Under the pieces are notes generated by a model that made no database searches, was not told the origin of the DNA, and worked only from the letters and a program-made list of their open reading frames with translations. Positions 1 through 64,000 of a stretch of DNA of 64,000 nucleotides are shown here, piece after piece (positions within the stretch are counted from its first letter, which is position 1; every line of letters starts with the position of its first letter). Source of the stretch: Vigna angularis (Eukaryota; Streptophyta; Magnoliopsida; Fabales; Fabaceae); contig NC_068979.1 of assembly GCF_016808095.1 (NCBI RefSeq), positions 16,956,501 through 17,020,500 on the forward strand, read 5' to 3'. The translations under genes were made by a program, and so were the position numbers.

Positions 1-492
1 AAAACCGGTCCAAGCCCACTTAGAATGGCGCTCAGCGGTATTTTACCGCTGAGCGGTAATAGCGCATGATCCATTTTTCCCCCAACTGCTGTTTTTGCCC
101 CTCAGCGGTGATTTTGGCACCTGAAAAGTGCCACTCAGCGGTATTTTACCGCTCAGCGCCACTCGGTCACACTTTTTCTGCGTTCTGGTTGATTTTTCAG
201 CATTTTAGTTGACTGGTTGACTTTTCTAGTTGACTGGTTGACTGGTTGACTTTTCTGGTTTCTGGTTGACTTTTCAGCACTCCAATCATTCGGTACTTCC
301 ATTCTTCTTTCAAATCATTCAATTAGCCTACAAAATCAAGGGAATCTTGCACAAAACCATTAAATTCACTTTCAACTCTCTTATTCACAAAAATATGACC
401 AAAAGCATGATTTCAAGCTAGTTTCTAAGTGTTAAAGGTTGCTTTTAGTATCAAATTTAATCATGAAAATAACAGTTTTTGAACTGTTATCA
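1..492 (-). repeat. E1 3' LTR, partial
   Basis: It ends in GTTATCA at 492, the reverse complement of the family LTR start TGATAAC, and abuts a polypurine tract at 493-505. The last ~130 bp match the other family LTRs well. Bases 1-300 differ strongly from this element's own 5' LTR, although CCGCTSAGCGG-type dyads are present around 30-160. The rest of the LTR lies off the left edge. Confidence 0.8.
186..272. repeat. short tandem repeats (TTGACTGG / GGTTGACTTTTC)
   Basis: Overlapping copies of GGTTGACTTTTCT and TTGACTGG occupy this stretch of the E1 3' LTR. They are absent from the E1 5' LTR and from the other family LTRs in the window, so they look like a local expansion. Confidence 0.7.
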
Positions 493-2148
493 CAACCCCA
501 AACTTAGAACTTTGCTTGTCCTCAAGCAAACAAGATGTAACTCAATCTTCTTCCAATCAATACAACGATTCACTACATTCAAAATCCTCTTTTCAAGATA
601 AGTAAGTACTCAATTAAGCTTATGACAAAAACTTCAGTCAAGACATGCACATGCTTTAATGTTCACACAATCACCTAATATCCAACAAATGCTAATTTTC
701 ATGAATGATCAATCAACTAAGCATGGATATTTATGTGCTCATGGAATCTTTCCTCACTAGGTAAAGTGTTTCACTCAAACACAAGTGTATAAGAGGTAAT
801 CACTCATTCACTCTACTATCACAATGTCACATGAATTGACTTTGCCTTTCATTTAACCATAATCAAATACATTCACAAGTATGCATCATCAAAAGGACTT
901 TTCAATGGCTTATAATGTGGCTGGGCTAACAAGAAAATTGGTTTTTTCTAGATCACAAAACCCTTGAGTTAAGAGAATCATATCGACACAATCATTCTTA
1001 TTTATTCCCAACTTTCTTTTGCATTGAGCTTTGCTTTTTCTTTTCTTTTCTTTTCTTTCTCTTTTTCTTTTTCTTTTCACATTCTTATTTCTTAGTTCTT
1101 AGCTCAATGCTTTCAATTTCCCTTTCTATTTTCCAACAACCCCAAACTTGAACATTTATCAATACCACAAAATATTTTCTACTTAACTCAAGGTAAAGCT
1201 TTCAACAAGGGTTTTAAATTAATGTTCAAGGCTGAGGGTTCAAATGATAGAACACATAGTGTTCTCTTTTGTGGCTTATTTCATGCAATTTGGCTAATAT
1301 AAGGGTTACCAAAAAACGACCTTGATCATATAATGCAAACAAGAAAGTAATTCAATCATAGCAAACCTGGGCACAGTCATTGATGCTTTCAAAGTAATAA
1401 CACTCAATCATAAAAACTCTGGAGCTCAAAACCTCACATATAAGCTCATTCACATTTGACATACACATCCTGCTCAATATCACAATCACAATCACAATAA
1501 CTTGCATTTGTTCACGAAGCTTGTGAACCACCTGTATAAGCATGTAATGTGCACATCTCACCATCAATCTATATCAAAGCATCATTCAAGCATTACTTAT
1601 CAAACAATCACAATCATCAACAAACCATCATAACAGATAAAGTTTCCAATTGAGTACATCAAACCCTAAACAAAAACAAATACGTGAATAATAAAACAAA
1701 TCCTGCTCTAGTGCTTTGAAAAACTCAGCCCCATAAATGATGCTCTCTCCCAACCCCAAACTTAGATGGAAAACTAGTGAGCAAGTGAGTGAAAGGAAGA
1801 TTTTCTCAAGAGGGGTGAGGAAAAAGTTGTAGAGATCCTTTGAAAAAGTATGTAGGAGTATGTGTGCAGAGAAGAGTATGAAAAGAAAAACTAAGGCGCA
1901 GCTTAGGGTATAAAAATACCCTAATGGGCTCGGGTTCCGCTGAGGGGCAACCTAAGCCCCTTCTGCGACACTACCGCTCAGCGACACTTACGGGAAGTAC
2001 TCTCCTTCTCCTTAGCTTAACCTAAATGCGTCCTAAACATACCCCTAACTGGCTTCCTGCAATTAAGGTGTCAGATCACTCAAACATTCAATCTCTATCA
2101 TGCAACTAAAGCAGAATAAAAACAAACAATACAGATAGAATCAATCAA
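493..2148 (-). other. E1 3' internal non-coding region with accessory ORF deleted
   Basis: On the minus strand this corresponds to the region after the accessory ORF in A (about 8130-9398) joined directly to the region before the intron (about 6180-6490). It keeps three copies of the polypurine motif AAGTTTGGGGTT (493-505, 1138-1149, 1751-1763) and a C/T-rich tract at 1031-1077. A short TATA-like A/T stretch near 1905-1920 lies beside dyad remnants at 1935-1990. The roughly 1.2 kb accessory ORF and its intron are missing. Open frames here are short and not conserved. Confidence 0.7.
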
Positions 2149-2453
2149 CTGGGTTGCCTCCCAGGTAGCGCTTGTTTAACGTCACGAGCCTGACCCAAAA
2201 TCCTCCAGCACCCTTTAGTAGATGCAAATCTTTCTTACCAACACCCATCAGTAGGTGTATACAAACATAGTATCCTTCAGTAGATACTCTTCCGCCTAAC
2301 ATCCATCAGTAGATGTAAACCCTGTAACAAACTTATAACAAAAACAAAAATACCCAAAAGTTCAAAATTACATCACCAAATCAAAAATTAAAAGTTTTTA
2401 AATCATTGGGTTGCCTCCCAGCAAGCTCTCTTTTAACGTCACTAGCTTGACCC
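2149..2453 (-). repeat. E1 structured block: hairpin array between two conserved 48-bp blocks
   Basis: Read on the minus strand. Block copies at 2149-2196 and 2406-2453 each contain GACGTTAAA, an AGCGCT-like segment and the hairpin CTGGG/CCCAG with loop AGGCAA (the 2406 copy has one weakened pair, and its GCGCT is changed). Between them lie stem-loops at 2241-2258 (ACACC/GGTGT), 2269-2288 (AGTATC/GATACT) and 2299-2316 (ACATC/GATGT), plus a decayed one near 2208-2225. The loop is constantly CATCAGTA or CTTCAGTA as read on plus. Confidence 0.8.
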
Positions 2454-3237
2454 AATAAAGCTCATGTTCCATCTTCTTTTTCTTCTTTCTACTGAACTTC
2501 TTCAGAAATTTGATCAAACTAGGAACTTGTTGCAATGTCTCAATCATAGGAACTTTAATCTCCAATTTCTTGAAGATTTCCATAAAGCGCTCAAATTCCT
2601 TCTTCCTATGATACTTCTTTGGATGAGGAAGAGGTTTTTCATATGATTCTTTCTTTTTTTCTCTCGTCCTCTTTTTCTTCACACAAATTTGCTCTCCATC
2701 TTTCTCTTCTCTCTCTTTTCTCTCTTCTTTTTCCAACTCAACTTTTTCAACATTTACACTCACTAGCACTTTACAGACTTCCCTGGGGTTAACCTCAGTA
2801 TTAGCCCCAAAATTCTTGTCAGGCCTTTCTTCCAACAACTTATTAATTTGACCCATTTGAATCTCCAAGTTCGTAATAGCAGCTTCAGTTCTCTTTTGAG
2901 TGGATTCAGTTGCCTGTATGAATTGTTGAAGAGTTTCTTCCATCCTTATTGATCTTTCATTAAGTATAGAAATTTGTTGCCATAAGGTTGGTTGTTGTTG
3001 TTTCTTGTTAAATTGCCCAGTTTGTCCAGCTTGCCCACTTTGTCCTTGACCAATACTTGGGTGTGGTTTCCACCCTTCATTGAAGTTTCCCTGACAGTAT
3101 GGAAATTGATTGGCCCTGAAGTTAACATCCTCCAAAGCTTCTGCTGGAAAGGCGCATTGACCATTGACATGGTCACCTCCACATAATTCACACAACTGTA
3201 ATTGAACCTGTGCAACAGCCTTTAACTCTTTTGGCAT
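2398..3237 (-). pseudogene. E1 gag-like ORF, 3' part
   Basis: This 279-residue open frame is the downstream part of the E1 gag-like ORF, cut off from its start (10712-10852) by element A. Near its N-terminus it has a zinc-knuckle-like CELCGGDHVNGQC (CX2CX3HX4C). A Q/G-rich stretch, a coiled-coil-like stretch and a K/E-rich stretch follow, then a segment resembling the Athila gag-protease spacer (FKKLEIKVP...). The last residues are translated from the conserved structured block. No capsid domain and no protease are present. The frame was apparently open before element A inserted. Whether such a reduced Gag ever worked is unknown. Confidence 0.75.
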
Positions 3238-3258
3238 TTGTGCAAGTGTTTTTGTGAG

Positions 3259-3263
3259 ATTCT
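3259..3263. repeat. target-site duplication ATTCT (left of element A)
   Basis: ATTCT directly precedes the 5' LTR of element A and is repeated at 10712-10716 directly after its 3' LTR. The uninterrupted homologous site in E3 (around 18613) has one copy. Confidence 0.95.
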
Positions 3264-3510
3264 TGATAACAGTTGAAAAACTGTTATTTTCATGCTTAAA
3301 ATTGATACTAAAAGCAACCTTTAGACTTAGAAACTAGCTTGAAATCAATGCTTTTATCTTTATTTTCAGAAATAAGAGAGCTGGACAGGTTTATGCTTGA
3401 TTTGAGTGTTTTTGTGCAGGTTTTAAGGTGAATTTAGTAAAAAGAGTGAAGAAGGAGAGAAGTGACATTAGAAAAGACAAGAAAGAGTGCAAAAAGAGAA
3501 GTCGAAGGCA

Positions 3511-3639
3511 CCGCTCAGCGGAAATTACCGCTGAGCGGCACTCAAGGGGTCACGTTGGAACCGCTGAGGGGCAGAATGGCCGCTGAGGGGAAGAAAGAAG
3601 ACGCGCAACCACCGCTGAGCGGTAAATACCGCTGAGCGG
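3511..3639 (+). promoter_or_regulatory. CCGCTSAGCGG dyad array in element A 5' LTR
   Basis: Six 11-mers: CCGCTCAGCGG at 3511, CCGCTGAGCGG at 3528, variant CCGCTGAGGGG at 3561 and 3580, CCGCTGAGCGG at 3612 and 3629. Each core is a palindrome (CCGCT/AGCGG around one base). They come in pairs spaced 17, 19 and 17 bp. The array ends 48 bp upstream of the TATA box. The same layout is at 9646-9774. A binding-site role is inference. Confidence 0.75.
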
Positions 3640-3686
3640 CACTTTTTGGGCTTGGGCTTTTGTAATCTTTTGTAACTCTAGATTAG

Positions 3687-3693
3687 TATATAA
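3687..3693 (+). promoter_or_regulatory. LTR TATA box
   Basis: TATATAA followed by GGGC sits ~425 bp into the LTR, just after the dyad array. It is repeated at 9822-9828 and, in E2, at 51609-51615 and 59419-59425. Confidence 0.7.
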
Positions 3694-4582
3694 GGGCTTG
3701 CACGTCCTAGGGTTTAGTATCTTTGGCAGAAACGAAGCAAACACTCTCTCTTCCACCCCTTTGAAGGAGGATCTTGGATGCTCAGGCTACCTCTTCACCT
3801 TTTTAGGGTTTATTCTTTCATTCTTTCATTGTTCATCTAGGTTCACCATGAATATGGTGAACTAAACCTTGTATGTTTGTTGGGGAATCAATGTAATCTC
3901 TTGAAGCTCTCATATATGGAATTTATGCTTGCATCTTAATCTAAGACTTATGCTTTCTTTCATCATTAGTTAGGGTTTTTCCTCTTTACTTAATGCTTGC
4001 ATTGTTTAACTCATTCTATTGCATGATTATTGGTTTTGTCGATACGGACACGTACGGGGAAGTCTAGATCCGGGGAATTTCTCCCAATATTATACTGACA
4101 ATATTATATTGGTTGTCGTTAAGCTCCTGCACTCATGAACTAATCATTAGGAATGCTAGGAATTGTATGAACTATTTGATTAGGGAGAAGCCATCTAGAA
4201 TGGTACTTTAGAGAGTGGCATTAACAATGATGATTTGAATGTTGAATTCCTAAAATGTATGAGAGTGGATGAGATGAAATTGACCCCCAACAACATATTC
4301 ATTCATATAATCCATTGAAAGTGTTTATCTTTTGTCTTTGCCATTGATCAATTCATGCATACATGTTTAGTTTTCGTTTTGCATAATATAATCCAATTAT
4401 TTCGTTTGTAAGTCTTAGCTAATCAACAAACCACACAACTAAACTAGGCCGTGAGTCCTTTGGGAAGAACGATACTTGGTCTTACCAAGTTTATTACTTG
4501 AACGATTCGGTCATACTTGCCGATTGTGAAACAAGTTTGTGACATCATATTTTGGTGCTTACAAATTTGTCCATCAAGTTTT

Positions 4583-4600
4583 TGGCGCCGCTGCCGGGGA
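4583..4600 (+). other. Primer binding site, tRNA-Asp type
   Basis: TGGCGCCGCTGCCGGGGA is complementary to the 3' end of plant tRNA-Asp except for one base (C where the other family members have T). It begins 6 bp after the LTR end, as is usual for Athila/Tat elements. Confidence 0.88.
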
Positions 4601-4925
4601 CTCGTGGTTTAATTGGTTAATTTGTGTGATTATTGATTATCTTTGACTTTTTGAATTTCTGTTTTTATTTTTTCTGTTTTTATTTTATTTTATTTTATTT
4701 TATTTTTCTGTTTTTTATTTTATTTTATTTGATTAGGATAGATTAGATTTTATTTTATTTTATTTTATCTTTTAGATTAGGTTAGATTTTATTTATTTAT
4801 TTTTTTTTATTAGGTTTTATTTGATTCTATCTTCTAAATCTTTTTATCTTCTGAATATATATCTTCTTCTATATTTTTTTGTGCTAACAAATATTTCCTA
4901 GAGTTTTGTGCCTAATGTTTGCAGA
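4601..4925 (+). other. Element A T-rich leader
   Basis: Non-coding leader dominated by TTTTATTTTA repeats between primer site and gag-like ORF. The end (…TTTGCAG just before the ATG) resembles a splice acceptor. No clear donor was found. Confidence 0.6.
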
Positions 4926-5819
4926 ATGCAATTTGGTCAAGAATTTAATTATATGGGCACTCAATTCTACCAAAGTAATCTCAACCAATGGTGGGAACCT
5001 CACTCAAGCATGGATCAAAGCCAATTTTGGCAAGCTGCCGGACAATTTGAGAACCAACCACAACAACAATGGCAGCAAAAATCCTCTCTATCAGAAAGTT
5101 TGGAGGACACCCTTCAACGATTTTTGAAAAGTTCCGACTCTACTCAGAAAAGCATTGAAGAATCATGTAAAAGGATGGAGATGCACTTTCGTTACATTAG
5201 TCAGAGATTGGATGATGAGGTTAATACTGAAGTTAACCTTAAGGAGGAAGGGCACACCAATGTCACTGAAAGTGACAAGATTCTTGATGAGAAAAAAATA
5301 GAGGGAGATGCGGAAAAGATAGAGAGAAAAGAGAAAGAAGAGTTGAGTGAGAAAAATAAAGATGAAGAAAAAGAGAAAGAAGTGGTTGAGAGAGAAGAGA
5401 GAAAGAAGATTTGTGTGAAAATAAAGAAGTTGAAAAGAAAAAGAAAAGGGAAGAAAAAAATAAAAGAAAAGAAAAAGAGAAATTTTAAGGAGAGAAAAAG
5501 GAAGAAAAAGAAGATGAGAGGAAAGAAGAAGAAATCATATGAAAAATCCCATCCTCATCTAAAGAAGAATCATAGGAAGGAAAAGAAATTTAAGTGCTTA
5601 ATGGAAATCTTCAAGAAATTGGAGATTAAAGTTCCTATGATTGAAACACTGCAACAGGTTCCTGGTTTGATCAAATTTCTGAAGAAGTTCAGTAGGAAGA
5701 AGAAAAAGAAGAAGGAACTTAAGCTTTACTGGGTCAAGCTAATGACGTTAAAAGAGCGCTTGCTGGGAGGCAACCCAGTGATTGACAAACTTTTAATTTT
5801 GATTTGGTTTAATTTGTGA
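4926..5819 (+). CDS. Reduced gag-like protein of element A
   Basis: 297 residues from the ATG at 4926. The N-terminal ~60 residues are Q/W-rich and shared with the E3 gag start. A coiled-coil-like part is followed by a long K/E/R-rich stretch (about residues 115-215). Next comes a segment resembling the Athila gag-protease spacer (FKKLEIKVP). The tail is read from the conserved DNA block (5731-5780). Compared with E2, the capsid domain, zinc knuckle and protease are deleted, so it is unlikely to form particles. The charged low-complexity region may have expanded after the function was lost. It is probably a relic that is still open. Confidence 0.6.
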   Translation: MQFGQEFNYMGTQFYQSNLNQWWEPHSSMDQSQFWQAAGQFENQPQQQWQQKSSLSESLEDTLQRFLKSSDSTQKSIEESCKRMEMHFRYISQRLDDEVNTEVNLKEEGHTNVTESDKILDEKKIEGDAEKIERKEKEELSEKNKDEEKEKEVVEREERKKICVKIKKLKRKRKGKKKIKEKKKRNFKERKRKKKKMRGKKKKSYEKSHPHLKKNHRKEKKFKCLMEIFKKLEIKVPMIETLQQVPGLIKFLKKFSRKKKKKKELKLYWVKLMTLKERLLGGNPVIDKLLILIWFNL

Positions 5820-6048
5820 ACATTATTCTGTAAATATTTTGTTGAATTTAGCATCTACTGAAGGATGCTAGGTGGTTAAGTATCTACTGAAGGATACAAT
5901 GTTGTAACACCTACTGATGGGTGTTGGTAAGAAATTTTGCACCTACTGATGGGTGCTGGTAAGTTTGAAACACCTACTGATGGGTGTTGGTGGATTTTGG
6001 GTCAGGCTCGTGACGTTAAACAAGCGCTACCTGGGAGGCAACCCAGTT
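5731..6048 (+). repeat. Element A structured block: hairpin array between duplicated blocks
   Basis: Block 1 (5731-5780) and block 2 (5999-6048) share GACGTTAAA, AGCGCT and the perfect stem CTGGG/CCCAG with loop AGGCAA (5763-5778 and 6031-6046). Between them are five stem-loops: 5849-5870 (TAGCATC/GATGCTA), 5880-5897 (GTATC/GATAC), 5906-5925 (AACACC/GGTGTT), 5939-5956 (GCACC/GGTGC) and 5969-5988 (AACACC/GGTGTT). The 8-nt loops are TACTGAAG or TACTGATG. Stems change by paired substitutions and loops hardly change. Confidence 0.85.
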
Positions 6049-6188
6049 GATTGATTGTTTTTGTTTATTTATTTTTAGTTAGGATTTGCATAAGCATTTT
6101 TAACATTGAATTGCAGGGAACCTATGAGGGACATGTAGGGAAGGCACGTAGGTCAAGAAAAGAAGGAGAAGGGCACATCACGAAAGTG

Positions 6189-6281
6189 CCGCTGAGCGGC
6201 AATTACTGCTGAGCGGTATTATCGCAGATGGGCTTAAGTTCCCCTTAGCGGGACCCGAGCCCATAAGGGTATTTTTATACC
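6189..6281 (+). promoter_or_regulatory. Putative internal promoter of element A
   Basis: A dyad CCGCTGAGCGG at 6189 and a variant at 6206 (17 bp apart) precede a TATA-like TTTTTATACC (about 6272-6281). A leader containing C/T-rich CTTCTCTCTGCAC follows. The layout mirrors the LTR (dyad pair, then TATA) and is repeated in E2 at 55783-55875. Downstream come a likely 5'UTR intron and the accessory ORF, so it could give that ORF its own transcript. This is inference; no transcript data are available. Confidence 0.5.
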
Positions 6282-6424
6282 CCAAGCTGCGTTTTAGGGT
6301 TTATTTTCTGGCTTCTCTCTGCACAAACATTTCCACACACATTCTCTTAGGTTTTCCACATCTTTTCACTCTTCCCTATTTAGAAAATCTCTCTTTCACT
6401 CACTTTTTCATTAGTGTGCCATCA

Positions 6425-6437
6425 AAGTTTGGGGTTG
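6425..6437 (+). other. Internal polypurine-tract-like motif
   Basis: AAGTTTGGGGTTG, identical to the 13 bases immediately before the 3' LTR (9386-9398). A shorter copy lies at 8749-8760. The three-copy arrangement recurs in E1, E2 and E3. Confidence 0.55.
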
Positions 6438-6492
6438 GAAGAGAGCATTCTAGTTTGGAAGCATTCTCATATCATCTAGCATCTCCACCCAA

Positions 6493-6899
6493 GTAAGTAA
6501 AATGCATTTGGTTCATTCTAGGGTTCTTGAATTTGAATGTGATTGTCAAAGCATGAATATTTAGGGGTTTTGATTTCTATGCATGATTTGATGATATATT
6601 TGATGTTTGAACCGATTAAACTGCATGATTATGAACTGGAAATATGAAAATTGCATTTGGGTGGAGTTAGGAAAGTTTTAAAACGAGATTTGCAAAAATC
6701 TGCAGGTCACCGCTGAGCGGCATTTACCGCTGAGCGGCACTCTGCCAGATTTGGTTTTTCTGGTTTTGCGTGTGGTACTGGTGGCGCTGAGGGGAAATTC
6801 TGGCCCTCAGCGGTGGTTTAGCTTCGAAAGGAGTTGTGTTCTGTGTTTACTAATGATTAACATCATGTTCTGTGGTTTTGGTTTGTGTTTTGAATGCAG
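6493..6899 (+). other. Putative 5'UTR intron of the accessory ORF (element A)
   Basis: A donor GTAAGT at 6493-6498, a branch-point-like TACTAAT near 6848 and an acceptor TTTTGAATGCAG ending at 6899 predict a 407-bp intron. The accessory ATG lies 2 bases after the acceptor. The intron carries another dyad pair (6710 and 6727, 17 bp apart) and GAGGGG/CAGCGG variants near 6782-6812. The same signals are conserved in E2 (56087-56495). Confidence 0.6.
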
Positions 6900-6901
6900 G
6901 A

Positions 6902-8128
6902 ATGGCATCCTCTTCTGGAAAGAGATTGAAAACCATGGCAACCAAGAGAAAGGAAAAGGAACCAGAGCAGCCCCATAATGGCAGGTTCCTTTCTAGGAAA
7001 CATGAGAAGCACTTTAGGGTGGTTCAGGACAGGAGACTTCTAATGGAGAGAAAAGTTGGAATGATACCTAACTTTGCTCCTCAATTTGGAGAGCAAGTGT
7101 TAGGGAATGATTGGGGAAAGCTAGCCACTTATCCAGCACCTGCCAACATAGCTGTGGTCAAGGAATTCTACACCAATGCAAAGAAGATTGGTGGCCATCC
7201 AGCTGAGAATTATTTGGGCTATGTCAGAGGCCATGCTATCAGGTTTGATCCTGATTCTATCAACAACTTCCTGGATACTGTGTGGGCTGGTGAGCAATGT
7301 CAGTTTGCTCTTAGCATGGAGGAAGGTGCTGACTTTGAGGATGTTGAGAGAGTACTGTGTATACCTGGAGGACACTTCCAAAGGAATAGATCTGGCGCAG
7401 TGGTTAATATTAGGAGGACGGATTTGACTCCTCTTGCAAAATATTGGATGGCATTTTCTCATGCCAACATTCAGCCATGTTCACATGTGTCAGATATTAC
7501 TCTCAGCAGGGCACTATTCATCTACTGTGCTATCAGAAACTTGAATGTTAATATTGGGCAGGTAATAGCTGATGAAATCAGTGTATGTGCTAACACCTCA
7601 AACAACAAAGCACCACTAGGACATCCTTCTTTGATCACTCACCTTTGCAAGCAAGCTGGGGTGGACACTTCTGTTCCACCATTTGAGAGGCCAAGAAAAG
7701 CTATTGATGAGGCTTATTATAGACAGTACTGTGGAGGTGAGGATGCAGCTCAGCCAGTTCCACCACGCCAGGCTCGTAGAGGGCCAGCACAGAGCCGGAC
7801 GTCTGTGGATACACATGAAGCAGAACCATTCCAGATGAGGGACATGTATATGTCTCTTATAGGTGCTCAGTTGCAGTCCATTCACAGAGGGCAGGTGGCC
7901 ACTGCTGAGATGATAGTGGGGATGTATGATAATCCTCCAGCACACAGGTGGACTATGGATGAATTCCATAATGTGGTAGCTTGGCCAGAAGAACCATTGC
8001 ATGGAGAAGCTGAAGCAGCTGAAGCTTCAGCAAGAGATATGGAAGAAGATGAAGCTGAGGAGGAGGATGCATTTGATGAAGATGAAGATGAGGAGGAAGA
8101 GGAAGATACAGAGGACAGCTCAGACTGA
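6902..8128 (+). CDS. Accessory ORF: putative plant transposon protein domain (PF20167-like), element A
   Basis: 408 residues from the ATG right after the predicted acceptor; the open frame extends upstream but without ATG. A basic N-terminus (KRLKTMATKRKEKEPEQ) could be a nuclear signal. The central part (about residues 70-260) fits what I know of the 'putative plant transposon protein' domain found in Athila/Ogre-type elements: NIAVVKEFYTNAK, YVRGHAIRF, the C-SHVSDITLSRAL stretch, and HPSLITHLCKQAGV. The C-terminus is a long Asp/Glu tail. No catalytic motif is recognisable. The E2 copy (56498-57724) is the same length and differs at about nine residues. Function unknown. An RNA- or DNA-binding or regulatory role is only a guess from the charge layout. 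Confidence 0.8.
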   Translation: MASSSGKRLKTMATKRKEKEPEQPHNGRFLSRKHEKHFRVVQDRRLLMERKVGMIPNFAPQFGEQVLGNDWGKLATYPAPANIAVVKEFYTNAKKIGGHPAENYLGYVRGHAIRFDPDSINNFLDTVWAGEQCQFALSMEEGADFEDVERVLCIPGGHFQRNRSGAVVNIRRTDLTPLAKYWMAFSHANIQPCSHVSDITLSRALFIYCAIRNLNVNIGQVIADEISVCANTSNNKAPLGHPSLITHLCKQAGVDTSVPPFERPRKAIDEAYYRQYCGGEDAAQPVPPRQARRGPAQSRTSVDTHEAEPFQMRDMYMSLIGAQLQSIHRGQVATAEMIVGMYDNPPAHRWTMDEFHNVVAWPEEPLHGEAEAAEASARDMEEDEAEEEDAFDEDEDEEEEEDTEDSSD

Positions 8129-9398
8129 TGAGGAGCTGAGATAGCATTTACTGATGAATGCTATCAAATGATTATGCTTTTGTGGTTTAAGTTTTCTGAA
8201 CTCATTTGTTTTTGTTTTTAGATTAGGGTTTGATGTACTCTTTTGAAAACCTGGTTTGTGTGATGGTTTGCTATTAACTGTGATTGTTTGATAAGTAATG
8301 CTTGATGATGCTTATTGATTGATTGATGTTGAAATGATGTGCACATTAAATGCTTATACAGGTGATTCACAAGCTTTGTGAACAAATGCACTATATCATG
8401 ATTGTGATTGTGAAATTAAGCAGGATGTGTATGTCAAATGTGAATGAGCTTATATGTGAGGTTTTGAGCTCCAGAGTTGTTATTGTTGAATGCTATTACT
8501 TTGAAAGCATGAATGATTTTGCCCAGGTTTTATATGATTGAATCAATTGCTTGTTTTGCATCATATGATCAAGGCCGTGTTGTTGAAACCCTTTTTATTG
8601 GCCAAATACATAAAATTAGCCCACTAAAAGAGAACACTTTGTGTTCTATCCTTTGAACCCTTAGCCTTGAACATACACTTGAAACCTTTGATTGAAAATC
8701 TTTACCTTGAGTTAAGTAGAAGATCTTATGTGGTATTGTTAAATGTTCAAGTTTGGGGTTATTGGGAAAACATAAAAAGCATTGAGCTAAGAGCTAAAAA
8801 GTAAGAATATGCAAAGAAAAAGAAAAGAAAAGAAAAAGAAGTAAAGCTCAATGCAGTTGCAATTGTAAAAGGCAAGTTGGGAATGAATAAGATGATTGTG
8901 TTGTTATGATTCTCTTGACTCAAGGATTTTGCGATCCAGAAAAACCAATTTTCTTGTTAGCCCAGCCACATTATAAGCCAGTGAAAAGTCCTTTTGATGA
9001 TGCATGCTTGTGATTGTTTTGATTGTGGTAAAATGAAAGGCAAAGTTGATTCATGTGACATTGTGATAGTGGAGTGAATGAGCGAAACACTACACCTCTT
9101 ATACACTTGTGTGTTTAGTGAAACACTTTACCTAGTGAGGAAATATTCCATAAGCACATGAACATCCATGCTTAATTGATTGATCATTCATGAAGAATAG
9201 CATTTGTTGGAATTTAAATGACTTTGTGAACACTAAAGCATGTGCACATCTTGATTGAATCTTGGTCATAAGTTTGAGTGAAGTTGTTACTTATCTTGAG
9301 AAAAGGATTTTGAATGAGTGAACCATCATATGAATTGATTAGAGATGGAGTTACATTTTGTTTGCTTGAGGACAAGCAAAGTTCTAAGTTTGGGGTTG
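8129..9398 (+). other. Element A 3' internal non-coding region and polypurine tract
   Basis: About 1.27 kb without a credible gene. It holds an A/G-rich tract (about 8815-8842), a second copy of the polypurine motif (8749-8760) and the terminal polypurine tract AAGTTTGGGGTTG (9386-9398) abutting the LTR. A 63-codon frame at 8350-8541 exists in both A and E2 but is decayed in E1, so I do not call it a gene. Confidence 0.7.
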
Positions 9399-10711
9399 TG
9401 ATAACAGTTGAAAAACTGTTATTTTCATGCTTAAAATTGATACTAAAAGCAACCTTTAGACTTAGAAACTAGCTTGAAATCAATGCTTTTATCTTTATTT
9501 TCAGAAATAAGAGAGCTGGACAGGTTTATGCTTGATTTGAGTGTTTTTGTGCAGGTTTTAAGGTGAATTTAGTAAAAAGAGTGAAGAAGGAGAGAAGTGA
9601 CATTAGAAAAGACAAGAAAGAGTGCAAAAAGAGAAGTCGAAGGCACCGCTCAGCGGAAATTACCGCTGAGCGGCACTCAAGGGGTCACGTTGGAACCGCT
9701 GAGGGGCAGAATGGCCGCTGAGGGGAAGAAAGAAGACGCGCAACCACCGCTGAGCGGTAAATACCGCTGAGCGGCACTTTTTGGGCTTGGGCTTTTGTAA
9801 TCTTTTGTAACTCTAGATTAGTATATAAGGGCTTGCACGTCCTAGGGTTTAGTATCTTTGGCAGAAACGAAGCAAACACTCTCTCTTCCACCCCTTTGAA
9901 GGAGGATCTTGGATGCTCAGGCTACCTCTTCACCTTTTTAGGGTTTATTCTTTCATTCTTTCATTGTTCATCTAGGTTCACCATGAATATGGTGAACTAA
10001 ACCTTGTATGTTTGTTGGGGAATCAATGTAATCTCTTGAAGCTCTCATATATGGAATTTATGCTTGCATCTTAATCTAAGACTTATGCTTTCTTTCATCA
10101 TTAGTTAGGGTTTTTCCTCTTTACTTAATGCTTGCATTGTTTAACTCATTCTATTGCATGATTATTGGTTTTGTCGATACGGACACGTACGGGGAAGTCT
10201 AGATCCGGGGAATTTCTCCCAATATTATACTGACAATATTATATTGGTTGTCGTTAAGCTCCTGCACTCATGAACTAATCATTAGGAATGCTAGGAATTG
10301 TATGAACTATTTGATTAGGGAGAAGCCATCTAGAATGGTACTTTAGAGAGTGGCATTAACAATGATGATTTGAATGTTGAATTCCTAAAATGTATGAGAG
10401 TGGATGAGATGAAATTGACCCCCAACAACATATTCATTCATATAATCCATTGAAAGTGTTTATCTTTTGTCTTTGCCATTGATCAATTCATGCATACATG
10501 TTTAGTTTTCGTTTTGCATAATATAATCCAATTATTTCGTTTGTAAGTCTTAGCTAATCAACAAACCACACAACTAAACTAGGCCGTGAGTCCTTTGGGA
10601 AGAACGATACTTGGTCTTACCAAGTTTATTACTTGAATGATTCGGTCATACTTGCCGATTGTGAAACAAGTTTGTGACATCATATTTTGGTGCTTACAAA
10701 TTTGTCCATCA
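9399..10711 (+). repeat. Element A 3' LTR
   Basis: Same length as the 5' LTR (1,313 bp) and by eye nearly identical. The dyad array is at 9646-9774 and the TATA box at 9822-9828. It is followed by the ATTCT duplication (10712-10716). Confidence 0.95.
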
Positions 10712-10852
10712 ATTCTCCAATTGTTGAGTTAGTATCTTGTTCTGAGCTAACAAGGCATCATTGGCTTTGATCCATGGTTGAGTGAGGTTCCCACTGAGAT
10801 TACTTTGGTAGAATTGAGTGCCCATATAGTTAAATTCTTGTCTGAATTGCAT
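10712..10852 (-). pseudogene. E1 gag-like ORF, 5' part
   Basis: The minus-strand ATG at 10852 starts a frame of 47 codons that runs up to the element A insertion and is in phase with the 2398-3237 part once the insertion and one ATTCT copy are discounted. It matches the start of the E3 gag for about 30 residues, then jumps to the region before the zinc knuckle. The capsid-coding part is therefore deleted. Confidence 0.75.
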
Positions 10853-11195
10853 CCTGTAAACATTAGGCACAAAACTCTAAAAAATATTTGTTAGCACAAA
10901 AAGATGGAGAAGATAGATAAATCAAAGGATATAATTGAAAAGATAGGAAGATAGGAAATAAAAAAAGAAAAAAAAAACAGAAAATAAAATAAAATAAAAA
11001 TAAAAACAGAAAATAAAATAAAAACAGAAAATAAAATAAAATAAAATAAAAACCGAAAAATAAAATAAAATAAAATAAAAACAATAAAATATAAAAAGAA
11101 AATAAAAACAGAAAAAATAAAAACAGAAATTCAAATTGCAAAATTCAAGTCAAAGATAATCAATAATCAAACAAATAAACTAGTTAAACCACGAG
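10853..11195 (-). other. E1 leader (T-rich on minus strand)
   Basis: Between primer site and gag start, made of AAAATAAAAT repeats on plus (TTTTATTTTA on the sense strand). Long Phe/Leu/Tyr-rich frames on the minus strand here are low-complexity artefacts. Confidence 0.7.
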
Positions 11196-11213
11196 TCCCC
11201 GGCAACGGCGCCA
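11196..11213 (-). other. E1 primer binding site (tRNA-Asp)
   Basis: On the minus strand this reads TGGCGCCGTTGCCGGGGA, a perfect match to the expected tRNA-Asp 3' complement, a few bases from the 5' LTR end. Confidence 0.9.
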
Positions 11214-11218
11214 AAACT

Positions 11219-12520
11219 TGATGACAAATTTATGAACACCGAAAACGGCGCCACAAACTTGTTTAACAATCGGCAAGTGTGACCGAATCGTATCAAGTAA
11301 TAAAACTAGGTAAGACCAAGCATCTATTTCCCAAAGGACTCACGACCTAGTTAGCTATCTGATTCGTTGATTATTTAAGACTTGTGAACGATTGATTGTA
11401 GGTTTAAATGCAAAAGACAGTAATTAAACATGTATGCATGAATGTGATCAATGGCAAAAAGAGTAAAACAAACACGGAATGAATTATATGGATGAGTATG
11501 TTGTTGGGGTTATCAATTTCATCTTATCCACTCTCATATACTTTAGGAATTCATCAATCTTTTCGTCAATGTTAATGCCACTCTCTAAATCACCTTGTCG
11601 AGAAGGCCTATCCTTAATTACGAGTTCATACAATTCCTAGCATTCCTAGTAATTAGTTCTGAAGTGCAGGAGCTTAAAGGCAACCAATGTGCTATTGGGA
11701 GAAATTCCCCGGATCTAGATTTCCCCGTACATTCCCATTTCGACAAAATCAATAATCATAGCAATGAATGAGTTAAACAAAGCAAGCATTGAGCAAAGAG
11801 GAAAAACCCTAACTAATGATGAAAGAAAGCATAAGTCTTAAATTAAGATGTTAAAACAAATTCCATATATGAGAGTTTCACAAGACTACATTGATTCCCC
11901 AACAACAATACAAGGTTTAGTTCACCATATTCATGGTGAATCTAGATGAACAATAATGAAAGAATGGAAGCTAAAACCCTAGAAACGTGAAAAGGTAGCC
12001 TGAGCATCCAAGATCTTCCTTCAAAGGGGTGGAAAAGAGAGTGTTTGCTTCGTCCCAACCAAAGATACAAACCCAAGGAACACCTAAAGCTTATATACTG
12101 TTCGTAATAATACAGAAAATTAGGCCCAAGCCCAAAATAATGCCGCTCAGCGGTAAACTACCGCTCAGCGGTAAGTGCGTGAGTTGGTTTCCTCCACTCA
12201 GCGGCCTTTTCACCACTCAACGGAGCCAACGTGGGTTTCTGAGTGCCGCTCAGCGGTAAACTGCCACTGAGCGGTAGTTGCGGCTTCTCCTTTTGCACTT
12301 TTTGATGTCTTTTCTGATTACCTTTCTATCCTTCTTCACTTCTTTCACCAAATTCACCTTAAAACCTACATAAAACACTGAAATCAAGCATAAACCTGTC
12401 CAACTCTCTTATTTCCAAAAATATAACCAAAAGCATGATTTCAAGCTAGTTTCTAAGTGTTAAAGGTTGCTTTTAGTATTAAATTTAAGCATGAAAATAA
12501 CAGTTTTTCAATTGTTATCA
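11219..12520 (-). repeat. E1 5' LTR
   Basis: 1,302 bp from TGATGACAAA (one G fewer than TGATGGACAAA in E3) to GTTATCA. It contains a dyad array at about 12143-12273 with some decayed members and a second CGGCGCCA (11246-11253) near its primer-site end. Base 12521 resumes the Athila pol. Confidence 0.88.
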
Positions 12521-14483
12521 GTCCCGCACATTCCTGAAAAGTGCAAGGACCCAGGTATATTTTGCATTCCTTGTGTGATTGGAAACAATAAATTTGAGAA
12601 TGCCATGCTGGATTTGGGTGCTTCTGTTAATGTCATGCCTTTGTCTATATATGCATCTTTGTCTCTTGGTCCTTTGCAAACCACGGGTGTGGTCATTCAG
12701 TTGGCCAATAGGAGTGTTACCCACCCAACAGGTTTCATAGAGGATGTCTTGGTTAGGGTTGGTGAATTGATTTTTCCTGCTGACTTTTATGTTTTGGAAA
12801 TGGAGGAGGGATTCTCTCATGGATCCGCTCCCATTATCTTAGGCAGGCCATTCTTGAAAATTGCCCGAACTAAGATTAATGTGTATGCTGGAACTTTGTC
12901 TATGGAATTTGCTGATATTGTTGTTCATTTTAATATCCTTGATGCAATGAAATTTCCAGTTGAGGACCATTCTCTGTTTAGGATCGATGCATTGGATGAC
13001 ATTATTGATGAAATTGTTGTTGACGACTTTCATTCTTTGCATGAGAAGAAGCATTCTTTTCTATCTTCTTTGCATTCATGCATGGAATCTGGATTCGAAT
13101 CAGGATTTGAGAATGATGTTGATAATGTTGTGGATTTTGATCAGAATTGTAATGTTGTTGACATATCTGTGATGGACATTGATTTGGATTGTGATGAGAT
13201 GAGTGTTCTGCCTTTACCTATACACTCTTTAGATTCAGAATGCATTAACCACGTTGTAGGAAGTACACTTGAATCTGACTTGCAGGCACCCACTCTTGAG
13301 CTGAAACAGCTCCCAGATAACCTCAAGTACGTGTACTTGGAGGATGATGAGAAGAAACCGGTGATCATTTCTACCTCCCTTGATTCTGTTCAAGAGGAGA
13401 ACTTGCTTGGTGTGCTGAGGAAGCACAAGAAGGCCATTGGTTGGAGTTTGGCTGACATACCTGGTATTAGCCCATCCACATGCATGCATAGAATTCTTTT
13501 GGAAGATGGGGAAAAGCCAGTGAGACAGCCACAAAGAAGGAAAAACCCCGTGATCATGGACGTCATCAAGAAGGAGGTGACCAAGCTTTTGCAAGCTGGG
13601 ATCATCTACCCTATTTCAGACAGTCAGTGGGTGAGCCTCATCCATGTTGTGCCCAAGAAAACTGGCCTCACTATGGTGAAGAATGAGAGGGATGAGCTTA
13701 TCCCAACTAGAGTGCAGAACAGCTGGAGAGTCTGCATTGACTATAGGAGGCTCAACCAAGCAACCAGGAAAGATCATTTCCCCTTGCCATTCATTGATCA
13801 GATGCTGGAGCGCCTGGCAGGTAAATCTCATTATTGTTTTCTTGATGGTTTTTCTGGTTACTTTCAAATAAATATTGCGCCTGAGGATCAAGAGAAAACC
13901 ACATTCACCTGCCCCTTTGGCACTTTTGCCTATAGGAGGATGCCCTTTGGTCTATGCAACGCCCGTGGTACCTTCCAACGGTGCATGCTTAGCATTTTTA
14001 GCGACTTTCTTGAGAGTTGCATAGAGGTGTTTATGGATGATTTTACTGTGTATGGATCCTCTTTTGATGCATGTTTAGACAGTCTGGAAAAAGTTTTGAA
14101 AAGATGCATAGAAACAAACCTTGTTCTCAATTTTGAGAAATGTCACTTCATGGTTGAACAAGGTTTGGTTCTAGGGCATATCATTTCTGAAAAGGGAATA
14201 GAGGTAGACCCTGCTAAGTTATTTGTGATTTCGCAGTTGCCTTACCCCTCTTGCGTGCGAGAGGTGCGATCTTTCCTTGGACATGCAAGTTTCTACAGGC
14301 GCTTCATCAAAGATTTCAGCAAGAAGGCACTCCCCTTGTCCAGACTGCTGTAGAAGAATATTGACTTTGCTTTTGATGACAGATGCAAGGAGGCGTTTGA
14401 TTGGCTGAAGGAAGCTTTGACCACCACCCCTATCATTCAGGCACCGGATTGGACAGCCCCATTTGAGCTCATGTGTGATGCGT
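12521..14483 (+). pseudogene. Athila-type pol, first part: protease and reverse transcriptase
   Basis: A continuous frame from 12521 encodes an aspartic protease (MLDLGASVNVMP, then IILGRPFL), a spacer, and a Ty3/gypsy reverse transcriptase of Athila type with KSHYCFLDGFSGY, MPFGLCNA and the catalytic VFMDDF. A TAG at 14351 interrupts the frame where a Gln is expected, after which coding resumes in the same frame (…PFELMCDA) up to 14483, where E3 inserted. The 5' end is cut by E1, so gag and the 5' LTR lie left of the window if they survive. As an old copy it is not functional. Confidence 0.9.
14479..14483. repeat. target-site duplication TGCGT (left of E3)
   Basis: TGCGT precedes E3 and is repeated at 20827-20831 directly after it. 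The RNase H coding frame is consistent across the site. Confidence 0.95.
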
Positions 14484-15803
14484 TGATGGACAAATTTATG
14501 AACACTGAAAACGGCGCCATAAACTTGTTTTAACAATCGGCAAGTGTGACCGAATCGTTTCAAGTAATAAACTCGGTAAGACCAAGTATCGTTCTCCCAA
14601 AGGACTCACGACCTAGTTTAGTTATGTGATTCGTTGATTATTTAAGACTTAAGAACAAAATAAGTGGAGTTTAATATGCAAAACAGAAAATAAACATGTA
14701 TGCATGAATTTGATCAATGGCTAAAACAAAATACAAACACTTCAATGGAATATATGGATGAGTATGTTGTTGGGGTTATCAATTTCATCTTATCCACTCT
14801 CATATACTTTAGGAATTCAACATTCTTTTCATCATTGTTAATGCCACTCTCTAAATTACCTTGCAAGAAGGCCTATCCCTAATTACGAGTTCATACGATT
14901 CCTAGCATTCCTAATAATTAGTTCTTTTAGTGCAGGAGCCTAACGGCAACCAATATACTATTGGGAGAAATTCCCCGGATCTAGACTTCCCCGTACGTTC
15001 CCGTATCGACAAAATCAATAATCATGCATTGAAGGAGCTAAACAAAGCAAGCATTGAGCAAAGAGGAAAAACCCTAACTAATGATGAAAGAAAGCATAGG
15101 TCTTAAATATAAGATGTAAAAACAAATTCCATATATGAGAGTTTCACAAGACTACATTGATTCCACAACAACAATACAAGGTTTAGTTCACCATATTCAT
15201 GGTGAAACTAGATGAACAATAATGAAATAAGGAAAGATAAAACCCTAAAAAGGTGAAGAGGTAGCCTGAGCATCCAAGATCCTCCTTCAAAGGGGTGGAA
15301 GAGAGAGTATTTGCTTCGTCACAGCCAAAGATACAAACCCTATGACCCTAAAGCTTATATACTATTCGTAAATTACAGAAAAATTAGGCTCAAGCCCATA
15401 AGTGTGCCGCTCAGCGGTAAAGTACCGCTCAGCGGTAAAGTACCGCTCAGCGGTAAGTGCGCGAGCTCGATTCTTCCCCTCAGCGGCCATTTTGCCCCTC
15501 AGCGGATCCCCCGTGAACTCCTGAGTGCCGCTCAGCGGTAAACTGCCGCTGAGCGGTAGTTGCAGCTCCTCCTTTTGCACTTTTTTGATGTCTTTTCTGA
15601 TTCCATCTCTCTCCTTCTTCACTTCTTTCACCAAATTCACCTTAAAACCTGCCCAAAAACACTGAAATCAAGCATAAACCTGTCCAGCTCTCTTATTTCT
15701 GAAAATATGAATAAAAGCATGATTTCAAGCTAGTTTCTAAGTATAAAGGTTGCTTTTAGTATCAATTTTAAGCATGAAAATAATAGTTTTTCAACTGTTA
15801 TCA
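14484..15803 (-). repeat. E3 3' LTR
   Basis: 1,320 bp. It is longer than its partner mainly because the dyad array (15407-15556) has one extra 18-bp unit. TATA on the minus strand is at 15357-15363. A second CGGCGCCA is at 14512-14519. Confidence 0.92.
15407..15556 (-). promoter_or_regulatory. Dyad array in E3 3' LTR
   Basis: Three CCGCTCAGCGG units in tandem with an 18-bp period (15407, 15425, 15443), then GAGGGG/CAGCGG-type variants, then a closing pair ending at 15556. The array lies just upstream (in minus orientation) of the TATA box. Confidence 0.7.
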
Positions 15804-17470
15804 CAACCCCAAACTTAGAACTTTGCTTGTCCTCAAGCAAACAAGATATAACTCAATCTTCTACCAATTCATATGATGGTTCACTCATTCAAAAATCTTC
15901 TTTTCAAGATAAGTAAAGACTTCAATCAAACTTTTGACCAAGATTTCAATCAAGATGTGCACATGCTTTAGTCTTTCACAAAGTCAGTTAATATTCAACA
16001 AATGCTATTTTTCATGAATGATCAATCAATTAAGCATGGATGTTCATGTGCTCATGGAATACTTCCTCACCAGTTAAAGTGTTTCACTCACACAAGTGTA
16101 TAAGAGGTAATCACTCATTCACTCCACTATCACAATGTCACATGAATCAACTTTGCCTTTCATTTAACCACAATAAAAAACATTAACAAGCATGCATCAT
16201 CACAAGGACTTTTCAATGGCTTATAACGTGGCTGGGCTGACAAGAAAATTGGTTTTTCTGGATCACAAAATCCTTGAGTTAAGAGAATCATAACAACACA
16301 ATTATTCTTATTTTTCCCAACTCTCTTTTGCATTGAGCTTTGCTTTTTCTTTTCTTTTCTTGTCTTTTTAATTTTCTTTTCATATTTTTAATTCTTAGCT
16401 CTTAGCTCAATGCTTTTCCTTTTTCATGCTTTCCTAACAACCCCAAACTTGAACATTTAACAATACCACACAAGATTTTCTACTTAACTCAAGGTAAAGC
16501 TTTTCAACAAGGGTTTTCAATTTATGTTCAAGGCTAAGGGTTCAAAGGATAGAACACAAAGTGTTCTCTTTTAATGGGCTAACTTTATGAATTTGGCCAA
16601 TAAAAAGGGTTCCAACAAACGGCCTTAATCATATGATGCAAAACAAGCAATTGATTCAATCATAGAAAACCTGGGCAAAATCATTCATGTTTCCAAAGTA
16701 ATAGCATTCAATCAATAAAAACTCTGGAGCTTAAAACCTCACATATAAGCTCATTCACATTTGACATACACATCCTGCTTAATCTCACAATCACAATCAT
16801 AATATCCTGCATTTGTTCACAAAGCTTGTGAATCACCTATATATGCATTTTATGTGCACATCTATCTCAACATCAATCAATCAATAATCATCATCAAGCA
16901 TTACTTATCACACAATCACAGTCAATAGCAAACCATCATAATAAACCAGGTTTCCAATTGAATACATCAAACCCTATTCTAAAAACAAAAATGAATGATA
17001 AAACAAATCCTGCTCTAGTGCTTTGAAAAACTCATCCCCATCAATGATGCTCTCTCCCAACCCCAAACTTAGATGGACAACAAGTGAGAAAGTGAGTGGA
17101 AAAGAAATTTTCTCAAATGGGATGAGGGAAAAGTTGTAGAAAACCTTGGAAAAGTATGTAGGAGTGTGTGCAGAGAAGAATCTAAAAAGAGAGGCCAAGG
17201 CGCAGCTTAGGGCATAAAAATACCCTAATGGGCTCAGGTTCCGCTGAGGGGCAACCTAAGCCCCTTCTGCGACACTACCGCTCAGCGGTAGTTTGCCGCT
17301 CCGCGGCACTTACGGAAAGTGCTCTCCTTCTCCTTAGCTTAACCTAAATGCGTCCTAAACATACCCCTAACTGGCTTCCTGCAATTAAGGTCTCAGATCA
17401 CTCAAACATTCAATCCCTATCATGCAACTAAAGCAGAATAAAAACAAACAATACAAATAAAATCAATCAA
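15804..17470 (-). other. E3 3' internal non-coding region, accessory ORF deleted
   Basis: Same organisation as 493-2148: three polypurine motifs on the minus strand (15804-15816, 16439-16450, 17058-17070), a C/T-rich tract near 16340-16385, a short TATA-like stretch near 17214, and dyads near 17240-17310. The sequence joins the post-ORF region directly to the pre-intron region near 17030-17045. No gene seen. Confidence 0.7.
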
Positions 17471-17768
17471 CTGGGTTGCCTCCCAAGTAGCGCTTGTTTA
17501 ACGTCACGAGCCTGACCCAAAATCCACCAACACCCATCAGTAGGTGCAGATCTTTCTTACCAACACCCATCAGTAGGTGTATACAAACATAGTATCCTTC
17601 AGTAGATACTCTTCCGCCTAACATCCATCAGTAGATGTAAACCCTGTAACAAACTTATAACAAAAACAAATACCCAAAAGTTCAAAATTACATCACCAAA
17701 AATTAAAAGTTCTTAAATCATTGGGTTGCCTCCCAGCAAGCGCTCTTTTAACGTCACTAGCTTGACCC
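17471..17768 (-). repeat. E3 structured block: hairpin array between duplicated blocks
   Basis: Blocks at 17471-17518 and 17721-17768. Between them are stem-loops at about 17529-17546 (ACACC against GGTGC, one weak pair), 17562-17580 (ACACC/GGTGT), 17591-17610 (AGTATC/GATACT) and 17621-17638 (ACATC/GATGT). Loops are the complement of TACTGATG or TACTGAAG. Confidence 0.8.
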
Positions 17769-18113
17769 AAGCTCATGTTCTTTCTTCTTTTTCTTCTTTC
17801 TACTGAACTTCTTCAGGAATTTGATAAAACCAGGAACCTGTTGCGGTGTCTCAGTCAGAGGAACTTTGATCTCCAATTTCTTGAAGATTTCCATACAGCA
17901 CTTAAATTTCTTTTCCTTCCTATGATTCTTCTTTAGATGAGGATGGGATTTTTCATATGATTTCTTCTTCTTTCCTCTCATCTTCTTTTTCTTCCTTTTC
18001 CTCTCCCTAAATTTTCTCTTTTTCTTTTCTTTTATTTTTTTCTTCCCTTTTCTTTTTCTTTTCAACTTCTTTCTTTTCACACAAATTTTCTTTCTCTCTT
18101 CTCTCTCAACCAC
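17757..18113 (-). pseudogene. E3 gag-like ORF, lysine-rich tail after a stop
   Basis: Continues the frame of 18114-19148 after an in-frame TAA (GAA in element A, so a single G-to-T change). It encodes the K/E/R-rich stretch and the Athila-like spacer (FKKLEIKVP) seen in A. It is probably translated only by read-through, if at all. Confidence 0.6.
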
Positions 18114-19148
18114 TTATTTCTCTTTTTCTTCATCTTTATTTTTCTCACTCAACTCTTCTTCCTTAAGGTTAACTTCAGTATTAACCTCATCATTCAATTT
18201 CTGACTAATGTAACGAAGTTGCATCTCCATCCTTTTACATGATTCTTTAATGCTTTTCTGAGTAGCGTCAGAATTTTTCAAAAATCGCTGAAGGGTTTCA
18301 TCCAAACTATCCAAACTTCCTGATAGAACGGGTTGTTGTTGTTGCTTGTTAAATTGCCCTGATTGTCCAGCTTGCCCACTTTGTTCATGACCAATACTTG
18401 GGTGTGGTTTCCACCCTTCATTGAAGTTTCCCTGACAGTATGGAAATTGATTGGCCGTGAAGTTAACATCCTCTAAAGCTTCCACTGGAAAGGCGCATTG
18501 ACCATTGATATGGTCACCCCCACATAATTCACACATCAATTCACACATCTGTGGTTGAACCTGTGCAACAGTCTTTAACTCTTTTGGCAATTGTTCAAGT
18601 ATCTTTGTGAGATTCTCCAATTGTTGAGTTATTAACTTGTTCTGAGCTATCAAGGCATCATTGGATTGCAACTGTAACACTCCTTTTTGTTGAATAGGAG
18701 CTCCTCTTTCACTGTTCCACTTATTGTCATTCGTAGTCATGTTTTCAATTATTTCTGTGGCTTCCTCTGGAGTTTTCCATTTGATATTGCCTCCAGCTGA
18801 GGCGTCAAGCATCATCATGGTTTGTGAACCAAGACCTCCAAGGAAGATTAGGACTACTTCTCCTTCGTTAAATCCATGCGTGGGAGTCTTTCTTAATAGG
18901 CTTTTGTACTTGTCCCATGCGTGACCTAGTGTTTCCTCCATGCCTTGTCTAAATGAAGAGATCTCTTGCTTCCCTTTGTTGATTTTAAAGCTTTGTTGCT
19001 GCCATTGTTGTTGTGGTTGGTTCTCAAATTGTCCGGCAGCTTGCCAAAATTGGCTTTCATCCATGCTTGAGTGAGGTTCCCACCAGTGGTTGAGATTACT
19101 TTGATAGAATTGAGTGCCTATATAGTTAAATTCTTGATCAAATTGCAT
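18114..19148 (-). CDS. E3 gag-like protein (partial capsid plus zinc knuckle)
   Basis: 344 residues from the ATG at 19148 to a TAA. The Q/W-rich N-terminus is as in A. Then comes the C-terminal half of the Ty3/gypsy capsid domain (KGKQEISSFRQGMEETLGHAWDKY…LRKTPTHGF…FLGGLGSQT), a zinc-knuckle-like CELCGGDHINGQC and a coiled-coil-like tail. The N-terminal half of the capsid domain present in E2 is missing. The knuckle is preceded by a small duplication (CELMCELC). It may not assemble particles. The frame truncates before the lysine-rich part by a stop. Confidence 0.7.
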   Translation of the reverse strand: MQFDQEFNYIGTQFYQSNLNHWWEPHSSMDESQFWQAAGQFENQPQQQWQQQSFKINKGKQEISSFRQGMEETLGHAWDKYKSLLRKTPTHGFNEGEVVLIFLGGLGSQTMMMLDASAGGNIKWKTPEEATEIIENMTTNDNKWNSERGAPIQQKGVLQLQSNDALIAQNKLITQQLENLTKILEQLPKELKTVAQVQPQMCELMCELCGGDHINGQCAFPVEALEDVNFTANQFPYCQGNFNEGWKPHPSIGHEQSGQAGQSGQFNKQQQQPVLSGSLDSLDETLQRFLKNSDATQKSIKESCKRMEMQLRYISQKLNDEVNTEVNLKEEELSEKNKDEEKEK

Positions 19149-19499
19149 TCTGCAGACATTAGGCACAAAACTCTAGAAAATATTTGTTAGCACAAAAAGA
19201 TAGAGAAGATAGATAAAAACAAATCAAAGGATATAATTGAAAAGATAAGAAGATAGGAAATAAAAACAGAAAAATAAAATAAAATAAAAACAGAAAAATA
19301 AAATAAAATAAAATAAAAACAGAAAATAAAATAAAATAAAATAAAATAAAATAAAATAATAACAAAAAAGTAAAATAAAATAAAATAAAAACTGAAAAAT
19401 ATAAATAGAAAAAATAAAAAATTCAAAATTTAAATTAAAAATTCAAAAACAAGTCAAAGATAATCAATAATCAAACAAATAAACTAGTTAAACCACGAG
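19149..19499 (-). other. E3 leader (T-rich on minus strand)
   Basis: AAAATAAAAT repeats on plus between the gag start and the primer site. Open frames on the minus strand here are Phe-rich low complexity only. Confidence 0.65.
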
Positions 19500-19517
19500 T
19501 CCCCGGCAACGGCGCCA
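19500..19517 (-). other. E3 primer binding site (tRNA-Asp)
   Basis: Reads TGGCGCCGTTGCCGGGGA on the minus strand, 6 bases from the LTR end. Confidence 0.92.
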
Positions 19518-19523
19518 AAAACT

Positions 19524-20826
19524 TGATGGACAAATTTATGAACACCGAAAATGGCGCCACAAACTTGTTTTAACAATCGGCAAGTGTGACCGAATCGTTT
19601 CAAGTAATAAACTCGGTAAGACCAAGTATCGTTCTCCCAAAGGACTCACGACCTAGTTTAGTTATGTGATTCGTTGATTATTTAAGACTTAAGAACAAAA
19701 TAAGTGGAGTTTAATATGCAAAACAGAAAATAAACATGTATGCATGAATTTGATCAATGGCTAAAACAAAATACAAACACTTCAATGGAATATATGGATG
19801 AGTATGTTGTTGGGGTTATCAATTTCATCTTATCCACTCTCATATACTTTAGGAATTCAACATTCTTTTCATCATTGTTAATGCCACTCTCTAAATTACC
19901 TTGCAAGAAGGCCTATCCCTAATTACGAGTTCATATGATTCCTAGCATTCCTAATAATTAGTTCTTTTAGTGCAGGAGCTTAACGACAACCAATATACTA
20001 TTAGGAGAAATTCCTCGGATCTAGACTTCCCCGTACGTTCCCGTATCGACAAAATCAATAATCATGCATTGAATGAGTTAAACAAAGCAAGCATTGAGCA
20101 AAGAGGAAAAACCCTAACTAATGATGAAAGAAAGCATAGGTCTTAAATATAAGATGTAAAAACAAATTCCATATATGAGAGTTTCACAAGACTACATTGA
20201 TTCCCCAACAACAATACAAGGTTTAGTTCACCATATTCATGGTGAAACTAGATGAACAATAATGAAATAAGGAAAGATAAAACCCCAAAAGGGTGAAGAG
20301 GTAGCCTGAGCATCCAAGATCCTCCTTCAAAGGGGTGGAAGAGAGAGTATTTGCTTCGTCACAGCCAAAGATACAAACCCTAGGAAACCCTAAAGCTTAT
20401 ATACTATTCGTAAATTACAGAAAAATTAGGCCCAAGCCCATAAGTGTGCCGCTCAACGGTAAAGTACCGCTCAACGGTAAGTGCGCGAGCTCGGTTCTTC
20501 CCCTCAACGGCCATTTTGCCCCTAAGCGGATCCCCCGTGAACTCCTGAGTGCCGCTCAGCGGTAAACTGCCGCTGAGCGGTAGTTGCGGCTCCTCCTTTT
20601 GCACTTTTTGATGTCTTTTCTGATTCCATCTCTCTCCTTCTTCACTTCTTTCACCAAATTCACCTTAAAACTTGCACAAAAACATTGAAATCAAGCATAA
20701 ACCTGTCCAGCTCTCTTATTTCTGAAAATATGAATAAAAGCATGATTTCAAGCTAGTTTCTAAGTATAAAGGTTGCTTTTAGTATCAATTTTAAGCATGA
20801 AAATAACAGTTTTTCAACTGTTATCA
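19524..20826 (-). repeat. E3 5' LTR
   Basis: 1,303 bp from TGATGGACAAA to GTTATCA. Its dyad array (about 20448-20581) has several CAGCGG units changed to CAACGG compared with the 3' LTR. A second TGGCGCCA lies at 19552-19559. Confidence 0.92.
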
Positions 20827-22538
20827 TGCGTCTAATTATGCATTGGGGGTTGTCTTGACACAGAAAATTGACAAGCTGCCGCGAGTGATCTACTATTCTT
20901 CACGCACTTTGGATGCTGCCCAGGCAAATTATACCATCACTGAAAAAGAGTTGTTGGCAATTGTTTTTGCCCTTGATAAGTTTAGGTCATATTTGCTTGG
21001 ATCACCTGTTATTGTGTATACTGACCATGCAACTCTAAAGTTTTTGTTGAAAAAGGATGAGTCAAAGCCTAGATTGATCAGGTGGATGCTACTGGTTCAG
21101 GAGTTTGACTTGCAGATTAAAGACCGGAGTGGAGCACATAATTTGTTTGCAGACCACCTCAGCCGGATTGAGAGAGCTGGGAATGAAGCTGATGTGTTGC
21201 CCATCCAGGATGACTTTCCTGATGAGAGTTTGTTGATGATTTCTTATTCTCACCCCACTCCTTGGTTTGCACACATTGTAAATTATTTGGTTGCTTCTGT
21301 TTTTCCTCCCTTAGCATCACGTGCTCAGATTGCTAAAATTAAGAGTGATGCTAAGTATTATGTTTGAGATGACCCATATATGTGGAAGTTGTGCAGTGAC
21401 CAGGTTACTAGGAGATGCATTCCGGACCATGAGATTGACTCGGTCCTGCAGTTTTGTCATGCCTCCTCACCTAGTGGTCATTTGGGGATACAGAGAACAG
21501 CTCGCAGGGTGCTTGACTGTGGTGTCTATTGGCCTTCCATCTTAAAAGATGCGGAGAGGATTTGCAGCACTTGTGAGCGTTGTCAGAGAGCAGGAGGATC
21601 AATTTCATAGAGACAAGAGATGCCTCAACAGCCTGTGTTGTTCTGTGAGGTGTTTGATGTCTGGGGTATAGATTTCATGGGTCCTTTTCCTGTTTCTTTT
21701 GGTTTCTCTTATATTCTCCTTGCTGTGGATTATGTTTCAAAATGGGTGGAAGCTAGAGCCACCAAGACTAATGATGCTCGGGTTGTTGTAGATTTTGTTA
21801 GATCTCACCTCTTTTGCAGGTTTGGAGTGCCTAGAGAAATTGTTAGTGATTAGGGAACCCATTTTTGCAACAGATCCATGCAAGCTTTGCTCAAGAAATA
21901 TGGGGTGACGCACAAAGTTTCTACACCTTACCACCCCTAAACAAATGGGCAGGCTGAGATCTCCAACAGGGAGATTAAGAGGATTTTGCAGTAATAGGTT
22001 GGACGATGCTCTTTGGGTGCACAGGACTACCTACAAAGCACCCATTGGGATGTCTCCCTATCGGGTTGTCTTTGGAAAGGCATGTCATTTACCAGTTGAG
22101 ATTGAGCATCGGGCATATTGGGCTGTGAAGACTTGCAACTTCTCCAATGACCAAGCTGGAGAGGAAAGGAAGTTGCAACTAAATGAATTGGATCAGATCC
22201 GATTGGAGGCCTATAAGAACTCGAAGTTCTACAAGGAAAGGACCAAAAGGTTCCATGATAGCTCCATTGTTAGAAAGGACATCGAGGTTGGCCAACAGGT
22301 TTTGTTGTATAACTCTAGACTCGGCCTCATGGGTGGTAAGTTGAGATCAAAGTGGACTGGACCTTTTGTTGTGACTAATGTTTATCCTTATGGTGCAGTA
22401 GAGATCCAAGGTCCATCTGCAGCTAAAAGCTTCAAGGTGAACGGGCATAGACTGAAGCCTTTCCTCAGCAATCCTTCTTTGTTGGATGCAGTGGTGGAGG
22501 AGACGTCTTTGGTCCACCCCACCTACCCTCCCATCTGA
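20827..22538 (+). pseudogene. Athila-type pol, second part: RNase H and integrase
   Basis: Resumes in frame with 14483 after one TGCGT copy. RNase H has TEKELLA and YTDHATLKF, ending with a DHLSRI segment. Integrase follows with an HHCC-like zinc-binding region (…HASSPSGHLG…CSTCERCQ), the catalytic-core start WGIDFMGPF, and a C-terminal region to 22538 ([23 protein letters not shown]). Stops lie at 21365 (TGA), 21608 (TAG), 21851 (TAG) and 21938 (TAA). A deletion with frameshift lies near 21990, where about 15 residues of integrase are lost. Confidence 0.9.
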
Positions 22539-23377
22539 CTCAGGGAGTTTCTTTTCTCCTTTCCTCCTCACTTTTATTGCACTTTGTCGATATCTGATGA
22601 CTGTTCTGATTGTTTGATCTGCTGATTGTGACACACTAAGGACATTGTGTCATTTAAGTGTGGTCTACTAGGGGAGGTTGTTTCTTTGTTCATGTTTCGG
22701 TTTTTATGTAGTTTGTTGTGTCTTGTGTACAGTTTTGCATGCTTTTCGTGAATTCTGGATTGTGATTAGGTTGTCAGTTTTCCTTCACTTCATTGATACT
22801 CTGATTTGTTGGATTCCTTGTTTTTCTTTGCTTGGAAGATGATCATGATGTTTGAGAGTTGAATTGATGGTGACCATATTACCTGTGTGAGATTTGAGCC
22901 ATTTGATGATCTTTCTTGTGTGTGAGATGTCTCTTGATTGCTTGCACATATGTCTTGGCTTGACTCTTTTTGATGATTCTTGATTGATACGTATGTTTGA
23001 AAGTGATAAAGGCATTTTGTTGTTGAGCCTCTAGAGCCAGATGAGCCTACCCTGTTTTGATCCATTGATAACCCTTTTGAGCCTATGCTTTTCCCCATTT
23101 CTTTGTTTTGGAGCTCATACACTAGCCCTAAGTGAGAAACCATTATTACCTTAGCCTTAGGGAATTTTGGAGCTTTGGAATTGTTTTGGGAATAAGTGTG
23201 GTCTCTTGGGAGTTTCAGAGGAATTGGCTAGTGAGTCCTCTTCTTATCGTGTTTTTGTAAATATGTGGTGTATCTTGTCTCTTGTCGAGTCTGTGTCACC
23301 TCCCTGATGTTTGAGTAGTTCCCTGGTTTTCGTCTTGGTTTTGCCCAGGAGTGCAAAAAACTAAGTGTAGTCTATTT
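22539..23377 (+). other. Athila post-pol region with repeated polypurine-like motifs
   Basis: Non-coding stretch between integrase and the putative 3' LTR. The motif TAAGTGTGGTCT occurs at 22655 (followed by ACTAGGGGAGG), 23193 (followed by CTTGGGAG) and, changed, at 23362 next to the LTR. I see no env-like ORF. Confidence 0.55.
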
Positions 23378-25377
23378 TGATGAGTTGTTATTTCTTGAAC
23401 TATATTTAGTTTATTGCACTTAAATAAACCAGGGGATTGTGTTTAATTGTCTGTTATTTCCCCGTTTTCCGAATTCTACTTAATTTGGTCGGAAATTCGT
23501 AATTGTGCTAATTTGGGTTTTTTGAGCTGAGTAAGTGCATTTCTGGTTGTAGGGAAGTTATGGAAACATCATCTGGAACATTGGGACATGGCGTGACACA
23601 CTCAAAGGCTCAACATTTAGTCATTTAGATTCTAATTAAAGTTGTAATTTCGTTTTCTAGAAGCCCTTAATTAGAATTAGGTGTTTTGGACCCTTTTAGG
23701 GGCAATTTTGTAAAAAAACCATTTGTAGGACATGTGCCTTTGAGGTTAGTGATTTGGACCTAGGGTTTTATTGTGTGGACCCACCCTTATTAAGGAGAGG
23801 ACACACGGCCCTTGTCCAGCCGCCACTTGCCCTTTACGAGGGTTTGACACTTTCTTGGCTTGTGGTCTTGAAGTCTGAGAATGGTTTTTACGCTCATTTT
23901 TTATGATGAATGAAAAAAAAAAGCTTCACTTTCTATTTTGCTGATTACACATGGCCCTTTTTATTTCTTTGGTTCAAACAATTTTAATTTGAAGAACGTT
24001 CACGACATGGGAGAATGGTAGCAACAAGCAATTCAGCTTTTGGCTTTTAGGGAAGCGGTCCAGCATGAGCTCACGGGAAGGTGCTACATGGAGAGCAACA
24101 ACGTCTGCGCGTTGAGCTAGAAGAAGTGAAGTGGTGTCTCAGCCTGTACGTGTGTTGGGCAGCCACTTGTTTTGGGGGTCTCGGCTTTTGAACGTTGCAC
24201 GGAGAATGGATGGGAGGCTATCGCACGGTGCATTCAAATTGGCTTTGAAAGAAGTTCTCACACGTTGAGCTGGAAGCAAGGAAGGGGGCGCTGATTCAGT
24301 TTTCTTTTTAGTAGCACACTCGGTGATTGAGTTTTATTTTCTTTCTTTGGAGAAGAGCAGGACAGTCATGTGAAGAACCAAGGAAGCACACAGACCTTTT
24401 CAGTTTTGCTATAGAAGCTTTGTACTTGGAGCATTGGGAGACGTGGAGTTGATTTAAGTGTAGCACATTCACTGAGTGTGTGAGGTGCTGTCACGGTTTG
24501 GGAGGATGCACAAGCTTACATTCTAACCTTTGATTAAAGCCTTTTATTGCTTCCTTGCTGGAACGGAAAAAGCACCGTGATTAATACTTGGAGAATAAAG
24601 TCTAGGTGATGGGACGTTGGCAGCAGCAACAATGCATTTCCTTTATTACTTTGAGAATGAAGAGGTGATTAGATGGGGGTAGGTGTACTTGTTTGGTGAT
24701 AATTTTGAGAGAAGAAATATTTTCTTTGGAGAAATGGATGCAGCGAGGAACATTTGCATTAGAGGTGATGGTGATTGATTATTAGGAGGGACCATGTCAC
24801 GGTTGGAAGCATTGAATCACGCACATGGTCATGGCTTTTAAGGAGCTTTTGATTGATTGATTTTGGGAGGCACATTCACGGTAGAAGAGGTGGACTGCTG
24901 TTCATGGTAGCAAATGGTCAAGTGAAAAGCACACAGTACATTAAATTCTAAGAAGAAGAGAAGTGATGTCACAGAAGGGGTTTTAGGTTTCTTTACTTAT
25001 TCAAGCATTTAATGTTAAATGTTCTTTAAGCATTCATTTCAGTTGTCCGCCATTCTCAGTTTGCATTAAATTGTTTAGCTCAATGTTGCACGTTTAATTT
25101 GGTCTAAGCATTTTTCATTTTAATGTTCTCTATTTTTCTTGGTTGTGATATTTTAGTTATGATGTTAGTTTAAGTGATCAATTGTTTTAATCCTGTGTTT
25201 ACAATTGTTTTTTTTTATTTTAATTTAGTTCAATTGCATTCACAAACCCCCCCTACGTGTTTGACCTGAGACTCGAGCCACATTTGGTCCTTGAGAGACG
25301 ACCTAGGAGTCACTTCCTAGTTTATACTGCATTATTTCTATGCAATCAAATTTGATGGGCCGCGACAGCCCGCATCA
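23378..25377 (+). repeat. Putative 3' LTR of the Athila element (2,000 bp)
   Basis: Begins TGATGAGTTG after a degenerate polypurine region and ends GCATCA at 25377, where sequence of a minus-strand Athila-like fragment begins. It has no coding content. No partner LTR is in the window, so the boundaries are inferred from TG..CA ends and context. Expected target duplication after it: ACGAG. Confidence 0.55.
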
Positions 25378-25604
25378 ACGAGCCTGACCCAATAAGCTCA
25401 AGGATCAACCAACTTCATCACTGTGGACAAACGTTCCACTTCTCCTCCCAGATAATGCTTGAGACGTTAACCATTCATTACCCATCTTCTTTGTGGATCA
25501 CTCGTAGCTGAATAAACCAATTCAATTGCTCCATGTGGACGCACACTTTTCACTATGAACTGTCCTAACCATTTTGACTTCAACTTTCCAAGAAAAAGCT
25601 TCAA

Positions 25605-25892
25605 TCAGGAATATAACAATAACACCTGCTGCCCTAGAATAAAGAATTTTTTTATCAACTTTCTGTCATGATAGAATTTTACCTTTTCTTTGTAATTCCT
25701 GGATGAATCATATGCATGCAACCGCATCTCTTCAAGCTCCACCATCTGCCTCCTGCATTTGTTCTGGGTTTCATAGGGATCAAAATTCAAAAATTTAAGA
25801 GCCCACAAAGCTTTATGCTCCATCTCCACTGGCAAATTACATGCTTTCCCATAGACTAACTGAAAAGGTGATGAACCCATAGATGTCTTCAA
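25605..25892 (-). pseudogene. E4 integrase C-terminal fragment
   Basis: 95 residues with KTSMGSSPFQLVYGKACNLPVEMEHKA and LEEMRLHAYDSSRNYK, typical of the Athila/gypsy integrase end. The core upstream is deleted. The frame ends early at a stop after GQQVLLLYS. Confidence 0.8.
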
Positions 25893-25981
25893 CCTTTACG
25901 AGCACATCTTCAACTACCCCATACGGATGATGAACCCATAGATGTCCACCAATTGAAGCGCCATTCTAGTAGGTTTGAGTT

Positions 25982-26350
25982 TCAACCCTCAATTCTTTTG
26001 AACATAGAAAGCGGCATTAAATTAATGCTAGCTCCCAAATCAATGAACGCCCTTCCAATTCTAGTAGGTTTGAGTTTCAAACCCTCAATTCTTTCCTCTA
26101 ACACTTTACCACTTCTTGTAACAATGGTTTTACACTTTTCTCTCAAATTACCTTTCGCATTCTTCTCACAACCCTCCATCTTGTTGGTCAATTGTCCAAT
26201 GTGCATCTTCATGCTGTTAAATGTCGCCTCTACATTCTTGCAATAAGAAACGCTTATTTTCATGAATTGTTGGAAAGTTTCCTCAAGCTTTGTGGTTTTC
26301 TCAATTGGAGTAGGTTGTTGCTGCCACTGTTTCTGCTGCCTTTGAACCAT
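25982..26350 (-). pseudogene. E4 gag C-terminus and start of protease
   Basis: 122 residues: Q/W-rich part, coiled-coil-like part, then KCKTIVTRSGKVLEE and a protease start FIDLGASINLMPLSMF that breaks off. A ~35-bp piece (AGTAGGTTTGAGTTTCAA…) is duplicated at about 25966-26000 and 26059-26095, near the deletion junction. Confidence 0.75.
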
Positions 26351-26394
26351 TGAAATATTATATATCTCTTATGGTAATAAAGAAAGCTTCTTTG

Positions 26395-26919
26395 TCAGTT
26401 GTTCCAGCTGTTGAGTAATGATTTTATTTTGAGCAAGCAAGGCATCTTGAGATTGCAATTGTAAGTCTCCCTTCTGTTGAATTGGAGTTCCCTTTCACTA
26501 TGCATCTTGTTATCATTAGTAGCCATGTTGTCTATCAATTCAAAAGCTTCCTCTGGAGTCTCGCATTTAATATTACCTCTAGTTGAGGCATCTAGCATCA
26601 ATTTGGTTTGTGAACCAAGACCTCCAAGGAAACGAATGACTATTGTTGCTTCGTCAAAGCCATGAGTGGGCGTCTTTCTCAACAAGCTCTTGTATCTATC
26701 ACATGCTTGACCTAGCGTCTCCTCCATGCCTTGTCTAAAAGAAGAAATTTCTTGCTTCCCTTTGTTGATTTTGGACTGTGGGAAGTGCTTGTTAAGAAAC
26801 TTTGAAACCACGACTTCCCATTCAGTAAAGCTATTCTTCGGGAAATAATTCAACCATAGCTTTGCATTGCCTCCCAATGAGAAAGGAAACAAGCTTAGCC
26901 TTATTGCATCATCCGGCAC
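26395..26919 (-). pseudogene. E4 gag capsid fragment
   Basis: Carries the Ty3/gypsy capsid domain (LSLFPFSLGGNAKLWLNYFP, KGKQEISSFRQGMEETLGQACDRY, LRKTPTHGF). A frameshift follows SEREL, so the C-terminal ~30 residues are out of frame. Confidence 0.85.
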
Positions 26920-27009
26920 ACCATTGATCTTTACAGTGTTACAAATCTCGTTGAATGTTGTTAGATGCTCATATGGACTTTCATGTGATAGCCCATTAAA
27001 TTCGTTGCT

Positions 27010-27330
27010 CTACACCAATTGTATTAACGCTGGTTTCACCTCCATTTTTGGAGCATTGACCCTCGGTCTAGTAATGCTATTAAAGTGATGAGGGCCAACA
27101 ACAAAGGTGTAATCCTCTAGAGTACGTCTACCATTGTTCTCTTCAGCCATCTCTTCAGTACTCTGGGTAGATCTTTGTGGTGAGGGTTGTAGAAGTGTTT
27201 CCGGAGAAGGAAATAATTCTCTAGAAGTTCGGATCCTCCTTCTCCTTCTACTTTCTTCCAAACCTTCAAGAAGAGGTTCCGAAATTTTCTTGCTCCTAGT
27301 CCGAATTGTATCCTGCATACACAAGAACAC
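27010..27330 (-). pseudogene. E4 gag N-terminal fragment
   Basis: Starts DTIRTRSKK and contains ESRRRRRIRTSRELFPSPETLL, the basic N-terminus also seen in the E2 gag (52936). It ends at an in-frame TAG after ALIQLV where E2 stays open. Confidence 0.8.
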
Positions 27331-27538
27331 AAAACCCTAGAAACAATTGTTAGCACAAAAAGATATAAAAGATAAACTAAAAAGATAACAAGATAAAAAG
27401 ATGAAAACAAAAAGATAGAAAGATAAAAAGATAAACAAAAAGATAAAAAGATAAAACAAAAAAATAAAAATATAAAAAGATAAAAAATCAAGTCAAAGCT
27501 AATCATTAATCACACAAATAGAATAGTTAAACCACGAG

Positions 27539-27556
27539 TCCCCGGCAACGGTGCCA
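27539..27556 (-). other. E4 primer binding site (tRNA-Asp, one mismatch)
   Basis: Minus-strand TGGCACCGTTGCCGGGGA; one base differs from the tRNA-Asp complement. Confidence 0.85.
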
Positions 27557-27562
27557 AAAACT

Positions 27563-27640
27563 TGTTAACATGCGACAAGTGTACCGAATTGTATCAAGTA
27601 ATAATAAAATGGTAAGACCAAGTATCGTTTCCCAAAGGAC
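27563..27640 (-). repeat. E4 5' LTR stub
   Basis: TGTTAACATGCGACAAG… to CCCAAAGGAC matches the end of the family LTRs (CGGCAAGTGTGACCGAATCG…, GGTAAGACCAAG), then similarity stops abruptly at 27640. Confidence 0.7.
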
Positions 27641-27993
27641 GTGAAGAGCCATTTTGAAACACGTGAGACTGGACGAACGCGGAGTGCGGCGCAAATCTCC
27701 CGCAACAGCATCATTGTCTTGTTGTGGTTCCTGTGGCGGAACGTGGTGAGAGGTCATTTGCATTCGAGCTTGATTGTGGAGTAATTAGAACCCTCGGGTT
27801 CGGGCAGAACTAATTCAATCTTGCTAGGGTTATGTGGTTTGTGATGGGAAACATTGCTAACATCAACGTTCGGCAAGGTGGCATCGTTGGCAACTCGGCC
27901 AATGCTGGATTACACCAGAGAAACCATTGCGGGCTGTTTCGTGCGCGGCGTAGGGTTTCACCTTTTATGCCCCCATCGAAGAGATAGAGAAAG
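27641..27993. other. Unidentified sequence left of E5
   Basis: Richer in G+C than its surroundings. A 78-codon minus-strand frame crosses from E4 into it. It continues at 34626 on the other side of E5. On the minus strand it has the look of a gene leader, but I recognise no product. Confidence 0.4.
27989..27993. repeat. target-site duplication GAAAG (left of E5)
   Basis: GAAAG before the left LTR of E5; repeated at 34621-34625 after the right LTR. Confidence 0.93.
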
Positions 27994-28858
27994 TGATGGA
28001 CGAACGCCCGAGAAGCTGACGACCGAAGCTGTGCGAGCTCCTCGAAGCTTCCTCCAGAGAGTGAAGACGCAGCGGAATGGAAACGAAGTTCTAGATTGAG
28101 ATCTGACTCGAAGGAAACTGAGAGAAACAAAATCGATTGCAGAAAACCCTAAAACCATGAACGAATCCTAGAAAAGAGGGAAAACTCAAAATGAACCGAT
28201 TAATCGGTTCAAACTCAAGATTGAACGGTAGGAAAGCTAGATTGTTCGGTGGAAAGTGGACTAAACGGTAGAAAGGGGAAAACAATCGATGAACTTGAAA
28301 GGCAAAGTGAGAATGATGAAGGAACCCTAGCAGATGATGTTGTCAGGGAACGAGCAAAGCTAAAATAGAAGGAAATATGATTCTGTGAGGAGAAATGTGA
28401 CTTACAGTGAGCAGCTTGAGAGCGAGAATGAAGGATGTGGTTTCTGAGATGTGGAATTGTGAAAACCAAATGATATGAGAAGGAGGGTGACGCGTGCTCA
28501 AGGCTGAACACGTGGCTAAGGAGCGCTGATGCAAGGAAGCTGGAGACGTACTGGTAGCTGACGCGTGCCAGATGTGGCAGTGGAGGCTCAGAGTGGAAAT
28601 GAAAGAGAAGCACCGTGAAGTTTGAAGAAAGGGAAGAATGAGATTGTGCTTGGAAGGTGGCTAGAGGGAGTCTTTGGACTCTCTAGCCTGACTTTCAAGA
28701 GAGAATTGTTTCTATTTCAGAAAACTTAATTCTCATTAATCTCAAAAGTGCTAATACAAGAGAGGAGTTGGGTATTTATAGTAACCCATGCTCCTTAAGA
28801 GCTAAGCTAGGAAAAGTAAAAATACAAAAGGAGGACTACGTCAAGGAGGATTCCATCA
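27994..28858 (-). repeat. E5 3' LTR
   Basis: TGATGGACGAACG… to …GATTCCATCA, 865 bp, paired with 33756-34620. Confidence 0.93.
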
Positions 28859-28871
28859 TGCCCTCCCTCTT
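28859..28871 (-). other. E5 polypurine tract
   Basis: TGCCCTCCCTCTT on plus, i.e. AAGAGGGAGGGCA on the sense strand, immediately before the 3' LTR. Next to it is GGACAAATCTTTTCTT, a pattern I associate with chromovirus 3' ends. Confidence 0.8.
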
Positions 28872-28957
28872 AAGAAAAGATTTGTCCTAAAATCTGGCAA
28901 TCGCCTTATGAAGAAACTCCACACAATCTTTGGGAGCATGGCCATCTTGGAGTGGCC

Positions 28958-29974
28958 TTATTCTTTTAGATCTAGTTTTCTTCCTCCTGGATCAAACACG
29001 AATCTGCAATACACATCAAATATATCGTCGGTTAATATCAATCCAAGAAAGAATTTTTCTTTAAAAACAAGAGAATAAGAACTTCTAATACTTTGATTAG
29101 TAATCTTTGAAAATTTTAGAAGTCCAAATTCAATTTTATCTTGAGTTAATTGTTTTCTTAAAGATAACAATAACTCAAGATTTGAATTGTCATATTTTGA
29201 AAAAAATTTCATGACAATTGGTTTGAAAGAGAAGTCAAAAATGGAAAAGTAATCAATTATTGGAAAAGAAGTAATGATTTGGAAACCTTCCCTTTTAGGT
29301 TCCACAGTCTTTGAAAGAATAGGATTTGTCATCAGTAACAATTTCTCCTTTTCTTTCTTCTCTCTTTCTTGCCTTTCTCTCTTTTCTTCTTTTCTCTCTT
29401 CTTCTCTTCTTAATTCCTCTCTTCTTCTCTCTTCTCTCTTCTCTATTTGTTCTCTCTCTTTCTTCTCTTCTTCTTTCCTTTCTTCCTTTTCTTTTCTCTC
29501 AATCTCTCTTTCTCTTTTCTTATCCTTGATCTCCTTAAGTCTTGCCCCAAATTCTAATTCTCTACGAAGAAACCCATGATCATTTAAACTCTCAAGAAAT
29601 AATTTTCCATCATTAATGCAATCCCTAATTAGTTCTAGGTTTCTTTTAATGCTTGAAGGCACAAACTTTCTTCTCATGCAAGCTTTTAAATCATGCCAAT
29701 CACGTATGGAGGACTTTCTACCTTTCCTAACATGATATTGTCTTTCATTCCACCATTCACTTGCATGCTCTTCTAACTTAGAGAGATATATGCTAAGGAC
29801 ATAATATTCACTCTCTTCATAAAACCAAGGATTTATTTTATCAATTTCTTTTTCCCAAGCTAGATATGTTAATGCACCTATGTCTTTACCAAAGAATGGA
29901 AGATTCCTAGCTTGTTTAAACATTTCATCAACATTATCTAACCTAGAAGACCTATATGAACCATAAGAAGACAT
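28958..29974 (-). CDS. E5 gag-like protein
   Basis: 338 residues from the ATG at 29974 (MSSYGSYRSS). Residues ~15-125 resemble the Ty3/gypsy capsid region: AWEKEIDKINPWF, SKLEEHASEWWNE, DWHDLKACMRRKFVPSS. A very long uninterrupted K/E/R repeat (about residues 150-212) follows, predicted to be a single charged helix, then ~125 residues I do not recognise. No zinc knuckle is visible. It sits ~100 bp from the 3' LTR, with 3.7 kb of non-coding sequence on its 5' side, an unusual placement for gag. Confidence 0.7.
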   Translation of the reverse strand: MSSYGSYRSSRLDNVDEMFKQARNLPFFGKDIGALTYLAWEKEIDKINPWFYEESEYYVLSIYLSKLEEHASEWWNERQYHVRKGRKSSIRDWHDLKACMRRKFVPSSIKRNLELIRDCINDGKLFLESLNDHGFLRRELEFGARLKEIKDKKREREIERKEKEERKEEEKKEREQIEKREERRREELRREEERKEEKRERQEREKKEKEKLLLMTNPILSKTVEPKREGFQIITSFPIIDYFSIFDFSFKPIVMKFFSKYDNSNLELLLSLRKQLTQDKIEFGLLKFSKITNQSIRSSYSLVFKEKFFLGLILTDDIFDVYCRFVFDPGGRKLDLKE

Positions 29975-32900
29975 CTTTGTTTTTAAAAGTTTTCTTAATC
30001 TAAAGGGTTCAAAACTTTCACTTAGACAAGTCCCAGGTAAGAGAGGTGAGCTAAAGAGCTGCTTAAGTACCAAGTCTTGCCTTGCCAGAAATGTCTTAGG
30101 CTACTAACTAATTACCCCTTAAACTAAAATCACCTTTAGAAACAAAGTACACAACTCAAACAATTAATCACAATTAAAAGACTAGACTCTCGGACTCTAA
30201 TGTGATAAGGCTTAGAGTTTAATCCCTTTTAGCCTAAATCACCCCTAAACGTGAAACACAAAATCAAACAAACACAACACTTAAGAATCCAGCGGACTCT
30301 AATGACCCCTACGAGAAACACAAATCAAATCACACATTCATCTATCTACCTATGCTAAATTTAAAGCAAGTAAAGTTGCCAAGAGTTTGAAAGAGCACCA
30401 AGGACTCTTCCAAAGCACTTGGACTTTATAAAAGGCCCTTTTACAAAACAAAAGCTAAAGCTAACAGTGGCTAACACCAGCCTATTACCAACAATTTGAA
30501 CAAATCAAATACAAAGAAAGCAAACTATGCTACGGTCCTGGTCCTGGTCAACTACAATCCACTTTTGATGCCAAGTCCTTGTGCCAAAAAGATGTACACT
30601 CCTGTTGCTGGTTCAGCCAGCTTTGGCCCCTTTTCTAGCTTCTGGTTTATCCTATAATCACAAATGCACAAAACTGCTGAGTATTCACTTAGTTAAAACA
30701 GATTGCAAAAGAGGATATAGGGCAGTAAGAACTTCCCTTTCTCTTGGCTGCACAAGTTTTCCAAGCTTTCCACTAAGAATCTGCTGCTGCTCAATTATTG
30801 GTCTCAACTTATACTGCACAAACAATTCCAACTAAATCAGCAGATCAAACAATTCTAATCCTAATGATTGCAGGCCATACTAAAGAATTTAAGCATATCA
30901 AAAGCAATTTGAGATAAAAGAAACTCCCTTTAGTTCAGATGGCTGCTACTGTCTTCACTGAAACAACTCACAATTTACAATATGCTACAGTACCATCAAT
31001 ATTGTTTTTCCCAAACTACACAGAAAATTCACACTAAATCAGCAGTTCATGCAGTCCACAATGAACAATTTTAAACCAAAGCAATGTAAACAATCAGAAG
31101 CAATTAAAGTAAATAACTCCCTTCAGTTCAAAGCTTCCACATGAAGTGCTTAGGTTTTTTTTTCTTCTCAGTAAATTTCTGCTCAAGCTAAACTCTCAAA
31201 CAAATCAGTTCTGCACACTAAAATTTCACACCAAATTTCAGCAAGGTACAAATGACAATGGATATTAAACTAGATGCAAATAGGTGTAAGTCAAAGCTGA
31301 ACCAAACTGATTAAACAACCATCCAGACTAATCAAAACCTGACCAATCCAATGCAATGCAGAAACAATTCCAATTCAGAATGGCTACTCCTAGTCTACAA
31401 AAACTATCATACCAGATCAACACTTCAAATGATGTTAATCAATGACAAGCTATAACAGGCATAGTTCAACCAAACAGAAGTAATTTAAGGTGAAAGAAAC
31501 TCCCTTCAGTTCAACACTCCCACGTGAATTGTTTTTGCTTCTGGTTACTTAAGCTAAACTCTGTTGAAGTTCTACAACTGTATCAGTGAAGGTTCTGGTC
31601 TGCACTCCCAAAGCCCATTCAGTTCAACTTTCATGAGACTCCTTGTTCAACTTCTTCACTGTTGCAGCTTTTTGTAATTCACTCTTGACACAAAACCACC
31701 TATAAATGGCAATCAAAACAAAAACTGCACAAATCTAATTGGTAAGCACAATTCAGATTCAGAACTGAAGTAAAAACACACTCTCAACAAGGATATTTGG
31801 CTTTAGATGCAGCCACACAAAGCTCACAAAAATCAGTCTCTCTTAAAGCTTAAAGCACTCAAAATGGAAAGGTTTGGAAGGGAGATTCTCCCTTGGCAGT
31901 ACAAGCTGGAAAGTCTTTCAGACCACCACCACCTAAGATGCTACCAAGCACACAAACCCTCTTTCAAATTCCAGAAACCAAAGCGTAACAGCTTCTCAAT
32001 TTTAGACAAGGCTATGCTAAGGCAAAGTAAAGGACAAAACAGGACAACCACCAAGAATGTAAGCACCAGATAATGAAACTGACAACACAGCAGAGAAACT
32101 GACTCAAGATCAGATTATGAAAGCAAACAAAAGCTCAATTACAGAACAGCAGATCAGAGTTTACACTTGCATTGAGACAAAACCAGGAAAGTCAATCAAG
32201 ACAAACAAGAAACAAGGTAATGAATAATGTGAGCACTCAAACAGGATCCTAAGATCAGTTCTAGAGTAGATGTTAAAAGCAATAAAAAAAAAACCAAACA
32301 AGTTGCATTTGCACCCAATTCAAATTCAGTTCAGAATTGTTTGCAACTGTTCCATAAAATGCCTAAGAGAAAAGGCTTTTCTAATGCCTCAGCTTTCATA
32401 AAAGTCAATTGCACTGGTCTGTCAGCTTTTTAGAACTATATAAATGTTTCTTTTGAATTGTTTTACATGTAAACAGAATGACCAAGCTTTTTGCTGCAAT
32501 GACAACTCAATTTCAAATGCACCAGTTCCACAAATTTCAGAAAAGGTAAACAACTAGCAACTTGTGAATGAAAAATGCCAAAAATTTGGTGGTTTAAAGA
32601 GTGAAAAATGCTTAGGGCAGCTATAACTCGTGGTTTCTTTGCATCATCAGTTTCAAATATCTAAAAGAAACTTGTTTGTAAAGCAACTGGATGCAGAAAC
32701 ACACTATCTCAAAATTTGACTTAGTCAGCCCCAAATTACTCAATGTAAGCAACTTAACCACTCAAATTTTGACTCAAAGATTCAAATAGCTTTTTATCAG
32801 CTAGCTAAACTCAAAGACAGCAATTAAAATTCAAACAAGACACTAGGAAGTTAATGCAAGATGTCCAGCAAGGATCTAATGCTAAACCAGATTAAGAAAC

Positions 32901-33736
32901 ACAAAAAACATAGACACAAGCAAAGTAATGCAGATCGGCCAACTGCTAACGAGACTCTATTGGAGTTTTCTCAGTGCAACCAAGCTTTGCCAAAGCAATT
33001 CATTGCTTATATGGTATGCACATGGTATTGGCTCAATCAATCAGATGCATCTCAATGCCAAATTCTCAGTCAAGTGCACAAAATAACCAGAAACAGATTA
33101 AGCACCAAATAACTGCTGTGAACCAATGCAAAGCTGCATCTCATGTCAAACACTAAGCACCCGAGCTCTATATGGTGTGCTCATTGAACATACAATCAGA
33201 TCACCACAAACACAACTCAATTAAGAAGTACAACTTGAAGTTATGAACAAGAAAAATCAACTAACATGACAACTATGACAAAACAGAATTGATGCTCAAA
33301 TAAAATGACTCAAACAAATTGGATTCACCGAATAAAATGATAAAAAGACTCAAAAATAATGACTCAAGCACAGATTAAACACATAGATGCACCAAATCAC
33401 AATATAGAACTCAAAACAAGACAAAAAAACAAGATGAATCAACATAAGACATACCGAAACAACGCAAGACAGTTAAACGCATGTGTTGAACAACGCGGAA
33501 GTGAAGAAAATTCAACAGAGACGCGAAACAGTGAGAACAAAATCGAAACAACACAAACAATGAATAAAATAGGGAGGCGAAACAAACTTAACTAAAATGA
33601 AAGAAGTTAAACGCACAGCGTTAAACCAGAACACAGAGACAAACACAGATTACAACAAATCAACACAAAATACTCAGAATCAAGACAAAGCGAAAAGACG
33701 CAAGGAAAGTGATACTTATCTTCGAAGCGTGTTCGA
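29975..33736 (-). other. E5 long internal non-coding region
   Basis: About 3.7 kb, A-rich on plus, with no credible ORF on either strand. The phrase AACTCCCTTCAGTTCA recurs (changed at about 30924, then 31117 and 31499), each time followed by a variant of CCACATGAAGTG. This suggests diverged internal repeats. Confidence 0.6.
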
Positions 33737-33753
33737 CCTTGCTCATGATACCA
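33737..33753 (-). other. E5 primer binding site (tRNA-Met-like, imperfect)
   Basis: Minus strand reads TGGTATCATGAGCAAGG beside the 5' LTR. The initiator tRNA-Met complement is TGGTATCAGAGCCAGG, so there are an extra T and a small shift. Confidence 0.65.
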
Positions 33754-33755
33754 CT

Positions 33756-34620
33756 TGATGGACGAACGCCCGAGAAGCTGACGACCGAAGCTGTGCGAGC
33801 TCCTCGAAGCTTCCTCCAGAGAGTGAAGACGCAGCAGAATGGAAACGAAGTTCTAGATTGAGATCTGACTCGAAGGAAACTGAGAGAAACAAAATCGATT
33901 GCAGAAAACCCTAAAACCATGAACGAATCCTAGAAAAGAGGGAAAACTCAAAATGAACCGATTAATCGGTTCAAACTCAAGATTGAACGGTAGGAAAGCT
34001 AGATTGTTCGGTGGAAAGTGGATTAAATGGTAGAAAGGGGAAAACAATCGGTGAAATTGAAAGGCAAAGTGAGAATGATGAAGGAACCCTAGCAGATGAT
34101 GTTGTCAGGGAACGAGCAAAGCTAAAATAGAAGGAAATATGATTCTGTGAGGAGAAATGTGACTTACAGTGAGGAGCTTGAGAGCGAGAATGAAGGATGT
34201 GGTTTCTGAGATGTGGAATTGTGAAAACCAAATGATATGAGAAGGAGGGTGACGCGTGCTCAAGGCTGAACACGTGGCTAAGGAGCGCTGATGCAAGGAA
34301 GCTGGAGACATACTGGCAGCTGACGCGTGCCAGATGTGGCAGTGGAGGCTCAGCGTGGAAATGAAAGAGAAGCACCGTGAAGTTTGAAGAAAGGGAAGAA
34401 TGAGAGTGTGCTTGGAAGGTGGCTAGAGGGAGTCTTTGGACTCTCTAGCCTGACTTTCAAGAGAGAATTGTTTCTATTTCAGAAAACTTAATTCTCATTA
34501 ATCTCAAAAGTGCTAATACAAGAGAGGAGTTGGGTATTTATAGTAACCCATGCTCCTTAAGAGCTAAGCTAGGAAAAGTAAAAATACAAAAGGAGGACTA
34601 CGTCAAGGAGGATTCCATCA
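33756..34620 (-). repeat. E5 5' LTR
   Basis: 865 bp, same ends as 27994-28858. Followed by GAAAG. Confidence 0.93.
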
Positions 34621-34625
34621 GAAAG

Positions 34626-35108
34626 AGTTACCTGACCTACATAAGTGACAGAGGAAGATAATGAGTCGTAACCGGGGATAACGGTTATGAAGAAAGATCG
34701 GCGAAAGAATCTGAAAGGTGTTGAGAAATTTGAATAAGAAGGGTTAGGGATAAGGGAAGCTGAGAAGAAAAGAAAGAAAAATGAAGCCTGTGCAAGGAAA
34801 CGTAAAGACTCGAAGTGTTGAAAAAAGGAAAAAGGAAAGTCACAAAACTTTAATACTTAGAGACGATTTACCTAAAAAACACCGAAAAACTAATTTAAAA
34901 TAAAAAGTAAAAAAAGTTTAGTTGCATTCGGTGTATTAAACTGCCAAAAATTTTATTTAAAAAAAAATAAAACTTAACTGAGGTTTTTATTAAAACCGTC
35001 GAAAGTTAATAGAGGTTTTTGAAACCGCAAATAAACCTCTACTATATATTAGTATAGTGAGTTGGAATTTGGGATAGTAATGAATAAATAAGTTGGAAAG
35101 ATTAATAT
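34626..35108. other. Unidentified sequence right of E5
   Basis: Continuation of the sequence at 27641-27993. Near 34980-35040 the phrase GAGGTTTTT…AAACCG repeats in both orientations, like the terminal palindromes of plant MITEs. No gene recognised. Confidence 0.4.
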
Positions 35109-35479
35109 AAGGCTTAAATGCTTACTTCCTCCTCATGTTAAGAGGTGAATTTCTGTTTAGTACCCAGTTTTAAAAATGAAGACATTGGGTCCCTATGTTA
35201 TGAAAAATGTATGAATAAGGTCATGTCCGTTAAATTGATAGCAACGGCGTTAAGTCCATGCTGATGTGGCCGTACTTTTTCTCTTCTCTCTTCTGCTGTC
35301 CAGCTTTTTCTATCTCTTGTTCAGCTTTTTCTTTGATGATTTGTTGAACTTGTTCTTTCTTTGTGGACCTTATTCATATATTTTTCATGACATTGAGACC
35401 CAATGTCTTCATTTTCAAAACCGAGTACTAAACAGAAATTCACCTCTCAACATGGGAACGAAGAAAGCATTTAAGCCTT
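35109..35479. mobile_element. Palindromic MITE-like element, copy 1
   Basis: Perfect 13-bp terminal inverted repeats (AAGGCTTAAATGC / GCATTTAAGCCTT) extend imperfectly for over 120 bp on each side, around a centre rich in CTTTTTCT. A second copy in the opposite orientation is at 38027-38382. No clear target duplication was found. Confidence 0.65.
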
Positions 35480-35840
35480 TTATCTTCTATGCTCTCTTAC
35501 TATTTTTACTGAATTTCTTACACCCAGTCGCCGCCTCTCGGACCATGAGTCAAGGTTGCACCGGTGATGCGGCTTGCTGTCGGAGTCGTCGCCACCCGAT
35601 CCAAGGCGTCGCCGACGAAACCTATCATCAAAAGGACCCGTCTGCGCGTGAGAGAGGAGAACCGTTGCTTCTCTGTGACGAGTCTCCACCACCACGAATG
35701 AAACCAGCCACCGTCGACAAAGCTGGCTGCCGCTGGAATCGCTCCCTCACCGGCGCCACGAGCGCTGCTCTCCTCCCTCTCAATGCGAGGGTTTTTTTCT
35801 CAAACGCCAAACGTCCCCAGCAACACTCACTACTAGTGTG
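35480..35840 (+). pseudogene. GC-rich gene-like scrap
   Basis: A sharp rise in G+C with many CG dinucleotides, quite unlike the AT-rich surroundings. Frames are open on both strands (plus 35266-35841, minus 35628-35873). No protein family is recognisable, so it may be a captured piece of a gene's first exon. A terminus-like AGGGACGAAAAGCATATTTAACCC near 36250-36268 could mark the end of a carrier transposon starting near 35109. Confidence 0.35.
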
Positions 35841-36268
35841 AAAGCGCATTCTTTGTTTTTTATCTTTTATCATTCCCTTTATTGGTTAATTCTTCTATCT
35901 CATTGTTCATTGGGATTGGAAACGTTGGAGTGTGTTTATGGTTTTCGTTCTATATCTATTGCTTAGAGGGTTAACCCCTTTGTTGGTGGCTTGAGGTGAA
36001 CAGAGGCAAAGATTGGGTTAGGCATTTCTCTTGCAGGAAGATGGCCATAGGGGTGTTCACGATATAAGTAACGTGGGAGATAGAGAACAGTGAAGCTGGC
36101 AGAAGAGGTAACATTGTCGTTTGCCAGATCAACTAAAAGTTGATGTTGTCCACTTTTAAGGACTATTTTTACATGTTTGAATACTACGAGGACTAAATGC
36201 CATCAATGTTTTGAGTAGGGACTAAAACCAAAAATCAGTGATACTTAAGGGACGAAAAGCATATTTAA

Positions 36269-38026
36269 CCCAAAAAAATATAAAAAGGAGGTCATATTTA
36301 TATAATTGTTTAAAATTGTGTTTTAATTATATTTTTTTTAAAACCAAACATTGATTACCTTCTTAATTAGTAAATTGATAAAGTTTGGTTCATCATTTAA
36401 TATTAATAGTTAAATTACTAATTATTATTTAATAAATCAATTTAAATCAATTGAACTACTATGAACTAGATAAAAGAAATACTAAAAGTAGTATCCTCAT
36501 ATCAGCCACTTAAGCAGAGGAAAAGACGCACACCAAACTATGGAATCCAATTATAATATCTGAATAAAAATATATTGTCTTAACAATTCTTTCATTTTCA
36601 TTACTATTACTTCAGTTATGTAGATAAATTAATTGTCAAAGTTCATGAAAAAAAAGAAAAACAATTTTTTACTAGAAGCGGACAATTAAGATTAAGAAGA
36701 AAGATTATTGTTTATGTGTTAAAACAAATATATTCACTCCTATTTCAAAGCTAAGATCTTTTACAGTAAAATTAATATTCGTTGTATTCATGTATATGGG
36801 AATGAAGTTAACAATACTAGAAAAACAAAAAAAATAATTTGCAAACAAAAGAACAAATAATGTGTTTTTCCTATCATGCTAATTTTTCCTTCATAAATGT
36901 TCACCTATCATAAATGAAGTTAACAATACTTCATAAATTTTTCATGAATAAATGTTCACCTATCATGCTAATTTTTCCTTTTTCATGAATAAATGTTCAC
37001 TTATCATCCTCACAAATTTTAATATTTGCAATTGTGTTTTTAAAAAAAATATGGTTTAGGCATACTTATTATTTGAGTGATAAAAACCTCCAATCAGGTG
37101 CATAAAAAAATTAAATAAACAAAAAAGCTTATAATTTTCTCTTTATAAATAAATTACAAAATAAAATGGAATTGCATCCTTAAAGTGAAAAAAAAGAAAA
37201 AAAAAATTACACCAAACTTATTAAAAAAGAAAGAGAATACCCTGTCCATTAAATGAAGCAGAGTTGTTGTTGGATGTTGTAAATGATTCTTTTGATGGTT
37301 AGAGGATACTATCTCGCAATGACATTACAGAGGTTGAAGATGCCGACCAAGATCCCTGAATACCAAAGGGACGTTGACAATAAGGCACAAGAAATTTAAA
37401 GGTTGAGCAACAAGAACCAGAGTAAAGCACACATTGTGAAAGCTGTTCTCGAAGGGTCAGGGATATACTTGGGACCAAATGCTTCCCTTCTTGTATTTGC
37501 CCGCTAATTCATATGGCTGAATGTTTATAGTGGAGTCAAGAAAGTCAAAGAAAATATTCCAATCAACGGTTTTAAAGAAATAAACCAATCAATTGTGCAG
37601 CTGAAATTCGTAAAATATTCCTGCCCTTCATAAAATTAACGGTGGATAATGTTAATTTAATACTCAAAACATATGACATCTGACACTAACAAGACTCTTT
37701 CTTTCAAGAAGTTGTAAAGAATATAGTTGGTTTTCTTTTTCTTAATACATAGAGGAGAAAAGTATAACATAAAAGTAAAGGTGTAATCAACAAACTCAAT
37801 TCATAGAACAAATATAATTAATTTATTACTTTTAAATCCTCGTCCCAATTTTACTTTTTTTTTTCTCATGATTTTAACCTATTAAAATAAACCACACATC
37901 ACCAATATGATATCAACAATTTCTTTACCTTAACCCATTTTCTGATTTTTAAGACTTGATTCTACTTAGTTCAAACAATATCATTTACACTACACCTATA
38001 ATATATTTATATTAAGGTTTAAATGT
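36269..38026. other. AT-rich intergenic DNA with a small gene scrap
   Basis: Mostly AT-rich without features. Around 36870-37010 a ~40-bp phrase (ATGAATAAATGTTCACCTAT) repeats 2-3 times. At about 37309-37509 the plus strand reads a short protein-like frame (…TLQRLKMPTKIPEYQRD…, stop, …HIVKAVLEGSGIYLGPNASLL) with one in-frame stop. I do not recognise it, and it looks like a decayed exon. Confidence 0.4.
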
Positions 38027-38382
38027 TTACTTCGTCCCCATGTTAAGAGGTGAATTTTTGTTTAGTACCCGATTTTAAAAATAAAGACATTGGGTCTTGA
38101 TGTTATGAAAAATATATGAATAAGGTCCACAAAGAAAGAACAAGTTCAACAAATCATCAAAGAAAAAGCTGAACAAGAGATAGAAAAAGCTAGACAGCAG
38201 AAGAGAGAAGAGAAAAAGTACGGCCACATTAGCATGGACTTAACGTCGTTGCTATCAATTTATCGGACATGGCCTTATTCATACACTTTTCATAACATAG
38301 GGACCTAATGTCTTCATTTTTAAAACTGGGTACTAAACAGAAATTTATCTCTTAACATGAGGACAAAGTAAGCATTTAAGCC
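38027..38382. mobile_element. Palindromic MITE-like element, copy 2 (inverted)
   Basis: Begins GGTTTAAATG and ends AGCATTTAAGCC. Its central part matches the reverse complement of copy 1 (for example GTCCACAAAGAAAGAACAAG against CTTGTTCTTTCTTTGTGGAC). Confidence 0.65.
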
Positions 38383-38949
38383 AAGAAAAAACTAATAGAA
38401 ACCTGCATCAAAGAATCTCACATCTTAGAGAAAAAAAAATCAAAATATTGCTTATCTTTAATAAATTGAACCTTGTTAAATATGTTTTTAAGTCCTTCAA
38501 GTATCACGTGATTTTGAGTTTCATCCATTTTCCAAAGGTTTGTTCATTTTCATCATGTTCCTTAGGAAACTCAAATTTTTAGTCCTCAAAAAGCAACGGC
38601 GTTAAATTTTTTTTGAAGTGGCTAACGATATACCTCATCACTTTTTTTCTCAAACGTGTCGATCTTTCCTTTCTGCATCTTCAAGTGAGGCTTCTCTCTC
38701 TCCCTTATTCATCTCCATCATCCTCCAACTCTCTTCATCGCTAGGCCTCCCCCTCTTCCTCCGTCTCTGACTAGTGGCAAATCTCTCCACACTAACCATA
38801 CCGGCACCAACATCTCCCACTCCATCTTCATCGCTGGCGAGTACACCGACCACCTCTACTCCCACGACACCCACCTCACACGATTATCCGTGTAGGAGGT
38901 CATTGCGACCGCCGTCCGCACGAAGCCCTTCCCCGTCGATCATCACAAT
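38383..38949. mobile_element. Possible Pack-MULE-like carrier, left part
   Basis: From about 38466, TTAAATATGTTTTTAAGTCC resembles the terminal repeats of a common legume repeat. A 300-bp lead-in and a GC-rich segment (about 38774-38949) follow. On plus this segment reads TGTNISHSIFIAGEYTDHLY… with a later stop, an unrecognised gene fragment joined directly to the AIR9-like fragment. The right terminus is lost under the Ogre LTR. Confidence 0.35.
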
Positions 38950-39639
38950 GGATAAAATGAATCTCCCTCTTCACCACCCCAATACTCATTTTCAACTCTT
39001 AGAATTGTTCCTTCAACATCATTTCCAATTATGTGTAAAGAAAGCAATCTTGGGCTTCTAGGGCGAATGCGCTCCTGGCCCATGCAAATTCTTGTGTCAT
39101 CAACAACACCATCATCTCGTACTGGAGTACACTAGAATGAGATGAATTTTCCAACGCCTTCTTTGGTGATATGGTACTGCAATCCCAAAACCCCTGGTAT
39201 CCGAGAACTTGAATGACCTTCAACCTCATGAATATACCAACTATATATACTCTTTCCTTCATGACCTCCAATATATCCATATGAATTTGTCAAAATTCCA
39301 TCTTCACTGTAATCCCCAATGATAGATAAGAAATTCAACCTTAGAGGAAGAGTCTGCACTACTTTATTAGATATTACTAACACTGGTTCTTCAGAATCAC
39401 CATCAGGAGTCATGGTAATAAATTTTGCCACAATGTAATAGCCCACAGCTCCAAGAGGTATGCAGAATGCTTTGCAATTTTAGAAGTACTTAATGCTTCA
39501 AGAGTGTTTTCATCCAAAGTTGACGAATGTGTTTTATACCACTAAACTCTGCTAGATCCTTCAGGTCCTCCTTGCTATTCTCTTGTAATTCACCCATTCC
39601 TTTGGAGGTGCTTGTTTCACAACAGAAGACATTACACAC
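38950..39639 (-). pseudogene. AIR9-like (microtubule-associated protein) gene fragment
   Basis: Three stretches on the minus strand, in different frames, match what I know of the repeated C-terminal domains of plant AIR9, a large protein at the cytokinesis division site. They are AVGYYIVAKFITMTPDG…SNKVV through GDYSEDGILTNSYGYIGGHEGKS (39446-39132), then TPVRDDGVV and MGQERIRPRSPRLL, then IIGNDVEGTILR…YWGGEEGDS down to about 38950. Frameshifts separate them. The rest of the >1,600-residue gene is absent. It is likely a captured or degenerate copy, cut on the right by the Ogre LTR. Confidence 0.65.
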
Positions 39640-39979
39640 TGTCAACACCCAATTTCGTCCGGGTAAATATAATTCATCACAAAAAAAAAACACAAAAAAA
39701 AAAAACCAAAATGAAAAATACTATTTATTTTACTTTTTGCACCCCCAAATTTTCTTTTAAAAAACTTAATCCAATGGCCCAAAATAATCTCACTTTTTTA
39801 CTTCCTCACCACCCATCTTTTCTTATCACACCCTATTCTCCACATCACCATCCACCTCATCCTCCACATCATCTACCTTTTTCATTTACTTTTTCCACAT
39901 CATTTCCATATTAATTTTATATATCAATTTTTCTAATTATTCCACTTACATTTTTTAATTATATCTTCTCCATCAATAT

Positions 39980-40430
39980 TTTTTATTATCCATTTTTCTT
40001 CACCTAATTTCTCCACCAACTTTTTATATTATTTCTTCCACTTAATTTCCACACCTAATTTCTCCACCAACTTTTTATATTATTTCTTTCACTTATTTTC
40101 CACATTAACTTTTACTATTCACTATATTTTATTTTACCTAATTTCTCCACCAACTTTTTATATTATTTCTTTCACTTAATTTCCACACCTAATTTCTCCA
40201 CCACCTTTTTATATTATTTCTTTCACTTATTTTCCACATTAACTTTTACTATTTACTATATTTTATTTCACCTACTTTCTCCACCAACTTTTTATATTAT
40301 TTCTTTCACTTATTTTCCACATTAACTTTTACTATTCACTATATTTTATTTCACCTAATTTCTCCACCAACTTTTTATATTATTTCTTTCACTTATTTTC
40401 CACATTAACTTTTTCTATTCATCTTTTTTT
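39980..40430. repeat. Tandem repeats in Ogre LTR
   Basis: Five to six copies of a module containing TTTCTCCACCAACTTTTTA and TATTATTTCTTTCACTTA, alternating with TTTCCACATTAACTTTTAC, with a period near 80 bp and some composite units. Confidence 0.75.
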
Positions 40431-41934
40431 AATTATATTTTATTTCATCTAAATTTTCCCCCAACTTATTATACTATTTTTATTCATCAACTTTCTTCAT
40501 CCTTAACTCTATAAATACCCACATTTTCTTCACACACACACACACATTTTTTACATAAGATCCATCTTTTTTTTTTCTCACACCAAACCTTTTCATTTCC
40601 ACCCCAAAACAAAAAAAAAACAAGAGAAAATTCTTTTCCTGCACCATTTTATTCATATTTTGAACCACATTAGGCATTGGCCCATTCGGTTTTAAACCTT
40701 TTCTCTCCTAGGCGCACACCCCATTTTTCATCTTTACACCCCTGCAAACAACAAGAAAAGGGCCTCCGGCCTGACCAGCAACTGCTACGCGACACCCCAA
40801 AACCTCACAGTTGCACTCCTACCGTCCTTTGGGCCTGAGAACAGGAGTCTTCCGACACACCTGGTTTTTTTCTATACACCCCTATCCTTATTTAATTGGT
40901 TTTTATGCTCTTAGTATTTGTTTGGTTCCGTATTGGTTGCTTCATTTGTTTTATTTTTATTTTCTTCACTCTTTTAGTATTTGTCTCACCATTATAATAT
41001 CTTTCTCGTGTTTTGTATTTTATTTTTATTGATTGGATTTGTTTATTTTAAACTTCAATTTTATTTGTTAATAGAAAACGACACAACCATAAAAAAAACA
41101 ACAACCTAAAAGACAAAACAAAAAATGATAAAGGTACAAAAGAAATAAATATATAAAATAGCAGCATTATAAAATGGTTTTAGAATTTTTTTTTTTTTTG
41201 AGTAACGTTATTTCTTTAAGCAATTGTTTTTTCTAAAAAATATAAGATTAAAATTAAGAAATGGTTTTTTTACGTTTAGCAAATATGGTTTATTTTTATT
41301 TTTATTTATTTTTGACATTCTTAAAAACACTTGTGTAAACACTTTTACTATTTTTGTTTCAAATAGCTAAGTATCATTGTGTTATGTAAATAACTAAGTA
41401 ATTATTAGACTTTATTTTAAATATGCATGAAAACATTATTTTAATATTGTAAAAATCTACAAAAAAAAAAATAGAAAATGATACACAAAAAATTACATAA
41501 TATTCATCTCTTCTCTGTCAAAACCTCTTCATTCCATCCCAAAACTCTACTTCGTTTTTCTCTTACATTTTACTATTTCCTAATCCCTCTATACATAGTA
41601 AATCCCATACCACATTTCTACTATAAATTCATCTTCTTCGCCATCAACCTATCTCTCCTTACAACTTATTACAAGCAAAGTTTTGCTTCATCTTTCAAAT
41701 CTTCAACGAGGTACACATTTTCTTTTCATTCTATTTATATGCATTTTGATCTTCTTTTTTTTTTAGTTTATAAATTTATCCAATTTTCTACCACAATTTT
41801 ATCCTATGTTTTTTTTTTACAATTTTATGTCATAGATATTTCAACTCATCTCTCTTCTTAATAAAAAGAAAACCAAAATATAAAAATTAAAGATAAAAAG
41901 AAAAATACAAAATTAAAAAATTAAAAATTACAAA

Positions 41935-42187
41935 AATATGTTTTAAAGGTTTAGGCACATGTGTGATCGCACGCATCGTCCTTGTGCCAAAAACCTTTTC
42001 TCTTTCTTCAAAAAAATGTCAAAAATATGTTTCAAAGGTTTAAGCACATGTGTGATCGCATGCATCGTCCTTGTGCTAAAAACCTTTTCTCTCTTTTAAA
42101 TAAAATTACAAAAATATGTTTTAAAGGTTTAGGCACATGTGTGATCGCACGCATCGTCCTTGTGCTAAAAACCTTTTCATTCTCCTA
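41935..42187. repeat. Three tandem ~88-bp repeats in Ogre LTR
   Basis: Each unit has AAAGGTTTAGGCACATGTG, GATCGCACGCATCGTCC and TTGTGCTAAAAACCTTTTC, starting near 41935, 42022 and 42112. The ends AAAGGTTT and AAACCTTT are inverted, so each unit can fold back. Confidence 0.85.
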
Positions 42188-42799
42188 AATAAAAAATACC
42201 AAAAAACATAAAATCTTCAAAAACTAAAAAACATCTATTTTTCAAACTACAAACAATATCGCCTAGCCAGAACTACGTGATCCTTGATTCTCCATCAAAA
42301 ATGGAGATACGTAGGAGCAAGGCTACTCCTTGTCAGGTTCACTCTCCCAAAAATCCAAATTTATCCATAACAAATTCTCAAACAATTTCCTAAACAAAAT
42401 TTCAAGCAGTTTTCTAAACGAACTACGGAACCCTGATTTCTCATTCTGAATGAGAATACGTAGGAGCAAGGTCAATCCTTGTCGGGCCCAAAAAACTAAA
42501 AAATATGTTTTAGAATTTTATTTTAAGGGAAAGTTAAACATTTTGAAAACCACATCATATTCGCATATTTAATTAAAGGTACTGCTTTAAGGCAGGCGTT
42601 GTAGGGTGCTAATACCTTCCCTACACGTAACTGACTCCCGAACCAAGAATCTAGTTCTAATAGACCATGCCTTATCATTTTATGGTTTTTCCATAGTTTT
42701 CCAGAATAAACTATGGTGGCGACTCCAAATCTCTTTTTCAAATCGCGTCGTTTTTTTTTTCATGGATCGTCGTCCCGTCGCGATTCCGGTTGCGACAGA

Positions 42800-42817
42800 T
42801 GGCGACTCCACTAGGGA
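42800..42817 (+). other. Ogre primer binding site (tRNA-Arg type)
   Basis: TGGCGACTCCACTAGGGA; the usual Ogre site is TGGCGACTCCACTGGGGA, so one mismatch. Confidence 0.85.
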
Positions 42818-43537
42818 ATGAAAGAGAGTTAGGCCATTTAATTAGATAAGCGAATTCAATGTGGTTTTTCTTTATGTTTTTCTTCCCTTTTTCTTTATCT
42901 ATCTCTGATATTTGGAATAATTGCATGTGAATTCTTTTACTTGTTCTTTATGTTTGAAATAATTATTCCTTATCTATGTTTGATATATCTACTTATTTGT
43001 GTTTATTTTTGCAATTGTTGTTTTACATTATAATCTCCCTCCACACAATATGCATATCATGAGTGAGGCCCTATACCCGGGTTTGAGCGCAACTTAGAAA
43101 TAGAGGGGTTGTGTAGCGGTGTCATTTGGGACATACTTCCTGTTTGGCTATCGTGAGAACCCTAGCCAGAGTCTGTTCTCTTCATTTGTGTCTCCACATC
43201 TAGTTGATTACTCTGACTGTTGTGGAGAAACGGTGAAAAGAGCCATAGCTCTGGTGGCCTTAATTTAAGCATTAGGAAGTTATCCTTGTGAGTGCATATA
43301 TTTTGTCTTAGAACTTTAGTCTTGCAGCATTTGATAGGGCACGAAGGGAGAAATGTGTACTGCTACCCACATCCTGCTTGTTCTTTTCGAAAATAATGAC
43401 TTTGCATTTCATGTTACGCATGCATTGTGTTGTGGGTCATGTTTTATTTCATTATGTTATCATGCATCATGTTTATATATCATTTGGTGACATGCTGGTT
43501 TTAGGGGAAATCACAGGCGTTTATTTTATCCTACAAA
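42818..43537 (+). other. Ogre leader
   Basis: About 720 bp without a gene between primer site and ORF1, mixed composition, with many short upstream ATGs. Confidence 0.6.
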
Positions 43538-45556
43538 ATGGAAGATGATACAAGATCTGATGCTACACAACATACCGATTCTGTCGTGTTAAGAAAGAAA
43601 CCTCGCCTGAGGGTTCATGGGGGGAATCTGACAGGGCTGATAAGCTTAGGAAAACAACTAACGACCATAAAAAGAGAAGCTTTCAAGAAAAAATATGGAA
43701 ACCTGTTGAGCCTAATGGAAGTGGAGGTACAGTTGCCTACTATCACAGCCCTAGCACAGTATTATGACTCCCCGCTAAGATGCTTCACCTTCCTAGACTT
43801 CCAGCTAGCACCGATTATAGAAGAGTTTGAGCATATCCTTGGTTTACCACTAGAGGGTACCACGTCGTATCAGCACTTGGAGCATCACGCCTCCATTGCA
43901 ACTATTGCTGCCATAATGAAACTACAGCCCCAGGAACTCGAAGACAAGTTGGTAACGAGGCATCAAGAGCTTGGGCTGACGCAGGGGTATCTGGAACAGT
44001 ACCTAGAGCATCTGGCTGATAAGGGAGAATGGGAGACTTTTATGGATGTGCTAGCTCTCACCGTGTACGGCATTGTTTTATTCCCTAGAATAGAAGACTT
44101 TGTGGATTATACCGCAATAGACATATTCGTGGCGAGAAAAACGAGATCGGAGAATCCTGTAACGGCAGTCCTTGCTGAGGTTTATGGGACCATGAGTTTC
44201 TGTCACGAAAGGAAGGGGAAGAAGATCCTTTGTTGTGTGTCGGCACTGTATGTTTGGATGACTGCACGTTTCTTTAAAGGCGCGGTCAATATCAAGCGTC
44301 CTTCGGAAGATCTGTCATGCCAAGGGCTTACGAACAAAGAAGGAAGTGAGTGGGTCCGTTTCTTTGCTAGTTTGAATGGAGGAAAAATAAAATGGCGTCT
44401 TCCTTGGCTTGAGCTCAGACAGCCTATCCAACATTGTGGCCGCTTCCCCAATGTACCTCTCATAGGGGCCCGATATGGCATCAATTACAACCCTCTATTG
44501 GTTCAAAGACAATTCGGGCATCCCATGAAAGGGGCACCTTCACCGGACTATCTCACGGCATTTTTCATCTACTATGAAGATGGACATTGCACTGAAATAT
44601 TGAGGAAAGTTAGAAGTGCTTGGGAAAATGTTATGCGAGCAGAAAAGGATTTAAGATTGGGAGTGATGGACGACAAAATTAATTATCGCACCTGGATCTG
44701 GGAAAGGGTAAATAAAGTCAAATTGCCTTTCAAACCGATCGTTCATCAGCTAGCTAATGAAGGGCGATCCCAAGAACTAGAAAGCGAAGAGGTGAAGCAA
44801 TTGAAAATAGAGATGGAAGAACTGAGGAAAAAGAACGCTAGGTTGGAAAAAGAATTACAAACTGCATGCAACGATTTTGTTCATATGAGGAATGATAAAG
44901 AAGAAAAAGCACAGGCCTATGAAGAAATTGTCAAAAGTCAGAAGGCTGAAAGAGTTTATACATTCCAATTAAAACAAGACCTCGTAACCGCAAGCAAAGA
45001 GCTGGCCATGAGAGTGAAGGAGAAGAACGTAGCATTAGAAGAGGGAAAACAATGGAGGCTCCTCTACGAAGAGGCTAAAAGAGATAAACGAGAGGCTTTG
45101 AAGAGATTGAGAGAAGCGCAGGTTCAGGCAGAAAAGGCGGGGCACGAGATGAAGAAAATGGCCTTGTCTTTTGAGGCAGATATGAACCGAGAACGTTGGA
45201 AGCTAGCGGAAGCCGAAGAAGAGCATCGAACTGTGATAAAACAAATGGAGGAGTACATCAGGGAGCAAAAGGAACGGTGGAGGTCAATAAAGTTTGAAGA
45301 AAGGCATCAAGCCTTGGTAAAGCAAATGGAAGATCACATCGCAATGCAAGAAGAGGCCGTTAAGCATTGGAAGAGAAGTTTTTCCCAACTGGCTATGTTG
45401 GCAAACGGAGCAATTGAAGACATCCCCAAGATGCTGTTGGACGCCGAAGCCATGATCCACTTTTGTAACCCGCCTCAAGAGATAACGCTTTTTATTAACC
45501 ATTGTAAATGGCTAGTAGGCGAAATGAAGGCCTTCATTGCTCGAGTTAGAAAGTGA
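43538..45556 (+). CDS. Ogre ORF1 protein
   Basis: 672 residues. The first ~380 residues form a globular domain of the Ogre ORF1 type (DUF7745-like, by my recollection), with LTTIKREAFKKKYGNLLSLM, YDSPLRCFTFLDFQLAPIIEEFEHILGLP and a basic, aromatic region before residue 400. Residues ~405-610 are long heptad-like coiled coils (LKIEMEELRKKNARLEKEL and repeats), and a short C-terminal domain follows. The frame is intact, unusual for an old Ogre copy. ORF1 precedes gag in all Ogre elements and its role is not established. It is followed by 266 bp before the gag ATG. Confidence 0.82.
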   Translation: MEDDTRSDATQHTDSVVLRKKPRLRVHGGNLTGLISLGKQLTTIKREAFKKKYGNLLSLMEVEVQLPTITALAQYYDSPLRCFTFLDFQLAPIIEEFEHILGLPLEGTTSYQHLEHHASIATIAAIMKLQPQELEDKLVTRHQELGLTQGYLEQYLEHLADKGEWETFMDVLALTVYGIVLFPRIEDFVDYTAIDIFVARKTRSENPVTAVLAEVYGTMSFCHERKGKKILCCVSALYVWMTARFFKGAVNIKRPSEDLSCQGLTNKEGSEWVRFFASLNGGKIKWRLPWLELRQPIQHCGRFPNVPLIGARYGINYNPLLVQRQFGHPMKGAPSPDYLTAFFIYYEDGHCTEILRKVRSAWENVMRAEKDLRLGVMDDKINYRTWIWERVNKVKLPFKPIVHQLANEGRSQELESEEVKQLKIEMEELRKKNARLEKELQTACNDFVHMRNDKEEKAQAYEEIVKSQKAERVYTFQLKQDLVTASKELAMRVKEKNVALEEGKQWRLLYEEAKRDKREALKRLREAQVQAEKAGHEMKKMALSFEADMNRERWKLAEAEEEHRTVIKQMEEYIREQKERWRSIKFEERHQALVKQMEDHIAMQEEAVKHWKRSFSQLAMLANGAIEDIPKMLLDAEAMIHFCNPPQEITLFINHCKWLVGEMKAFIARVRK

Positions 45557-45822
45557 TCCCTGTCTTGTTAGACTTTCTCTATAGGAAGGACCTGGGATGT
45601 TTTGTATAATATCAACTTGTACCAATTTCCATCATTAAAGTTATCGTGATCTTGTGATTTCCCCCTATCAGTAGCATGCATCACTTTTGTTTTCTTTTCT
45701 GTTTTGTCTAGCATATTTCATCTAACTTGAGTAATTAAAATAACAAAGCAGTATAAAAGTGAGGAAAAACCACGGCAAAACTTCCACGACATCCTTACAG
45801 GACCCGGGCTAATTCAAGAATT

Positions 45823-48800
45823 ATGGAAGATTGGGAGGAAGCACACGAAGTTGTCAAAGCCGATATCAATCAGCTGAAAGACCAGATAGGGCAGATCCTT
45901 ACTGCTCTAGAATCTCTTAAGACTGCGGGAGATTCCTCATCAGCACGAATCAAAGGGAATACCCCCCCTTGTCCCCCAAAGTTTGATGCCTTGAGCCCAT
46001 CGATTTCATTCCCGATGTATGGCCTACCCCCAGGATATACTCCCCCTCTGGAAGATTACTCGGAAGCGGAAGATGCGTCTTTCTCTTTCCCCCAAATCAT
46101 CAATGTACCGTCCGTCGGTACTCAGGGTCCTGTCCCAGTTTCGGCACCCATGACCGGTGTAACTACGAATGAGTCCATCGCAGTTGAAGGAACGCGGGTA
46201 ACTGTAATGCCACGCGTAATGGTCAAGAAGGATCCTTCAATCGAGGTCGTGCCACATACCACAGTGGTTGGGGGGATCGATAGCTTCATTGGAACTAAGA
46301 ATAAGTTGGAAATTTTGGAAGAAAGACTTAGAGCTATAGAAGGAGTCGAAAGCTATGGATTCGGCGATGTTGCAAGATTGAGTTTAGTGCCCGGCATAAA
46401 AATACCGCACAAGTTTAGGACGCCAGAGTTTGAGAAATACAAGGGTAATACGTGCCCTAAAAGCCACTTGACTATGTATTTCAGAAAGATGGCCGCGTAT
46501 GCCTATGATGACAAGTTACTTATCCACTTTTTCCAAGATAGTTTGGCTGGGGTAGCTTTGAACTGGTATACTCAATTAGAGCCGTCTCGCATACGTTGTT
46601 GGGTGGACCTAGCTGACGCCTTTATGAAGCAATATAAGTACAATATGCAGGTCGCACCCGGCAGGCTACAATTACAAAACATGGCCAAGAAAGAAAATGA
46701 AACTTTCAAGGAGTATGCTCAACGTTGGAGGGAGTTAGCTGCACAGGTTAAGCCGCCTCTATATGACAAGGAGATGGTGGCAATGTTTATGAACACGCTC
46801 CAACCACCGTTTTATGAACACATGGTCGGGAACGTGTCTTCCAATTTCGCTGATATCGTCATAATAGGCGAAAGGATAGAAATTGGGTTGAAGAATGGGA
46901 AGATTACGGGTGGCCCATCTGCAGTGGAAAACTCTAAAAAGAAGCCCTCTTTCAATCCGGGAAAGAAGAGAGAAGGGGATGTGCATGCAACGTCGACAAT
47001 GCCCGTATGGAGAGGTCAGGCTCTTATTCACAATTATAGACCATACCTAGGCCAACCTCCATATGCAGCCAATGCAGCTTTTGCTCATCCGATTAGGCCT
47101 CAACCACAACAAGGATTTCATCAATCGCAACCTATCACAAGCAATGATTGGAGGACTGGGCCAAGTGCAAATCCAAATCTGAATGCAAGTCAAGGCACTT
47201 ACCCGGGAAGAACCCAGGAAAGAAACTTTGTCCACTTCACCCCCATCCCTATGACTTACACTGAATTATTACCTCACCTCGTCAAAAAGGGTTTGGTTGC
47301 TATATGCCCAATGACACCCATGCAGCCTCCATACCCTAGGGGTTATGATGCCGATGTCAAGTGTAGTTATCATGGGGAAGGCGTGGGTCACTCAACTGAG
47401 AGGTGTATGACCTTCAAGCGTAAAGTGCAGGCCCTAATTGACGTTGGATGGCTAAAATTTCAAGAAGATAAACCTAGCATTGATACTAATCCGTTATCCG
47501 GACATGGTAATGCCTCGACAAATGCCATTGAGGTTACGAAGCATGAACTGATAAGGGATGCAAGTAAGATCCGAAGTTCCAGAAGGTTTATTTTCAAGGA
47601 ATTATTGAAGTTAGGTTTTTTAAACAGGGATTATGATTTGGGGAGAGCATGTGGGCTTCATCCATGCACGGAACACTCTATCGAGGAATGCGTTGAATTC
47701 GAAGAGTTGCTACAAGATCTACTTGATAGGAATTTGATGCAAGTATGCTACGAAGACGAGGATGAGGAGGTGTTTGCACAAACTGGTATGGAGTCTGATG
47801 TAACTTTGCCAGAGCCGTTGATAATCTGTTTCACTCGAGCCATCCCTACACCAATAATTCAAGGAAGATCACCCGTTGTCATTCATACACCAGTTCCCTT
47901 TCCTTACAAAAGCGAGAAAGCTGTCCCTTGGAGGTATGGAACACATGTAGTCGACGAAGGACCGTGCATTGAAAGTCAATTCTCTAGCCAGGATCCAGCT
48001 GTTGAAAATATATCAGGCATCGGCGGAATGACAAGGAGTGGTCGAATCTTCACGCCACCAAACTTGACAAGAAGAGGAGCTAGCAATAATGAAACACCGA
48101 TGGAGGCAAATACTAAAGAGCATTTAAAAGGGAAAGGGGTGCAGGCAGAAGAGACCCCTGACAAGGCGGACAAGAAAGAAATCTCTGAGGGAGAGGCTTG
48201 CGAGTTCTTGAAATTCATACAACAAAGCGAGTACAAAGTGGTGGAACAGTTGAATCGTATGCCTGCCCGGATATCCCTGTTAGAGTTACTCATGCACTCG
48301 GCCTCCCATAGAAAACTGTTGATGAAGATACTGAGCGAGGCCCATGTGGAACAAGGCATTTCCCTGAACCAATTCGAGGGCATTGTCAGCAACATCAATG
48401 CTAATAACTACCTCACCTTTACTGATGAGGAAATACCTGAGGAGGGGAGAGGGCATAACAAGGCTCTCCATGTCTCAGTGAAATGTTTGGACCACGGCAT
48501 AGCACGCGTGTTGATAGACAACGGCTCCTCCCTAAATGTCATGCCCAAAACGACATTAGATAGGCTACCTTGTGACGGAGTACACATGAAGCCAAGCTCT
48601 ATGATTGTGAGAGCGTTTGACGGTAGCAAAAGAGAAGTTATGGGAGAAATAGAATTGCCGGTCCAAATTGGCCTATGTGTTTTTCAAATAACCTTCCAGG
48701 TCATGGATATCCTCCCAGCCTATAGTTGTCTATTGGGTCGCCCATGGATCCACTCTGCAGGAGTTGTGCCTTCCACACTGCACCAAAAACTGAAATATAT

Positions 48801-48974
48801 CATGGGAGATAAGTTGGTCATAGTTTCTGGAGAGGAGGATCTCCTTGTGAGTGGCCCATCCTCCACCCGTTACATAGAGGCAGCCGAGGAAGCTCTGGAA
48901 ACAACTTTTCAATCATTAGAAATTGTGGGAAACACCTATGTTGAGCCATTTCCTATGAACCCACATTTATCATG
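45823..48974 (+). CDS. Ogre gag-protease (3' end replaced by inserted LTR)
   Basis: The open frame runs to 49017, but residues after ~1050 (VRSLKNICKLNTR) are read from the chromovirus LTR that begins at 48975. Gag: residues ~185-360 carry the capsid domain (GIKIPHKFRTPEFEKYKGNTCPKSHL, DSLAGVALNWYTQL, AFMKQYKYN). A zinc-finger-like CSYHGEGVGHSTERC lies near residue 515. Aspartic protease: VLIDNGSSLNVMP near residue 900 and LLGRPWIH near 970. Reverse transcriptase is not in this ORF; in Ogre an intron separates it. No internal stops or shifts were seen. Confidence 0.88.
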
Positions 48975-49022
48975 TGTAAGATCCTTGAAAAATATTTGTA
49001 AGTTAAATACTAGATAAAAAAA

Positions 49023-49247
49023 AAATGAATAGTAAATTGTGAATAGTAAAAGGTGAATAGTAAAAAGTGAATAGTAAAAAAAAAAAAAAATTAATAAATA
49101 TTTTTGGAAAGGATAAGTGTTACACGTAGCTTTGAGATCAGAATTCACCAATTTGCAAATAAAAAATTATTTTTGTAATAGTAAAATGAATAAAAAAATG
49201 AATAGTAAAAATGAATAGTAAAAATGAATAGTAAAAATGAATAGTAA
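49023..49247. repeat. GAATAGTAAAA repeats
   Basis: Repeats of ATGAATAGTAAAA in two clusters (49023-49077 and 49176-49247), upstream of the LTR TATA box. Confidence 0.75.
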
Positions 49248-49257
49248 ATTTTTTTAC

Positions 49258-49265
49258 TATAAATA
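49258..49265 (+). promoter_or_regulatory. Chromovirus LTR TATA box
   Basis: TATAAATA followed by GCCAAGG, ~285 bp into the LTR and just after the AT-rich repeats. Confidence 0.65.
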
Positions 49266-49639
49266 GCCAAGGGGGGAGGCTGGAAATTTACACCAAAATT
49301 CTAGAGAAATTGTGAGAGAAGAGAGTTGGAGTAAATTATAGTTGAAGAGGGGAAATTCTGGAAGTTTCCGGAGAACGGTTTGAGAAGAGGAAACTAAGTC
49401 TGGAATAGAGGTAAGGGGAGCCAACTTTGAGTATTTCCTTTTATATTATCTTGAGTCTTGGATATGTTATATTTTGCTTTTCTGATCTTATATCTTGAAT
49501 ATGGAGTATTTTGTTTCTGTATGATCTTAAATTTTAAATGAGAGTATGCTTTGTATTGATATCCAAGTGTGATAGTTGTAAAATGTAATGTTGATTATGT
49601 TATGCCACTTGTATGTTATTAGTTGTTTATTTTTTTTTG

Positions 49640-50085
49640 TATTTTGGAAGGATTAGAAATTGTCTAACCGGCTCTGCCAGATTCAATTTCTTGTTTCCCC
49701 AAACATTCTAGTGTTTCCCTTATTTAATTTTATTGTATTTTGGAAGGATTAGAAATTGTCTAACCGGCTCTGCCAGATTCAATTTCTTGTTTCCCCAAAC
49801 TTTCTATTGCTTCAGTTATTTATTTTATTGCACTTTTGGAAGGATTAGAAGTTGTCTAACCGGCTCTGCCAGATTCAACTTCTTGTTTCCCCAAACTATT
49901 TATTGCTTTACTTATTTATTTTATTGCATTTTTGGAAGGATTAGAAGTTGTCTAACCGGCTCTGCCAGATTCAACTTCTTATTTCCCCAGACATGTATTG
50001 TTCTCGTTATTTAATTATATTGTATTTTGGGATGGATTAGAAGTTGTCTAACCGGCTCTGCCAGATTCAACTTCTTGTTTCCCAT
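49640..50085. repeat. Five tandem ~96-bp repeats with conserved hairpin
   Basis: Units start near 49640, 49736, 49832, 49928 and 50023. Each holds TCTAACCGGCTCTGCCAGA flanked by inverted arms. Units 1-2 have AGAAATTG/CAATTTCT; units 3-5 have AGAAGTTG/CAACTTCT, a matched change on both arms. GGC-TCT-GCC inside the loop can also pair. Confidence 0.85.
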
Positions 50086-51179
50086 GAATTTTTATATTAA
50101 GATTATTCTTATGATTGTCAAATATTGTATTCTTCTATGACCATTTATAGTAATATCTTATTATGGGTAATTGTTTATAATTATCTTGTATGAATTCTAT
50201 CATGAATGAGTTTCTTGGCTGAAATTGATCTTGTTGGAAGGTCTGGAGTAAGGATTCTGTAATAACTTGTATATGAGTATTAAATAGATGTAGTGATACT
50301 ATTTGAGGTTGTTGTAAGACGAAGTAAAAATATTAAAATTAGGCATTTTAGATTTAGAGCATAAGCGAACAAGGTAGATAATTTAAATAAATAAATTGTT
50401 AATTATTGAAGGCCTCCCTTTGTTGGTAGGATAGAGGAACCTTAAAAACCTGAGTTGGCACATCCCTGATCATAGAGCAGCCCTGGCCTGGTCCAGTCAG
50501 TTGTGACTAGTCATATGTGTTGGCGTCGAAGGTGAGTTTGATGCGTTCAGACATCTGGGTCCTCTCCGGTGACCAATTGGGGTAAAGAAAGATCTCTAAT
50601 AGGATGAAATTAAAATAAAATAAGTTAATTCGAGATGCATAAATTTAACATGGTAAAAACTTCATATATATTTTATTTATCGTTACATTGAGTTCAGACT
50701 TTAATACGTAGTGGCTAAGATATGATGAAATGTTTTGGCTGATCTATGAATCTTTAATTGGTGAAAATATGTTGAGTTATACTCGTTATGGTAAAAAAAA
50801 ATGAGTTTATAATATGAAGTATGATAGCCGGCGATATGTTTAATTTATTAACACCAAAATAGGTTATTGTCAAATTATGATTAGAGAATGAACATGATTG
50901 AGTTATGTGGAGAAGAGGTTATGAATTGTTGATTTGATGAAATGTTGGAGTGGATAAGAGAGTATGAAATGTTGAGGTGATGAAATGTTGGAGTGGATAT
51001 AAGAAATTATTGCTTATGAAATGATGTTCCCTACGGGAAGTAGTATGTTCGGTTATACCATGAGAGCTTGGTATGAACAAAGTAACACCTGAGGTTAATG
51101 AAAGCAGGCAGCAAGTGGTCTGACCATAAGGCTTTGACATAAATATGTGAATCATAAGTTTTATAGAAGCAGGCAGAGA

Positions 51180-51184
51180 GCGGT
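51180..51184. repeat. target-site duplication GCGGT (left of E2)
   Basis: GCGGT before the E2 5' LTR and again at 60312-60316 after its 3' LTR. Confidence 0.95.
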
Positions 51185-52501
51185 TGATAACAGTTGAAAA
51201 ACTGTTATTTTCATGCTTAAAATTGATACTAAAAGCAACCTTTAGACTTAGAAACTAGCTTGAAATCAATGCTTTTATCTTTATTTTCAGAAATAAGAGA
51301 GCTGGACAGGTTTATGCTTGATTTGAGTGTTTTTGTGCAGGTTTTAAGGTGAATTTAGTGAAAAGAGTGAAGAAGGAAAGAAGTGACATTAGAAAAGACA
51401 AGAAAGAGTGCAAAACGAGAAGTCGAAGGCACCGCTCAGCGGTAATTTACCGCTGAGCGGCACTCAGGAGATTGCGGGAGTCACGCTGAGGGGCAAACTG
51501 GCCGCTGAGGGGAAGAAAAGGCACGCGCAGTCACCGCTGAGCGGTATTTACCGCTGAGCGGCACTTTTTGGGCTTGGGCTTTTGTAATCTTTTGTAACTC
51601 TAGATTAGTATATAAGGGCTTGCACGTCCTAGGGTTTAGTATCTTTGGCAGAAACGAGGCAAACACTCTCTCTTCCACCCCTTTGAAGGAGGATCTTGGA
51701 TGCTCAGGCTACCTCTTCACCTTTCTAGGGTTTTATCTTTCATTCTTTCATTATTGTTCATCTAGGTTCACCATGAAGATGGTGAACTAAACCTTGTATG
51801 TTTGTTGGGGAATCAATGTAATCTCTTGAAGCTCTCATATATGGAATTTATGCTTGCATCTTAATCTAAGACTTATGCTTTCTTTCATCATTAGTTAGGG
51901 TTTTTCCTCTTTGCTCAATGCTTGCATTGTTTAACTCATTCTATTGCATGATTATTGGTTTTGTCGATACGGACACGTACGGGGAAGTCTAGATCCGGGG
52001 AATTTCTCCCAATATTATACTGACAATATTATATTGGTTGTCGTTAAGCTCCTGCACTCATGAACTAATCATTAGGAATGCTAGGAATTGTATGAACTAT
52101 TTGATTAGGGAGAAGCCATCTAGAATGGTACTTTAGAGAGTGGCATTAACAATGATGATTTGAATGTTGAATTCCTAAAATGTATGAGAGTGGATGAGAT
52201 GAAATTGACCCCCAACAACATATTCATTCATATAATCCATTGAAAGTGTTTATCTTTTGTCTTTGCCATTGATCAATTCATGCATACATGTTTATTTTTC
52301 GTCTTGCATATTAAAATCTAAATATTTCGTTTGTAAGTCTTAGCTAATCAACAAATCACATAACTAAACTAGGCCGTGAGTCCTTTGGGAAGAACGATAC
52401 TTGGTCTTACCAAGTTTATTACTTGAACGATTCGGTCATACTTGCCGATTGTGAAACAAGTTTGTGACATCATATTTTGGTGCTTACAAATTTGTCCATC
52501 A
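51185..52501 (+). repeat. E2 5' LTR
   Basis: TGATAACAG to GTCCATCA, 1,317 bp. Dyad array 51432-51561 and TATA box 51609-51615. Confidence 0.95.
51432..51561 (+). promoter_or_regulatory. Dyad array in E2 5' LTR
   Basis: CCGCTCAGCGG 51432, CCGCTGAGCGG 51450 (18 bp), GAGGGG variants near 51483 and 51502, CCGCTGAGCGG 51534 and 51551 (17 bp). Repeated at 59242-59371. Confidence 0.75.
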
Positions 52502-52507
52502 AGTTTT

Positions 52508-52525
52508 TGGCGCCGTTGCCGGGGA
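52508..52525 (+). other. E2 primer binding site (tRNA-Asp)
   Basis: TGGCGCCGTTGCCGGGGA, 6 bases after the LTR. Confidence 0.93.
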
Positions 52526-52935
52526 CTCGTGGTTTAACTGGTTAATTTGTGTGATTATTGATTATCTTTGACTTTTTGAATTTCTGTTTTTATTTTTTCT
52601 GTTTTTATTTTATTTGATTTTATCTTTTAGGTTAGTTTAGATCTTATTTTATTTTATCTTTTTAGATTAGGTTAGATTTTATTTTATTTTATTTTATTTT
52701 ATCTTTTTAGATTAGGTTAGATTTTATTTTATTTTATTTTATCTTTTTAGGTTAGGTTAGATTTTATTTTATCTTTTAGATTAGATTAGATTTTTTTTTT
52801 TTTTTTTTAGATTAGGTTTTATTTTATTTTATCTATCTGTTTCTATCTTCTAAATCTTTCTATCTTCTGAATTTATATCTTCTTCTATATCTTTTTGTGC
52901 TAACAAATCTTTTCTAGGGTTTTTTTTTCTTGTGT
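52526..52935 (+). other. E2 T-rich leader
   Basis: TTTTATTTTA and TTAGGTTAGATTTT repeats up to the gag start. The end TTTTTCTTGTGTATGCAGG looks like a splice acceptor that overlaps the ATG. Confidence 0.6.
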
Positions 52936-55347
52936 ATGCAGGAAGCAATTCGGACTAGGAGCAAGAAAACAACAGAACCACTTTTTGAAGGGCTAGACGA
53001 GAGTAGAAGGAGGAGAAGAATCAGAACGTCCAGAGAACTTTTCCCTTCTCCAGAAACTCTCCTCCAAACATCACCACAAGGTTCTGTTCACAGCACAAGA
53101 AGCATGGAGAATAACAATGCTAGAAGAACTCTTGCAGATTACACCAATCTTGCTGGACCTCAACACTTTAACAGCATAGCTAGACCTAGAGTCAATGCAG
53201 CCAACATGGAGGTCAAGCCAGCATTAATTCAACTGGTGAAGAGTAATCAATTTAATGGGTTATCTCACGAAAGCCCATATGAGCACCTTACAACTTTCAA
53301 TGAGATCTGCAACACGGTCAAAATTAATGGGGTGCCAGACGAAGCTATCAAACTTAGCTTGTTTCCCTTCTCATTGGGGGGCAATGCTAAGCTTTGGTTA
53401 AACTCTTTTCCAGAAGAAAGTTTCACAGAGTGGGAAGCAGTGGTCACAAAATTTCTGAACAAGTACTTTCCACAGTCAAAGGTGACCAAAGGCAAGCAAG
53501 AAATTTCGTCATTCAAGCAGGGCATGGAGGAGTCACTTGGACATGCATGGGACAGGTATAAAAGCTTGTTACGCAAAACTCCCACGCATGGTTTCGAAGA
53601 TCAAGAAGTAGTCCTAACTTTCCTTGGAGGGCTTGGTTCACAAACCAAGATGATGCTGGATGCCTCAGCTGGAGGCAATATCAAATGGAAGACTCCAGAG
53701 GAAGCAACTGACATTATTGAAAATATGGCTACAAGTGACAATGAGCTACACAGTGAGAGAGGAGCCCCTACGCAACAAAGAGGGGTTCTGCAATTACAAA
53801 CCCATGATGCCTTGCTAGCTCAGAACAAAATTCTAACTCAACAGCTGGAGACTCTGACTAAAACCTTGGCTCAATTACCTAAAGAGTTGAAATCTGCTGC
53901 ACAGGTACAAACCCAGTTATGCGAATTATGTGGAGGTGACCATATCAATGGTCAATGTGCTTTGCCAGTGGAAGCCGTGGAGGATGTTAATTTCATGGCT
54001 AATCAGTTTCCATACCGCCAAGGGAATTACAATCAAGGGTGGAAACCACATCCAAGCATTGGCCAAGGACAAACTGGGCAAGCTAATCAATATAACAAGC
54101 AGCAGCAGCAACCAACCTTGTGGCAACAATTATCTGCGCTTAATGAAAGGCAAACAAGGTTGGAAGAAACTCTTAATCAATTTATACAGAAAACAGAATC
54201 TTCTCAAAAGAGCACTGAAGCTGCGATAAAGAATTGGGAGATTCAAATGGGTCAGATTATCAAGCGATTGGAAGAAAGACCCGACAGAAATTTTGGGGCT
54301 AATACTGAGGTTAACCCCAGAGAAGAGTGCAAGGTGGTAGAGAGTGTTGATGATGAGAAAGTTGAGTTAGATACAGAAGAAAGAAGAAAAATAGAGAGCA
54401 AAAGCACTTTTCCCTTCCATCAAGACTTCACAGAATTATTCAAAATGGTGGATAATGATGCACCTTGGGAACAGATTTTACAACAGATTACGGTTTACAC
54501 TAAATCTAATGAAGAAATCTCTACAAAGAAAAGACGTAGAGATGATGAGGCAAAGGAGTGTATAACTGTTAAGCAAGAGTCATTCCCTCCTAAAGCACCA
54601 GATCCAGGTAGTTTTTCTATCCCTTGCACTATAGGGAAGAAACAGGTGAAGAAAGCTCTCCTTGATTTAGGTTCAAGTGTTAACTTGATACCTTATTCTT
54701 TACTGGAGCAAATTGGCAATGTTAAAGTGAAACCTGTAAAGGTTAATCTAGTAATGGCCGATGGATCTTCAAAGGAGCCATGTGGGATTGCTGAGGATAT
54801 TATAGTTTGTGCTGGCAAACTTCAGTTTTTAGCAGACTTTGTGGTGATGAAGATGGAGACCGAGAAGATACCTATCATACTTGGAAGACCGTTTATGAAA
54901 ACGGCCAGGGCCATCATTGATGTACATGAAGGTATAGTGGTGCTCCAAGACAGAGAGGAGAGAGTGGTGGTGGATGTCTTCAAAGATGAAACACAAGCAA
55001 AGGAGGAAGAGGCTAGTTATAAAGCTGCATTTCGAGATGCACCCATGACTAGAAGTCAAGATGAAAATCTTGAGGTTTCAGGTAACCATTGTTTGTTGTT
55101 TCAGGTACCCAAGGATGAAGAAGAAACTGGAAAAGGAGAAGAGATTCATAGGGACTGGAAGAAAAGAGAACCCCAACTTGGCACACCTGTGAGACTCAAG
55201 AACAAGTTGTGGGTTGTGAAGGGTTTCAAAGAAAAGGAGATGATAGAGATAGAGTCTCCATATTCTAGAAGAACCAAAACAGTCCAAAGGAAGCAGTTGA
55301 GAAGTTGGTGGAAAGACTACATCAACTATACAGAAGATGGAACGTGA
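52936..55347 (+). CDS. E2 gag-protease polyprotein
   Basis: 803 residues from the ATG at 52936. The basic N-terminus (SRRRRRIRTSREL) is shared with E4. The Ty3/gypsy capsid domain spans about residues 100-270, with LSLFPFSLGGNAKLWLNSFP and KGKQEISSFKQGMEESLGHA. A zinc-knuckle variant has C329, C332, H336 and C341 (CX2CX3HX4C). A Q-rich part and coiled coil follow, then aspartic protease with DLGSS at 577-581 and ILGRPF at 648-653. The ~130-residue tail after protease (LGTPVRLKNKLWVVKGF…) is unfamiliar and ends where the conserved structured block begins. No stops or shifts, so it could still make particles; reverse transcriptase and integrase must come from elsewhere. Confidence 0.9.
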   Translation: MQEAIRTRSKKTTEPLFEGLDESRRRRRIRTSRELFPSPETLLQTSPQGSVHSTRSMENNNARRTLADYTNLAGPQHFNSIARPRVNAANMEVKPALIQLVKSNQFNGLSHESPYEHLTTFNEICNTVKINGVPDEAIKLSLFPFSLGGNAKLWLNSFPEESFTEWEAVVTKFLNKYFPQSKVTKGKQEISSFKQGMEESLGHAWDRYKSLLRKTPTHGFEDQEVVLTFLGGLGSQTKMMLDASAGGNIKWKTPEEATDIIENMATSDNELHSERGAPTQQRGVLQLQTHDALLAQNKILTQQLETLTKTLAQLPKELKSAAQVQTQLCELCGGDHINGQCALPVEAVEDVNFMANQFPYRQGNYNQGWKPHPSIGQGQTGQANQYNKQQQQPTLWQQLSALNERQTRLEETLNQFIQKTESSQKSTEAAIKNWEIQMGQIIKRLEERPDRNFGANTEVNPREECKVVESVDDEKVELDTEERRKIESKSTFPFHQDFTELFKMVDNDAPWEQILQQITVYTKSNEEISTKKRRRDDEAKECITVKQESFPPKAPDPGSFSIPCTIGKKQVKKALLDLGSSVNLIPYSLLEQIGNVKVKPVKVNLVMADGSSKEPCGIAEDIIVCAGKLQFLADFVVMKMETEKIPIILGRPFMKTARAIIDVHEGIVVLQDREERVVVDVFKDETQAKEEEASYKAAFRDAPMTRSQDENLEVSGNHCLLFQVPKDEEETGKGEEIHRDWKKREPQLGTPVRLKNKLWVVKGFKEKEMIEIESPYSRRTKTVQRKQLRSWWKDYINYTEDGT

Positions 55348-55355
55348 ACTTTATT

Positions 55356-55640
55356 GGGTCAAGCTAATGACGTTAAAAGAGCGCTTGCTGGGAGGCAACC
55401 CAGTGATTGACAAACTTTTAATTTTGATTTGGTTTAATTTGTGAACATTATTCTGTAAATATTTTGTGGAATTTAGCATCTACTGAAGGATGCTAGGTGG
55501 TTAAGTATCTACTGAAGGATACTAGGTTTGTAACACCTACTGATGGGTGCTGGTAAGTTTGAAACACCTACTGATGGGTGTTGGTGGATTTTGGGTCAGG
55601 CTCGTGACGTTAAACAAGCGCTACCTGGGAGGCAACCCAG
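55356..55640 (+). repeat. E2 structured block: hairpin array between duplicated blocks
   Basis: Blocks at 55356-55405 and 55593-55640. Stem-loops at 55474-55495 (TAGCATC/GATGCTA), 55504-55523 (AGTATC/GATACT), 55533-55549 (CACC/GGTG, end pair weak) and 55563-55582 (AACACC/GGTGTT). In E2 the first block lies just 3' of the gag-protease stop, so it is untranslated here although it is translated in A. Confidence 0.85.
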
Positions 55641-55782
55641 TTGATTGATTGTTTTTGTTTGTTTATTTTTAGTTAGGATTTGCATAAGCATTTTTAACAT
55701 TGAATTGCAGGGAATCTATGAGGGGTATGCTAGGAAGGCACGTAGGTCAAGAAAAGAAGGAGAAGGGCACATCACGAAAGTG

Positions 55783-55875
55783 CCGCTGAGCGGCAATTAC
55801 CGCTGAGCGGTACTATCGCAGAGGGGCTTAAGTTCCCCTTAGCGGGACCCGAGCCCATAAGGGTATTTTTATACC
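55783..55875 (+). promoter_or_regulatory. Putative internal promoter of E2
   Basis: CCGCTGAGCGG at 55783 and 55800 (exactly 17 bp apart, both perfect), then TTTTTATACC at about 55866-55875. Same layout as 6189-6281 in element A. Confidence 0.5.
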
Positions 55876-56086
55876 CCAAGCTGCGTTTTAGGGTTTATTT
55901 TCTGGCTTCTCTCTGCACAAACATTTCCACACACATTCTCTTAGGTTTTCCACATCTTTTCACTCTTCCCTATTTAGAAAATCTCTCTTTCACTCACTTT
56001 TTCATTAGTGTGCCATCAAAGTTTGGGGTTGGAAGAGAGCATTCTAGTTTGGAAGCATTCTCATATCATCTAGCATCTCCACCCAA

Positions 56087-56495
56087 GTAAGTAAAATGCA
56101 TTTGGTTCATTCTAGGGTTCTTGAATTTGAATGTGATTGTCAAAGCATGAATATTTAGGGGTTTTGATTTCTATGCATGATTTGATGATATATTTGATGT
56201 TTGAACCGATTAAACTGCATGATTATGAACTGGAAATATGAAAATTGCATTTGGGTGGAGTTAGGAAAGCTTTAAAACAAGATTTTCGAAAATCTGCAGA
56301 GTCACCGCTGAGCGGCAATTACCGCTGAGCGGCACTCTGCCAGATTTGATTTTTTCTGGTTTGTTGCGTGGCGCTGGTGGCGCTGAGGGGAAATTCTGGC
56401 CCTCAGCGGTGGTTTAGCTTCGAAAGGAGTTGTGTTCTGTGTTTACTAATGATTAACATCATGTTCTGTGGTTTTGGTTTGTGTTTTGAATGCAG
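56087..56495 (+). other. Putative 5'UTR intron of the accessory ORF (E2)
   Basis: Donor GTAAGT at 56087, branch-like TACTAAT near 56444, acceptor TTTTGAATGCAG ending at 56495. A dyad pair lies inside (56305 and 56322, 17 bp apart). Confidence 0.6.
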
Positions 56496-56497
56496 GA

Positions 56498-57724
56498 ATG
56501 GCATCCTCTTCAGGAAAGAGATTGAAAACCATGGCAACCAAGAGAAAGGAAAAGGAACCAGAGCAGCCCCATAATGGCAGGTTCCTCTCTAGGAAACATG
56601 AGAAGCACTTTAGGGTGGTTCAGGACAGAAGACTTCTAATGGAGAGAAAGGTTGGAATGATACCTAACTTAGCTCCTCAATTTGGAGAGCAAGTGTTAGG
56701 GAATGATTGGGGAAAGCTAGCCACTTATCCAGCACCTGCCAACATAGCTGTGGTCAAGGAATTCTACACCAATGCAAAGAAGATTGGTGGTCATCCAGCT
56801 GAGCATTATTTGGGATATGTCAGAGGCCATGCTATCAGGTTTGATCCTGATTCTATCAACAACTTCCTGGATACTGTGTGGGCTGGTGAGCAATGTCAGT
56901 TTGCTCTTAGCATGGAGGAAGGTGCTGACTTTGAGGATGTTAAGAGAGTACTGTGTATACCTGGAGGACACTTCCAAAGGAATAGATCTGGCGCGGTGGT
57001 TAACATTAGGAGGACAGATTTGAATCCTCTTGCAAAGTATTGGATGGCATTTTCTCATGCCAACATCCAGCCATGTTCACATGTGTCAGATATTACTCTC
57101 AGCAGGGCACTATTCATCTACTGTGCTATCAGAAATTTGAATGTTAATATTGGGCAGGTGATAGCTGATGAGATCAGTATGTGTGCTAACACCTCAAACA
57201 ACAAAGCACCACTGGGACATCCTTCTTTGATCACTCACCTTTGCAAGCAAGCTGGAGTGGACACTTCTGTTCCACCATTTGAGAGGCCACGAAAAGCTAT
57301 AGATGAGGCCTATTACAGACAGTACTGTGGAGGTAAGGAGGCAGCTCAACCAGTTCCACCACGCCAGGCTCGTAGAGGGCCAGCACAGAGCCGGACGTCT
57401 GTGGATACACATGAAGCAGAACCATTCCAGATGAGGGACATGTATATGTCTCTTATAGGTGCTCAGTTGCACTCCATTCATAGAGGGCAGGTGGCCACTG
57501 CTGAGATGATAGTGGGGATGTATGATAATCCTCCAGCACACAGGTGGACTATGGATGAATTCCATAATGTGGTTGCTTGGCCAGAAGAACCATTGCATGG
57601 AGAAGCTGAAGCAGCTGAAGCTTCAGCAAGAGATATGGAAGAAGATGAAGCTGAGGAGGAGGATGCATTTGATGAAGATGAAGATGAGGAGGAAGAGGAA
57701 GATATAGAGGACAGCTCAGACTGA
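56498..57724 (+). CDS. Accessory ORF: putative plant transposon protein domain (PF20167-like), E2
   Basis: 408 residues, same length and architecture as 6902-8128: basic N-terminus, central domain with NIAVVKEFYTNAK, YVRGHAIRF and HPSLITHLCKQAGV, and an Asp/Glu-rich tail. About nine residues differ from the A copy, against about two dozen silent differences. The start chosen is the ATG 2 bases after the predicted acceptor. Unlike gag, this ORF is intact in both recently inserted elements, which argues that it matters to the family or to its helper. Biochemical function unknown. Confidence 0.82.
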   Translation: MASSSGKRLKTMATKRKEKEPEQPHNGRFLSRKHEKHFRVVQDRRLLMERKVGMIPNLAPQFGEQVLGNDWGKLATYPAPANIAVVKEFYTNAKKIGGHPAEHYLGYVRGHAIRFDPDSINNFLDTVWAGEQCQFALSMEEGADFEDVKRVLCIPGGHFQRNRSGAVVNIRRTDLNPLAKYWMAFSHANIQPCSHVSDITLSRALFIYCAIRNLNVNIGQVIADEISMCANTSNNKAPLGHPSLITHLCKQAGVDTSVPPFERPRKAIDEAYYRQYCGGKEAAQPVPPRQARRGPAQSRTSVDTHEAEPFQMRDMYMSLIGAQLHSIHRGQVATAEMIVGMYDNPPAHRWTMDEFHNVVAWPEEPLHGEAEAAEASARDMEEDEAEEEDAFDEDEDEEEEEDIEDSSD

Positions 57725-58994
57725 TGAGGAGCTGAGATAGCATTTACTGATGAATGCTATCATATGATTATGCTTTTGCGGTTTAAGTTTTCTGAACTTA
57801 TTTGTTTTCGGTTGTAGATTAGGGTTTGATGTACTCTCTTGAAAACCTGGTTTGTGTGATGGTTTGCTATTAACTGTGATTGTTTGATAAGTAATGCTTG
57901 ATGATGCTTATTGATTGATTGATGTTGAGATGATGTGCACATTAAATGCTTATACAGGTGATTCACAAGCTTTGTGAACAAATGCACTATATCATGATTG
58001 TGATTGTGAAATTAAGCAGGATGTGTATGTCAAATGTGAATGAGCTTATATGTGAGGTTTTGAGCTCCAGAGTTGTTATTGTTGAATGCTATTACTTTGA
58101 AAGCATGAATGATTTTGCCCAGGTTTTCTATGATTGAATCAATTGCTTGTTTTGCATCAGATGATCAAGGCCGTGTTGTTGAAACCCTTTTTATTGGCCA
58201 AATACATAAAATTAGCCCACTAAAAGAGAACACTTTGTGTTCTATCCTTTGAACCCTTAGCCTTGAACATACACTTGAAACCTTTGATTGAAAAATCTTT
58301 ACCTTGAGTTAAGTAGAAGATCTTGTGTGGTATTGTTAAATGTTCAAGTTTGGGGTTATTGGGAAAACATAAAAAGCATTGAGCTAAGAGCTAAAAAGTA
58401 AGAATATGCAAAGAAAAAGAAAAGAAGAGAAAAAGAAGTAAAGCTCAATGCAATTGCAATTGTAAAAGGCAAGTTGGGAATGAATAAGATGATTGTGTTG
58501 TTATGATTCTCTTGACTCAAGGATTTTGTGATCCAGAAAAACCAATTTTCTTGTTAGCCCAGCCACATTATAAGCCAGTGAAAAGTCCTTTTGATGATGC
58601 ATGCTTGTGATTGTTTTGATTGTGGTAAAATGAAAGGCAAAGTTGATTCATGTGACATTGTGATAGTGGAGTGAATGAGCGAAACACTATACCTCTTATA
58701 CACTTGTGTGTGAGTGAAACACTTTACCTGGTGAGGAAATATTCCATGAGCACATGAACATCCATGCTTAATTGATTGATCATTCATGAAAAATAGCATT
58801 TGTTGGAATTTAAATGATTTTGTGAACACTAAAGCATGTGCACATCTTGATTGAATCTTGGTCATAAGTTTGAGTGAAGTTGTTACTTATCTTGAGAAAA
58901 GGATTTTGAATGAGTTAACCATCATATGAATTGGTTGGAGATGGAGTTACATTTTGTTTGCTTGAGGACAAGCAAAGTTCTAAGTTTGGGGTTG
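57725..58994 (+). other. E2 3' internal non-coding region and polypurine tract
   Basis: Matches 8129-9398. It holds an A/G-rich tract (about 58408-58440), a second polypurine motif (58346-58357) and the terminal tract (58982-58994) abutting the LTR. No gene seen. Confidence 0.7.
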
Positions 58995-60311
58995 TGATAA
59001 CAGTTGAAAAACTGTTATTTTCATGCTTAAAATTGATACTAAAAGCAACCTTTAGACTTAGAAACTAGCTTGAAATCAATGCTTTTATCTTTATTTTCAG
59101 AAATAAGAGAGCTGGACAGGTTTATGCTTGATTTGAGTGTTTTTGTGCAGGTTTTAAGGTGAATTTAGTGAAAAGAGTGAAGAAGGAGAGAAGTGACATT
59201 AGAAAAGACAAGAAAGAGTGCAAAACGAGAAGTCGAAGGCACCGCTCAGCGGTAATTTACCGCTGAGCGGCACTCAGGAGATTGCGGGAGTCACGCTGAG
59301 GGGCAAACTGGCCGCTGAGGGGAAGAAAAGGCACGCGCAGTCACCGCTGAGCGGTATTTACCGCTGAGCGGCACTTTTTGGGCTTGGGCTTTTGTAATCT
59401 TTTGTAACTCTAGATTAGTATATAAGGGCTTGCACGTCCTAGGGTTTAGTATCTTTGGCAGAAACGAGGCAAACACTCTCTCTTCCACCCCTTTGAAGGA
59501 GGATCTTGGATGCTCAGGCTACCTCTTCACCTTTCTAGGGTTTTATCTTTCATTCTTTCATTATTGTTCATCTAGGTTCACCATGAAGATGGTGAACTAA
59601 ACCTTGTATGTTTGTTGGGGAATCAATGTAATCTCTTGAAGCTCTCATATATGGAATTTATGCTTGCATCTTAATCTAAGACTTATGCTTTCTTTCATCA
59701 TTAGTTAGGGTTTTTCCTCTTTGCTCAATGCTTGCATTGTTTAACTCATTCTATTGCATGATTATTGGTTTTGTCGATACGGACACGTACGGGGAAGTCT
59801 AGATCCGGGGAATTTCTCCCAATATTATACTGACAATATTATATTGGTTGTCGTTAAGCTCCTGCACTCATGAACTAATCATTAGGAATGCTAGGAATTG
59901 TATGAACTATTTGATTAGGGAGAAGCCATCTAGAATGGTACTTTAGAGAGTGGCATTAACAATGATGATTTGAATGTTGAATTCCTAAAATGTATGAGAG
60001 TGGATGAGATGAAATTGACCCCCAACAACATATTCATTCATATAATCCATTGAAAGTGTTTATCTTTTGTCTTTGCCATTGATCAATTCATGCATACATG
60101 TTTATTTTTCGTCTTGCATATTAAAATCTAAATATTTCGTTTGTAAGTCTTAGCTAATCAACAAATCACATAACTAAACTAGGCCGTGAGTCCTTTGGGA
60201 AGAACGATACTTGGTCTTACCAAGTTTATTACTTGAACGATTCGGTCATACTTGCCGATTGTGAAACAAGTTTGTGACATCATATTTTGGTGCTTACAAA
60301 TTTGTCCATCA
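58995..60311 (+). repeat. E2 3' LTR
   Basis: 1,317 bp, near identical to 51185-52501, followed by GCGGT. Dyad array 59242-59371, TATA 59419-59425. Confidence 0.95.
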
Positions 60312-60899
60312 GCGGTCTGACCATAAGGCTTCAGAGAGTAAGACATAGTATACAGGTGAGGCTTAAGGAAGCAGGCAGAGAGCGGTCTGACCATAAGGCT
60401 TCGTGAGTAAGCATAGTATAAATTGTAAGGTTTATGAAATTGAGGAAGATGATTTTGATAATGATGAATTAATGACATCGGGGTAATGATATTTGAGTAA
60501 TTATAGAAATAAATGATTAAACTATTCTTATTACAAGTTTAATGATTGATTTGATATGGTTGGCTTACCCTTATTTGTTTATGCTATGATCATATAACTC
60601 ATGTTATATATGATTAGATAATGTTGCAGATGTGGTTGAAAAAGCTTAGAGATGAGAGAGATGCGGGGAAAACCTTTCATGGATTTTTGTAAAAAGAATA
60701 AATTTGTATTGGGAAGATTATGTTGTGTAAAATTTAAAAGTTGAAATGTCAACGGTGAAGACTATATTGTTTAAAGTTTGTAAGTTTGGTATTGTACTTT
60801 GGAGTAATTGAAATAAAGTTTGATTGTTTATATGAGATATCGAATTAATTTAGTCTCTACTATCAGTAATACCCTTTAAAATATTTGGGTGTTACATTA

Positions 60900-60916
60900 T
60901 GGTATCAGAGCAATGG
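60900..60916 (+). other. Chromovirus primer binding site (initiator tRNA-Met)
   Basis: TGGTATCAGAGC followed by AATGG, 3 bases after the LTR end. The first 12 bases match the initiator tRNA-Met complement. Confidence 0.9.
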
Positions 60917-61069
60917 TTTTCGAAAGTATTTTGGGACTTTGGGGAGTGAAATTATTATTCCTAGTAAAACTGTTAATTGTTATGATGAAAACAACTATTG
61001 GAGGAAATTGATATCATATGCTAAATTGTATTGTTATCTTTTTGAAGAAATCATTTAAACTCGACAAAG

Positions 61070-62398
61070 ATGCAGCAACAACAAGTTGATCAAGTACCTC
61101 AAAATCATTCTAGCTTGAATGACTTCTTAAGGCATGATCCAACTAAATTTAATGGGGAGGCTACTCCGGATGAGGCTGACTCTTGGCTAAGGCAGAACGA
61201 GAAGATTTTTCGGGTAATAACTTGCTCAGAAGAACAAAAATTAACTTATGTATCATTTCTTTTGGTGGGGGAGGCTGAATATTGGTGGGAAAGTATGCAA
61301 CAGTTGATGACGGTTCGTGGTGAGGCTGTGAATTGGGAGAACTTTAAGATAAGGTTCTTGGAAAAATATTTTCCAAACAGTGCAAAATTTGCAAGGGAGG
61401 CGGAGTTCCTGACCTTACAACAAAGGAGGTTATCAGTACAAGAGTACGTAGTAAAATTTAATTATCTCTCGAGGTTTTATACTCAGAATATCACAGAAGA
61501 ATGGAGATGTCGAAAATTCGAGGGAGGAGTAAGGCATGAACTGAAGAAGGTACTTATGCCATTGGAAATACAAGAGTTTCCAGCATTGGTAGAGAAAGCC
61601 AGAATGATAGAATTATTGGAGTTTGATCCAAGTAGAGTTTCCAGACTTGCCAAGGGAGAATCTTCAATGAAATTCAACAGAAAACCTTATGAAAAACCAC
61701 AATTATCATATCGAGGAACAGTGAAGTGTTTTGAGTGTGGAGGGGCACATTTCAGACGTGACTGCCCTAAACTTATTGGGGAAAAAGTTGAAGGGAAGAG
61801 ATGTTTCATCTGCAATGATCCGGGACACTTTGCTAATGTTCGTCCAAAGAAAAAGAAGGTGGGAGAACCACAACAACAAGATTCTGCTGAAGTAAAGCCC
61901 CGGGCAACAGGGAGAGTATTCGCAATGTCTGCAGAAGAGGCTACTAAGCCAGGTACATTAATCTTACACACCTGTATGTTGTTAGGAGAATGCGTATATG
62001 TTTTGTTTGACTCTGGAGCCACACACTCCTTTATATCCCTAGCATGTTTAGAAAGACTCGGATTACCGATGCTTGATCTAGGGTGTGAATTAGTAGTTTC
62101 TACACCAGCATCGGGACCAGTTACGACCAGTTCAGTCTGTGTCGGATGCCCGATCCAAATTGCAGGACGCAAGTTCAAAGTGAACTTGATCTGCTTACCC
62201 CTTCAAAATATAGACATTATTTTGGGAATGGATTGGTTGACTGCCAATCACGTTCTTATTGACTGTGGGAAACAAAAGATAGAGTTTCTAAATTTGAACG
62301 ATTTAGAACTAAGCTCAACTCGAGTCGTTGCGAAGGATATCAAAGATGGAGCTACCTGCTTTGTGGTGTTAGCTCAGGAGAAAAGAGAGAATACTTAA
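61070..62398 (+). CDS. Chromovirus gag-protease
   Basis: 442 residues from the ATG at 61070. The capsid domain spans about residues 20-170 (DEADSWLRQNEKIFRV, EAEYWWESM, FLEKYFPNS). Of two zinc knuckles, the first (CFECGGAHFRRDC) is complete; the second (CFICNDPGHFANV) has Arg258 where the last Cys should be. Retroviral-type protease has DSGATH at 314-319 and IILGMDWL near 383-390. A TAA at 62396 ends the frame, but pol continues in the same frame straight after it. In Tekay elements gag and pol are normally one ORF, so this is probably a single disabling mutation. Confidence 0.9.
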   Translation: MQQQQVDQVPQNHSSLNDFLRHDPTKFNGEATPDEADSWLRQNEKIFRVITCSEEQKLTYVSFLLVGEAEYWWESMQQLMTVRGEAVNWENFKIRFLEKYFPNSAKFAREAEFLTLQQRRLSVQEYVVKFNYLSRFYTQNITEEWRCRKFEGGVRHELKKVLMPLEIQEFPALVEKARMIELLEFDPSRVSRLAKGESSMKFNRKPYEKPQLSYRGTVKCFECGGAHFRRDCPKLIGEKVEGKRCFICNDPGHFANVRPKKKKVGEPQQQDSAEVKPRATGRVFAMSAEEATKPGTLILHTCMLLGECVYVLFDSGATHSFISLACLERLGLPMLDLGCELVVSTPASGPVTTSSVCVGCPIQIAGRKFKVNLICLPLQNIDIILGMDWLTANHVLIDCGKQKIEFLNLNDLELSSTRVVAKDIKDGATCFVVLAQEKRENT

Positions 62399-64000
62399 GA
62401 ACAAATCATCGGAATACCTGTGGTAGAAGAATATGTTGATGTTTTTCCAGAAGAAGTACCAGGTTTACCACCTAGTCGAGAGATCGATTTCACAATAGAT
62501 CTAATGCCTGGAGCTGGCCCAGTTTCTATGGCTCCATACAGAATGGCTCCTGCCGAACTAGTAGAGTTGAAAAAGCAAATCGAAGATCTGCTGGAGAAGA
62601 AGTTTATCCGTCCAAGTGTGTCTCCATGGGGAGCTCCTGTATTGCTGGTGAAGAAGAAGGATGGAAGTTCAAGGTTGTGCGTGGATTATCGACAACTGAA
62701 CAAGGTTACAATAAAGAACAAATATCCTTTGCCAAGAATCGATGATCTATTAGATCAGTTGAGAGGAGCAGAGGTGTTTTCAAAAATTGATCTCAGATCT
62801 GGGTACCATCAGATTCTGGTCAAGACGGAAGATGTGCAAAAGACGGCTTTCAGATCTCGCTACGGACACTTTGAGTACGTGGTAATGCCGTTTGGCGTGA
62901 CGAATGCTCCAGCGATTTTTATGGACTACATGAACAGAATATTTCGGTCATGTTTAGATAAGTTCGTGGTAGTATTTATAGACGATATTCTTATCTATTC
63001 AGAGAATAAGGAAAAGCATGCAGAACACTTGAGGGTGGCGTTGGAAATTTTAAGAAAACATCAACTGTATGGGAAACTGTCAAAGTGTGAGTTCTGGATA
63101 GAGAAAGTACAATTTTTGGGTCATGTGATTTCTGCTCAAGGAATCTCAGTGGATCCAGCAAAGGTGGAAGCTGTGCTAAAGTGGGAGCGGCCGAAAACTG
63201 TAACTGAAGTACGAAGTTTTGTAGGATTAGCCGGTTATTACCGACGTTTTGTTGAAGGGTTTTCCAAGATTGTAGGTCCTCTAACTCAGTTAACTCGTAA
63301 AGATCAACCATTTCTGTGGACTGACAAGTGCGAAGCCAGTTTTGTGGATATGAAGCAACGACTAACGTCAGCACCAGTATTAATCATTCCAGACTCTAGC
63401 AAATCTTTTGAGGTGTACTGCGATGCGTCATATCAAGGATTGGGGTGCGTCCTAATGCAAGGAAGGAGACCTGTAGCTTATGCATCTAGGCAGCTAAAGG
63501 CGCATGAGAAGAACTACCCAACGCATGACATAGAACTTGGAGCAGTAGTATTTGCATTAAAGACATGGAGACACTACCTCTATGGGGCAAGTTTCCAAGT
63601 TTTTAGTGACCATAAGAGTCTAAAGTATTTGTTCGATCAAAAGGAGCTGAACATGCGACAAAGAAGATGGATGGAATATATGAAGGACTATGATTTCGAG
63701 CTTTTATATCACCCAGGAAAAGCCAATGTGGTGGCAGATGCATTGAGTAGGAGACAAGCTCAGATAACAACAATGATGGTGAAGGAATTAGAACTGTTAG
63801 AAAAGTTACGTGATATGAACTTGGGGTTGCAGTTAACCCCATATCATATATGGTGTGGTCATTTAGTAATCACTAGTGACTTCTTAGAACAAGTGAAGGT
63901 TGAGCAGTCGATGGATCAAGAGTTGCAGCAAAAGATCAGGTTGTTGGACACCGATCAAGTTAAGGACTTCGTTCTAAGTAAAGATGGCATCCTTCGATTT
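62399..64000 (+). pseudogene. Chromovirus pol: reverse transcriptase and RNase H, running off the window
   Basis: 534 codons in frame with gag-protease after the TAA, with no further stop seen. Reverse transcriptase has [31 protein letters not shown] and the catalytic VVFIDDIL near 62970-62990, and ends with the LAGYYRRFV region. RNase H has [10 protein letters not shown] at ~63418 and the [10 protein letters not shown] and [10 protein letters not shown] motifs, and ends ADALSRR at ~63748. The integrase N-terminal region starts and is cut by the window edge. Apart from the leading stop, all visible catalytic motifs are intact. Confidence 0.88.

Follow-up and report, generated by a model that had tools for sequence, protein, structure and literature searches.

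We found in a 64-kb stretch of Vigna angularis DNA (the window) a hairpin array which, with a probability of about 0.43, we read as a selected modular RNA element that would act in the sense genomic RNA of a retrotransposon and be bound by Gag/nucleocapsid for packaging. The array combines a predicted structure with covarying stems and a near-constant loop, and its motif is dispersed within one element. The module would consist of a 5-10 bp stem, free in sequence and kept in its pairing, and of the loop UACUGANG. Such modules appear to cluster immediately 3' of gag/pol, in groups of 4-5 or, in two expanded copies, of about ten, for the most part flanked on either side by a copy of a conserved block, and to recur in gag and past the PF20167 ORF (Table 1).

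Table 1. Positions and strands of the arrays, their flanking blocks and the related features
Feature	Positions	Strand	Details
Five-hairpin array of element A	5849..5988	+	loops at 5856, 5885, 5912, 5944, 5975
A unit 1	5849..5870	+	stem TAGCATC/GATGCTA, loop TACTGAAG
A unit 2	5880..5897	+	stem GTATC/GATAC, loop TACTGAAG
A unit 3	5906..5925	+	stem AACACC/GGTGTT, loop TACTGATG
A unit 4	5939..5956	+	stem GCACC/GGTGC, loop TACTGATG
A unit 5	5969..5988	+	stem AACACC/GGTGTT, loop TACTGATG
E1 four-hairpin array	2208..2316	-	fourth unit 2208-2225, loop TACTAAAG
E3 four-hairpin array	17530..17638	-	four units
E4 four-hairpin array	55474..55582	+	unit 3 outer pair A·C
First flanking block of A	5731..5778	+	direct repeat bracketing the array, ends in CTGGG/CCCAG hairpin
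Second flanking block of A	5999..6046	+	direct repeat of first block
Block copies, E1	2406-2421, 2149-2164	-	bracket E1 array
Block copies, E3	17721-17736, 17471-17486	-	bracket E3 array
Block copies, E4	55388-55403, 55625-55640	+	bracket E4 array
5' LTR of A	3264-4577	+	partner 3' LTR 9399-10712, 99.92% identity
LTR pair of E4	51185-52501 / 58995-60311	+	99.92% identity
LTR pair of E3	14483-15803 / 19523-20826	-	96.5% identity
Gag-remnant ORF of A	4908..5819	+	303 aa, lysine-rich, includes gag-site hairpin
PF20167 (Transposase_32) ORF of A	6872..8128	+	Pfam E = 1.4e-66
Gag-site hairpin of A	5218..5239	+	7-bp stem AGGTTAA/TTAACCT, loop TACTGAAG at 5225, inside gag
Gag-site homologues	18166-18187 (-), 54294-54319 (+), 2784-2809 (-)		E3 loop at 18173
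Gag-site hairpin of E4	54294..54319	+	TGGGGCTAA/TTAACCCCA, one C·A mismatch, loop TACTGAGG
3'-site hairpin of A	8140..8165	+	9-bp stem GATAGCATT/AATGCTATC, loop TACTGATG at 8149, just past PF20167 stop
3'-site hairpin of E4	57736..57761	+	stem and loop as in A, loop at 57745
Donor-like GGTAAG, A	5926 and 5958 (5926..5963)	+	after units 3 and 4; consensus match only
Donor-like site, one each	E4 55552, E3 17561, E1 2239		consensus match only
Acceptor-like ATTGCAG/G, A	6110..6117	+	consensus match only
Acceptor-like sites	near E4 55710, E3 17384, E1 2062		consensus match only
Three-unit array in tile L059	9396-9484	-	another Ty3/gypsy-like element
CCGCTCAGCGG motif	3511-3538, 9646-9673, 15407-15456, 15528-15556, 20552-20580, 51432-51460, 59242-59270

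The initial annotation had described five hairpins with the same loop and different stems in element A, and the five units indeed form perfect 5-bp stems (GCATC, GTATC, ACACC, GCACC and ACACC). Its count of 4-5 units in each of four elements agrees with the 5, 4, 4 and 4 units that we find, while the range it gave for E1 (2241-2316) omits the unit at 2208-2225. That a changed stem base nearly always comes with a changed partner is right for most of the window, where 14 of 17 array units have perfect 5-bp stems; the three imperfect ones are E4 unit 3 (ACACC/GGTGC, A·C), E3 unit 4 (GCACC/GGTGT, G·U) and E1 unit 4 (GCATC/GGTGC, U·G). The array loop reads TACTGAWG in all four elements, except for one TACTAAAG. 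The four arrays belong to one family with two subfamilies and are therefore not four independent observations. Since unit spacings in the sampled arrays are multiples of three in just 55 of 187 cases, a coding repeat is ruled out.

On sequence grounds, elements A, E1, E3 and E4 are Athila-lineage Ty3/gypsy retrotransposons, a placement made by gag and PF20167. Paired LTRs enclose an internal region in A, E4 and E3; E1 (minus strand) abuts element A, with its end at 3263. In the Pfam scan the gag domain PF03732 was found in E4 (E = 1.3e-16) and, under Pfam's cut-off, in E3 (E = 0.0003), and the gag ORFs of A and E1 gave no Pfam match; the 303-aa ORF of A owes its gag label to a resemblance to E3 at the DNA level. 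E4 has a homologue of the PF20167 ORF of A, as judged by DNA comparison; the PF20167 region is missing from E1 and E3, in which the gag site and the array are both retained. In ORFs of at least 150 aa inside A or E4 the Pfam scan detected neither an RT nor an IN domain, so that neither element shows, in the ORFs scanned, the pol (RT, RH, IN) of an Athila-type element. We take this element set as non-autonomous Athila-lineage copies. Because A and E4 carry no RT or IN that we could find, yet have LTR pairs that are 99.92% identical, both appear to have been mobile recently, aided by another element.

A (5707-10711) and E4 (55332-60311) share 96.7% identity from a point shortly before the array through to the 3' end; upstream they diverge into a lysine-rich gag remnant in A and a gag-protease region in E4, as if one of them were recombinant. 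PF20167 relatives are abundant in V. angularis (among 367 above threshold, all 120 matches listed carry its name), and a structure prediction for the PF20167 protein was unusable (mean pLDDT 33). Elsewhere in the window, several LTRs contain a palindromic CCGCTCAGCGG motif, which in one case forms an 18-bp tandem repeat. Two direct copies of an 865-bp sequence with 98.8% identity (27994-28858 / 33756-34620) are possibly the LTR pair of another young element, and a tandem repeat of 96 bp in 4.8 copies lies at 49627-50083.

In the 448-Mb genome, the unit-3 21-mer is matched at 3624 places with up to three mismatches (reversed control, 1), the G-C version of unit 1 (GCATC…GATGCTAGG) has 637 (control, 0), and the pattern of the flanking block has 1446 exact matches (control, 0). 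This block, which ends in the hairpin CTGGG AGGCAA CCCAG, brackets all four window arrays as a direct repeat; it occurs in single copy at L072 and L073. Among 70 sampled stretches (50 array loci and 20 tiles), 47 contained a chained array with exact loops, and the Athila block was found within 300-400 nt on both sides of 42 of these, on one side of five and on neither side of none; the 23 stretches without such a chain include five loci found with the 21-mer and tile L059. In two copies, L028:554-1151 and L030 (minus strand) 842-1131, the array has expanded to about ten TACTGANG hairpins. At two loci where the block is of a different version, no array was seen within about 270 nt downstream, and a third version (C1:40499415, minus strand) has a unit-1 match about 150 nt downstream; in this sample of families, the array is thus neither universal in block-bearing elements nor a general need of Athila elements. 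No relatives were found in the viral_contigs and genome_contigs collections, where two pattern matches (L001, L002) were single sites with no array in the stretches examined.

For the covariation analysis, units were picked by exact loop and spacing with pairing ignored, which gave 188 units from 45 of 50 loci and 48 distinct 22-mers. The loci L003-L010 and L012-L051 had been found with a mismatch-free unit-3-like 21-mer among the first 100 listed of the 3624 places, all on contig C1, so that the unit-3 type is over-represented; L001, L002, L011, L004 (which overlaps L003) and L009 (which overlaps L008) were excluded before counting. The fraction of Watson-Crick pairs among the inner five was 0.945 in the 188 units, compared with 0.704 after shuffling of the arms (maximum 0.756 in 2000), and 0.858 in the 48 distinct units, compared with 0.648 (maximum 0.746). 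Among the distinct units, with relatedness uncorrected, 92.1% of cells were paired (81.7 +/- 1.2 in shuffles) and 46 cells had changed on both sides (17.7 +/- 6.1), and the covariation score was 0.527, against 0.315 +/- 0.025 in shuffled sets and 0.087-0.285 for slid structures; these three values were reached by none of 500 column-preserving shuffles. Two other measures, the number of pairs altered in both arms (4 vs 3.0) and of further pair types (9 vs 8.5), did not rise above the shuffles. Independent double changes perhaps number six to ten, many covarying cells being inherited by subfamilies. Loop positions 1-6 and 8 had an entropy of 0.04-0.35 bits, compared with 1.0-1.3 bits where the stem varies and about 1.1-1.9 bits at 13 of 14 outer positions, values that come from a set of 248 chained units in which up to one loop mismatch was allowed and a few false loops were included (e.g. 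TAGTGACG from the flanking block), so that the low loop entropy is partly by construction. The proposal of the initial annotation that a constant loop with compensated stems marks a selected RNA structure gains support from this larger sample, which stands above both the shuffles and the slid controls, and it seems that the RNA shape itself has been preserved in the hairpin array.

Within the window, TACTGAWG occurs 23 times, compared with 4.0 +/- 2.2 in shuffles, and 18 of the 23 sites sit on perfect stems of at least 5 bp, with seven different stems. When all 234 hairpins of 5 bp and 8 nt on both strands were ranked by their 151 loops, TACTGATG was found on four different stems and TACTGAAG on three, while every other loop, the reverse complements of these two aside, was found on one. 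In 21 tiles of 10 kb that were chosen without regard to the motif (L011 and L052-L071, of which L052-L061 adjoin the window), a perfect 5-bp stem was present at 11 of 32 TACTGANG sites, compared with 4 of 1733 for up to 300 permuted loops. These 11 hairpins originate from three elements and one unrelated site. The hairpin at L060:6012 (TTGGCAA TACTGAAG TTGCC), considered as a gag site, sits in an unrelated element and was counted as chance. The counts in the window, the covariation, the permuted-loop control and the block found at 47 of 47 chained arrays all speak against chance or a plain satellite, which we regard as already refuted on the counts and hardly credible, even with units in tandem and linkers that resemble each other. 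The initial annotation had named a plain palindromic satellite unrelated to these elements as one outcome that would overturn its claim; instead, the array keeps company with the flanking block, and its motif returns at two further sites of the element.

A three-unit array in tile L059 offers a comparison outside this family. Its element matches window positions 22565-23018 at 73.5% in its downstream part, and the array looks to us to lie just behind a reading frame that resembles the end of an integrase. Similarity between their linkers shows the L059 and A-type arrays to be homologous, which implies that the array was inherited or exchanged between families. With E4 unit 2 as the A-type reference, three neighbouring pairs of L059 unit 2 have changed from T-A, G-C and A-T to C-G, A-T and G-C; unit 3 differs from the A-type by C-G to T-A, and unit 1 by T-A to T·G. 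Taken together, the inner six pairs show four double changes that preserve pairing, one G·U and no broken pair. With five 3'-side changes over 18 positions, four of them facing a 5'-side change with the right base, the chance of this is about 2 in 100,000 by rough arithmetic, in which the positions are not fully independent and one template switch could have made the three neighbouring changes. The L059 loops are not all exact (unit 2 has TGCTGATG), the array has no flanking block, and its centroid fold retains the first hairpin alone.

The same loop, in the form TACTGANG, also occurs on unrelated stems within gag and directly past the stop codon of the PF20167 ORF. This general form follows from the gag site, where copies carry TACTGAGG beside TACTGAAG. 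In E4 and E1 the gag site reads GGGGCTAA TACTGAGG TTAACCCC, where pair 4 is a single C·A mismatch, as in the GGGGCTAA type generally. This type (loop TACTGAGG) has G-C at pair 7; of the 18 copies of the AGGTTAA type (loop TACTGAAG), by hand count, 11 have A-T there and 7 have A·C. One gag-site copy has ten perfect pairs. These figures come from a loose pattern with 46 matches, 26 of them distinct and several not gag. The gag site lies within a conserved protein motif, for which the search expression is matched by 13 of the 120 gag relatives listed; as NTEVN recurs among gag relatives, coding constraint may shape the site. Gag protein relatives were of no use as a proxy for the array DNA. L049 (minus strand) has an additional hairpin at 1274, GCATT TACTGATG GATGC, which lies some 190 nt past the array and resembles the 3'-site hairpin.

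Template switching during replication or reverse transcription could in principle have paired the arms of functionless palindromic repeats, which unequal recombination would then have multiplied. Multibase compensatory changes can arise by template switching in one event (PMC8794818); the three neighbouring double changes of L059 unit 2 would fit such an origin, and the arrays at L028 and L030 have expanded. We nonetheless consider it improbable, because it leaves unexplained both the fixed loop on changing stems and its presence on unrelated stems in gag and at the 3' site, G·U states with a change on one side occur often, and permuted loops almost never sit on perfect stems.

The array of A (5843-5996, 154 nt) has a predicted fold of -50.0 kcal/mol in sense (z = -5.0) and of -33.1 kcal/mol in antisense (z = -4.8); with gains over shuffles alike on both strands, fold energy was dropped as a test of strand. 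Each A unit folded singly forms its hairpin, with a U·G pair that narrows the loop to ACUGAA and, where N is U, an added A-U pair that narrows it to CUGA. When the array is folded as a whole, units 1, 2 and 4 are recovered in both the minimum-energy and the centroid prediction, and units 3 and 5 cross-pair through their identical arms. Among deviants in the five pairs, G·U outnumbers A·C by 31 to 10 in all units, by 15 to 8 in distinct 22-mers and by 34 to 20 in the 136 distinct 32-mers. A one-sided binomial test, which takes the two rates as equal if neutral, gives about 0.1 for 15/23 and about 0.04 for 34/54, both inflated by shared ancestry. This modest excess is suggestive only and points to sense RNA. 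It also weighs against the palindromes acting at the DNA level as transcription-factor sites of an internal promoter, like those of some Sireviruses. For such a role speak the strand-neutral z-scores and the position of the array upstream of the env-like ORF, as for the Sirevirus motifs; dyad sites, however, would conserve their arms and leave the spacer free, whereas in our array it is the arms that vary, around a constant spacer, and we hold this role to be very improbable.

The best rival to protein binding is splicing control, and on balance we think it unlikely. The hairpins would here gate an intron with donors in the array linkers and an acceptor that lies either about 150-190 nt further on or next to the PF20167 ATG on its 5' side, and a subgenomic env-like mRNA would be made. 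All four elements have GGTRAG past unit 3 (A also past unit 4) and an acceptor-like TTGCAGG, GGTAAG or GGTGAG linkers are common in the sampled arrays, and in A an acceptor-like TGCAGG stands immediately 5' of the PF20167 ATG. Splicing is also reported for some plant elements, for example Bagy2 (PMC7264820), which counts in its favour. All of these sites are consensus matches, however, and splicing would not account for the recurrence of this loop in gag and at the 3' site; E1 and E3 are without the PF20167 region, yet retain array and donor.

The array might alternatively serve nuclear export, stability or translation, as a CTE/RRE-like element bound by a host factor or by the PF20167 protein, so that unspliced RNA leaves the nucleus or the downstream ORF is translated. 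Its place between gag/pol and the env-like ORF and its several identical loops would suit this role, as would the nuclear localisation signal predicted for a sunflower Athila aORF, which has similarity to PF20167 (PMC11728184). Against it, the array stays in E1 and E3, where the PF20167 region is missing, and no Rfam family resembles the array (Rfam 15 gave no family at gathering score in the window and none at E <= 1 in 5700-6100). We rate such a function as quite unlikely. A likeness of CUGANG to hammerhead or box C/D motifs was dropped with no Rfam match.

Among the proposed roles, multivalent binding of a putative protein fits best. The loop would be the binding site and its multiple copies would confer avidity, presumably in the sense (genomic) RNA. 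The binder would most likely be the Gag/nucleocapsid of the element or of a partner element, which would select full-length RNA for packaging, copies without pol included. Gag is the first candidate, since the module survives in copies that lack pol and in copies that lack PF20167, and A/E4-type copies moved recently. Retroviral packaging signals mostly lie in the 5' leader, and the position of the A array, about 1.3 kb inside the element, differs from this and counts against packaging. The cross-pairing of units 3 and 5, the strand-neutral z-scores, the imperfect gag site and the modest G·U bias likewise count against the packaging reading. Its strongest form appears doubtful: the loop UACUGANG on interchangeable stems, placed in gag, mid-element and in the 3' region and amplified into an array, would be an MS2-like code that the element's Gag reads to select genomes cooperatively, and a second Ty3/gypsy family of this genome would share it. 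A dimerisation signal, which the initial annotation had also suggested, is disfavoured, since the loop lacks self-complementarity and neither CTTCAGTA nor CATCAGTA, its exact 8-nt complements, occurs on the sense strand of A or E4, so that we rejected kissing loops; a 7-mer part of the complement is present at 5688-5689 (A) and 57173 (E4). Little is known about the selection of genomic RNA by plant LTR retrotransposons, or about its hijacking by copies without pol. No description of such an array came up in the titles and abstract openings of open-licence PMC articles, nor by a search with four of its sequence strings, which brought up two unrelated papers. The exact loop with its visible covariation could be a bait for finding the protein, for which the genome holds many natural variants.

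The elements resemble the Athila/Calypso lineage of Ty3/gypsy in their gag, in a PF20167-type 3' ORF and in a primer site behind the LTR which, by its motif, we take to be of the tRNA-Asp kind; they differ from two other sampled block-bearing loci in having the hairpin array, and the words 'hairpin' and 'stem' are absent from the main text of the Diaspora and Arabidopsis Athila papers. The RNA of MS2-type phages contains numerous dispersed hairpins, alike in their loop and free in their stems, to which the capsid protein binds. The array shares with them the common loop on free stems and differs in belonging to a plant retrotransposon with a putative binder. Packaging and dimerisation signals, such as those of BARE, are likewise cis signals in genomic RNA, and the parasitic BARE2 retains both (PMC3735527); here, in contrast, one loop that is not self-complementary is present in many copies, in gag, mid-element and in the 3' region. 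Sireviruses have repeated motifs 5' of ENV and in the LTR, and two of them carry clustered short inverted repeats 5' of the env-like ORF, as in our elements (PMC2829016). Those motifs conserve their arms, CGG…CCG, and allow the inner bases to vary, whereas our array shows the reverse.
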